A stretch of DNA of 38,936 nt from Emticicia sp. (GTDB lineage: Bacteria > Bacteroidota > Bacteroidia > Cytophagales > Spirosomataceae). How positions within the stretch are numbered: position 1 is the stretch's first letter; each line of letters begins with the position of its first letter. Below the pieces are notes generated by a model, which did no database searches, was not told the origin of the DNA, and worked only from the letters and a program-made list of their open reading frames with translations. Location: the NCBI GenBank assembly GCA_023254245.1, contig JALQYE010000014.1:1-38936 (forward strand), given 5' to 3'. The position numbers and the translations under genes are program-made. Below, one piece after another: positions 1-38,936 of the stretch.

Positions 1-77
1 ACGGAACTGGCGTAGGCAACGGAAGTATCACGGCTTATACAGTTACGTTGTCGGGAACTACTCTGAGTATTTCTTGA
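1..77 (+). CDS. C-terminal fragment of an unknown protein (5' part outside window)
   Basis: A frame open from the window edge (reading from base 3) codes for about 24 residues rich in Gly, Thr and Ser and ends in TGA at 75-77. The alternating small and beta-branched residues would fit the last strands of a secreted or surface beta-rich protein, but too little is present to name it. It runs toward the 102-134 hairpin, converging with the response regulator gene. Confidence 0.4.
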   Translation, partial: GTGVGNGSITAYTVTLSGTTLSIS

Positions 78-101
78 TAGACATAAAAACGTCTGAAAAA
101 A

Positions 102-134
102 AACGTCGGCAAGGTTCAAAACCTTGCCGACGTT
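102..134 (-). terminator. Rho-independent terminator, mainly for the response regulator gene
   Basis: A perfect 15-bp stem (102-116 with 120-134) closes on a 3-nt loop. On the minus strand the stem is followed by a run of eight T (complement of 96-103), the classical intrinsic terminator form. It lies 33 bp after the stop of the response regulator gene. On the plus strand it may also stop the gene ending at 77, though no T-run follows in that direction. Confidence 0.85.
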
Positions 135-166
135 AAATCGTAAATCAACAGTAAAATGGCTATCGA

Positions 167-1330
167 CTAAAACCCAATTCCTGCATAAAGTTTTACATCA
201 TCGAGTGTAATGGTCGGGCCACACATAATTACCAAACGTTCTACTACGTTGCGTAACTCACGCACATTTCCTGTCCACGGAAGGTTTTTCATGTATTCCA
301 TCGCATCAGCATCAAATTCTTTCGTTGCATCTCCGTATTCTTCGGCTACATCATTTAAGAATTTATCAGCTAATAAAGGTATATCATTTTTGCGGTCAGC
401 CAAAGCTGGTACGTGAATCGGAATTACATTCAGACGGTGGAATAAGTCTTCACGGAAATTACCTTCGGCGATTTCTTTGCGTAGGTCTTTATTCGTTGCC
501 GCAATCACACGTACGTTTACTTTAATTTCTTTATCGCCACCTACACGTGTAATCTTACTTTCTTGTAAGGCACGAAGCACTTTTGCTTGTGCCGAAAGGC
601 TCATATCACCAATCTCATCTAAGAAAAGCGTACCACCATCGGCCTGCTCAAATTTACCGATGCGTTGCTTAATGGCCGAAGTAAAAGCACCTTTTTCGTG
701 GCCGAATAGTTCACTTTCAATCAATTCTGAAGGAATAGCCGCACAGTTTACCTCAACCGAAGGCTGATTACAACGATTACTCTTCTCGTGAATTTGTTTG
801 GCAACCATTTCTTTACCCGAACCATTGGGCCCTGTGATAAGCACACGAGCTTCGGTTGGAGCAACACGGTCGATGGTTTCTTTCACCTTCTGAATCAGTG
901 GTGAATCTCCAACGATTTCGTTAATTTTGTAGATTCTGCGTTTGAGAACCTTTATTACTTCTACGTCTTTACTTTTCTCGATGGCGTTGCGTACCGTTAC
1001 GAGCAGACGATTCAAATCAGGTGGTTTTGTAATGAAATCAAAGGCTCCTCTTTTAGTTGCCTCCACAGCGTTTTCTACATTACCAAAAGCCGAAATCATA
1101 ACAAACTGAGTCATTACTCCTTCTTCTTTGGCTTTCAACAGCATTTCGAGTCCATCTAATTTAGGCATTTTAATGTCGCAAAGAGCTACATCATACTGTG
1201 TTTTCAGTACCATTTCAAGCCCTTCTTCCCCATCTTTTGCTTCATCTACTTCGTACTCTTCATATTCCAAAATGTCACGGAGGGCATCTCGGATACTTTT
1301 TTCGTCATCAACAATCAATAATTTTGCCAT
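167..1330 (-). CDS. Sigma54-dependent response regulator (NtrC-like) lacking the DNA-binding domain
   Basis: A receiver domain (about 1-120; acidic pocket D8/D9, phospho-acceptor D52, K102) is joined to a sigma54-interacting AAA+ domain (about 138-370). Walker A is GPNGSGKE at 167-174 and Walker B is TLFLDEIGD at 234-242. The loop that normally reads GAFTGA reads GAFTSA (214-219). The protein stops at residue 387, right after the helical AAA+ lid, so the Fis-type helix-turn-helix of NtrC is absent. Regulators of this form, such as CtcC-like and FlgR-like proteins, can activate sigma54 RNA polymerase from solution. No partner kinase is adjacent. The start follows from the conserved receiver N-terminus. 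The gene is divergent from the desaturase at 1554 and ends in a strong terminator. Confidence 0.93.
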   Translation of the reverse strand: MAKLLIVDDEKSIRDALRDILEYEEYEVDEAKDGEEGLEMVLKTQYDVALCDIKMPKLDGLEMLLKAKEEGVMTQFVMISAFGNVENAVEATKRGAFDFITKPPDLNRLLVTVRNAIEKSKDVEVIKVLKRRIYKINEIVGDSPLIQKVKETIDRVAPTEARVLITGPNGSGKEMVAKQIHEKSNRCNQPSVEVNCAAIPSELIESELFGHEKGAFTSAIKQRIGKFEQADGGTLFLDEIGDMSLSAQAKVLRALQESKITRVGGDKEIKVNVRVIAATNKDLRKEIAEGNFREDLFHRLNVIPIHVPALADRKNDIPLLADKFLNDVAEEYGDATKEFDADAMEYMKNLPWTGNVRELRNVVERLVIMCGPTITLDDVKLYAGIGF

Positions 1331-1553
1331 TGGTGGTTCTACTCTTATAGAGTTTAATTGATTTTATGATTTAAGGGTATAATTCTAATTGAGACGCAAA
1401 ATAGTGAAAAAAATCTCAATTTAATTCATAATTTTTATATTTTAGTGGTTAACCCACACAAGATGAACAACTTACGGTATTTTTTAGAGAATTTTCTAAC
1501 AGAAGTTTTGTGATAACAGTTATACTATCAAAACAAACGTATCTTTAGATTGA
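1331..1553. promoter_or_regulatory. Divergent intergenic region with promoters for the regulator and the desaturase
   Basis: This is 223 bp of AT-rich DNA between divergent genes, with no open frame worth calling. Promoter activity in both directions is required by position. A TATCTTTA at 1540-1547, close to the Bacteroidota -7 consensus TAnnTTTG, lies just upstream of the desaturase start. The nearest TTTG (1507-1510) is 29 bp away, too far for a normal -33 element, so I do not assign a precise promoter. Confidence 0.35.
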
Positions 1554-3011
1554 ATGAAAGCAGCAATAATTGGAGCAGGTATTGGAGGAATCGCAACGGC
1601 TATCCGTTTGGCCAATAAAGGCCAAGAAGTAGAGGTTTTTGAAGCAAATACCTATCCAGGCGGTAAACTGAGTGAATTTCAGCAAGGCGAATATCGGTTT
1701 GATGCAGGGCCTTCGCTTTTCACAATGCCACAGTTTGTTACCGAATTATTTGAGCTTTCGGGACGAAATCCTGCTGATTATTTTCAATACATCAAACTAC
1801 CTGAAGTTTGTCGATATTTTTGGGATGATGGTACAAGGCTGAATGTTTCGGCCGACATTAATGAATTTGCCAAAGATGCCGAAAAAAGCCTCGGCGAACC
1901 CGCCGAAAATATCATAAAATTCTTGAAAGAAGCCGCTTTTAAATATGACATTTTGAGTGGTCTTTTTCTCGAAGATTCTCTGCATAAAATATCTACCTGG
2001 ACATCGAAAAAGGCTTTCAGAGGATACCTAAATTTACCCAAATTGGGCATTTTTGGTACAATGAATCAGGCCAATGAGAACTTTTTTAAACAAGCAAAAG
2101 CCGTTCAGTTGTTCAATCGTTATGCTACTTATAATGGTTCTGACCCTTACCAAACACCAGCTACGCTCAATATTATTCCGCATTTAGAGTATAACGTTGG
2201 AGCATTTTTTCCGAAAGATGGCATGTTTGGTATCACGCAGAGTTTGGTCAATTTGGCAAAAGATTTAGGTGTAAAATTTCATTTTGGGGCGAAAGTTGAG
2301 GAAATTATTGTTAATGATAAATCAGTCAGCCATCTTAAAGTTAATAATCAAAATTGGGATTTTGACAAGGTCATTTCCAATATGGATGTTACGCCGACTT
2401 ACCGTAAGTTACTTCCTAAAGCTAAACATCCTGATAAAATTTTGAATCAAGCCAAAAGTGGTTCGGGGTTGATTTTTTATTGGGGCATCAAGAAAGAATT
2501 TAAGGAGCTGGGGCTGCACAATATCTTTTTCTCGAATGATTATAAGTCTGAATTTGAGCATCAGTTTCAGAAAAAAACGATTTATAAAGACCCAACAATC
2601 TATCTGAATATCACTTCAAAATACAAAAAAGATGATGCTCCAGAAGGCTGTGAAAATTGGTTTATCTTGCTCAATGCTCCAGCTAACGAAGGACAAGACT
2701 GGGACAAAATAATTGCCGAAGCTCGCCAAAACGTGATTGATAAATTGAGTCGAAATTTGGGCGTAAATGTGGGTGACTTGATTGAAAACGAGTCGATTCT
2801 TGACCCAAGGAGTATAGAAATGCGCACTTCTTCGGCACAGGGAGCTTTATACGGTAATAGTTCCAATAATAAATTTGCGGCATTCTTGCGTCATGCTAAT
2901 TTTTCGTCTGACATTAAAAATCTATATTTTGTGGGTGGCAGCGTTCACCCAGGTGGTGGGATTCCGCTGGCACTTTCATCAGCCAAAATTGTGGCTGATA
3001 TAATTGAATAG
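1554..3011 (+). CDS. crtD: Carotenoid desaturase of the CrtI/CrtD family (probably 1-hydroxycarotenoid 3,4-desaturase)
   Basis: A 485-residue FAD-dependent desaturase. The N-terminus carries the dinucleotide-binding motif G7-x-G9-x-x-G12 with an acidic residue at the end of the second strand (E30), followed by a PGGKL segment. The C-terminus has the family's FAD-binding block around residues 457-480 (YFVGGSVHPGGGIPLAL). The FDAGPSLFTMP segment near residue 56 recalls the CrtD branch in Bacteroidota, which adds a C3,4 double bond to hydroxylated carotenes in the membrane. No crtB, crtI, crtY or crtZ gene is in view, so the pathway must be elsewhere. CrtI (phytoene desaturase) is the main alternative. 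Family assignment is firm; the exact reaction is inferred from remembered sequence resemblance. Confidence 0.85.
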   Translation: MKAAIIGAGIGGIATAIRLANKGQEVEVFEANTYPGGKLSEFQQGEYRFDAGPSLFTMPQFVTELFELSGRNPADYFQYIKLPEVCRYFWDDGTRLNVSADINEFAKDAEKSLGEPAENIIKFLKEAAFKYDILSGLFLEDSLHKISTWTSKKAFRGYLNLPKLGIFGTMNQANENFFKQAKAVQLFNRYATYNGSDPYQTPATLNIIPHLEYNVGAFFPKDGMFGITQSLVNLAKDLGVKFHFGAKVEEIIVNDKSVSHLKVNNQNWDFDKVISNMDVTPTYRKLLPKAKHPDKILNQAKSGSGLIFYWGIKKEFKELGLHNIFFSNDYKSEFEHQFQKKTIYKDPTIYLNITSKYKKDDAPEGCENWFILLNAPANEGQDWDKIIAEARQNVIDKLSRNLGVNVGDLIENESILDPRSIEMRTSSAQGALYGNSSNNKFAAFLRHANFSSDIKNLYFVGGSVHPGGGIPLALSSAKIVADIIE

Positions 3012-3109
3012 TCCACAGTTTTTATTCCACAGTCCATAGTACCAAAAGCAGGACTTCGAGTCCATGTCATGCTGTGCGTGGCATTAATACAACTTTACAA
3101 TAGAGCGAG

Positions 3110-3877
3110 TTAAGCAGACACAAAATCTAAAACTGCTGCTACAAATTCGGTTGGTTTTTCGGCTTGTACCCAATGCCCTGCCCCTTCAATGGTTTGGACA
3201 ATAGCATTTGGAAAAATATCTCGGATAGCTGGTATATCTTCATCATAAATATAACCCGATTCACCTCCACGCAAAAATAATATTGGAGCGGTTACTTCTT
3301 TTGCGTCCGTAAAATCGCCACCGATTTGATAAATTTCTCTGCTCAAAACTGGCAGATTTATTCTCCAATCAAATTTACCATCTTCGGTGCGGTAAAGGTT
3401 TTTGAGTAGGAATTGCTTTTCACCTGCATTGGTTACGTATTTTGATAGCTGAACATCAGCTTCATTACGATTGGTCAGGCTTGATAAATCAATCGAATTT
3501 AAACCTTGAATGATGTGCCCGTGATGCGATGGATAAAATTTAGGAGCAATATCAACCACAATCAATTTTGAATATTTATCGGGATATTTCATGGCAAAAT
3601 GCATGACGGTCTTCCCTCCCATCGAATGCCCAATGATAATTGGTTTTCCGAGTTGATTATCTTCGATAAATTCATTTAAATCATCAGCCATTAATTCGTA
3701 GCTAAAGTCTTCACTACGAGGCGATTGACCATGATTTCGAGCATCAAGTGCATATACGGCATAGCCTTTTTCGGCTATCATTTTACTAATCGAAAACCAA
3801 TTATCTGACGAACCAAAAACACCGTGGAGAATTAATATTGGCTGACCTTCACCCGTTTTTCTAAAAAAAAGCTTCAT
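3110..3877 (-). CDS. Alpha/beta hydrolase (YbfF-like esterase)
   Basis: With the start at 3877 the protein has 255 residues and no signal peptide, so it is probably cytoplasmic. It has the alpha/beta-hydrolase layout: oxyanion HG at 18-19, nucleophile elbow GHSMGG with S85, and catalytic histidine H235 in a GAGHW motif. The acid residue is likely in the 206-213 region. Length and motifs match small esterases such as YbfF; the substrate cannot be told. An in-frame start at 3904 is less likely because a TACCTTTG promoter element (3902-3909) overlaps it. It is the last gene of the minus-strand run and seems to have its own promoter. Confidence 0.88.
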   Translation of the reverse strand: MKLFFRKTGEGQPILILHGVFGSSDNWFSISKMIAEKGYAVYALDARNHGQSPRSEDFSYELMADDLNEFIEDNQLGKPIIIGHSMGGKTVMHFAMKYPDKYSKLIVVDIAPKFYPSHHGHIIQGLNSIDLSSLTNRNEADVQLSKYVTNAGEKQFLLKNLYRTEDGKFDWRINLPVLSREIYQIGGDFTDAKEVTAPILFLRGGESGYIYDEDIPAIRDIFPNAIVQTIEGAGHWVQAEKPTEFVAAVLDFVSA

Positions 3878-3901
3878 GTTTGCAATGAATGATTTGAGCC
3901 A

Positions 3902-3909
3902 CAAAGGTA
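3902..3909 (-). promoter_or_regulatory. -7 promoter element (TACCTTTG) of the hydrolase gene
   Basis: On the minus strand TACCTTTG matches the Bacteroidota -7 consensus TAnnTTTG. Transcription would begin near 3895, about 18 nt before the start codon at 3877. No clear -33 TTTG is visible; the upstream DNA is instead a short tandem repeat (3917-3944). Confidence 0.5.
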
Positions 3910-3916
3910 TAAACGA

Positions 3917-3944
3917 ATGTAGAATGTAAAATGTAGAATGTAGA
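3917..3944. repeat. Short tandem repeat, four copies of ATGTAGA
   Basis: Four consecutive 7-bp units ATGTAGA (the second reads ATGTAAA) run from 3917 to 3944. They sit directly upstream of the hydrolase -7 element, so copy-number change could alter promoter spacing. No function is shown by sequence alone. Confidence 0.75.
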
Positions 3945-4027
3945 ATTATTTAAAAGCTCTACCCTAATTTAGGCTAAATTCTTGAAGGTATTTTTTATTC
4001 GCACGAAAATTAATCGAGGGACGCTAC

Positions 4028-5359
4028 TTATCCTCTCTTAAACTTCAACTCACATACATTTTTACCAATACGTTTGCCATTTCTCAGACCTTGTTCGTTG
4101 GAATTTCGGTAGTGAATACCTCCATAAAGACGAGAAAGGGCCGCTTCATCAGCAAATTCAAAGAAAGAATCGAATGAGCGTGGTTTAAAGCCTCTACCAG
4201 CGTGAGAGTTATCAGTGAAGCGGTAATTGAAGCCAAATAAATCGGATAATACTTGGGCAGTTGCTCCTGATACTGAGGCATGACCAGAAGTATATTCAGG
4301 AAAAGGTGGTGTATCGAGCAGGGGTGTCCATGTGCGGTCAATGGTAGTACGAATGTACGAAACTGGACGCAAAACATTGTGCATAAACTTACATTTCCAG
4401 CACGAAATAAACGCATCGGCGGCAGCAATGCCTACCTTACAAAAAACTTCAGCCGTACGGTCTAATTTAAGTTTTTCGGCTACAATAATTTGCGAAGCAA
4501 TCGAAACCGCATGGCCAGGTGGTGTAAAGGTCTTTCCAGCGTCATCTGACCAGTATTTGGCTATCGTGGCTTGTTCGGACGAAAGATTTTTCCCTGCACT
4601 ATACACCTCTAAGGCTTGTGAGTACATCACCGACGAAATACTGGCCTCACAACGTGGCGGTGTTGGTAATTCAAAATCAGCATCTCCCTTAACGAACGGA
4701 CGATTTTGCCCCCAATACGGTTGGAGAGGAATTTGTTGCTCGCCAGTGGGTGTCCAAACACAGGCACCAGTAACTCGCTTATAATCTTTCGGAAAATTCT
4801 TTTCGTAGCCTTCGTGTCCACCATCGCTTTTGGAATAATCGAACACCGCTTTGGCTACGGATTCGCCAAATTTGATAGAACGTAAGGCTGTTTCTTTATC
4901 GACATCATTTTGGTATTTTCGTTCAAAAAAACCTTTCAAAGAATCAATTTTTGCCAAGTTGGCTTTTGATGTATTGGCATAAAGACTCTTGACGATGGCA
5001 GCTTGGGCAGCATTCGCAGTCAGAATCCAGTGGTAGTTTTTTCCAGCTTCAATTTTTGGACTTGTCTTAAATTCATTTAAAAGGCCCACAAGTGATTGAT
5101 ATTCGGGCATTCCGTTGACCAACGATTCATAAAGTGTAAGACCCGCATAACCCAACGCTCTCGAAGCTACTGGGGGCGAAAAGCCAGGAGTTGTAGGAAT
5201 CAATCCTAATTGTAGATTAAACCATGCCACAGCCGCTTCATTTGAATACTCTTTGACGTTTTTTTGCGAGAAAGCCATTTCACACAAAAATACCATTAAG
5301 CTAAAAGCCAATATGCCTGTTTTTCTTAACTTGTTTGATATGTTTTGTTGAATAAGCAT
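4028..5359 (-). CDS. Secreted PAP2-family vanadium-dependent haloperoxidase-like protein (copy 1)
   Basis: The PAP2/haloperoxidase signature is present. Numbering from the longer start at 5365 (445 residues): KX6RP as K326-R333-P334, SGH as S360-G361-H362, and SRX5H as S411-R412-H418. The acidic residue that often follows (SRX5HX3D) is absent. The N-terminal hydrophobic segment ending near SQ at 33-34 looks like a signal peptide. These enzymes bind vanadate with the Lys/Arg/His set and oxidise halides with H2O2; phosphatases share the same pocket, so the activity is inferred. A start at 5359 is preferred because a canonical promoter (5363-5391) overlaps the ATG at 5365, though even this leaves almost no leader. 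It is a close paralogue of the next gene upstream, 5573-6946. Confidence 0.85.
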   Translation of the reverse strand: MLIQQNISNKLRKTGILAFSLMVFLCEMAFSQKNVKEYSNEAAVAWFNLQLGLIPTTPGFSPPVASRALGYAGLTLYESLVNGMPEYQSLVGLLNEFKTSPKIEAGKNYHWILTANAAQAAIVKSLYANTSKANLAKIDSLKGFFERKYQNDVDKETALRSIKFGESVAKAVFDYSKSDGGHEGYEKNFPKDYKRVTGACVWTPTGEQQIPLQPYWGQNRPFVKGDADFELPTPPRCEASISSVMYSQALEVYSAGKNLSSEQATIAKYWSDDAGKTFTPPGHAVSIASQIIVAEKLKLDRTAEVFCKVGIAAADAFISCWKCKFMHNVLRPVSYIRTTIDRTWTPLLDTPPFPEYTSGHASVSGATAQVLSDLFGFNYRFTDNSHAGRGFKPRSFDSFFEFADEAALSRLYGGIHYRNSNEQGLRNGKRIGKNVCELKFKRG

Positions 5360-5362
5360 AAT

Positions 5363-5391
5363 CAAATTTACGAATTGATTTCAGAAACAAA
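5363..5391 (-). promoter_or_regulatory. Promoter (TTTG-17-TAAATTTG) of haloperoxidase-like copy 1
   Basis: On the minus strand a -33 TTTG (5388-5391) and a -7 TAAATTTG (5363-5370) are separated by 17 bp, a full match to the Bacteroidota consensus. Transcription would begin only a few bases before the start codon at 5359, so the message may be nearly leaderless. Confidence 0.65.
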
Positions 5392-5418
5392 AAATTTTTG
5401 AATAAGTAGCCGTTACCA

Positions 5419-5447
5419 CCGATGGTACTTACAAAAGAAACCATCGG
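5419..5447. other. Intergenic hairpin between haloperoxidase-like copies 1 and 2
   Basis: CCGATGGT (5419-5426) pairs with ACCATCGG (5440-5447), and the stem extends by about four more base pairs across a one-base bulge. There is no T-run. It sits in the 213-bp gap between the two paralogues, just upstream of the copy 1 promoter, and could be a terminator relic or a repeat element. Confidence 0.45.
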
Positions 5448-5552
5448 GGTATCGGCAGAGCTTAAACAAAAATAAATTAAGAAATCATCGTGTATAAAAT
5501 CTTTGTTAGTCTATAGTTGATGGTCAACGGTCGATAGATTTTTTCTAAAGAA

Positions 5553-5567
5553 TGCCAACTCTTGGCA
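5553..5567 (-). terminator. Weak terminator candidate after haloperoxidase-like copy 2
   Basis: TGCCAA and TTGGCA form a 6-bp stem with a 3-nt loop. On the minus strand TTCTTT follows. It lies a few bases past the stop of the gene ending at 5573. Short stem, so only a candidate. Confidence 0.4.
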
Positions 5568-5572
5568 GTAGA

Positions 5573-6946
5573 CTATTTCGTGAATTTCAGTTTAAGAATA
5601 TTCTTTGCAATTTCCTTGCCATTCTTTTGCCCATTTTCATTGCCTTGTCGGTAATGTATTCCACCGTATAAGCGTGAAATGGTGGCTTCATTGGCATATT
5701 CGTAGAAAGACTTAAAGTTTCTGTCAGGATATTTGCCTGTATGAGTATTATCCGTGAATGCGTAGTTATCACCAAAGATGGATGTTAGTGCTTCGGAAGC
5801 TGCCCCCGAACCCGACGAGTGTCCCGACGAATATTCTGGAAATGGCGGAGTTGCCAACAATGGCGACCATTTTGGGTCAATTGCCTGACGAATGTATGTA
5901 ATAGGACGCATCAGATTATAGGTGTATTTACATCTCCAACACGAAATAAAAGCATCATTTACGGCCATTCCAACTTTGGCATATACTTCGGCTACTTTAT
6001 CGAGTTTTACCTTTTCTTTTTTCAAAACAATATTAGCAATATTGAAATGGTGTCCTGGCGGAGTAATTGTGCTTCCACCATCGGCCCAGAAATCGGCAAT
6101 AGCTTTTTGCTCGGCGGTCAGGGCCTTTCCTACATCATATACTTCTTTTGCGAGTTTAAACATATCAGAAGTTTCCTTGAATGAGAAAGAAACTGGAGCC
6201 GTTGGATTAGTGGTCATGTTTAATGAAGAAAAAGTACGATTTTCCCCCCAGTATGGCAGTAAAGGTATCTTTTGTGTAGCACTTGTTGGCTCCCACAAAC
6301 CAACACCTACTGGGACTTTATAATCAGTTGGGAAGTTATTACTCCAACCTTGGTGTCCACCATCAGTTTTTGAATATTCCCAAATCGCTTTACCGATTTC
6401 TGCTCCAAAAGCATTCGAACGGTCGGTAGTTTCCTGATTATCAATAGCTATACGAATAACACTTTCGATATTGCGACGCAACGAGTCAATGGCACGTTTA
6501 TTAGCATCATTGGTGGTTGTATACATTTCAGTAATCAAAGTACTGAGAGCAGCATTGGCCGCTAAACCCCAGTTATATTCTTTCGTAAGGTCGGGCTTAG
6601 GCAATGATGTAAGCCCATTTACTTGACCAACCAATGACTGATGATTTGGCATTCCATAAACCACACTTTCGTACAAAGCAAGGCTTGTATAACCCAACGT
6701 ACGGGCAGCTACTGGCGGAGCATAACCTGGAGTTGATTTGATAAGTTGAAGTTGTAAATCAGTCCAACGTGTAGCAATATCTGCATTAAAATCGCTTGTT
6801 GCTTTTGAGAGATTCGTTGGAGTTGGCTCTTCGATACTTTTATCCTTACAGGAGGTAAACAAAATAGCAGCTAAAATCACAAAAGCAAATGACCGAACAG
6901 CTATATAAAATTTCTTTTCGAAGAAATGTGTAGAACATTTTTCCAT
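5573..6946 (-). CDS. PAP2-family vanadium haloperoxidase-like lipoprotein (copy 2)
   Basis: With the start at 6946 the protein has 457 residues. It begins with a charged N-region, a hydrophobic stretch and the lipobox LFTSC, giving a lipidated Cys at 33 and an outer- or inner-membrane periplasmic lipoprotein. The vanadate/phosphate pocket is intact: KX6RP (K340, R347, P348), SSGH (373-376) and SRX5H (S424, R425, H431); Gln and Gly replace the following acidic position. It aligns along its whole length with copy 1, so the pair arose by duplication. An in-frame start at 7045 is rejected because the promoter at 7018-7046 overlaps it. The leader would be about 65 nt. Halide or substrate preference cannot be read from sequence. 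Confidence 0.87.
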   Translation of the reverse strand: MEKCSTHFFEKKFYIAVRSFAFVILAAILFTSCKDKSIEEPTPTNLSKATSDFNADIATRWTDLQLQLIKSTPGYAPPVAARTLGYTSLALYESVVYGMPNHQSLVGQVNGLTSLPKPDLTKEYNWGLAANAALSTLITEMYTTTNDANKRAIDSLRRNIESVIRIAIDNQETTDRSNAFGAEIGKAIWEYSKTDGGHQGWSNNFPTDYKVPVGVGLWEPTSATQKIPLLPYWGENRTFSSLNMTTNPTAPVSFSFKETSDMFKLAKEVYDVGKALTAEQKAIADFWADGGSTITPPGHHFNIANIVLKKEKVKLDKVAEVYAKVGMAVNDAFISCWRCKYTYNLMRPITYIRQAIDPKWSPLLATPPFPEYSSGHSSGSGAASEALTSIFGDNYAFTDNTHTGKYPDRNFKSFYEYANEATISRLYGGIHYRQGNENGQKNGKEIAKNILKLKFTK

Positions 6947-7017
6947 AATTATAACAATTAAAATTGTCGATTTCGTTAGATTCCTCAATGGTAACCATAA
7001 TAGAGCAATTACCTTGC

Positions 7018-7046
7018 CAAAGATAAGAACAAAACATAAACACAAA
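7018..7046 (-). promoter_or_regulatory. Promoter (TTTG-17-TATCTTTG) of haloperoxidase-like copy 2
   Basis: On the minus strand -33 TTTG (7043-7046) and -7 TATCTTTG (7018-7025) have a 17-bp spacer, the same geometry as the promoter of copy 1. The -33 element overlaps the end of the terminator hairpin at 7044-7077. Confidence 0.65.
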
Positions 7047-7077
7047 GTCCTTACAATCGACTGACTGTAAGGACTTT
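7044..7077 (-). terminator. Terminator after the gamma-carbonic-anhydrase-like gene
   Basis: A perfect 12-bp stem (7044-7055 with 7066-7077) closes a 10-nt loop. T-rich sequence follows on the minus strand, and a run of seven T follows on the plus strand, so it may work both ways. It separates the gene at 7149-7634 from haloperoxidase-like copy 2. Confidence 0.75.
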
Positions 7078-7148
7078 ATATTTTTTTAGTACCATTCAAT
7101 AACTTTATCAAAAATCATGCTAATTTACAAAAGTGCCTCCAGTTACTA

Positions 7149-7634
7149 TCAACGAATACGTGGATACTCTCCTAACTGATGTTTTTTTGCCATTTCTACA
7201 TAATGTGAAGCACTCATCAGAAGCTTTTCGGCATATTCGGGAGCAAGCTGTTTGACAATTTTTGCAGGTACCCCCAAGACCATAGAATAATCAGGAATAT
7301 CCATACCTTCGGTTACTAAAGCACACGCTCCGATAATGCAATACTTACCGATTTTTGCTCGATTTAAAATAGTAGAACGCATTCCAATGAGCGTACCATC
7401 ACCTACTATCGCACCATGAACGATTGCTCCGTGCCCAACGGTTACATCATCACCAATGATGGTTGGTTCGCCAAAATCGGCATGCAAAATTGCTCCATCT
7501 TGAATATTGGTGCGTTTACCGATTTGAACTTCTTCAACATCAGCACGAATAACGGCTGAATACCAAACCGATGAATCCTCGCCGAGCGTTACTCGGCCCA
7601 CAACGGTAGCATTGTCTGCAATAAAATTTGGCAT
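7149..7634 (-). CDS. Gamma-carbonic-anhydrase-family protein (left-handed beta-helix hexapeptide repeat)
   Basis: This 161-residue protein consists of hexapeptide repeats that form a left-handed beta-helix, as in YrdA/PaaY/CamH. The three zinc ligands of gamma-class carbonic anhydrases are present as H51, H68 and H73, along with R30, D32, Q45 and D46, which match the conserved active-site set of Cam. The acidic loop of Methanosarcina Cam is missing, as in the shorter CamH type. It has no signal peptide, so it is cytoplasmic and probably trimeric. Many relatives show little carbonic anhydrase activity, so the reaction (CO2 hydration) is likely but not certain. Terminators lie on both sides, suggesting a single-gene transcript. 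Confidence 0.92.
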   Translation of the reverse strand: MPNFIADNATVVGRVTLGEDSSVWYSAVIRADVEEVQIGKRTNIQDGAILHADFGEPTIIGDDVTVGHGAIVHGAIVGDGTLIGMRSTILNRAKIGKYCIIGACALVTEGMDIPDYSMVLGVPAKIVKQLAPEYAEKLLMSASHYVEMAKKHQLGEYPRIR

Positions 7635-7679
7635 CTGACTTATGATTTAAAAGTTTACTTTAATAGCACAAAATACCGA

Positions 7680-7727
7680 AAACTTCCCGAAAAATATGTA
7701 TTTTAAATCAAGTTTTTCGGGAAGTTT
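7680..7727 (-). terminator. Terminator after the TonB-dependent receptor gene
   Basis: A perfect 15-bp stem (7680-7694 with 7713-7727) has an 18-nt loop and begins 5 bp after the receptor stop codon. Stems flanked by A- and T-runs can act in both directions. Confidence 0.75.
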
Positions 7728-7731
7728 AAAA

Positions 7732-9909
7732 TCAAAAACGGGTAGAAACCGATACATTTAGGCTTCGGCCATCAGATGCCCAAATTCCAGGGCCAGGATA
7801 GAACTGCGGACGCTTCGTAAAGTACTGTTTATCAGCAGCATTATTGAGATTAAATTTAAGCAAAAGTTTGCTCGAAATTCGGTAAGTAGCATTGAAATCT
7901 AAGATACCGTAAGCAGGAACCAGTCCGACACTTCCGTTGGCCGACGGTTGAATGGTATTGAGGGCATCAGCGTAACTTTTGGCAGTGTAACTAAACAAAC
8001 TTGTAAGGCTTAGTTTTCTATAGCGGAAGGTTAGACCATTACGACTAATAACTTGTGGGGTACTTTCTACAAAGTTTCCTTTGATACTCACATTTTTTTC
8101 GCCCGAACGAATCTCAGCACTTAAATATCGGGCATCCATCAATGAATTTGACGTAAAAACTGAGAAATTAGCTTTTTCATTAATTCTCACGTAATATTCA
8201 GCAAACATTTCCAATCCTTTCGTAAATGAATCGCCGATATTGGTACGTAAAATTTGGAAAATTCCGTTTTCGTCAGTCTGTGCCAAAGTTCCGAGTCGGT
8301 TTTTGTAAAGCAACTGAAAATACGTTAGTTCGAGTCTTAGTGTTTCAAAATTCCCTCTATACCCCACTTCCAAGTTATATCCGCTGGCGTCTTTCAGATT
8401 ATCAGAAGATTTCTCGTAAATAGATGCAGGAATAATATCTTTAAAAATCACAGGTCGATATGCTTGTGAGAAACCAGCATAAAGATTTTGGTTAGAATTG
8501 AGCTGATAATCAGTATTTAAGCCAAACAATGGAAAACGGTGTGGAATGGCATCGGGAAATTTTGAAGCATCATAATAACTAATCATACCCGACATGCGAG
8601 ATTCACCCGATTCGATTCTGAAACCTGGTGAAACTGCAAATTTTGACATAAGATAAATACGATTTTCTACAAAAAAGGCAATATTTTGTGTTTTGAAATG
8701 CAAATCACGCCCCCAGTTTCCTACGATACTCAAGTCAAAATCGCTTCCTGTTGTTCCTTTTCCTTGCTGACGACGGTGTAAATCATTATTCATCAGTTGT
8801 ATGCCTCCTACTAAAGTTGATGGTAGCTTCCCGACACTATATTCGTGCAAAACACGCAATTCAGAAGTATAGCTGTGATAATTATCAATATCCACTTGAC
8901 GGTTGGCGTATTGGAGCGTAACAGGGTCTATTTTATCAATAACATCAGCGGTTTTATCAAACATTACACTGTTTCGGCTACCCAAAACTGCCGATGTCAC
9001 CCACGAAAGTTTCGTACGATTTCCCAAAGACCAATTGAACGCAACCGACGGCACATAAATATCAGGGCTATAAAAATTTCTTGAACGAATAGAAGCTCTT
9101 GGATTAGCCGCAAACATGGCATCGGTTTGCTGGCCTGCCAACTGAAAAACGTATTTTGAGTGTGATAAATCGGCTTTTATTGATAGATTTTGGCTCGGAC
9201 GATACGTGATTTGTGTCGAAAAAGCATCGTAATTACTACGGCTATTATCACGATAACCATCAGAAACTCGTTTGCTGTAATAGGCATAATAATTCAGCTT
9301 ACCGACTTGTCCACCAACGGCATTGTAGGTACTCAATAAACCAAATGAACCTACACTATTAGTGCTTTCAAAAGCAATAACCTTGGTCGAATCGCCCTGT
9401 TTTGCTACATAATTGAGCATTCCACCAAATTGTGAGCCGTATTGTAGCGAACCAGTTCCACGTACTAACTCAATGTTTTGAATAGCCTCCATGGGCATAG
9501 AATAGTGGCTGGCAGGATAACCATACATATCGGTATTGGTAATTACTCCATCTTTGCGTATATTAAACTCCCAGCCACGATGCGGGTCAAGTCCACGAGT
9601 TGATATATTGATTTGATTTCCTGAGCCATCCATATCATAGACAAAAACACCAGGTACTTTTGCAAAAATTTGACGTGGAGTTTTTTCGGCAATATTGGCA
9701 TCTAAACCTTGTACATTAATCATTTCGGTCTTTTTCCCACCATAAAGGAAAGTTCCTTTTGTAGTTGGAAGGCTCTGAATATTACATTTAAATTGTTGTT
9801 CTCGAACCTGCACTTCTTCCAATTTCAATACTTTTGTAGAGTCTGATTCGTGTTGAGCAAAAGCCGTAAAAGGTAATAAAAGCCAAAGTATATAAATAAT
9901 TTTTTGCAT
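7732..9909 (-). CDS. TonB-dependent outer-membrane receptor, FecA-like
   Basis: From the start at 9909 the protein has 725 residues: a signal peptide ending at AFAQ, a plug domain over roughly the first 150 mature residues (RGLDPHRGWEF, then ELVRGTGSLQYGSQFGG), and a 22-strand-type barrel ending in aromatic Phe, the usual barrel-assembly signal. The plug resembles ferric dicitrate receptors. It lacks the long SusC-type N-terminal carboxypeptidase-like domain, so it is more likely a metal or siderophore receptor than a glycan importer. An in-frame start at 9945 is possible but puts extra charged residues before the signal peptide. It is the last gene of the 14862-7732 run. A role in supplying metal to the neighbouring haloperoxidase-like proteins is speculation from context. 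Confidence 0.92.
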   Translation of the reverse strand: MQKIIYILWLLLPFTAFAQHESDSTKVLKLEEVQVREQQFKCNIQSLPTTKGTFLYGGKKTEMINVQGLDANIAEKTPRQIFAKVPGVFVYDMDGSGNQINISTRGLDPHRGWEFNIRKDGVITNTDMYGYPASHYSMPMEAIQNIELVRGTGSLQYGSQFGGMLNYVAKQGDSTKVIAFESTNSVGSFGLLSTYNAVGGQVGKLNYYAYYSKRVSDGYRDNSRSNYDAFSTQITYRPSQNLSIKADLSHSKYVFQLAGQQTDAMFAANPRASIRSRNFYSPDIYVPSVAFNWSLGNRTKLSWVTSAVLGSRNSVMFDKTADVIDKIDPVTLQYANRQVDIDNYHSYTSELRVLHEYSVGKLPSTLVGGIQLMNNDLHRRQQGKGTTGSDFDLSIVGNWGRDLHFKTQNIAFFVENRIYLMSKFAVSPGFRIESGESRMSGMISYYDASKFPDAIPHRFPLFGLNTDYQLNSNQNLYAGFSQAYRPVIFKDIIPASIYEKSSDNLKDASGYNLEVGYRGNFETLRLELTYFQLLYKNRLGTLAQTDENGIFQILRTNIGDSFTKGLEMFAEYYVRINEKANFSVFTSNSLMDARYLSAEIRSGEKNVSIKGNFVESTPQVISRNGLTFRYRKLSLTSLFSYTAKSYADALNTIQPSANGSVGLVPAYGILDFNATYRISSKLLLKFNLNNAADKQYFTKRPQFYPGPGIWASDGRSLNVSVSTRF

Positions 9910-9985
9910 GATTTTCTCTTTAAATTCCATAGTAAAACATGGCAAAACCCTTCAAAAGGCTTACCTATTGATAAAATTTATTGTT

Positions 9986-10543
9986 TTAAGCTATTGAATA
10001 GATAGGCGGCGGAGCATTAACCGATTGAGGGGTGTTGTAATAGAAGGTGTTGATGAAAAAATTGCGACAAGGCAAGTCTTCTATCTTAAACCAAACCAAC
10101 ATTTTTGAGCGAAGTTCGACATAATCTTTCGCAAGATGCTTAGAAAACTCTAATGCTTTTTGGCTGGTAGTTTTATTTTTTTCTGAGAAAAGGTTCAGGT
10201 TTTCGTGTACTTCATTCATCAAAGCCATGATATTATCTCGGCTCAAATCAAGTCTTTTGTAGTAAGTATAGAGCGTGTCGCCTCGGTAAACCTGTTCGTA
10301 AGACTTATAAAATTCGCCTTCAAAAATAGCAGTGTTACCGTCAATAAGTTCATTTTTCCACTCTGATTGATAGGGTAACGACAACTGCATTTTAAAAACT
10401 AATTTATCGCCTTCAACCTCTACAAAACTTGTAGCTTTTACTCGATGCCCTTCCTGCCATTCATTCAACAAAAAAATGAACGTAAAGCCCAGTGCATTAC
10501 AAAACAATAGGCCAAGAAGTACTATGGATACCAGTTTTTTCAG
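9986..10543 (-). CDS. Membrane-anchored or secreted protein of unknown function, probable non-AUG start
   Basis: I do not recognise this family. No ATG gives a sensible N-terminus: the first usable conventional start is TTG at 10507. The frame is open up to a stop at 10547-10549, and the residues from CTG at 10543 read KKLVSIVLLGLLF, a classical signal-anchor start. Starting there gives 185 residues with one N-terminal membrane segment (about 2-27), then a soluble domain rich in charged and aromatic residues with a helical middle and a Pro-rich C-terminus. A CTG start, or an unseen frameshift upstream, are the two explanations. It lies 76 bp before the TonB receptor gene on the same strand and may be co-transcribed with it. 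Confidence 0.6.
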   Translation of the reverse strand: MKKLVSIVLLGLLFCNALGFTFIFLLNEWQEGHRVKATSFVEVEGDKLVFKMQLSLPYQSEWKNELIDGNTAIFEGEFYKSYEQVYRGDTLYTYYKRLDLSRDNIMALMNEVHENLNLFSEKNKTTSQKALEFSKHLAKDYVELRSKMLVWFKIEDLPCRNFFINTFYYNTPQSVNAPPPIYSIA

Positions 10544-10600
10544 AAATTATATCGAAAGTAATTTCACAAAACTAACAGAATTTTATCAGTCTTGCGGGAG

Positions 10601-10664
10601 TTTTAGCAAAGAATGTAATAAAACCAACAAAAAAACATGAGTTTTGTCACATTCTTTACTAAAA
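10601..10664 (-). terminator. Long hairpin after the second beta-barrel gene
   Basis: TTTTAG plus AAAGAATGT (10601-10616) pairs with ACATTCTTT plus CTAAAA (10649-10664), 15 pairs with one mismatch and a 32-nt loop. It lies 16 bp beyond the stop of the barrel gene. There is no clear T-run on the minus strand, so it could also be an RNA-stability element. Confidence 0.45.
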
Positions 10665-10680
10665 TCAGCTTCGGTATAAT

Positions 10681-11742
10681 TTAGAAGCGATAGGCGTAAG
10701 TAGCCGTAACAAAGTAATCAGCAAAGGCAGCATCACCTTCTTTAAAGCCATTGGCTGTCCAAGTTGGGATACGATTTCTAACTACCGCATAAGGAGCAGC
10801 TACCAAGAAAGAGCTATGATGTCCGCTCCAGATAATACCAGGTTCAACCGAAACGATATATCCAGGGCGACGAGAACCCGCACTTCCACCGATTGCATCA
10901 ACCGCAGGAAGACCCTCAACACGACCACCTAAACTAACTGCAATATTCTTTTTAGGGAAAAGACCGTAAGTCATACCTACACGTCCACCAAATTGGTCAG
11001 GAACAGAAAGATTGGTTAATGTATTTAACTCTTTTGGGCTAAATAAATAAAAACCATTGAAGTACAAATTAGCCTTTTTAAACAAAGAATAATATCCTTG
11101 AACTTCGATGCTTTCGCCCCAACCGCTATCACCTAATTGAATTGATTGGTCAACGGCCTTTACCTGAATATATTCTTTTTTATCTTTATCCAGTTTATGG
11201 AACTCATCTTGCACATTGGCATTGCCCGTTGGGGCTTTAATTCCTACACCTATGGCGATATTACCCTTAAGATGAGTCATTGGATTAAACAACCAATAAG
11301 AAGCCGATAAACGCATATCTCCTACTCCTTTTGATTGTGTATGAAAACGAGGATTTGAGCCCGCAGGAGTGCCGTTGCCGTAATGTTCATAAAGCGACGA
11401 GCGGTCGTTGTACGAAAGTGGTACATTGAGTGTCACGTTAAAACGGTCAGTAACGGCATAAGTAAGGCCAAAATCGAAGTTATATGAATCGTTGATAACC
11501 TCAGTGTGTTGTTCAACACGTTGTTTTTGCTCTACTGTACCTACAAAATGCTTGTAAGAATGGAGTTTTCTGAAATTGGTCGATAACTGAAAATCGCCTT
11601 TGTGCATAAAGGCCGAACCGCTCGGGTTTCCGTTGGCGGTGGCCATCGAACGAACTGCAATACAACCTTGTGCAAAAGCACTCGGTGTGAAAGCACCCAA
11701 AACAACCATAAGAAGAGCTGTTGATAGTAATAGTTTTTTCAT
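10681..11742 (-). CDS. Outer-membrane beta-barrel protein, transporter-like (MetA-pathway/porin type)
   Basis: A 353-residue protein with a clear signal peptide (MKKLLL start, cleavage after AFAQ near residue 25) and then alternating polar/apolar strands with Gly-rich turns, ending in YAYRF with a terminal Phe. It resembles proteins annotated as putative phenol-degradation MetA-type outer-membrane proteins (PF13557-like); the match is by look, not by search. A single Cys follows the signal peptide. It starts 30 bp after the SnoaL-like gene, so the two share a message. A role in passage of small molecules across the outer membrane is plausible; the substrate is unknown. Confidence 0.75.
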   Translation of the reverse strand: MKKLLLSTALLMVVLGAFTPSAFAQGCIAVRSMATANGNPSGSAFMHKGDFQLSTNFRKLHSYKHFVGTVEQKQRVEQHTEVINDSYNFDFGLTYAVTDRFNVTLNVPLSYNDRSSLYEHYGNGTPAGSNPRFHTQSKGVGDMRLSASYWLFNPMTHLKGNIAIGVGIKAPTGNANVQDEFHKLDKDKKEYIQVKAVDQSIQLGDSGWGESIEVQGYYSLFKKANLYFNGFYLFSPKELNTLTNLSVPDQFGGRVGMTYGLFPKKNIAVSLGGRVEGLPAVDAIGGSAGSRRPGYIVSVEPGIIWSGHHSSFLVAAPYAVVRNRIPTWTANGFKEGDAAFADYFVTATYAYRF

Positions 11743-11772
11743 GATTTCTGCGTTTTTTTGGTTAAAAAGTAT

Positions 11773-12219
11773 TTATTTTTTTTCTGGAAAAGCCGAAACG
11801 TGTTGCTCGATAATCAGCCATTTTCCGCCACGTTTTTCAAAGACAAATAGATAGCGAACGGGCTTTTTTTCTCTTACGCCATCGGCATTATTTACATCAA
11901 AAATCCAAGTTCCTGAGCAAGTAGCCACATCGTTGAATAATCTCACTCGTTGGTCATTATTGAGCGTTGCCGATGGCTTTTTATCGACGAGAGTCTGCAA
12001 AAATGATTTTCTCTCATCGGCTGTGCTGGCGGCATTTATAAAAGTCGGAAAGAACACGGCATCGCTGGCATATTGAGCCATTAGGCCATTCAAATCACCT
12101 TTTACTAAACCAACGTGCCACTGCACAATTTGCTGTTCAATCTCTTGCTTGGCTGTTGCTTGTGCAAAAACATTCGCACCAGCTATCAGCAGGCTTATCA
12201 ATAAAAATAACTTTTTCAT
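11773..12219 (-). CDS. Secreted SnoaL/DUF4440-like protein
   Basis: The start at 12219 gives 148 residues with a signal peptide (cleavage near AFAQ/VFAQ at about 19), then a cone-shaped alpha+beta domain of the NTF2/SnoaL type: an amphipathic helix (EIEQQIVQWH), a second helix with the family's YASDAVF segment, and a curved sheet ending in KWLIIEQHVS. Such domains bind small ligands; some are enzymes, many are not. The secreted location, between a haloperoxidase-like protein and a barrel, is unusual for the cytoplasmic polyketide cyclases of the family. An in-frame start at 12261 is rejected because it would put a polar stretch before the signal peptide and would be translated from the hairpin at 12247-12280. 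Confidence 0.8.
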   Translation of the reverse strand: MKKLFLLISLLIAGANVFAQATAKQEIEQQIVQWHVGLVKGDLNGLMAQYASDAVFFPTFINAASTADERKSFLQTLVDKKPSATLNNDQRVRLFNDVATCSGTWIFDVNNADGVREKKPVRYLFVFEKRGGKWLIIEQHVSAFPEKK

Positions 12220-12246
12220 AATTTTGGAAAAGGAAAGTCTAATAGC

Positions 12247-12280
12247 ATCCTTATCCGTCAACTTTCTGACGAATAAGGAT
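12247..12280 (-). other. Intercistronic hairpin between haloperoxidase-like copy 3 and the SnoaL-like gene
   Basis: ATCCTTAT and CGTCA (12247-12260) pair with TGACG and ATAAGGAT (12267-12280), 13 pairs with one mismatch and a 6-nt loop. No T-run follows on the minus strand, so read-through is expected. It may set relative expression of the upstream and downstream genes or protect the message. Confidence 0.55.
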
Positions 12281-12314
12281 ACTTGTATTGTACAAAGCAG
12301 TTTAAAAAAATGGA

Positions 12315-13859
12315 TTAGTAACCCGAACCATCGGCTTTGCCACGAGCAATGGCATAATCACCGATTTTCTTACCATGCACTAAGCCCATTTCGCAATCAA
12401 CTCGGTAATGAATCAATCCATATACACGGGAGTTTGAAGCTTCTTTTGCTTGTTCATCAAATTTGCTGGCCTGGTCTGGGAAAATACTTGACAGTACCGT
12501 TGCCGCTGCTGATGAAAAAGTTGAGTGTCCTGATGTATAGGAAGGGAAATTTGGTAAACCTACTGATGTTTTTACGCCAAATTGTTGCGGACGTGGAGTA
12601 TAATAATAATACTTGGTTTCCCAACAAGCAATACCAGCGTCCATGAGTGCGGTTCCGACTAAGGCTAATGTACGAGCCATACGAACTTCGCTATATTTGG
12701 CTTCATGAGCAGCATTTGCGGCAGTACGGTGCCAATGACCTGGAGGGGTGTAACTACCTGCACCGTCAGCCCAATAGTTTGCAATACGTGCTTGCTCACG
12801 AGTTTGATTTTTTTCGATTACTTTCAGCTCATCAATATCTTTCTGAAACTCAGCCGAATTCTCTAAATAAGGAATAATTGGGCGAATTTTTTCGAGTGTT
12901 GGTCTATCAAAGTTCCAAGTAGTAACTGCTCCGTAGTTTGGCAACATCGGCGGACGAGCAGGTGTTTCTTGACTTACCCATGGGTTTTTCACGCCAATTT
13001 TCTTGGCATTTTCAACCATCCCTGCAGTCAATGCTTGGTTGTTAGCGGCACTCATACCGTCAACTTTTGCTTTTGCCATGATTTTTGCCCCAACAGCTTT
13101 ACCAAGTGCATCACCTGCTGTAATGTCGCTCGGCACATTTGCACCTGCCCAAACTCTTGCGTTTTTAGCTTCAGCCAATTTTGAATCTAAATATGGCACT
13201 TCACCTGGAAACATCGCAACTAAAATGGTATAAGATGCCGCTGCAACAACAGCATCTTCGGAAGGATAAGACGGTAAGTCTGAAACTGGCAATAAAGCTG
13301 AGATTGAGGCATCGTTTTTAGACGGTGCTTTACGATTGTATTTGTATTTGTAGTTCCAAGCACTCACCAAAGCATCGTATTGTGCTACGCTTAAATAAGC
13401 TAAAGCACGAGCGGTGTAGGGAGGATTGGCAAACGGGAATTTTGGGTCAGCTAAAGGATTAGCCGCATCAGGAACTGGGTATTTACCTTCGGCATTGGCT
13501 GCTGGAGCGAGGTTATACCTTGCAGCCAATTCACGAGCAATTTCGTTCCAACGATATACCGATCCTGCTCCCCAATAGACTACCGCTTTTTTATTTTCGG
13601 CCGTAACAGCTGGAAGAATTTTGTTTTTTAATGAATCTATCTCTTTCAGATAAGCGGCATCGTTTGAAGCTTTTGGTGCAGCTACTGGCACTTCGTTTGC
13701 AGAGCCTAAAACGTATGTTTTCCAAGTACCTGCTTTTTCGTCCAGACTAACAGGAACATACGCTTCTTTTACTGGTTCGGTAATGGTCTTATCGCAAGAT
13801 AAAAGTCCTCCAATTCCTAAAGGGATAGTAATTATGATATATTTAAGTATATTTTTCAT
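12315..13859 (-). CDS. PAP2-family vanadium haloperoxidase-like lipoprotein (copy 3)
   Basis: A 514-residue lipoprotein: hydrophobic N-terminus and lipobox GLLSC (Cys 22). It carries the most complete PAP2 signature of the three: KX6RP (K416, R423, P424), SGH (443-445) and full SRX5HX3D (S477, R478, H484, D488). It is more distant from copies 1 and 2 than they are from each other. The N-terminal half (about 140-265) looks like a degenerate second PAP2 domain, with PSYPSED at the position of PSYTSGH and a matching GKAVGAK helix. Known haloperoxidases also contain two related helical bundles with only one active site. The activity could be halide oxidation or phosphate-ester hydrolysis. It is 85 bp downstream of the first barrel gene and 95 bp upstream of the SnoaL-like gene. 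Confidence 0.87.
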   Translation of the reverse strand: MKNILKYIIITIPLGIGGLLSCDKTITEPVKEAYVPVSLDEKAGTWKTYVLGSANEVPVAAPKASNDAAYLKEIDSLKNKILPAVTAENKKAVVYWGAGSVYRWNEIARELAARYNLAPAANAEGKYPVPDAANPLADPKFPFANPPYTARALAYLSVAQYDALVSAWNYKYKYNRKAPSKNDASISALLPVSDLPSYPSEDAVVAAASYTILVAMFPGEVPYLDSKLAEAKNARVWAGANVPSDITAGDALGKAVGAKIMAKAKVDGMSAANNQALTAGMVENAKKIGVKNPWVSQETPARPPMLPNYGAVTTWNFDRPTLEKIRPIIPYLENSAEFQKDIDELKVIEKNQTREQARIANYWADGAGSYTPPGHWHRTAANAAHEAKYSEVRMARTLALVGTALMDAGIACWETKYYYYTPRPQQFGVKTSVGLPNFPSYTSGHSTFSSAAATVLSSIFPDQASKFDEQAKEASNSRVYGLIHYRVDCEMGLVHGKKIGDYAIARGKADGSGY

Positions 13860-13944
13860 CTTTCTAATTTAAGCTTTTGCTTGTTTTATTATTGTAGAGA
13901 AAGAGCGGCCAATACCTCGACTATCCTCTCTACACTTATCTTTT

Positions 13945-14862
13945 TTACTTCTTTTCGCTTTTCTTAAAATAATTTATTTGATACAACAAACCAACCGAAT
14001 AACTAAACGATTGTCCGACATTTAAGCCATCAATTACTTTAGCGATACGTACATTAAGTCCGACATTTTTAGGTTGATATTTTCCGTAAAAACCTACGCT
14101 TGTCGCAGTCATATTGTTAGTCGGAAAAGGCATATCATTACGACGAATATTATCACCACCTACGCAAGAAAACTTATCAACAAATGCCTCTGCTTGAATT
14201 CGGCTACCATCTTTGATATAACCTAATCTTAAAGCAACATCAGTAGCATTTGGTATACGTACTTCATTAGTATTATACACGCGGTTATCAGCCTGATAAG
14301 CATCACGGTCAACTTTGATATTGCTACGATACATATAACTGGCGTGAGCAGTAATATATAAACCCGATTTGTGGGTATAATTACCGATTAAACGACCAGT
14401 GACAGTTTTGGCTTGTAGACCGATTGACATTGGAAGAAAGTCAGGCACGTAATTCCCGACAGGAGTAGATGCACCTAATACACCATGTAACGATAAGCCT
14501 TTATCGTTTTTAACTAATTCGTATTTCAACCAGCCCGATAAATCTTGTATTCCTTTTTGCCCCATGAGGTTTCCTGCACTGGCTTTGGTTTGTACGTAAG
14601 GAAGACCTACAATGACGTTTAATTTATCAGTGAGCCCAACTGCCAACATTGGCATTACAGATTCGGTTGAGAGTGTGCCAATATTAAGGTTTTCACGCTT
14701 GAGGGTATTTTCCCAGTATTCTTTCCAACTGCTATTGTTGTAAGACACTGCCAAACATGCCGTCTTTTTTGGCATATAAATCACATCATGCGGCATTTGT
14801 GCATAGACACTTGAAGTTACGCACACCAATCCAAGTAGTGCGTATCGGAGCATTGTTTTCAT
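13945..14862 (-). CDS. Outer-membrane beta-barrel protein, transporter-like
   Basis: From the start at 14862 the protein has 305 residues: a signal peptide (MKTMLRYALLG..., cleavage after VYAQ near 22) and a barrel-like body with repeated alternating strands. It contains segments such as LTDKLNVIVGLPYVQ that parallel LTYAVTDRFNVTLNVPLSY of the barrel at 10681-11742, so the two are probably distant members of one family. A start at 14853 is also possible. A longer frame to 14958 is rejected since it adds residues before the signal peptide. This is the first gene after a 370-bp regulatory gap holding two TTCC-N8-GGAA elements, and probably heads the message that contains haloperoxidase-like copy 3. 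Confidence 0.75.
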   Translation of the reverse strand: MKTMLRYALLGLVCVTSSVYAQMPHDVIYMPKKTACLAVSYNNSSWKEYWENTLKRENLNIGTLSTESVMPMLAVGLTDKLNVIVGLPYVQTKASAGNLMGQKGIQDLSGWLKYELVKNDKGLSLHGVLGASTPVGNYVPDFLPMSIGLQAKTVTGRLIGNYTHKSGLYITAHASYMYRSNIKVDRDAYQADNRVYNTNEVRIPNATDVALRLGYIKDGSRIQAEAFVDKFSCVGGDNIRRNDMPFPTNNMTATSVGFYGKYQPKNVGLNVRIAKVIDGLNVGQSFSYSVGLLYQINYFKKSEKK

Positions 14863-14980
14863 TTTTCTTTGGTAAAATTCAGATTTGTTAATCAATAAGT
14901 ACAAGAAAATAATAGTATAATTTTTATTTAAAATTGAATTTTCACAACTACACAGCAAAGATGTATATTTTTTATTAATT

Positions 14981-14996
14981 TTCCAATTTAACGGAA
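14981..14996 (+). promoter_or_regulatory. TTCC-N8-GGAA element, site A (putative XRE operator)
   Basis: The sequence is TTCCAATTTAACGGAA, an inverted repeat of TTCC/GGAA with an 8-bp spacer that fits RWWWTWAC. It lies 119 bp upstream of the barrel gene start and overlaps the palindrome at 14992-15006. Confidence 0.5.
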
Positions 14997-15006
14997 AAAT
15001 TTTCCG
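14992..15006. promoter_or_regulatory. Perfect 15-bp palindrome CGGAAAA-A-TTTTCCG
   Basis: Seven-base arms flank a single A. It shares its GGAA half with site A and adds a further TTCC half on the other side, so three half-sites are stacked within 26 bp. Confidence 0.5.
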
Positions 15007-15140
15007 AAAGTTTTAATTCACTTCTACCAAGATACGTGCCAAATGAAAGAAAATCAACAAAAAAACATTAAAAATTATCTAATTAATATAAATAGAGAAA
15101 ATTAGATGAGTATAAAAATGGAAAAAATAAACTCATAAAT

Positions 15141-15156
15141 TTCCATAATTACGGAA
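15141..15156 (+). promoter_or_regulatory. TTCC-N8-GGAA element, site B (putative XRE operator)
   Basis: The sequence is TTCCATAATTACGGAA, with the same spacing and orientation as site A, 160 bp further upstream of the barrel gene. Confidence 0.5.
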
Positions 15157-15175
15157 TTTTAAATTATAAAACAAA

Positions 15176-15208
15176 AAGCGTTGCACAATATGAAATTATG
15201 CAACGCTT
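15176..15208 (-). terminator. Terminator of the LytS/LytTR operon
   Basis: AAGCGTTGCA (15176-15185) pairs perfectly with TGCAACGCTT (15199-15208) around a 13-nt loop. On the minus strand TTTTTGTTTTA follows. It lies 24 bp past the LytTR regulator stop. Confidence 0.8.
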
Positions 15209-15232
15209 AAAATGATATTTTGAGGAGAAATT

Positions 15233-15997
15233 TTAGCCAATTAGCTTCATGAAATCTTTCTGAAAACTATCGCCAACTGGAATGCTATTTTTACCAATAA
15301 AAATTCGTTGACGCTCAATCGTTTCTATTTTTTCGAGCGAAACAATATAAGATTTATGTACCCGCACGAAACGATTCGAGGGCAACATTTCTTCCATTTT
15401 TTTCATGGTTTGCAGCGTCAGAATTCGTTCGGTGGTGGTGTAAATGGATACGTAATCTTTCAAACCTTCAAGATAAAGAATATCCGACAGATTGATTTTC
15501 TGAATTTTGTACTCGGTTTTTACAAAGACGAAGTCGAGTTGCAGTCGAGAAGTTTGAGTTGAAGCATTGGAACTTTCTGAATGCTCATTACCAACAGCAG
15601 GCTGAAAACTGCCTACTGAAGACTGCTCACCGATAACCGACAAATGCCCTACTGCCTTCTGAACGGCCTTTAAGAAACGCTCAAACGAAATGGGTTTCAA
15701 CAAATAATCAGCCACATCGTATTCATAGCCTTCGAGGGCATATTCTGAGTAAGCCGTTGTTAGAATTGTCTTACATTTGCCGTTCATGACTCGCAAAAAT
15801 TGGATGCCCGTGAGCGTAGGCATCTGAATATCCAAAAACAATAAATCAACCTTTCCTTGCTGAATCAAGCTCAATGCTTCCAAAGGCTCGGTGCAGGTAG
15901 CCACAAGGCTAAGATTGGGCGTTTTTCCTATATAATTTGCCAAAATAGCAAGAGCCAACGGCTCATCATCAACGGCAAGGCAGCGGATTTTTTCCAT
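15233..15997 (-). CDS. LytTR-family response regulator
   Basis: The 254-residue protein has a receiver domain (1-115; D10/D11, phospho-acceptor D56, K101) and a C-terminal LytTR DNA-binding domain (about 155-254, with the RVHKSYIVSL and GKNSIPVG motifs). It binds direct repeats in promoters after phosphorylation, in this group usually by a LytS-type kinase. The start is 5 bp after the stop of the kinase gene at 16003, so the two form an operon. The linker (about 117-150), rich in Ser, Gln and Gly, is longer than usual and its DNA resembles an intergenic repeat. Targets are unknown; the downstream barrel/haloperoxidase genes are candidates by position only. Confidence 0.95.
   Translation of the reverse strand: MEKIRCLAVDDEPLALAILANYIGKTPNLSLVATCTEPLEALSLIQQGKVDLLFLDIQMPTLTGIQFLRVMNGKCKTILTTAYSEYALEGYEYDVADYLLKPISFERFLKAVQKAVGHLSVIGEQSSVGSFQPAVGNEHSESSNASTQTSRLQLDFVFVKTEYKIQKINLSDILYLEGLKDYVSIYTTTERILTLQTMKKMEEMLPSNRFVRVHKSYIVSLEKIETIERQRIFIGKNSIPVGDSFQKDFMKLIG
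15555..15665. repeat. Low-complexity repeat inside the LytTR regulator linker
   Basis: Recurring blocks of the type CTGCCTACTGAAGACTGC and CCGATAACCGAC run through this part of the gene and encode the Ser/Gln/Gly-rich linker. Similar stutters of ACTG/CAGT words occur in intergenic spacers of Cytophagales, from memory; the identity as an inserted repeat is inferred. Confidence 0.4.
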
Positions 15998-16002
15998 TAG
16001 TT

Positions 16003-17031
16003 TCAGAGAATCAAATTCAATTCACAAAAGTAGACTTCTTTTGTATCTTCAATATCTAAACTATACTGATTTGGGTAAATTAAATCTAATCGTCGGCGAA
16101 CATTTTCCAGTCCAACTCCTCCTACTTCATCTTTATTTTGGTCTTTTTTGAAGTTTTGTACCGTAAAATTCAAGTTATTCTGATTCAATAAAAGGCTGAT
16201 GCTGAGCGGTTTATTTTCGATACTTACTTCGCCGTGTTTGAAGGCATTTTCAACAAAAGCAATCAATAACAAGGGAGCCATCTTCTGCGAATGTAAATCG
16301 CCCGCCACTTGAAAATCAATGTAGGTTTGGCCTGAATAACGAAATTTTTGCAATTCAACGAAGTTCTTCAAATACTTTACTTCGGTTTCGAGATTTATCT
16401 TTTCTACATTCGATTCATAAAGCATATATCGCATTAATTCCGATAATTTCAATACTGCTTCGGGGGCTTTTGGCGATGCCGTAAGTGTAAGCGAATAGAT
16501 ATTATTGAGGGTATTAAATAAAAAATGAGGGTTCAATTGACTTTTCAGAAAGGCTTGTTCGGCATTGAGTTTTTCGGTCAAGAGTGCGTTTTTTTCTTTT
16601 TCATTTTTAAAGAAATCTTCAATCATTTTAATGAAAAAAGCAGTAAATGAAAATGAAATCACATTGTAGATATTATCGGTAATGTAATAGGGCAAACGAC
16701 GTGACTCTTCGGAGTAATTATGAAAGCCAAACCATTTGAAAAATAATACCTCTTCAAGAGCATAGCGTAGTCCAACGTAAATGAAGCAAACAGCCAAGAA
16801 AGCAATAACTAATTTTAAATATTGCTTTTTATCGAAAAAACGATTGAAAACAAACAATATCAAATAGCTAACCAATACCTTGAAAAACAGTGTACTATAA
16901 ATGAGCGGATTGCTATACTTTTGGGTATCAAACTGGTAATTTCTATCGCCTAAAAAAGCCAGAATGTCGCCCGTAAAATACAATAATAACCAAAAAGAAA
17001 TATGAAATATGATACGTCTGCGTTTGCTCAT
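16003..17031 (-). CDS. LytS-type sensor histidine kinase (His_kinase family)
   Basis: From the start at 17031 the protein has 342 residues. The first about 140 hold four or more hydrophobic membrane segments with no recognisable periplasmic sensor. The His_kinase domain follows, with phospho-acceptor H169 in the QLNPHFLFNTLN motif and an ATPase with the N-box VENAFKHG and a VGLENVRRRL glycine-rich motif. It would phosphorylate the LytTR regulator encoded 5 bp downstream. The signal is unknown; membrane-embedded sensing is implied. A longer frame to 17088 is less likely since SKRRRI then FHISFWLLL makes a natural membrane N-terminus. Two hairpins lie in the leader. Confidence 0.95.
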   Translation of the reverse strand: MSKRRRIIFHISFWLLLYFTGDILAFLGDRNYQFDTQKYSNPLIYSTLFFKVLVSYLILFVFNRFFDKKQYLKLVIAFLAVCFIYVGLRYALEEVLFFKWFGFHNYSEESRRLPYYITDNIYNVISFSFTAFFIKMIEDFFKNEKEKNALLTEKLNAEQAFLKSQLNPHFLFNTLNNIYSLTLTASPKAPEAVLKLSELMRYMLYESNVEKINLETEVKYLKNFVELQKFRYSGQTYIDFQVAGDLHSQKMAPLLLIAFVENAFKHGEVSIENKPLSISLLLNQNNLNFTVQNFKKDQNKDEVGGVGLENVRRRLDLIYPNQYSLDIEDTKEVYFCELNLIL

Positions 17032-17040
17032 TGTGGTGTA

Positions 17041-17062
17041 GCACAAGTTTTTTAATTTGTGC
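17041..17062. repeat. Hairpin repeat in the kinase leader (GCACAA ... TTGTGC)
   Basis: Six-base arms enclose a T/A-rich loop, 10 bp upstream of the kinase start codon. It resembles the hairpin at 32632-32652. Confidence 0.5.
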
Positions 17063-17090
17063 AGGTTTGGAAATGGTTTTAACCTCAACT

Positions 17091-17109
17091 GACAAGTTAG
17101 AAACTTGTC
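17091..17109. repeat. Perfect hairpin GACAAGTT-AGA-AACTTGTC
   Basis: Eight-base perfect arms with a 3-nt loop, 29 bp upstream of the previous hairpin and in the same leader. Possibly the same short hairpin-repeat family. Confidence 0.55.
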
Positions 17110-17362
17110 TTACAATAATTTCTACGAAAATAGATTTTCTTAAATGATTTCTTAAATTTTTCCGACAAACACCCTCTTTTCACCGTCAAACACTCTGCTG
17201 AGTCGGCAAATCGGTTTATTGCCCTAATTAGGCTGATTTTTATATTTATCGACTTTTTTTCTTGTTGGTCGAGATGATTCCAAACTTTGCCGATTTAAGT
17301 TCATCTCACTCATTACACGCCCATAAATTTGCTTCATCAAACAAAATAAACACGCAAAAATT

Positions 17363-18460
17363 ATGAAAAAGCTATTATTGATTTTCTTGCTTACACTCAC
17401 ACAAACAGCCTTCTCGCAAACACCCACACAAGACCTCGAAGTACTAATGATTGGGGCATCGCACAGCTATGACCCAAAAACGCCACAAGATTTAACGGGT
17501 ATTCATGCCAAGATTCGTACTTTCAAACCTAATGCGTTTTTTGGGGAATGGCTATCGCCCGAAGATGAAAAAGCTCTCAAAAACTACTGGAATAAAGAGA
17601 GCGTAATGAAACGCTACGAACGCTTAAAAAGCCGTAAAGCGATTCCTGAAAGTGAATTAAGCAAAGAAATTGCTCGACTCGAAGCGATTGTCGATAAAAA
17701 CCCAAAAGACTTGAAAGCCCGTGTAGATTTGGCAGTGGCTCACTACCTAAGTTTTGATGCAGGCAATGGCTATTTTCAGATGTGGCACGTGGCTAAACAT
17801 TTGCAGAAAAACCCAAAAGATACTGTTATCTTCAACTATTCAAGAAAAATGTTTTTGCCCGCCTCTATGGACTCGGTGCATAAAATGGTGGCCAACTACA
17901 TTGACGATGAATACGACTACATTGCCCACCCAATGATGCTCGAATTGGGCATAAAGAAAATGTATGCCATGGACTCGCAACGCTGGGACGATAAATGGAG
18001 CATCGCTTGGACGAACGCTGATTCGGTTTTTAATGCTCATCAAGATAAATACAAAACCGATTCGTTGTGCGAAATAGGCAAAAAAGTAAGCGATTTGAGA
18101 AAATTGGTTAAAAACCGAATGGATTATCTGCTAAAAGATGCCGCCAAAGTATATGGCGAAAACCACGCCACCGAAGCCCTGAATGGCCCACAAATGACCG
18201 AATGGCTCTATAGAATCAACTTCGTATCAGACGAATATCGCCAATTAGATTTTTTTCCTGCCGACCTCTACGGCTGGATGCTCAACTACTGGTGGCACCG
18301 CAACAACGATATGTGCAACAACACCATCAATCGAGCCAAAGCCAATGGTTTCAAACGAGTAACGATTGTAGTTGGAGCCAATCACGCAGCCATTATGAGC
18401 AAAATATTCAAAGAAAAGGGCGTAAAAGTGATAAACATCAACGATGCTCCGATGAAATAA
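17363..18460 (+). CDS. Secreted DUF5694/TraB-like protein
   Basis: The 365-residue protein has a signal peptide (MKKLLLIFLLTLTQTAFSQ). The mature part begins with a strand leading into GASH (about residues 32-35) and a glutamate in FFGEW, and near the C-terminus has a strand leading into GANHAAIM. Paired G-x-x-H motifs with conserved acidic residues are the hallmark of the TraB/GumN/Tiki fold, of which DUF5694 is a branch; Tiki members are metal-dependent proteases, but activity is unproven for this branch. A region at about 95-125 is helical and TPR-like in look. It stands alone between a divergent kinase gene and a terminator candidate. Confidence 0.7.
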   Translation: MKKLLLIFLLTLTQTAFSQTPTQDLEVLMIGASHSYDPKTPQDLTGIHAKIRTFKPNAFFGEWLSPEDEKALKNYWNKESVMKRYERLKSRKAIPESELSKEIARLEAIVDKNPKDLKARVDLAVAHYLSFDAGNGYFQMWHVAKHLQKNPKDTVIFNYSRKMFLPASMDSVHKMVANYIDDEYDYIAHPMMLELGIKKMYAMDSQRWDDKWSIAWTNADSVFNAHQDKYKTDSLCEIGKKVSDLRKLVKNRMDYLLKDAAKVYGENHATEALNGPQMTEWLYRINFVSDEYRQLDFFPADLYGWMLNYWWHRNNDMCNNTINRAKANGFKRVTIVVGANHAAIMSKIFKEKGVKVININDAPMK

Positions 18461-18478
18461 TAGCTTAAAATATAGTTT

Positions 18479-18510
18479 ACAAAAAAGCTCTCAATTGAGG
18501 GATTTTTTGT
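18479..18510 (+). terminator. Terminator candidate after the DUF5694-like gene
   Basis: The palindrome CTCAATTGAG (18490-18499) is flanked by ACAAAAAA and TTTTTTGT, giving a hairpin with an A/T-rich lower stem and a T-run on the plus strand, 18 bp after the stop codon. Confidence 0.6.
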
Positions 18511-18578
18511 GTAACGAATCTCCAAATTCGGGCACACTAAAACCATAAACTACTAATAAACAAGCACTTAAAGAATTT

Positions 18579-18637
18579 AAACTGGTTTTTAAATAAAATA
18601 ACTGAAAAATCAGTTGTAAAACTGAAAAAATAGTTTT
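18579..18637. promoter_or_regulatory. Operator array for the BlaI-type repressor
   Basis: Three ACTG-type dyads stand in a row just before the repressor gene: AAACTGGTTT (18579-18588), the perfect AACTGA-AAAA-TCAGTT (18600-18615), and AAAACT-N8-AGTTTT (18618-18637). The last ends 14 bp before the ATG. BlaI/MecI repressors bind dyads in their own promoter as dimers, so autoregulation is the natural reading. Confidence 0.65.
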
Positions 18638-18651
18638 AAGTTTGTTTCATC

Positions 18652-19014
18652 ATGGAAGAACTCACAAAAACAGAAGAACGCATCATGCAAATCATTTGGG
18701 ATTTGGAACGATGCCTCGTGAAAGATATTATCGAGCAAATACCCGATGAGCCTAAGCCACCGTATAATACGATTTCGTCGGTGGTACGGCTACTCGAAAG
18801 CAAGGGTTTTGTGAGCTACAAGGCTTATGGCAAGACCTACGAGTATTTTCCTGTAATATCGAAAGAAGAATACGGCAAACGCACTTTCAAGAAAGTATTT
18901 GCCGATTATTTCGATAATTCAGTAGAAAACCTCCTTTCGTTTATGGCAAAGGAGGAAAATCTGACGGTAGAGGAGATTGAAGAGTTGAAGAAGATAATAC
19001 CCCCCCGCCAGTAA
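18652..19014 (+). CDS. BlaI/MecI/CopY-family transcriptional repressor
   Basis: A 120-residue protein with an N-terminal winged helix (about 1-75: LTKTEERIMQIIW start, then PYNTISSVVRLLESKGFV recognition region) and a C-terminal dimerisation helix. In BlaI the repressor is cut within this C-terminal part by the protease encoded next door. The membrane M56 protein follows after 87 bp, the classical sensor/repressor pair. The last residues (IIPPRQ) and the stop codon are encoded by a run of C and adjoining repeat DNA, see the repeat at 19003-19101. No beta-lactamase gene is nearby, so the regulon is probably different from antibiotic resistance. Confidence 0.93.
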   Translation: MEELTKTEERIMQIIWDLERCLVKDIIEQIPDEPKPPYNTISSVVRLLESKGFVSYKAYGKTYEYFPVISKEEYGKRTFKKVFADYFDNSVENLLSFMAKEENLTVEEIEELKKIIPPRQ

Positions 19015-19101
19015 CGACTGCCGCCCTAAAGGGGAGCTAAAAAGTATTCACGAGAATAATATATTGTAACATTTTAAACTCCCCTTTAGGGGCTGGGGGT
19101 T
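19003..19101. repeat. REP-like inverted repeat between the repressor and protease genes
   Basis: CCCTAAAGGGGAG (19024-19036) is repeated in inverted form as CTCCCCTTTAGGG (19079-19091), each followed outward by a C- or G-rich run (CCCCCCC at 19003-19009; GGGGG at 19095-19099). Each arm is itself nearly palindromic. This is the layout of a paired REP element (REPIN). It supplies the end of the repressor gene and abuts the protease start. Confidence 0.7.
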
Positions 19102-21867
19102 ATGGACTATCTACTCAAATCTACCATTTGCATGACAGCCTTTTACGGGCTATATTTTTTCGGTTTTCGCCGAATGAGTTTTCATACACTCAATCGTTTT
19201 TATTTATTGGTATCGCTGGTTTTGAGCCTCACGATTCCACTAATAAGCTACGAGCGTACTGAAATAGTTGTGCTTGAGCCTCAGCCGATTGAGGAAGTAC
19301 TTATGCCAACCGAAGAAATTCAAGAAAATACTTATGCCCAAGCTCCAGTCACTCAACCAACAACGGATATTGAAGTAAGTCCCGAAAAAGACATTGATTG
19401 GCTAATGCTGCTAAACGCCATCTACTTAGTAGGCGTTTGGTCAATGTTTATGGTCTTTTGTAAGAATATTCTGCTTATTGTTTATAGAATTAAAAATACA
19501 GCTTCGATTTCGCTGAACTACCGAGAGAACTTAAAGATTTTGCTTACGAAAAGCCAAAGTAACTCATCATTTTTCAATTATATTTTTCTAAATCCTGAAA
19601 ATCTAAATCCACACGAACAAGAATTAATCATTGCTCATGAAAGTTTTCATGCACAACGTTTACACACACTCGATTTGCTATTTTCAAGCATCTTGAAGGC
19701 CATTTTTTGGTTCAATCCGATTGTTTATTTCTATCAAAAATCTCTCAAACAAATCCACGAATATGAGGTTGATGCCCTCATGTCGGCCACTTATGATGGT
19801 CGAGAATACGCCCATTTATTATTGAAGCTCGGCGTTGCACCGAGTGCCATGATTATCAATCAGTTTAGTACAAAACCGCTATCAGAACGAATCCAGTTTT
19901 TATTTAAAACACCAACAAAAAACATGAAAAAGTTATTGTATTTTTTATTATTGCCGATTATCGCAGTCGGAGTTATGGCATTTGCACAAGAGAAAGTGGT
20001 GAAGGTTTATAAAGAGAAAGAAGGTGAGAAAACAATTAAATCTATTGAGGTTAAAGAATATCCGTTAGTAATAAACGATAAAACGAATTATGCTTCTTGG
20101 ACTGATGCCATAAATAAGCCACGATTTACTCCTCAAGATATTTCATTGAACACATTAACGACCAAAAACTACAACGGTTTTCATTACTTAGTAAATCCTA
20201 ACTCGTTGACTATAAACATGATAGAAAAAGTAAATAAATTTATCAAGAACCGTTCTTTGGCTTTAATAATTACGGAATCTGAAAAAGACCAGAATGGGAA
20301 TTTAATAAAGTTAGGGTTAGCTATTAAGCATTTATCAACTAAGCAAATGACCAATGTTGAGTTTTTTGATATGAATCAATTGCGTGAAAGAGGGAAAAAT
20401 GGAGCATTTATTTTTATTGAAGCGTATGATAAAAATTTCAAAGAGTCAAGTATCGCTTTTAAAGAGGGAACAAGCGATTTGTTTATAAATGAAGGTGAAA
20501 AAGGTTCAATAAGTATTATCAATAAAACCTCTGATTTAGATATTTCAAGCAAAAGAATTGTGTACAAAGTTTCACCCGATAAGTTAAACTTGGTTACACT
20601 TCAAAAAGTAAAAGCCTATTTTGCAAAAGAAGGCTTTACTTTAACATCAAAAAATGAAGTTTTTGATAAAAACCATAACCTCATTTCATTGACAATTCAA
20701 ATAGATAATGGCAAAGAAAAGAGCGAAAAACAGGTAGTATTGAGCGATTTGAGGCATTTAATAAGGCTAAAAACTGAAAGTAAGGAAAACGCACGCCGTT
20801 GGGATGAAGCATTAGTTATCGAAGCAAATAAAGACACGAAAAAAGTAAAAGTTGATTACGAAGGAAAATGGTTTGAAGGCATTAAGAAATCAAACAAATA
20901 TGAAATAACGGAAGTGGTGGTGAATGACATTCGTAAGCAAATTGACTCTTCAAGGTTTACTCACTCATTAAGCATTCCAACTGCATTACCGAACAATTTT
21001 CAAATTTATGGTGACGATATTTTGTTAATTGCGGGTGAAAACTACATAAAAAAGGATTATCGATTATACTTAGATAAAAAATACTCCAAATTGAAAGTCC
21101 AATACTCAATGAATGAAAAGTTTTTTATTATAAGTCTTGGAAAAGCCAAGCCATCTAATATTGTATTTTACCCCGAACTTACCAAGCTAAACGAAGTGAC
21201 ATTTCCAGACATGAGATTTTCGTCAAAAACACCAGTTTTTTTGGCAAAAAATGAGAATAAAACTTTTCCACAAATAAGTAAATCGCCCTCATACTTTTCT
21301 AAAATTATGAGAAATCAAGATACCCTCCGCACAATCTTAGAAACCAATAAACTTGGGAAGAACCCTTTGGTTTTTATTAATGGTGTAGAATATCCTTCGA
21401 GTATTTTGTATCGTCTAAATCCAACAATTATCAGTAATTCAACAACATATCCACCTTCAGACCAACAGGCAATTGAAAAATATGGTTTGCGTGCAGAAGA
21501 TGGTATTTATATTTTGAATACCCAAAAGAATAAAGAGTTGTTATTAGAAAATGAAAAACAACATCGAATAGCCATCGATAATATAAGAAAACAATTACAT
21601 GCACCTAAAAAACGAGTACAAAGAGTAGTTCTAATAGATTTGGATGGTAAAGAATATGAAAAAGTTTCAGTTATGAGAATTGACTTTTCATCTGTTCATT
21701 TTTCTGTAGATATACCTGTTGGAGGAAATGTAATTTTTATGGTTGATGGAAAAGAAGTAAGTGAAAATGAAATTGAAAATGCTAAACAAAAATATATAGG
21801 TGGCGGCTGTGGCCAAACACCTGGAGGAAAGTATGATGCGTATATAAATCTATATACCCAAAGATAA
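19102..21867 (+). CDS. M56/BlaR1-like membrane metallopeptidase with very long C-terminal region
   Basis: The first 300 residues match BlaR1/MecR1: four membrane segments (about 8-20, 33-50, 101-128, 276-295) and, in the cytosolic loop, the zinc motif HESFH (H179, E180, H183) with the downstream HEYEVDAL acidic ligand. It should cut the BlaI repressor encoded upstream. In place of a penicillin-binding sensor it has about 620 extracytoplasmic residues without an SxxK-type domain. Around 753-812 a segment (PLVFINGVEY ... IEKYGLRAEDGIYILNT) resembles the plug region of TonB receptors, and a VDGKEVSENEIENA unit follows near the end. The signal is therefore unlikely to be a beta-lactam. The 3' half is more AT-rich than the neighbours. 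Confidence 0.88.
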   Translation: MDYLLKSTICMTAFYGLYFFGFRRMSFHTLNRFYLLVSLVLSLTIPLISYERTEIVVLEPQPIEEVLMPTEEIQENTYAQAPVTQPTTDIEVSPEKDIDWLMLLNAIYLVGVWSMFMVFCKNILLIVYRIKNTASISLNYRENLKILLTKSQSNSSFFNYIFLNPENLNPHEQELIIAHESFHAQRLHTLDLLFSSILKAIFWFNPIVYFYQKSLKQIHEYEVDALMSATYDGREYAHLLLKLGVAPSAMIINQFSTKPLSERIQFLFKTPTKNMKKLLYFLLLPIIAVGVMAFAQEKVVKVYKEKEGEKTIKSIEVKEYPLVINDKTNYASWTDAINKPRFTPQDISLNTLTTKNYNGFHYLVNPNSLTINMIEKVNKFIKNRSLALIITESEKDQNGNLIKLGLAIKHLSTKQMTNVEFFDMNQLRERGKNGAFIFIEAYDKNFKESSIAFKEGTSDLFINEGEKGSISIINKTSDLDISSKRIVYKVSPDKLNLVTLQKVKAYFAKEGFTLTSKNEVFDKNHNLISLTIQIDNGKEKSEKQVVLSDLRHLIRLKTESKENARRWDEALVIEANKDTKKVKVDYEGKWFEGIKKSNKYEITEVVVNDIRKQIDSSRFTHSLSIPTALPNNFQIYGDDILLIAGENYIKKDYRLYLDKKYSKLKVQYSMNEKFFIISLGKAKPSNIVFYPELTKLNEVTFPDMRFSSKTPVFLAKNENKTFPQISKSPSYFSKIMRNQDTLRTILETNKLGKNPLVFINGVEYPSSILYRLNPTIISNSTTYPPSDQQAIEKYGLRAEDGIYILNTQKNKELLLENEKQHRIAIDNIRKQLHAPKKRVQRVVLIDLDGKEYEKVSVMRIDFSSVHFSVDIPVGGNVIFMVDGKEVSENEIENAKQKYIGGGCGQTPGGKYDAYINLYTQR

Positions 21868-21924
21868 GATAAACAACAAACCAAAATACAAAGCGTTATT
21901 ATAATATACTAAAATCGACTAAAA

Positions 21925-22590
21925 ATGAAACACGCTTTGTATTTCTTGCTGTTGTATGTTTCTTCGTTTTCAGCATCTGCACAGCAAACAGAAGATAAGC
22001 CAACTGATTTAATAGATGTAGCGTTATTCAGTGTTGTTGATACCAACGAACCTCCAAGAGAATGGCTTTCTTTGCCCAAAACTGTCAAGATTTTTGCTGA
22101 TGGTAAATTACTAACTCCTTACAAAGATTATGGATTTGGTATTGATTGTATTTTCATGGAACTACGATTTCTGAATGCTGATTTAGAAATCATTCTACCC
22201 AATAATAAAATAGCATTTAAAGCAACTGCCAAACGCAAAACATACTATAAACTCGAACCAATTGAGGGCTTTTTTGAGAGACAAAAATTCCTTAATAATA
22301 AAGGAGAAGAAATTGAGAAAATAACCATCAGTAAACCCTTGAGAATTTCTACTAATGGAGAAGGGATTTCTATTTCATCCACTTTAACCAAAGACGAAAA
22401 AATCTTGTATTTGATTGATAACAAAGTAGTTGATGAAAATTTTATCACCAAATTTGATGATAACTTTATGAAAAAAGTTATTCAAATAAATGCCGAGGAT
22501 AGCGATTTAGTCTCAAAGTTTGGCGAGCGTGCCAAAGGATTTGACAATGTTTTTTGTATCTGGACAAGCGACCTTAACAACAGAAAGTAA
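21925..22590 (+). CDS. Secreted protein of unknown function, companion of the M56 peptidase
   Basis: The 221-residue protein has a signal peptide (MKHALYFLLLYVSSFSASAQ). I do not recognise the middle, a beta-rich region with many Lys. The C-terminal about 55 residues (YLIDNKVVDENFI ... DLVSKFGERAKG ... NVFCIWTSD) follow the same pattern as the plug-like segment of the M56 protein: a strand with a D/N-G/N-K turn, a spacer, then K-[FY]-G-x-[RK]-A-[KE]. It begins 57 bp after the M56 gene on the same strand, so the three genes 18652-22590 probably form one operon. It may be an accessory or competitor of the peptidase's sensor region; this is inference. Confidence 0.65.
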   Translation: MKHALYFLLLYVSSFSASAQQTEDKPTDLIDVALFSVVDTNEPPREWLSLPKTVKIFADGKLLTPYKDYGFGIDCIFMELRFLNADLEIILPNNKIAFKATAKRKTYYKLEPIEGFFERQKFLNNKGEEIEKITISKPLRISTNGEGISISSTLTKDEKILYLIDNKVVDENFITKFDDNFMKKVIQINAEDSDLVSKFGERAKGFDNVFCIWTSDLNNRK

Positions 22591-22593
22591 AAA

Positions 22594-22621
22594 ACTCCAC
22601 CCATAAACCAATGGGCAGAGT
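22594..22621 (+). terminator. Weak hairpin after the M56 companion gene
   Basis: ACTC and CCCAT (22594-22604) pair with ATGGG and GAGT (22611-22621) across a 2x2 internal loop. No T-run follows, so terminator function is doubtful. Confidence 0.3.
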
Positions 22622-22751
22622 CTGAGTATAACCTATGATGAAAAATTACAATTTTATTGCCTTTGAGTAAAGCATACTCATAAATTTGATTTTTTAATCT
22701 CTACCAAATTTCTTAAATTGCTTTGACAAAATAATACACAATCCGAAATAA

Positions 22752-22767
22752 TTCCAAATTTACGGAA
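22752..22767 (+). promoter_or_regulatory. TTCC-N8-GGAA element, site C (putative XRE autoregulatory operator)
   Basis: The sequence is TTCCAAATTTACGGAA and ends 26 bp before the XRE start codon, where a promoter or its initiation region must be. A looser TTCC-N9-GGAA pair overlaps the start codon itself at 22783-22799. Confidence 0.55.
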
Positions 22768-22793
22768 ATAAATAAGAAGCAATTCCTTACAGA

Positions 22794-23252
22794 ATGGAAA
22801 ATAGATTTGGTAAGAATCTCAGAATTTTACGAAAGCAACAAAAAATAACTTTAGAAAAACTCGGTGAAAGCCTAAAAATCAGTAAAAGTGCCATTTCTGA
22901 CTACGAAATTGGTAAAACCTTCCCCCCTTTAGATGTTTGTGAGCTAATTAGCAATTTCTTTGGACTCAATATTGATGATTTGAAAAATTCCGATTTTACG
23001 GAATTATCACTTAAACAAATTGAAGATTTATACGGTTCAAAAGCGAAAAATAAGTCTGTAAAAGAATCAAGCGAAGACTTTAGCAACGAAAAAAAACAAC
23101 TCGAATTCCATAATAAACTACTGAGCCAACAAATAGAAGGGCTTCAAATTCAGCTTAAATTAACGAAACAAATCGTAGAAAGTAAGGATTCTGAAATAAA
23201 ATCTCTACAAATCCAAGTAAGACTTTTGGAGGAAAAAATAGCGGCACAATGA
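22794..23252 (+). CDS. XRE-family transcriptional regulator with C-terminal coiled coil
   Basis: The 152-residue protein has an N-terminal XRE/Cro helix-turn-helix (about 5-62; LRKQQKITLEKLGESLKISKS ends in the turn and recognition helix) and a C-terminal coiled coil (about 95-150: LLSQQIEGLQIQLKLTKQIV and onward with a heptad pattern) that should drive dimerisation. It probably binds inverted repeats; one TTCC-N8-GGAA element lies just upstream and another within the gene. It converges with the coiled-coil gene at 23259, 6 bp away. No signal-sensing domain is visible. Confidence 0.9.
   Translation: MENRFGKNLRILRKQQKITLEKLGESLKISKSAISDYEIGKTFPPLDVCELISNFFGLNIDDLKNSDFTELSLKQIEDLYGSKAKNKSVKESSEDFSNEKKQLEFHNKLLSQQIEGLQIQLKLTKQIVESKDSEIKSLQIQVRLLEEKIAAQ
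22988..23003 (+). promoter_or_regulatory. TTCC-N8-GGAA element, site D, inside the XRE coding sequence
   Basis: The sequence is TTCCGATTTTACGGAA. It lies about 200 bp into the gene. It could serve as an auxiliary operator or be a chance match kept by the codons. Confidence 0.35.
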
Positions 23253-23258
23253 CGTCCT

Positions 23259-23663
23259 TTACAGCGTAGAAGGGTCGTTTAGAGGCTTTGCTTTTATATT
23301 TTCTTGTTTGGTAGAAATCAAATATTCAATAGATTGAGTTGTGGTTTCGAGTGTTTCATTTTCGCCCGAAATCTTCTTCAATAAATTCAAAACTTGAGCT
23401 TGTGTTTGCAAAATCACCTCTAATTGAATTTGATTTTGGGCAATTTGCTTCTGATTACGAACAATATTTATCTGATTATTAACAATAATTTCTTGGTTAC
23501 GAATAATCGTAGCTTGATTATGAATGACCACCTCATGATTATCGGCATTTTGCTGTTGATTCTGAATCATAATATCATAATTCTCTACGATTCGTCCTTG
23601 CATTTCTTTCAAAAAGTCTTGTTCGGCCAATAACTTCTCCAGAATCTCTTCGATATTTTTCAT
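23259..23663 (-). CDS. Small coiled-coil protein with asparagine at eight consecutive d positions
   Basis: The 134-residue protein has no signal peptide. From residue 25 to 84 it is a strictly regular heptad array: Asn occurs at 28, 35, 42, 49, 56, 63, 70 and 77, usually followed by Gln, with Ile/Val/Met/Leu at most a positions (25, 32, 46, 53, 60, 67, 74, 81). This is the N@d pattern known from trimeric coiled coils, where core Asn residues coordinate anions. The N-terminus (1-24) and C-terminus (85-110) continue as ordinary helices; the last 25 residues look disordered. Function unknown. It is convergent with the XRE gene and divergent from the TauE gene. A TACTTTTG -7 element (23717-23724) could start it. 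Confidence 0.75.
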   Translation of the reverse strand: MKNIEEILEKLLAEQDFLKEMQGRIVENYDIMIQNQQQNADNHEVVIHNQATIIRNQEIIVNNQINIVRNQKQIAQNQIQLEVILQTQAQVLNLLKKISGENETLETTTQSIEYLISTKQENIKAKPLNDPSTL

Positions 23664-23736
23664 TAGATGGTATGCTTAAAATCAATAATTGCGACTAAAT
23701 TTGTGACTCTCTTCTACAAAAGTAACATATTTTTTT

Positions 23737-24753
23737 ATGTCAGTCGAAAAAAACGCTAAAAACAAAATCCCTTATCTGTACATAGTATTTGTGGCTATTG
23801 TGCTAAGCTGCTGGGGGTTTTACATGACCTCGACCGACAGTTTCTATATTTTTGCCAAGCACTGGGCAGCGGTGCTTACCATGATTTTTGGGGCGTTTAT
23901 TGCGGGTTCAAGTCCTGAAGGCAGTGCCGCAATTGCCTATCCCGTCTTTACGCTTTTGCTCAAGATTGAACCTTCGGTCGCACGAAACTTTGCTTTTGCT
24001 ATTCAGAGTATCGGCATGACCTCAGCTTCCTTACTAATCTTAGGACTTAAAATAAAAGTTGATTGGGATTACATCAAATACGTAACCTTTGGCGGAGTTT
24101 TCGGGCTTATTTTTGGTACTTATTATATCGTTCCGCTTATCTCTCCACCACTGGCCAAGCTTTTCTTTGTATCTTTATGGTTGAGTTTTGGTTTAGTATT
24201 GTGGTACGAAAACACAAAACCTCAACGTGAAGTTTTTGATAAAATTCAGAATTTCATGCGGTCTGATATGGCCCGATTAGTATTTTTCGGGCTTATTGGG
24301 GGCATGATTTCATCGCTTTTCGGCACGGGAATCAATATTTTTACGTTTTGCCTAATGACAATCTATTACCGCATTAACGAAAAAGTAGCTGTTCCTTCAT
24401 CGGTCATCATCATGACGCTCGAAACCCTGCTTGGGTTCTTCATTCACGGAGCAGTTATCGGCGATTTTCAACAAGAAGCTTTCGAAATGTGGCTGGCTTG
24501 TATTCCTTTTGTAGCATTTTTTGCTCCGCTTGGCTCGTTTGTGATTAGTAAATTACCTCGCAAAGCCATTGCAACTTTTCTCTATATCATTCTGATTGTG
24601 CAGTTTATCGGTGCCATGTGGGTGCTAAAGCCTTCGCTTCCACACTTAGGGCTTTCGGCCATTACACTCGTGGCTGGACTTGCAACGTTTGCTTATTTGG
24701 CACGAATGAAAAGACCCGAGACAAAAGACAAGACGTGTGACAAAAGAAGTTAG
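23737..24753 (+). CDS. TauE/SafE-family anion permease
   Basis: A 338-residue integral membrane protein with about nine hydrophobic segments and the two-fold repeat of the TauE/SafE (DUF81) family, each half with a Gly-rich segment (GAFIAGSSPEGSAAIAYP at about 52-69 and GLIGGMISSLFGTGINIF at about 187-204). Members export or import sulfite, sulfoacetate, taurine or related organosulfur anions; the substrate is not deducible. The last dozen residues (TKDKTCDKRS) are polar, unlike the family, and come from the repeat at 24716-24835. No sulfur-metabolism gene is adjacent. Confidence 0.9.
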   Translation: MSVEKNAKNKIPYLYIVFVAIVLSCWGFYMTSTDSFYIFAKHWAAVLTMIFGAFIAGSSPEGSAAIAYPVFTLLLKIEPSVARNFAFAIQSIGMTSASLLILGLKIKVDWDYIKYVTFGGVFGLIFGTYYIVPLISPPLAKLFFVSLWLSFGLVLWYENTKPQREVFDKIQNFMRSDMARLVFFGLIGGMISSLFGTGINIFTFCLMTIYYRINEKVAVPSSVIIMTLETLLGFFIHGAVIGDFQQEAFEMWLACIPFVAFFAPLGSFVISKLPRKAIATFLYIILIVQFIGAMWVLKPSLPHLGLSAITLVAGLATFAYLARMKRPETKDKTCDKRS

Positions 24754-24835
24754 ACATGGGACAAGAGAAATTCGATTTAAAATAAAAGACTTTTCAAACA
24801 ATCTCATGTCTATTGTCTATAATCTCTTGTCAAAA
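24716..24835. repeat. GACAAGAGA-type inverted repeat between convergent genes
   Basis: GACAAAAGA (24739-24747) and AGACATGGGA (24752-24761) pair with TCTCATGTCT (24802-24811) and TCTCTTGTC (24823-24831), with one mismatch each. Further GACAAAAGAC words precede. The TauE stop codon lies in the left arm. It probably also acts as a bidirectional terminator for TauE and the DUF2490 gene. Confidence 0.65.
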
Positions 24836-24837
24836 AA

Positions 24838-25617
24838 TCAATAATACCAATACTGCACATCGCCCCAATTAATTGATGTTGAGAACGATAATTGAAGCAA
24901 ATTCAAGAAACGCATATCTTGTTTTTTGTTTCTGACCAACGACTGAAAACCATAACCCACTTCAATTCGGTTTTTACCTGTCGTATAACCCAAACCGATA
25001 TTCGACCAATTTTCTGATAATAAAAGTCCATTTTTTGAGCTAACAGGGCCGTTAGTTGCTCCTTTCAAGTATAAAAACACCTCATTAGAAGCTAACGCAT
25101 AAAAGCCTCTGGGCGGCACTCCGCGTTTATATTTTTTGGTATCATAAAGTGGGTAATTCAAACCCAACTGATAACGAAAAATTGAGGCATCAGAACGAAC
25201 ATTTGTTTGTAGATTCAGCGGGCTACGCCATTCAAAACGCCCACGATTATTGGTTGTTAGTCTGCCAAATTTATAATTATAAGCCGTTTGCAAGACAATT
25301 CGATTTTCGTTTTCTCGAAGACCAAAAATATCGTGTCGGCCGAAGGCATATCCCCCGCCCACATTCCATTTATCGGTCAATTTATAATTGAACAGTAAGT
25401 GAGGAATAAAATGTGTATGCCCTGAAGGAAAAGTCTTATCGCCTATTTTGAGCGTCGAAGTATTTACAAACGACAAAATATGGAGGTTATAGCTAAGTTT
25501 GGACGTGATTTTACCCGTTTGAGAATAATTGGTCGCAATGCCTCTTAAATGCAAATCTTGTGAATTTGCCCGCATGATTATAAGGAAAGCCATTGCGAAG
25601 AAAGTTAGTTTCTTCAT
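24838..25617 (-). CDS. DUF2490-family outer-membrane beta-barrel protein
   Basis: The 259-residue protein has a signal peptide (MKKLTFFAMAFLIIMRANSQ) and then strands that alternate polar and hydrophobic residues, with the family's features: HFIPHLLFNYKLTDKWNVG near 70-90, a central RGRFEWRS segment, a RGFYALASNEVFLYL segment and a VGYGFQS strand near the end. DUF2490 proteins are small outer-membrane barrels of unknown function in Bacteroidota. The C-terminal Tyr fits an assembly signal. It converges with TauE and stands alone. Confidence 0.85.
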   Translation of the reverse strand: MKKLTFFAMAFLIIMRANSQDLHLRGIATNYSQTGKITSKLSYNLHILSFVNTSTLKIGDKTFPSGHTHFIPHLLFNYKLTDKWNVGGGYAFGRHDIFGLRENENRIVLQTAYNYKFGRLTTNNRGRFEWRSPLNLQTNVRSDASIFRYQLGLNYPLYDTKKYKRGVPPRGFYALASNEVFLYLKGATNGPVSSKNGLLLSENWSNIGLGYTTGKNRIEVGYGFQSLVRNKKQDMRFLNLLQLSFSTSINWGDVQYWYY

Positions 25618-25670
25618 GGTTGGTTATTTTGAAGAAAGCTATTTCAAATCTTATGCCAATAAATTCCTAC

Positions 25671-25734
25671 GCCATTGTCTGTGTCCTCACAGATGAATAT
25701 GATTGGGATTGTCTGTGAGGATATAGACAATGGC
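25671..25734. repeat. REPIN-like 23-bp inverted repeat
   Basis: The arms 25671-25693 and 25712-25734 match in 20 of 23 positions and are separated by 18 bp. The left arm contains its own hairpin (TCTGTG-TCCT-CACAGA). It fills the gap between the DUF2490 gene and the TRIC-channel gene and could end transcription of the latter. Confidence 0.75.
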
Positions 25735-25744
25735 ATTTTACCAA

Positions 25745-26347
25745 TCAATCAACTTTCGGCAATGAAATATTCATTTTTACAGCAATAAGCCTTATTCCAA
25801 AAATGGTTAGAATCGTGAGGATTTCAATAATTTGGGCAGAAACATTCAATTTTTGAAGCAAAAAGAACACTATTCCACCCAAAATACAGGCCGTAGCGTA
25901 GATTTCTTTTCGGAAGAGCGTCGGGATTTCGTTGAGCAAAATATCTCGAATCACGCCACCGAAACAAGCCGTAATCGTACCCAAAATTAAGCAAGAAGGT
26001 ATATCCAACTGAATAGCAATACCTTCTTGAATACCTCGAAGCGTAAAAAAACCTAAGCCAAGTGAGTCGAAGAAAGTAAGGGTTTTATCGAGTTTTTCGA
26101 TTCTATTTTTAAACAAAACCGTTGTGAGCGTTACTCCTGCAATGAGCAGTACAATCGACGAATCAAGAATCCATTTGACGGGTAAATGCCCTATCAAAAT
26201 ATCACGGATTGTTCCACCACCGACAGATGTTACGAAAGCCATTACAGCCAAGCCAAAGACATCGAGTTTTTTACGGATTCCTGCCAACGCACCCGATGCC
26301 GCAAAGGCAATTGTTCCGCCAATATTAATAAAAGTATAAAATTCCAC
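25745..26347 (-). CDS. TRIC-type cation channel family protein (UPF0126, YadS/YicG)
   Basis: With a GTG start at 26347 the protein has 200 residues with about seven hydrophobic segments and the doubled signature of the family: a Gly-rich GGGTIRDILIG in the first half and FGGVIRDILLNE in the second. Prokaryotic TRIC homologues form trimeric K+-permeable channels; several UPF0126 members are also linked to glycine uptake. The GTG start is chosen because a TACTTTTG -7 element (26370-26377) overlaps the longer TTG-start version (26383) and the family begins a few residues before this FINIGGTIAFAASG helix. It is divergent from dnaG. Confidence 0.92.
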   Translation of the reverse strand: MEFYTFINIGGTIAFAASGALAGIRKKLDVFGLAVMAFVTSVGGGTIRDILIGHLPVKWILDSSIVLLIAGVTLTTVLFKNRIEKLDKTLTFFDSLGLGFFTLRGIQEGIAIQLDIPSCLILGTITACFGGVIRDILLNEIPTLFRKEIYATACILGGIVFFLLQKLNVSAQIIEILTILTIFGIRLIAVKMNISLPKVD

Positions 26348-26369
26348 CGTACCTTTGTTTTTTTCAGAA

Positions 26370-26377
26370 CAAAAGTA
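26370..26377 (-). promoter_or_regulatory. -7 promoter element (TACTTTTG) of the TRIC-channel gene
   Basis: It matches TAnnTTTG on the minus strand and would start transcription near 26363, about 16 nt before the GTG start. No matching -33 element at the usual distance. Confidence 0.45.
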
Positions 26378-26421
26378 GCACAAAATGTGTCATTTTGATT
26401 AAGTAGTGAGTAAATTGCAAT

Positions 26422-28395
26422 ATGCGGATAAGCCCAGAAACAGTTCAACAGATTATTCAAGCCGCCGATGTAACCGAAGTTATCGGCGAATACGTTTCTC
26501 TCAAAAAACGGGGAGCAAACATGATAGCCTGTTGCCCTTTTCATAACGAAAAAACCCCTTCGTTTTACGTTTCGCCAGCAAAAGGTATCTACAAATGCTT
26601 TGGTTGTGGCAAAGCGGGCGATTCTGTTCGTTTTGTGATGGATATCGAAGGCATCGGCTACCCTGAAGCTCTCAAGCATTTGGCAAAAAAATACGGTATT
26701 GAAGTAGCCGAAAAAGAAGTTACCAACGAAGAACAACAAGCCCAAAACGAAAAAGAAAGCCTTTATATAGTCTTAGATTTTGCCAATAAATACTACCAAG
26801 ACCAACTTTGGAAAAGCCCCGAAGGACAAAGTATTGGGCAGAGTTATTTCAAAGAACGTGGTTTTAATCATACCACCATTCAGCGATTCGAGCTGGGTTA
26901 TAGCCCCGACGGCTGGGATGCTTTCACGAAACACGCCCTTAAAAATGGATTTTCGATAGATATTCTTGAAAAAGCAGGACTTTCGATTGTAAAAGAAGGC
27001 AAAGACCCCATTGACAGATTTAGAGGAAGAGTAATTTTTCCGATTCATAATGTAGGCGGAAAACCGATTGCTTTTGGAGCGAGGATTCTGAAAAAAGACC
27101 CGAACGCACCCAAATATCTCAACTCGCCCGAAACGGCCGTTTACCACAAAAGCTATATTGTTTATGGTATTCAGCAAGCCAAAAATCCGATTCGGGTAGA
27201 AGATAATTGTTATTTGGTGGAAGGCTACACCGATGTGGTCTCGTTGAGCCAGTCGGGGGTAGAAAACGTAGTGGCCTCGTCGGGAACATCGCTTACCAAA
27301 GAGCAGATTCAGCTTATTAGACGTTTTACGAATAACATCACGGTTTTGTATGATGGTGATGCCGCTGGTATCAAAGCATCTTTGCGTGGAATTGACATTA
27401 TTTTGGAAGAAGGACTAAACGTAAAAGCCGTAGTTTTTCCTGATGGCGACGACCCCGATAGTTTTATTCAAAAAGTTGGTAGTCAAGCATTTAAAGAATA
27501 CGTTCAGCGAACACAAAAAGACTTTATTCGCTTCAAAACCGAGATTTCACTCAAAGATGTCGGCCATGACCCAATCAAACGAGCTGAAGTAATTAAAGAA
27601 TTGGTCGAGACGATTTCTAAGATTCCTGATTCTATCAAGCGTTCGGTCTTTTATCAAGAAGTAGCCAATTTGATGGGAATCGAAGAGCAGATTTTGATAG
27701 CAGAAGGAAACAAAATTTCGCTCAAAAAGGTAAACGATGCCGAAAAAGACCGTCAACGCCAAAACCGAGTTCAGCCACAGCAAGTTGGCGATTTGGATGT
27801 ATTGGTTGAAAGACCAAACGTTGCTCCACCGATTTCAACCGAAAAAGCCGAACCGCAACGCTCGGCGGTTTCGTATCAAGAAGAAGAATGTATCAGGCTT
27901 TTGGTTTGCTACGGAACGCACGTTTTAGACCGAAATGTAGTTGATAATATTGATTTTACATTGACTGATTATATTTTCAACGAAATCAGAGATATGGTTT
28001 TTGAAACGCCAACGTACCAGAAAATCTTGTCGATTTTTCGAGAGTTTTATCAAAATCATCAGATTCCTGATACTTCGCATTTTACGAGTCATCAAGACAT
28101 TGAGATACAACAACAGGTAATAAACTGGCTTTCAACACCACACCAATTGAGTGAAAATTGGCTGAAGAAAGAGATTTATATTCCGTCAGAAACCGATAAA
28201 TTGGCTGATTTAGCCTATACAAACGTACTAAGGTTAAAAAAGACTCGTTATGAAGCCGACATGACGAAACTATCGAACCAACTTTTAGAAGCCCAAAGCT
28301 ACGAAGAACAAGACCAGATTTTGGTAAAAATGATGCAACTAAAAGAGGTTATCAAGAAAATTGCGGGCTTACTCGGAACGGTTGTGCAGGGGTGA
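26422..28395 (+). CDS. dnaG: DNA primase DnaG
   Basis: The 657-residue primase makes RNA primers at the replication fork. The N-terminal zinc-binding domain has the CHC2 ligands C38, H41, C59 and C62. The RNA-polymerase core contains the Toprim motifs: the catalytic glutamate in VEGYTDV near 266 and the metal-binding aspartates in YDGDAAG near 312 and DGDDPDSF near 350. A Pro/Gln-rich linker near 440-470 leads to the C-terminal helicase-interaction domain. Length is typical for Bacteroidota. Only 74 bp separate it from the divergent TRIC-channel gene. Confidence 0.98.
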   Translation: MRISPETVQQIIQAADVTEVIGEYVSLKKRGANMIACCPFHNEKTPSFYVSPAKGIYKCFGCGKAGDSVRFVMDIEGIGYPEALKHLAKKYGIEVAEKEVTNEEQQAQNEKESLYIVLDFANKYYQDQLWKSPEGQSIGQSYFKERGFNHTTIQRFELGYSPDGWDAFTKHALKNGFSIDILEKAGLSIVKEGKDPIDRFRGRVIFPIHNVGGKPIAFGARILKKDPNAPKYLNSPETAVYHKSYIVYGIQQAKNPIRVEDNCYLVEGYTDVVSLSQSGVENVVASSGTSLTKEQIQLIRRFTNNITVLYDGDAAGIKASLRGIDIILEEGLNVKAVVFPDGDDPDSFIQKVGSQAFKEYVQRTQKDFIRFKTEISLKDVGHDPIKRAEVIKELVETISKIPDSIKRSVFYQEVANLMGIEEQILIAEGNKISLKKVNDAEKDRQRQNRVQPQQVGDLDVLVERPNVAPPISTEKAEPQRSAVSYQEEECIRLLVCYGTHVLDRNVVDNIDFTLTDYIFNEIRDMVFETPTYQKILSIFREFYQNHQIPDTSHFTSHQDIEIQQQVINWLSTPHQLSENWLKKEIYIPSETDKLADLAYTNVLRLKKTRYEADMTKLSNQLLEAQSYEEQDQILVKMMQLKEVIKKIAGLLGTVVQG

Positions 28396-28399
28396 AAGA

Positions 28400-28480
28400 T
28401 TTATTCACCACTAAGTTCACTAAAAAGTACGTAGATACACTTAGTGAAACTCTGTTTTCTAAGTATCTAAGTGGTGAAAA
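28400..28480. repeat. TTCACCACTAAG-type inverted repeat between dnaG and arfB
   Basis: TTCACCACTAAG (28404-28415) and CTAAGTGGTGAA (28467-28478) form arms with one mismatch. Inner words AGTTCACTAA and TTAGTGAAACT also pair. The element fills the 102-bp gap almost fully. Similar sequences are, from memory, frequent spacers in Bacteroidota. Confidence 0.65.
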
Positions 28481-28497
28481 CAAAAAGTAAAATAACA

Positions 28498-28914
28498 ATG
28501 CAAATAGACATAAAAACAATAGATTTTCTGCCCGAACTCGAATTTCAGACCTCCCGCAGTGGAGGGCCTGGTGGGCAGAATGTAAATAAAGTAGAAACAA
28601 AAGTAGAGTTACGATTCAATATCGCAACCTCTGCCCTACTGACTGACGAACAAAAAGCAAGATTGCTCGAAAAACTTGAAAGCCAGTTAGTACAAGAAAC
28701 GATTCTGAGTATTTCGGCACAAGAAAAACGGAGTCAATTACAGAACAAAGAGCTGGTTATCAAGAAGTTTTATAAAATTTTAGAAAAAGCTTTCCACGAA
28801 AAAAAGAAACGGATTCCATCTAAAACACCGCAAGCCGTGGTAGAAAAACGCTTAAAAACCAAGAAAATTGATGGCGAAAAGAAATCGCTCCGTAGCCAAA
28901 AGATAGAATTTTAA
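28498..28914 (+). CDS. arfB: Alternative ribosome-rescue factor ArfB (YaeJ/ICT1 family)
   Basis: From the ATG at 28498 the protein has 138 residues. A class I release-factor domain carries GGQ (25-27) in the SGGPGGQNVNKV motif that hydrolyses peptidyl-tRNA on stalled ribosomes. The C-terminus is the basic tail (KKKRIPSK ... VEKRLKTKK) that enters the empty mRNA channel. It has no codon-recognition domain, which separates it from RF1/RF2. A longer frame to 28471 is rejected since it begins in the repeat and adds no conserved sequence. It may be transcribed with dnaG. Confidence 0.95.
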   Translation: MQIDIKTIDFLPELEFQTSRSGGPGGQNVNKVETKVELRFNIATSALLTDEQKARLLEKLESQLVQETILSISAQEKRSQLQNKELVIKKFYKILEKAFHEKKKRIPSKTPQAVVEKRLKTKKIDGEKKSLRSQKIEF

Positions 28915-29006
28915 TCTCGTGCATTACAACTATTATCAGCCTAATAACGTCTTAACAATAACGCATATACAGCCATTACTTATATCATTCCCAATTTAAG
29001 CTTCGA

Positions 29007-29903
29007 ATGCAACGCATCCTCTTTTCATTAATTATAATTTTTGTAGTCAGTTCGTGCGATTGGTTCAAAAGCACCCCAACTCCTACACCTACCGAAACAA
29101 TTCCTAATTTTGAAACTACACCCAAAAGTTCGCTATTACCCAGTAATATCGCCAACGAAGCATCAGGCGTGGCTGATAGCAGAAGTATGCCTGGCAATGT
29201 ATGGGTGCAAGAGGACGGCGATAACCCTAATTTGCTACATCAGTTCTCTCATTCGGGTGAGTACAAGGGAAATATTCAGATGCCTTTTCCCAACCGTGAC
29301 TGGGAAGATATTAGTATAGGAGTAGGCCCAGAAAATGGAAAAAACTATATTTACATAGCCGAAATTGGTGATAATAATGCCGTTTATAACAACCAATACT
29401 ACATTTATCGCTTTTTAGAGCCACAATCGCTTTCTGAACAAGTGACGAATTTTGACAGAATCTCTTTTCAGTACCCTGATGGTAGCCGAGATGCCGAATG
29501 TATTTTGCTCGACCCAGCTACCAAAGATATTTATATCGTTACGAAACGAGAATTTAATGTAAGAATTTATCAGTTACCTTATCCGCAATCAACTACCGAA
29601 ATTCAGACGGCTAAATTCGTACAGGCAATTCCATTCCTAATCATTACAAGTGGCGGAATTTCGAGCGATGGCAAAGAGATTGTGCTGAGAAATTATGATG
29701 CCCTGTATTATTGGTACCGAAAAGATGGTGAAAGCATAGCTACTACGCTCGCACGCAACCGAGATAAACTACTACCTTACACAAAAGAGCCTCAAGGCGA
29801 GGGGTTTTGCTTTGATAGAAACAATAAAGGCTACTTTACGAATAGTGAAAGACCCGACGGCACAACTGAGCCTACTTATTTGTATTATTATGCTAAAAAA
29901 TAA
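29007..29903 (+). CDS. Lipoprotein, probable beta-propeller, function unknown
   Basis: The 298-residue protein has a type II signal with lipobox VSSC (Cys 17), then a short Pro/Thr linker (residues 22-32). The body has several repeated four-strand-like units with patterns such as DWEDISIG, NYIYIAEIGDN, ECILLDPATKDIYIVTKRE and EGFCFDRNNKGYFTNSE, which look like blades of a beta-propeller. Proteins of this type are often annotated only as PE-PGRS-like or hypothetical. It ends 3 bp from the convergent amidohydrolase gene, so the two messages overlap. Confidence 0.7.
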   Translation: MQRILFSLIIIFVVSSCDWFKSTPTPTPTETIPNFETTPKSSLLPSNIANEASGVADSRSMPGNVWVQEDGDNPNLLHQFSHSGEYKGNIQMPFPNRDWEDISIGVGPENGKNYIYIAEIGDNNAVYNNQYYIYRFLEPQSLSEQVTNFDRISFQYPDGSRDAECILLDPATKDIYIVTKREFNVRIYQLPYPQSTTEIQTAKFVQAIPFLIITSGGISSDGKEIVLRNYDALYYWYRKDGESIATTLARNRDKLLPYTKEPQGEGFCFDRNNKGYFTNSERPDGTTEPTYLYYYAKK

Positions 29904-29906
29904 AAG

Positions 29907-31100
29907 TTATTTTTCGGTAATCTGAACGGCTATCTGATAGAACATACTGCTTCCTATTTCGAGCAACTCATCAGGAAAATCGAAGGTTGAACTGTGTAGA
30001 GGCGGTTGATTAATACCCGAACCAATGCCAAACATAGCACCTCTATATTTTTTGGTAAAAAGCCCAAAGTCTTCACCAAACTCGAAAGGTTTTTCGATGT
30101 CAAGAATTTCGATTTTTTGAGTTTTTGCAGCAATTATTATTTCCTTATAGGCTGTTGTATGATTGTTATTTGCATTGAAAGTTTCAAGCCATTTTGATGA
30201 AAATTCAAGCTTATGTTTCTTAGCTACGTCTTCAACTTTCTGAATAATTTTAAGTTTCATTGCATCGAATCGCTCGTTTTCCCAAGTACGAAAGGTATAG
30301 CCAATACTGGCTTTTCCCGCCGATGTTCCGTAAGCTTTTTCGCCCATTTCGATATGAATTGGTGTTGCTACAAAAAAATCTGCACTTGATTTATCAGGAT
30401 TATTCAGCGAATCGAAATAGTGCACGATTTCGGCAATTGCCAAAGCAGGATTAATTCCTTTTGATGGCTCGGCAGCGTGGCTTGTTTTGCCAATTAACTC
30501 AAAAACTCCACTTTCTACGCAAGGTGTAAAAAGCCCTTTTTTAGCAATAACTGTACCCATCGGGAAACCCGCAAAATTATGATAAGCAAACGCATAATCT
30601 ATCTTAAACTGCTTGAAAATACCCGACTCGATGGCATCTTTTGCACCTGCCCCAATTTCTTCGGCAGATTGGAAAAACAACAATATTTTACCTTTTTTTA
30701 AAGGTTTTTCCTTTAATTTTTGAGCAAAACGAAACATCGTGGCGGCATGTCCGTCATGTCCGCACTTGTGAGAAACCCCAGCCTGTGTAGAGCGATAAGC
30801 ATAATCATTCTCTTCTTGAATCGGCAAGGCATCTAATTCACAGCGAAAAAGAATCGTTGGGCCATCTTCTACTCCATCCAATTCAGCCAAAATCGAGTGC
30901 ATCGAAAAGCCTTGATGGATTTTCGTAATACCCAGTTTTTTCAATTCCGAAACCACATACGCACTGGTGTTTTTCTCGAACGTTGAAAGTTCGGGATTAG
31001 CATGAATATGATGGCGAAATTCGGTAGCAGAGGTCATTTTTTGCTGAGATAATGCGTTGAAAGTAGAAATACTTATAAGAATCACTAATAGATATTTCAT
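29907..31100 (-). CDS. Secreted M20-family amidohydrolase (M20D type)
   Basis: The 397-residue protein has an N-terminal signal peptide (MKYLLVILISISTFNALS), so it acts in the periplasm or outside. The M20D metal site is recognisable: C113, H115 and H118 in HKCGHDGHAA, the acidic pair E147/E148 in QSAEEIGAG, H174, and a late His in PLHSSTFDF. A dimerisation lid domain (about 195-305) sits in between. Relatives hydrolyse N-acyl amino acids, hippurate or indole-acetyl amino acids; the cytoplasmic relatives lack signal peptides. The substrate is unknown. It converges with the lipoprotein gene. Confidence 0.92.
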   Translation of the reverse strand: MKYLLVILISISTFNALSQQKMTSATEFRHHIHANPELSTFEKNTSAYVVSELKKLGITKIHQGFSMHSILAELDGVEDGPTILFRCELDALPIQEENDYAYRSTQAGVSHKCGHDGHAATMFRFAQKLKEKPLKKGKILLFFQSAEEIGAGAKDAIESGIFKQFKIDYAFAYHNFAGFPMGTVIAKKGLFTPCVESGVFELIGKTSHAAEPSKGINPALAIAEIVHYFDSLNNPDKSSADFFVATPIHIEMGEKAYGTSAGKASIGYTFRTWENERFDAMKLKIIQKVEDVAKKHKLEFSSKWLETFNANNNHTTAYKEIIIAAKTQKIEILDIEKPFEFGEDFGLFTKKYRGAMFGIGSGINQPPLHSSTFDFPDELLEIGSSMFYQIAVQITEK

Positions 31101-31198
31101 AGTAAACTGGTTTGAATGAGAATTTAGCTCAATAATTAAGATTTTATTTTACTAAAATCAAAAATAATAGTGATAAGCAACTCAGATTTACTAAAAAA

Positions 31199-31226
31199 GG
31201 GTCAATAAGTGAAAACTTATTGACCC
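31199..31226 (-). terminator. Rho-independent terminator of ffh
   Basis: A perfect 12-bp stem (31199-31210 with 31215-31226) closes on a 4-nt loop (GAAA on the plus strand). On the minus strand six T follow. It starts 18 bp after the ffh stop codon. Confidence 0.9.
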
Positions 31227-31244
31227 TCGCTAAAATTTATTCTC

Positions 31245-32561
31245 TTATTTAAAAGCTTTCATTTTACCCGATGATTGCATCTGATTTACTTTTTTCATCA
31301 TGCTACGCATCTGGTCGAATTGCTTCAAAAGATTATTTACTTGTGTAATATCTGTTCCGCTACCTGCGGCAATTCTTTTCTTACGGCTACCATCAATAAT
31401 ATCTGGTTTTTCACGCTCTTTCGGAGTCATTGATTTAATGATAGCTTCGATTGGCTTAAATGAATCATTACTAATATCAATATCTTTGATTTGTGAGCCA
31501 ACCCCTGGAATCATACCCATTAAATCTTTGATATTACCCATTTTCTTGATTTGCTCCAGTTGCGTCAAGAAGTCAGTTAAATCAAACTTATTCTCACGCA
31601 TTTTTTTATTCAAGCGGCGAGATTCGTCTTCGTCGAAAGCCTGTTGGGCTCTTTCTACGAGTGAAATCACATCACCCATGCCCAAAATTCTGCTGGCCAT
31701 ACGGTCAGGGTAGAATACATCAAGGGCATCCATTTTCTCACCAGTCGAAATAAACTTAATGGGCTTATTCACAACGGCTTTGATTGAAAGAGCTGCACCA
31801 CCACGAGAGTCGCCGTCGAGCTTGGTTAATACAACGCCATCGAAATCGAGTCTTTCGTTGAAAGTTTTGGCTGTATTCACAGCATCTTGCCCCGTCATTG
31901 AGTCAACCACAAACAAAATTTCGCTCGGTGTGATGGCTTTCTTGATTTCTTCCACCTCTTTCATCATCACCTCATCAACCGCCAAACGGCCCGCCGTATC
32001 GACAATTACTACGCTTTTCCCGTGAGATTTTGCATAAGCAAGGGCATTTTTAGCAATACTTACGGCATCTTTATTTTCTGGCTCGGCAAAAACCTCTACA
32101 CCGATTTGCTCGCCTAATACTTGCAACTGCGTAATGGCCGCTGGGCGGTACACATCACAGGCAACTAACAACACTTGGCGACCTTGTTTTTTGATGTAAG
32201 AAGCAAATTTTCCCGAAAAAGTAGTTTTACCCGAACCTTGCAAACCCGCAATCAAAACTACGGCTGGTGAGCCTTTTAGATTGACGCTCTGAGCTTGTCC
32301 GCCCATGAGTTCCATCAATTCTTCTTGTACAATTTTGACAAATAACTGCCCTGGCTCCACGGCAATCATTACCTTGCGGTCGATTGCTTTTTCACGCACA
32401 CGGTCGGTTACATCTTTGGCAACTTTGTAGTTTACGTCGGCATCCATCAAAGCACGTCTCACTTCTTTGACGGTCGATGCCACATTAATATCTGTAATTC
32501 GGCCTTGACCCTTGAGGGTTTTGATGGCCTTATTTAGCTTATCACTTAAATTTTCAAACAT
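31245..32561 (-). CDS. ffh: Signal recognition particle GTPase Ffh
   Basis: The 438-residue protein targets membrane proteins co-translationally together with 4.5S RNA and FtsY. The N domain (1-95) is followed by the SRP GTPase with P-loop GLQGSGKT (106-113), DTAGRL and TKLDGDSRGG, and by a Met-rich M domain (about 300-438) with the RNA-binding GSGTDITQVNNLLKQF region. Length is normal. It has its own promoter and terminator, so it is expressed alone. Confidence 0.98.
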   Translation of the reverse strand: MFENLSDKLNKAIKTLKGQGRITDINVASTVKEVRRALMDADVNYKVAKDVTDRVREKAIDRKVMIAVEPGQLFVKIVQEELMELMGGQAQSVNLKGSPAVVLIAGLQGSGKTTFSGKFASYIKKQGRQVLLVACDVYRPAAITQLQVLGEQIGVEVFAEPENKDAVSIAKNALAYAKSHGKSVVIVDTAGRLAVDEVMMKEVEEIKKAITPSEILFVVDSMTGQDAVNTAKTFNERLDFDGVVLTKLDGDSRGGAALSIKAVVNKPIKFISTGEKMDALDVFYPDRMASRILGMGDVISLVERAQQAFDEDESRRLNKKMRENKFDLTDFLTQLEQIKKMGNIKDLMGMIPGVGSQIKDIDISNDSFKPIEAIIKSMTPKEREKPDIIDGSRKKRIAAGSGTDITQVNNLLKQFDQMRSMMKKVNQMQSSGKMKAFK

Positions 32562-32601
32562 TTTTTAAATCAATATGTCGAATTCTTCCAAAAAATATTT
32601 G

Positions 32602-32609
32602 CAAAGATA
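32602..32609 (-). promoter_or_regulatory. -7 promoter element (TATCTTTG) of ffh
   Basis: A full match to TAnnTTTG on the minus strand, 40 bp upstream of the ffh start. The -33 region coincides with the hairpin at 32632-32652, which supplies a TTGT on the minus strand. Confidence 0.55.
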
Positions 32610-32631
32610 GTTTTTTAGTACCGAAAATGTA

Positions 32632-32652
32632 GAACAATTTTTTAAATTGTTC
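32632..32652. repeat. Perfect hairpin GAACAATTT-TTT-AAATTGTTC
   Basis: Nine-base perfect arms with a 3-nt loop lie between the DUF1697 stop and the ffh promoter. It may end the DUF1697 message, or belong to the same hairpin family as 17041-17062. Confidence 0.5.
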
Positions 32653-32696
32653 CATCAGAGCTAAGCAATTCGGAAAATTATCCTACAAATTGGCCC

Positions 32697-33209
32697 TTAT
32701 TCGAGCATTTTTCCGAGGGTATTGATATTACGAACCGTTGTGGTGCTTTTATACTTTGCTTTGGCTGTAATTTTGGCAAAAGGAGTGGTCAAACTTTCTC
32801 CTTTCGGAACTTTCCAGTAAAGTACGGTATTACCTTCGGCAATTTCTTCTTCGATACCATCAGCAATGGCCATTAGTTCTTTCAAAATTACCTCTCCTTC
32901 TACAAAAATCACATACGCATGGTTGTTTTCATCTTTCTCGAATGGGTATTTCTTGATGATATCTGCTAAAGCAGTAAATTCATAAAGCAACACAAACGCC
33001 TGATAATGAAAGGTTTCTGAAAGTCCTTTTTCGAGTGTTACTTTTATCTCCGAAATGCTCTTCTCTGATTCAAAAACTACATTTCCTGTTTGCAGAAAAG
33101 TTTCAGCATTTTCAAAACCCATACTATGAAAAGCATTTTGCAAATCGGGCATTTTGATTCGGATATTACCAACGTTAATTCCTCTTAAAAAAGCAATGTA
33201 TTTTTTCAT
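32697..33209 (-). CDS. DUF1697-family protein
   Basis: The 170-residue cytoplasmic protein starts with the family's signature (KYIAFLRGINVGN), followed by the MPDLQNAFHSMGFENAETFLQTGNVVF segment, and ends with the RNINTLGKMLE motif. The family is widespread and short, with an alpha/beta fold related to pterin- or nucleotide-binding domains only by structure; no function is established. It appears to be a single gene upstream of ffh. Confidence 0.93.
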   Translation of the reverse strand: MKKYIAFLRGINVGNIRIKMPDLQNAFHSMGFENAETFLQTGNVVFESEKSISEIKVTLEKGLSETFHYQAFVLLYEFTALADIIKKYPFEKDENNHAYVIFVEGEVILKELMAIADGIEEEIAEGNTVLYWKVPKGESLTTPFAKITAKAKYKSTTTVRNINTLGKMLE

Positions 33210-33297
33210 AATTGATTGTTTGAATATTTTTCAAAAGTACTACAACTTTTTTTCAAAATGACAGTCATTACTTTCCGAACACTAAATCTAAAAAAAT

Positions 33298-34353
33298 ATG
33301 AAAATATTCATCGCTACCCTCCTACTGCTTTTTTCTGCAGTTTTCGTAAATGCTCAAGATTTACTTTTGAGTGAAGATTTTAATTATCCGATTGGCGATA
33401 ACCTCAATCAGCACAATTGGAAACCACTCACGAGTGCCACCGATAATCCGATTAAAATTGTGTCAGGGCTTTCAAAAGATATAGGAGGGGCAGCGTTTCT
33501 CAATAAAAATGGGCAAGATGTGATTCGGTCGTTTACCCCAGTTACTGATGAAAAAATCAGCTTGTCTTTTCAGTTTACTTACAAGGATATGCAGAAAATA
33601 GCACTTTATGGCGGAAATGCTTGTAATCTATACGATGGGCGTACAAGCCTAAGTTCATCTAATTACTTTATGTTTTTGAGTTCGAAAGAAGAACCAAACT
33701 CGCCACTTATTAAGTTTTCGCTTTATGGGGGTTGGTGTGCTGGTGGAGCGAATTATTTAATTGTTCGTGATAGTCAAGGCAAAACGATTGCAGGGGTATT
33801 GCTTGATTTTAACCCACTATTTTCATACTCACCCGAAAACAAAGAAGTGATAAATGTTTCGTTTGATTATTACCTTAAAGGCTCACAAGCAGGAAAAGCT
33901 GTTATCAGTTCAACTTCAAAAATTTTGGCTATTCTCACTGCAAACGAGGGTGTAACAACAAGCCAAGTTAAAGTAAATAACATTGCTAATATTGTTCTTT
34001 CCCAGAGTGATATACATGTTGGCTCTAAAGTAATTATTGATAGTATTAGAGTATCAAAACCAAAGGTTATCACTCATTTGGAAAGCAGAATCGACAAGAT
34101 TTTTAATGTGACGGTTTTCCCGAATACAACCGATGGGAAAATAGATTTGCTGATAAACAACCAAACTCCCAAAGAAAACTTAGAAATAAAATTAAGCGAT
34201 AAATCAGGCAATAATTTATTTCAAAGCATGGGTAAGTGGGAGTCATTAAAATCGCAAATCGAACAAATTTTGACTAAAAATACCTCAGGTCAGTATTTTT
34301 TAAGCGTAAGACAAGGCAATGATAGCAAAACAATTCGGGTGTTTAAGGAGTGA
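33298..34353 (+). CDS. Secreted protein with T9SS-type C-terminal sorting domain
   Basis: The 351-residue protein has a signal peptide (MKIFIATLLLLFSAVFVNAQ), a body of about 240 residues with a jelly-roll look (an opening LLLSEDFNYPIGDNL and strands around 75-160), and a C-terminal about 80-residue domain beginning VTVFPNTTDGKIDLLI, the type A sorting signal of the type IX secretion system. The usual FPNP proline is Thr here. The body resembles concanavalin-like domains of surface polysaccharide-binding or adhesin proteins; no catalytic motif is visible. Exported by T9SS, it would be anchored to or released from the cell surface. Transcribed alone. Confidence 0.8.
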   Translation: MKIFIATLLLLFSAVFVNAQDLLLSEDFNYPIGDNLNQHNWKPLTSATDNPIKIVSGLSKDIGGAAFLNKNGQDVIRSFTPVTDEKISLSFQFTYKDMQKIALYGGNACNLYDGRTSLSSSNYFMFLSSKEEPNSPLIKFSLYGGWCAGGANYLIVRDSQGKTIAGVLLDFNPLFSYSPENKEVINVSFDYYLKGSQAGKAVISSTSKILAILTANEGVTTSQVKVNNIANIVLSQSDIHVGSKVIIDSIRVSKPKVITHLESRIDKIFNVTVFPNTTDGKIDLLINNQTPKENLEIKLSDKSGNNLFQSMGKWESLKSQIEQILTKNTSGQYFLSVRQGNDSKTIRVFKE

Positions 34354-34375
34354 AAGTATTAATTGAAAGAATATA

Positions 34376-34407
34376 TTTGGTAGAGTCTTTGAATTAAGAT
34401 ATTATTG
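34376..34407 (+). promoter_or_regulatory. Promoter candidate (TTTG-20-TATTATTG) for the barrel gene at 34445
   Basis: TTTG (34376-34379) and TATTATTG (34400-34407, one mismatch to TAnnTTTG) have a 20-bp spacer, within the usual range, and end 37 bp before the start codon. Confidence 0.45.
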
Positions 34408-34444
34408 TGACGAGAACAGCTCCACAAAACCCCAAATTGCTATC

Positions 34445-35629
34445 ATGCGATACTCATCTACCTTCTTTTTAAGTTTATTCCTAACATTTACTACTTATGC
34501 TCAAATAGTTTATCAGAAAGGATATATTATTGATAATCAAGGTATAAAAACAGAATGTTTTATACGAAATATTGATTGGAAGAAAAATCCACAAAGTTTT
34601 AAATATAAATTGACTGAAAACGGAGAAATAGTTACGGGTACGTTAGAAAATGTCAAAGAATTTGGTGTAGAAAATGCCTCAAGATTTATTAAAATCAATA
34701 CAGATATTGATATTTCGAGCGATTTACAACAAAAACTATCGTATGAAAAACAACCAATTCTGGAAAACCGAACTTTCTTCTTGCGGGTATTAATTACTGG
34801 CGAAGCCAATCTATATGTTTTTGAAGATAAAGAGTTTATCAGATTTTTCTATTCAAAAAGAAATAAAGCAATCACACAACTAATATATAAAAGGTATTTA
34901 CAGGAAGGCTCGGGTACGGAAACATCTATTAACGTTAGTTACAAACAACAACTAATGAATGATTTAATAACGGATAAACTAAGTAAGATTGATTTTGAAA
35001 CATTAACCTACACCAAAGAAAGTCTCGAAAGACTATTTATAAGTTATAATCAAGCATTCGATACACCTCAAACGGTTGTACAGAGTAACGTAAAAAGAAA
35101 AGTCTTAGCTGTTAGCCTTACCCCAGGATTATCCTATTCAAATCTGAGTATTATAAACGACTTTAATTCTATTAAATATTCAAACCAATTGGAATATAGA
35201 TTAGGGTGCCAGATAGAAGCTATTTTGCCTTTTAATATGAACAAATGGAGCTTATACATCGAACCAACGTTTCATTTAAGTCCTAAAAGGAAATTTGAAA
35301 GTAGTACAATTTCATATCCAGATATAAAATTTAAGTTTATAACATTACCTATTGGATTTAAGGGAAAATCTTTTTTGAAAAATGGAGGTAATATTTTTTA
35401 TCATACAAATTTTGATTTTGGAGTAAACACAAGTTTTAATTCTAAATTTGCTAATATTGAAATATCTCCAGCGTCTAACTTCGCTGTTGGAGTAGGTTAC
35501 GGAAAAAATAAACTAAGTTTTGAATGTAGATATATAAGCAATACAAATCTGTTTAAAAAATATCAGTTTTACTACTCTGACTACGACCGTATTCAGCTTA
35601 TTTTAGGCTATCGGCTTATCTATAAATAA
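34445..35629 (+). CDS. Outer-membrane beta-barrel protein of unknown function
   Basis: The 394-residue protein has a signal peptide (MRYSSTFFLSLFLTFTTYAQ). The first half (about 20-215) is a soluble domain opening with a KGYIIDNQGIKTECFIRNIDW motif, a pattern I associate with Bacteroidota proteins of unknown function. The second half (about 220-394) has eight or so alternating strands that fit a PorT-like outer-membrane barrel, ending in LGYRLIYK. The gene is clearly more AT-rich than its neighbours, so recent transfer or rapid drift is possible. It converges with the GH43 gene across a terminator. Confidence 0.7.
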   Translation: MRYSSTFFLSLFLTFTTYAQIVYQKGYIIDNQGIKTECFIRNIDWKKNPQSFKYKLTENGEIVTGTLENVKEFGVENASRFIKINTDIDISSDLQQKLSYEKQPILENRTFFLRVLITGEANLYVFEDKEFIRFFYSKRNKAITQLIYKRYLQEGSGTETSINVSYKQQLMNDLITDKLSKIDFETLTYTKESLERLFISYNQAFDTPQTVVQSNVKRKVLAVSLTPGLSYSNLSIINDFNSIKYSNQLEYRLGCQIEAILPFNMNKWSLYIEPTFHLSPKRKFESSTISYPDIKFKFITLPIGFKGKSFLKNGGNIFYHTNFDFGVNTSFNSKFANIEISPASNFAVGVGYGKNKLSFECRYISNTNLFKKYQFYYSDYDRIQLILGYRLIYK

Positions 35630-35670
35630 GCAAAATGAGGCACACTTTTGAAGTATGCCTCATTTTGCTT
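35628..35670. terminator. Bidirectional terminator between the barrel and GH43 genes
   Basis: A perfect 15-bp stem (35628-35642 with 35656-35670) is capped by ACTT/AAGT pairing in the loop and overlaps the stop codon of the barrel gene. Convergent genes on both sides fit a two-way terminator. Confidence 0.85.
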
Positions 35671-35705
35671 TATATACCAATAACCAGTAACAAATTTACC
35701 AATAA

Positions 35706-36746
35706 CTATTTCCCCGCAGGAACAGCCAACACTTCATTCTCTTTCACGGGTACACCAAAATTTGGTGTTCCGTCGACATTCCATGTAAACTTTTGCATTC
35801 TTGGTGAGCGGAATTTTCCACAACCCTGATTAGGTTCAGAGTTGGCGTGGTACAAAATCCAATCTTCTTTTCCATCGGGTGATTTAAAGAATGAATTATG
35901 CCCTGGTGCAAAAACTTTGTTTTCGGGCGATTGCTTGAAGAGCGGCTCGGGAGATTTCTTCCAACTTTTCGGATTCATCAAATCGGCACTCGCATCAGCC
36001 GTAAGCATTCCAAGGGCGTAAAAGTCTGTCCAGCAACCACTTGCTGAGTAAATAATGAATAGCTTTTTGCCGTGATTCAATATTTGTGGGCCTTCGTTTA
36101 CGTTTACATGTGGAAGATTTGGGTCGTTGAGGTCACCGTGTTTTTCCCAGTCAAAATCTGAGCCTGATATTTTTGAGCGTCCGCCCGTAATTGTCCATGG
36201 GTTTTTCATTTTGGCAATATAAATATTTTGTTGCCCATTTTTATCTCCTTCCCAGCCCGACCAAATCATGTATAATTGTCCACGATGCTCAAAAATATCG
36301 CCATCAATCGCCCATTTATCAGTCGATTCATCGGCCACTTTTCTTTTAAATGTCCAATCGCCTTTCATGGGGTCAGGCGAAGCATTTTCCAGCACATACA
36401 TTCGGTGATGATTATTATCTCCATCATCACCCGCAAAATACATATACCATTTACCCTTAATGAAATGGATTTCGGGAGCCCATAGTTCTTTTGAGTACAT
36501 TGTACCAGCGGGTGGCGTCCAGATTGTTTTCGACTCCGCCGTTTTCAAATCTGCCAAATTCTTGGTTTTCCAAATCGTTAGTTTGTTTTGCTGTGTATGG
36601 GTATAATAATAGTAGCCATCTTTATAAAAACTATACGGGTCAGCCCCCGATGGTAGTAATGGATTGGTAAAAGTAGGAGAATTTTGAGCAAACAAAGCAT
36701 TAATAAACACCAATGCAAAGCATAGGCTCAGTACGTTTTTTTTCAT
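35706..36746 (-). CDS. Secreted glycoside hydrolase, family 43
   Basis: From the start at 36746 the protein has 346 residues with a signal peptide (cleavage after LFAQ near 21), then a five-bladed propeller. The GH43 triad is visible: base D36 in SGADPY, pKa modulator D148 in WAIDGD, and acid E218 in NVNEGPQ. GH43 enzymes remove arabinose or xylose from plant polysaccharides by inversion, and the subtype cannot be told. It shows no lipobox and no T9SS domain, so it is periplasmic. The longer frame to 36779 is rejected because the -7 element at 36777-36784 overlaps it. No SusC/SusD pair is adjacent. Confidence 0.88.
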   Translation of the reverse strand: MKKNVLSLCFALVFINALFAQNSPTFTNPLLPSGADPYSFYKDGYYYYTHTQQNKLTIWKTKNLADLKTAESKTIWTPPAGTMYSKELWAPEIHFIKGKWYMYFAGDDGDNNHHRMYVLENASPDPMKGDWTFKRKVADESTDKWAIDGDIFEHRGQLYMIWSGWEGDKNGQQNIYIAKMKNPWTITGGRSKISGSDFDWEKHGDLNDPNLPHVNVNEGPQILNHGKKLFIIYSASGCWTDFYALGMLTADASADLMNPKSWKKSPEPLFKQSPENKVFAPGHNSFFKSPDGKEDWILYHANSEPNQGCGKFRSPRMQKFTWNVDGTPNFGVPVKENEVLAVPAGK

Positions 36747-36776
36747 AGGGTATTTTGTTTGATAGAATGGATTTTG

Positions 36777-36784
36777 CAAAACTA
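36777..36784 (-). promoter_or_regulatory. -7 promoter element (TAGTTTTG) of the GH43 gene
   Basis: A full match to TAnnTTTG on the minus strand, 31 bp upstream of the start at 36746 and right after the terminator hairpin of the upstream gene. No -33 TTTG at the expected distance. Confidence 0.5.
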
Positions 36785-36796
36785 CTCAAAAATAAA

Positions 36797-36826
36797 GCAG
36801 GAGCATAACGATTGTTATGCTCCTGC
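36797..36826 (-). terminator. Terminator of the HEAT/cytochrome c gene
   Basis: A perfect 13-bp stem (36797-36809 with 36814-36826) with a 4-nt loop. On the minus strand TTTATTTTTGAG follows. It lies 24 bp past the stop codon at 36851. Confidence 0.8.
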
Positions 36827-36850
36827 CTATTAATGAAAACAAATATCATT

Positions 36851-38936
36851 CTATTGTTTCTTCAACGTACGTAGATACTCCACTAAATCAACTATTTCTT
36901 GTTTTTGTAGTGGGAATTTTGGCATTAATGATTCTTCGTTTTCTTCCATCGAAACAATATCGGCACGCTTGAAGGCAGTTGGATTTGTGCTACCGATTTG
37001 TTTAAGATTTACATCATTTTCGGTTTTACTCAAAATCATACCTTCTACTTCTGTGCCATCTTTGAGTTTGAGTTTATAGCCTTCATAACCAAAGCTAATA
37101 CCTTGACTTGGATTGATAATAGCCGAATAAAGTGCCGTTTTAGATAATTTACTACCAATTTCGGTCAATGCAGGGCCAAAATTCACACCCTCACCTTTCA
37201 CCTGATGGCAGGCTGTACAATACATCTTAAATACTTTTTGTCCACTTGCGGCATTACCCACACCTTTGGCGAGTTCGTTAATATCACCCAACTCTTTATC
37301 TAATTCCTCTCCAAACATTTTCATGGCGTCGGTGCGAATATCGCTGTGCCATGTCCCTAACAAAATCTTCTTGGCAATCGGCATTACTTCTTCCGAAACC
37401 TTATTGGCTTTTACCAAATTCCACAAAATTTCTTCGCTATTCCAGCCGTACATGGCATACATGGCTTGGTTTCGCACACCTTTACTGAGGTTTTTGTTAT
37501 TGAATAATGTCACCAGATAATTGGTTACAGGCTTTTCGTCAACGCCACCGTAAACGCCAATGGCTTTACGCACGACGTCTTCATCTTTATTCTGCACAAG
37601 TTTTTGAAATTCGCCTAAACCATTCATTTTTATTTGAATCTTGGCAGCTTCTCCACCCAAAACTGAGTCTTTCATTGCCATTTCGGTTAGGCGAGCCACT
37701 TGGTCTTTTAATTCGTAGCGTTTCACCAAATCCAGGTAATCGGTTGGATTTTTTATACCGTCTAAAACTTTCGGTAGAAGGCTCTTAAACATGGCATCTT
37801 GCTTGGCACTTGCTACATCTAAGTGTTTGAAAACCAGCGTCATAATATCAGAAGAAGCATTTCCACCATCGAGCATTCCGAGTAAAATCTTTGTTTTTTC
37901 AGGATTGCTTTGAAAATCAAAAGCACGGAAATAACGAAGATTATCTTTGCTTGATTTTGCCAATTCGGCTAATCTGAAAATATTATCGGTTGAGCGGCTA
38001 CGCCACACTAAGTCTTTAGCAGCGGCATCTGTTTTCCACTTTTCACCCGCTTTTGTCAAATAACTCGCAAAAAATGTATCCCATTGATTATCGGCAGAAA
38101 TACCAAGTGCTTCTAAATACCATCTATCCTTGCCATCATATTGATTTGCCAAAGTTGCCCAAATATCAGCAGCGGCCGAAGAATTTTTATGACGAATGGC
38201 TAAAGCAACTTCACGACGCACTTGTGCCGATGGGTCGGTAGCGAGTTTTTGAAGCAATGCTGTGTTATCGGTGTTTAGTTCACGAGATAAACGAATGGCT
38301 GTAATGCGAATATCTTCGTCAGCATCATTGGCGGCTTCTTGCAAATATTTCGCTTCTTTTCCCTTTATTTTACCTAACAACCATAAGGCCCTTGCACGCA
38401 TTCTTGAATCATCATCTTTCCATAATTTCAATAAAGCTTCTTCGGCTTTATCTTGCATGGCATTAAGTTTTGTCCAAGCCAAATAGCGTACAGCTACATT
38501 GGCATTTTGGAGAGCCTCAACACAGCCTTCAGCGGTTTCAAAATCAAATTTTGGTACAGAATAAGACTCGCCTTTTGGAGCAATTCTGTAAATACGTCCA
38601 CGAAGCGAATCTCCCATTGCGTGCCCACCCACGCCTGGGTCGTACCAGTCTGCCACGAAAATTGAGCCATCGGGAGCAGTCGTAACATCCGATGGGCGGA
38701 ACCATTGGTCACGTTTCGAACCATCTAAAATATTATTAATAGTTGCCGTAAAACCAGCCCCATTTTTAATAACTGGATACGAACGCACAATACTTGGCCC
38801 AGCATCGCAGTGAATCACTTGGTTACGGTATTTTTCGGGCAGTAGTTTCCCTTCGTACACAATCATACCCGTTGGCGAGCCAGCACCTGTTTGAAGTAAG
38901 TTTGGCACAACGCCAGGGTCGTTTAAATGCCAGTGA
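36851..38936 (-). CDS. PVC-type membrane-bound dehydrogenase/cytochrome c protein, N-terminus outside window
   Basis: The frame is open through the window edge, so at least 694 residues are visible and the N-terminal part is missing. The visible part begins inside a sorbosone-dehydrogenase-like propeller (VADWYDPGVGGH, GRIYRIAPKG), continues with HEAT-like helical repeats, and ends with a class I cytochrome c domain whose CTACH motif (37204-37218) binds heme covalently, with a distal Met candidate in ESLMPKF near the end. This is the TIGR02603-like arrangement of propeller, HEAT and heme domains. It should be periplasmic and act in oxidation of sugars or alcohols; the substrate is not known. 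Terminated by the hairpin at 36797. Confidence 0.88.
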   Translation of the reverse strand, partial: HWHLNDPGVVPNLLQTGAGSPTGMIVYEGKLLPEKYRNQVIHCDAGPSIVRSYPVIKNGAGFTATINNILDGSKRDQWFRPSDVTTAPDGSIFVADWYDPGVGGHAMGDSLRGRIYRIAPKGESYSVPKFDFETAEGCVEALQNANVAVRYLAWTKLNAMQDKAEEALLKLWKDDDSRMRARALWLLGKIKGKEAKYLQEAANDADEDIRITAIRLSRELNTDNTALLQKLATDPSAQVRREVALAIRHKNSSAAADIWATLANQYDGKDRWYLEALGISADNQWDTFFASYLTKAGEKWKTDAAAKDLVWRSRSTDNIFRLAELAKSSKDNLRYFRAFDFQSNPEKTKILLGMLDGGNASSDIMTLVFKHLDVASAKQDAMFKSLLPKVLDGIKNPTDYLDLVKRYELKDQVARLTEMAMKDSVLGGEAAKIQIKMNGLGEFQKLVQNKDEDVVRKAIGVYGGVDEKPVTNYLVTLFNNKNLSKGVRNQAMYAMYGWNSEEILWNLVKANKVSEEVMPIAKKILLGTWHSDIRTDAMKMFGEELDKELGDINELAKGVGNAASGQKVFKMYCTACHQVKGEGVNFGPALTEIGSKLSKTALYSAIINPSQGISFGYEGYKLKLKDGTEVEGMILSKTENDVNLKQIGSTNPTAFKRADIVSMEENEESLMPKFPLQKQEIVDLVEYLRTLKKQ

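Follow-up and report, generated by a model that had tools for sequence, protein, structure and literature searches.

Does a run of genes that sets three vanadium haloperoxidase (VHPO)-like enzymes beside outer-membrane transport-type proteins encode one conserved system, and, if only some of its members belong together, what might these do? The run lies in a 38,936-nucleotide stretch of Emticicia sp. DNA (contig JALQYE010000014.1), hereafter the window. The original prediction listed three VHPO-like proteins, two likely barrels, a SnoaL-like protein, a membrane-anchored protein here termed UNK and a FecA-like receptor, all on one strand, and open reading frames (ORFs) together with Pfam and PDB matches bear this inventory out. 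A gamma-carbonic-anhydrase-like gene that was absent from that list sits between the receptor and copy 2. The layout is as follows.

4028–5359/5365, minus strand: P1 (copy 1), VIPO-like VHPO without a lipobox (Pfam and residue comparison)
5573–6946 (ORF opens at 7045), minus strand: P2 (copy 2), VIPO-like VHPO, predicted lipoprotein (PDB match, residues)
7149–7634, minus strand: gamma-carbonic-anhydrase-like hexapeptide protein (158 bits against a cut-off of 250)
7732–9945, minus strand: TonB-dependent receptor, FecA-like, optional partner (PDB 1pnz match)
9986–10543, minus strand: UNK, small protein with a predicted N-terminal membrane helix and a C-terminal PPP tail, probably starting at the CTG at 10543
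10681–11742, minus strand: OMPb, second predicted barrel, frequent partner (FapF match below cut-off, terminal Phe)
11773–12261, minus strand: secreted SnoaL/CaMKII_AD-like protein, accessory (Pfam)
12315–13859, minus strand: P3 (copy 3), VHPO-fold lipoprotein of 514 aa with lipid-site Cys22 (sequence, predicted fold)
13945–14862 (ORF opens at 14958, likely ATG at 14862), minus strand: OMPa, predicted outer-membrane barrel, constant partner of P3
15233–17088, minus strand: LytTR response regulator and histidine kinase, upstream of OMPa, possible regulator

That the grouping goes beyond chance is seen in two of these genes, OMPa and P3. In 148 genomes, each of the 93 strong OMPa matches, that of the window among them, has a P3-type gene immediately downstream on the same strand, with a median gap of 87 bp. 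Of 100 strong P3-type matches, 93 are paired with OMPa; one of the other seven is at a contig edge and six, from a sister lineage, adjoin an SSF symporter gene. Strong here means down to 3.2e-72 for OMPa, taken from the best 15 candidates per genome, and down to 5.1e-71 for P3, with 12 weaker OMPa rows (1.2e-28 to 7e-4) and weaker P3 rows left out of the pair count; some weak OMPa rows come from genomes without a strong P3-type match (G100, G117). In further genomes of the phylum, for which the best five candidates each were considered, 23 of 23 strong OMPa matches again adjoin P3, at gaps of 5–88 bp, and eight of 31 genomes gave only weak OMPa matches (1.4e-39 to 3.8e-21), none with P3 adjoining, that seem to represent a different barrel family. 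Profile A3, with which OMPa was sought, derives from copies adjoining P3, so that more distant barrels scored weakly. Within the window's family, 75 of 90 genomes hold a strong OMPa match. The only P3-like gene found outside Bacteroidota (L043, Deinococcales, 33% identity) is without both OMPa and the lipid cysteine.

OMPa and P3 distances correlate closely (Spearman 0.92 over 80 pairs), as shared descent alone would also produce. At 23 loci whose P3 is less than 60% identical to that of the window, only 7 of 246 neighbours outside the six cluster families belong to families present in the window, and the two genes are duplicated as a pair in eight of the genomes inspected. Position 68 of OMPa is Ser in all seven copies beside degenerate paired P3 copies; a strict link between Cys68 and an intact P3 site was dropped, as four OMPa beside intact P3 (L075, L132, L133 and L134) carry Trp, Ala, Thr or Val. 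In the open literature, among the matches listed and with subscription papers mostly outside the search, no description of the pair was found.

OMPa itself is predicted to be an outer-membrane barrel from sparse sequence signals. The window protein resembles Phenol_MetA_deg below the family cut-off (E 0.0072, 16.8 bits against 22), 10 of 38 relatives match that family at E 0.01, a profile search returned no PDB match up to E 1, and Pfam gave no plug or TonB-receptor domain in 38 members.

P3 can be described more fully. It carries a lipobox (GLLS/C, by eye or lipobox pattern) of the kind expected in an outer-membrane lipoprotein, and Cys22 is conserved in 88 of 90 alignment rows, the exceptions being L031, a fragment whose start lies within the gene, and the distant L043. 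Its best PDB match is 4cit (3.3e-15 with the single sequence, 1.2e-29 with a profile), which we take to be the vanadium iodoperoxidase (VIPO) of Zobellia galactanivorans. The vanadate-binding and catalytic set of VHPOs (K416, R423, S443, G444, H445, R478 and H484) is present; together with W413 these residues are invariant across the 47 P3 sequences of alignment A1, which omits two degenerate copies, and all eight positions are intact in 64 of 66 sequences. The predicted AlphaFold2 structure (pLDDT 94.3) has a full-length VHPO fold: in Foldseek the top 17 matches are all VHPO-family, led by VIPO (6.8e-14, 407 columns), and algal bromoperoxidase is a poor match (1.8e-02). No VCPO Pfam domain passed its cut-off in P3 (VCPO_2nd, 19.9 bits against 27), and 5 of 47 members matched that domain at E 0.001; as VCPO_N and VCPO_2nd by name describe the VCPO branch, these scores lower the case for VCPO membership and not for the VHPO fold.

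P1 and P2 are likewise VHPO-like, and in the window both have a complete vanadate-binding and catalytic residue set. P1 falls just short of the Pfam PAP2 cut-off (8.7e-06, 26.0 bits against 27.2; 28.4 bits in a six-frame search). P2 matches VCPO_N (1.3e-05, 25.6 bits against 29.3) and PAP2 (1.4e-04), both below cut-off, and its best PDB match is likewise 4cit (1e-71), a record titled as the first bacterial vanadium iodoperoxidase. Export signals, as originally proposed, are recognisable on all three enzymes: P2, like P3, looks like a lipoprotein (lipobox LFTS/C), and P1 has, by eye and lipobox pattern, what looks like an ordinary signal peptide. At least 14 of 85 genomes, spread over five genera, have a gene of the copy 1 or 2 type no more than 10 kb from P3; 7 of the 14 are from the window's genus, and a crude chance estimate that assumes 6.2-Mb genomes and random placement would expect about 0.4 genomes. 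Most such genes lie elsewhere in the genome, among the matches listed. Copies 1 and 2 are optional members, yet found near P3 above this estimate.

The remaining neighbours vary. OMPb is present in 35, the receptor in 20 and the SnoaL-like gene in 5 of 68 loci, a count in which some genomes are entered twice (for example, L041 and L049) and which includes five non-Bacteroidota loci without OMPa (L043–L047). Genes were called with a simple longest-ORF script that missed OMPa in L062, L066 and L071 and a PAP2 gene in L045 and L066, all found by genome searches. The original proposal of one conserved system stands for copy 3 and its upstream barrel, and the whole cluster as one fixed system is rejected. 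Nor, among strong matches, is OMPa ever kept apart from an adjoining P3-type gene, the outcome that was to count against a system; copies 1 and 2 do not share this constancy. The pair is often accompanied by UNK, OMPb and the receptor, the last of these being optional. OMPb is predicted to be a barrel from a FapF match (1.3e-06) far below cut-off and a terminal Phe in 34 of 34 sequences longer than 300 aa (family of 36). The receptor is FecA-like only (PDB 1pnz, 6.3e-20; NCBIfam FecA equivalog, 91 bits against a cut-off of 1100).

UNK (count at least 67 of 87) heads several kinds of module in relatives, including modules with AhpD-like proteins or VHPOs; loci L088–L107 were hand-picked from UNK matches not adjoining P3, with L106 about 10 kb from one. 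Among 39 members a Pfam match occurred once, below threshold, no PDB sequence match fell under 0.2, and a weak model of the L069 relative (pLDDT 71.7) gave no fold match under E 0.001. Inspection of UNK upstream regions by eye led us to claim no shared operator. AhpD-like proteins, absent from the window, occur in 16 of 68 loci, 31 of 41 with E-x11-CxxC-x3-H. The LytTR pair was set aside as a general regulator, because among the loci compared only the window and the 98% relative L021 have it directly upstream of OMPa. The SSF, RecR, ClpS and DnaG genes that relatives carry close to P3 were discarded as housekeeping neighbours.

What P3 catalyses is where readings diverge most. It could be an outer-membrane PAP2-superfamily phosphatase that cleaves a phosphoester to release phosphate or an alcohol, with the barrels importing the product. 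PAP2 is the only Pfam family above cut-off in window P3 (4.8e-12), and acid phosphatases come after VHPOs in both profile and fold searches. The motifs of PAP2 phosphatases are K-x6-RP, PSGH and SR-x5-H-x3-D; P3 fits the pattern K-x6-RP / SGH / SR-x5-H-x3-D, with TSGH replacing PSGH in most rows, and the signature is complete down to Asp488, found in 66 of 66 P3 sequences and missing from VIPO and from window copies 1 and 2. PDB entry 3bb0 also shows, by its title, a vanadium-free chloroperoxidase in a dephosphorylation. Against this, the P3 model aligns over at least 400 columns with VHPOs and only about 200 with phosphatases, and W413 and F438 align with the Trp and Phe of 4cit but with Met and Gly of the acid phosphatase 7f17; their VCPO counterparts, W350 and F397, line the halide site. 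No phosphate-uptake or Pho gene above cut-off was recognised among the scanned neighbour proteins. We consider a phosphatase unlikely, and haloperoxidase chemistry is favoured by the predicted fold and the residues.

An enzyme of VHPO fold might instead run a selective non-halogenating or substrate-specific reaction, the gene set serving the uptake and breakdown of aromatic or humic compounds. The top fold matches of P3 include NapH3, which by its record title catalyses a rearrangement; modules in relatives hold carboxymuconolactone-decarboxylase-family proteins, SusC-like receptors and an MFS protein whose best NCBIfam match is an aromatic-acid symporter family; and there is the weak likeness of both barrels to Phenol_MetA_deg. 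The MFS match, however, reaches 162 bits, far below its cut-off of 418.55, those modules are missing from the window cluster, and the Phenol_MetA_deg resemblance, below cut-off for window OMPa, is silent on substrate, which leaves this account rather doubtful. That the genes are ordinary neighbours kept by shared descent, with no joint function, would suit the variability of the cluster and the scatter of most copy 1- and 2-type genes. For OMPa and P3 it is largely refuted by a pair that stays fixed, and is duplicated as a pair, while almost all other neighbours differ, and we regard it as very improbable. Of the uses suggested at the outset, none of metal or oxyanion uptake as such, quorum quenching and phosphate scavenging was indicated by any finding.

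We therefore return to OMPa and P3 as a two-protein outer-membrane unit, in which a lipidated, vanadate-binding VHPO works with a barrel and oxidises a halide or an organic substrate, a reading to which we assign a probability of roughly one half. Computation supports the lipobox, the VHPO fold with its residues and the fixed gene pair, and the recurrence of a lipoprotein–barrel pair in so many related bacteria points to an undescribed two-part unit. After export, P3 would receive a lipid at Cys22 and be anchored by it in the outer membrane, perhaps on the outward side. It might dock on the conserved N-terminal segment of the OMPa barrel, or small substrates or products might pass through OMPa. 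Vanadate would be held at H484 with K416, R423, S443-G444, R478 and H445, and H2O2, for which no clear source was recognised in the cluster, could be used to oxidise a halide or organic substrate, with the product acting on cell-surface molecules. Where present, OMPb and the TonB receptor may take up products or a needed ligand, and UNK may be a membrane-anchored accessory or signalling protein common to other modules. More tentatively, and at somewhat less than even odds, OMPa–P3 may be an undescribed Bacteroidota outer-membrane oxidation unit within UNK-headed modules (VHPOs, AhpD-like peroxidase relatives and SusC-like or TonB receptors) that run envelope peroxide and halide chemistry, the pair having been duplicated in some lineages, where the second enzyme survives as a pseudoenzyme.

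Should this reading of the pair be right, surface halogen or peroxide chemistry would be widespread and intrinsic in the window's family and found also in other Bacteroidota, which would matter for halogen cycling and for the way these bacteria deal with neighbours or organic matter. OMPa offers a concrete partner to test for VHPOs of unknown role, and OMPa and UNK are two families for which no described function was found.

Among known systems, VIPO (4cit/4usz) is nearest, being the top PDB and fold match of P3 and the top PDB match of P2, with the active-site set in common. The two differ in that identity in the fold alignment with P3 is about 22%, VIPO has Ala in place of Asp488, the N-terminal part of P3 is longer, and P3 goes together with a barrel. 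Fungal vanadium chloroperoxidase and the bacterial NapH1, NapH3 and XhnO11 match the P3 model over their full length at 14–18% identity, and none is known to be a lipoprotein with a barrel partner. Class A acid phosphatases (7f17, PhoN and PhoC) share with P3 the PAP2 catalytic pattern, Asp included, and match only its C-terminal part. In gene order there is a parallel in SusC/SusD of Bacteroidota, where the genes for an outer-membrane barrel and a lipoprotein are likewise adjacent (PMC12611786). Since OMPa shows no plug or TonB-receptor domain in Pfam and P3 has an enzyme fold, the likeness is one of layout only.

The predicted barrel OMPa and the vanadium haloperoxidase (VHPO)-like protein P3 are well supported as a real gene pair, conserved as a unit of gene order. 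In the window, minus-strand transcription runs through OMPa, P3, a SnoaL-like gene, OMPb, UNK, the TonB receptor, a gamma-carbonic-anhydrase-like gene, P2 and P1, with an esterase-like alpha/beta hydrolase gene next. The members followed here are:

13945-14862, minus: OMPa, predicted barrel
12315-13859, minus: P3, copy 3, VHPO-like
10681-11742, minus: OMPb, second predicted barrel
9986-10543, minus: UNK, small protein, predicted to be membrane-anchored
7732-9945, minus: FecA-like TonB-dependent receptor
5573-6946, minus: P2, copy 2
4028-5365, minus: P1, copy 1

The source is a draft genome of 4.6 Mb in 531 contigs (contig C55, bases 1-38936), and P3 shares 98% identity with an Emticicia aquatilis protein, which places the host in Emticicia or very close to it. 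Just past the cluster lies a plus-strand flavin amine-oxidase-family gene (1554-3011; 4.7e-21), and positions 18652-21867 hold the gene for a BlaI-like repressor and, after it, one for a 921-aa M56 peptidase of the BlaR1 type; this pair is also found near the cluster in some relatives.

Search results for P3, UNK and OMPa were compared across 148 genomes, a set that contains the window's own. With an OMPa profile made from copies adjoining P3, and the best 15 candidates per genome scored, there were 93 strong matches in 85 genomes, and each of the 93 had a P3-type gene as its immediate downstream neighbour in the same orientation (gap 87 bp at the median, 321 bp at most). OMPa was present with 93 of the 100 strong P3-type matches (87 genomes); of the other seven, one lies at the end of a contig (G035), and the remaining six, a sister lineage (L123-L128), have an SSF symporter gene as neighbour. 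The active site is altered in two of these six copies. Across a phylum sample of 395 genomes, scored on the best five candidates each, OMPa reached 1e-20 in 39, eight of them already among the first 148; of the 31 further genomes, 23 held a strong OMPa, with P3 adjacent in 23/23 (gap 5-88 bp), and the eight with weak matches had no adjacent P3. Strong and weak matches are widely separated (3.2e-72 versus 1.2e-28 in the 148 genomes, 7.9e-60 versus 1.4e-39 in the 395). When the cluster's six families (PAP2, OMPa, UNK, OMPb, receptor and SnoaL) are set aside, the 23 loci with P3 less than 60% identical to the window's have 246 neighbouring genes, of which 7 match a window family; the pair persists as other neighbours change. 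That OMPa and P3 are partners in function is a reasonable inference.

P3 itself is well supported as a lipoprotein with a VHPO fold: the lipobox Cys22 is present in 88 of 90 P3-type rows, and the predicted model (pLDDT 94.3, pTM 0.92) matches vanadium iodoperoxidase, NapH3, XhnO11, NapH1 and fungal vanadium chloroperoxidase ahead of any phosphatase, whereas algal bromoperoxidase falls far lower down the list. P2 lies near the bacterial iodoperoxidase (PDB 4cit, 1e-71), which P3 matches at 3.3e-15 as a single sequence and 1.2e-29 as a profile; judged by sequence, P3 is a branch separate from P2. Its catalytic positions are unchanged across the 47 sequences of an alignment (A1) from which two degenerate copies were excluded, and intact in 64 of 66 P3-type sequences, both exceptions being those two degenerate copies, each from a second pair. 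Because the phosphatase motif, Asp488 included, is also complete in 66/66, the activity of P3 is not readable from sequence.

Second OMPa-P3 pairs with a degenerate enzyme occur in seven genomes of two genera (L065, L067, L118-L122). There the SGH motif is altered and Arg478 lost in 7/7 and His484 in 6/7, with Cys22 and an open frame retained, and the adjoining OMPa carries Ser at position 68 in 7/7; in an eighth genome (G037, L075) the second pair has an intact active site. These sequences hint that OMPa position 68 and the P3 active site may change together, but this is no rule, because four OMPa copies without Cys68 adjoin intact enzymes.

The original prediction had joined the three enzymes, barrels, SnoaL-like protein, UNK and receptor in one possible system. 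The OMPa-P3 adjacency bears this out for these two genes; the remainder is looser. Among 68 loci, some genomes being counted twice and five loci being non-Bacteroidota, OMPb is present in 35, SusC-like receptors in 21, the receptor in 20, AhpD-like CMD and DUF3179 in 16 each, gamma-carbonic anhydrase in 8 and SnoaL in 5. In at least 14 of 85 genomes, spread over five genera, a P1/P2-type VHPO maps no more than 10 kb from P3, against about 0.4 expected on a crude estimate; seven of the 14 belong to the window's genus and are related by descent. The three-enzyme cluster thus occurs beyond the window, with copies 1 and 2 optional. In one genome (G005, L051:2382-3705) the copy-2 gene forms two short separate frames and looks broken. 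Two Opitutaceae MAGs (L044, L046) have a VHPO-type gene flanked closely on both sides by FG-GAP/ASPIC-UnbV-type genes.

UNK probably starts at a CTG at 10543, and in at least 67 of 87 genomes a copy is found no more than 8 kb from P3. Sequence and fold searches found no known family or fold for it; a relative's predicted model begins with a helix some 37 residues long at the N-terminus, and PP occurs among the last 14 residues in 53/53 copies. At 20 loci hand-chosen from UNK matches away from P3 (L088-L107), with gene order read by eye, 22 of 23 copies have a CMD, VCBS, OMPb, VHPO, TonB-receptor or SusC-like gene downstream on the same strand. The module kinds in relatives are CMD/SusC/MFS, VCBS, OMPb/TonB/DoxX and VHPO. 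In some relatives a small DUF417/DoxX protein stands between UNK and the receptor (L041:13444-13890), weakly like the reactive-chlorine protein RclC (score 22 bits; cut-off 275). The window cluster contains no CMD gene; elsewhere, 31 of 41 CMD proteins carry E-x11-CxxC-x3-H, which we take to be the AhpD pattern, and both of the two scanned exceed the NCBIfam cut-off for peroxidase-related enzymes. Gene content and motifs suggest that UNK-headed modules may form one family, active at the envelope and centred on peroxide chemistry.

In the literature, secreted VHPOs elsewhere have been proposed to change the signals of other microbes (PMC8407465), and haloperoxidases to handle oxidative stress (PMC4926216). 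Either role would fit the OMPa-P3 pair.
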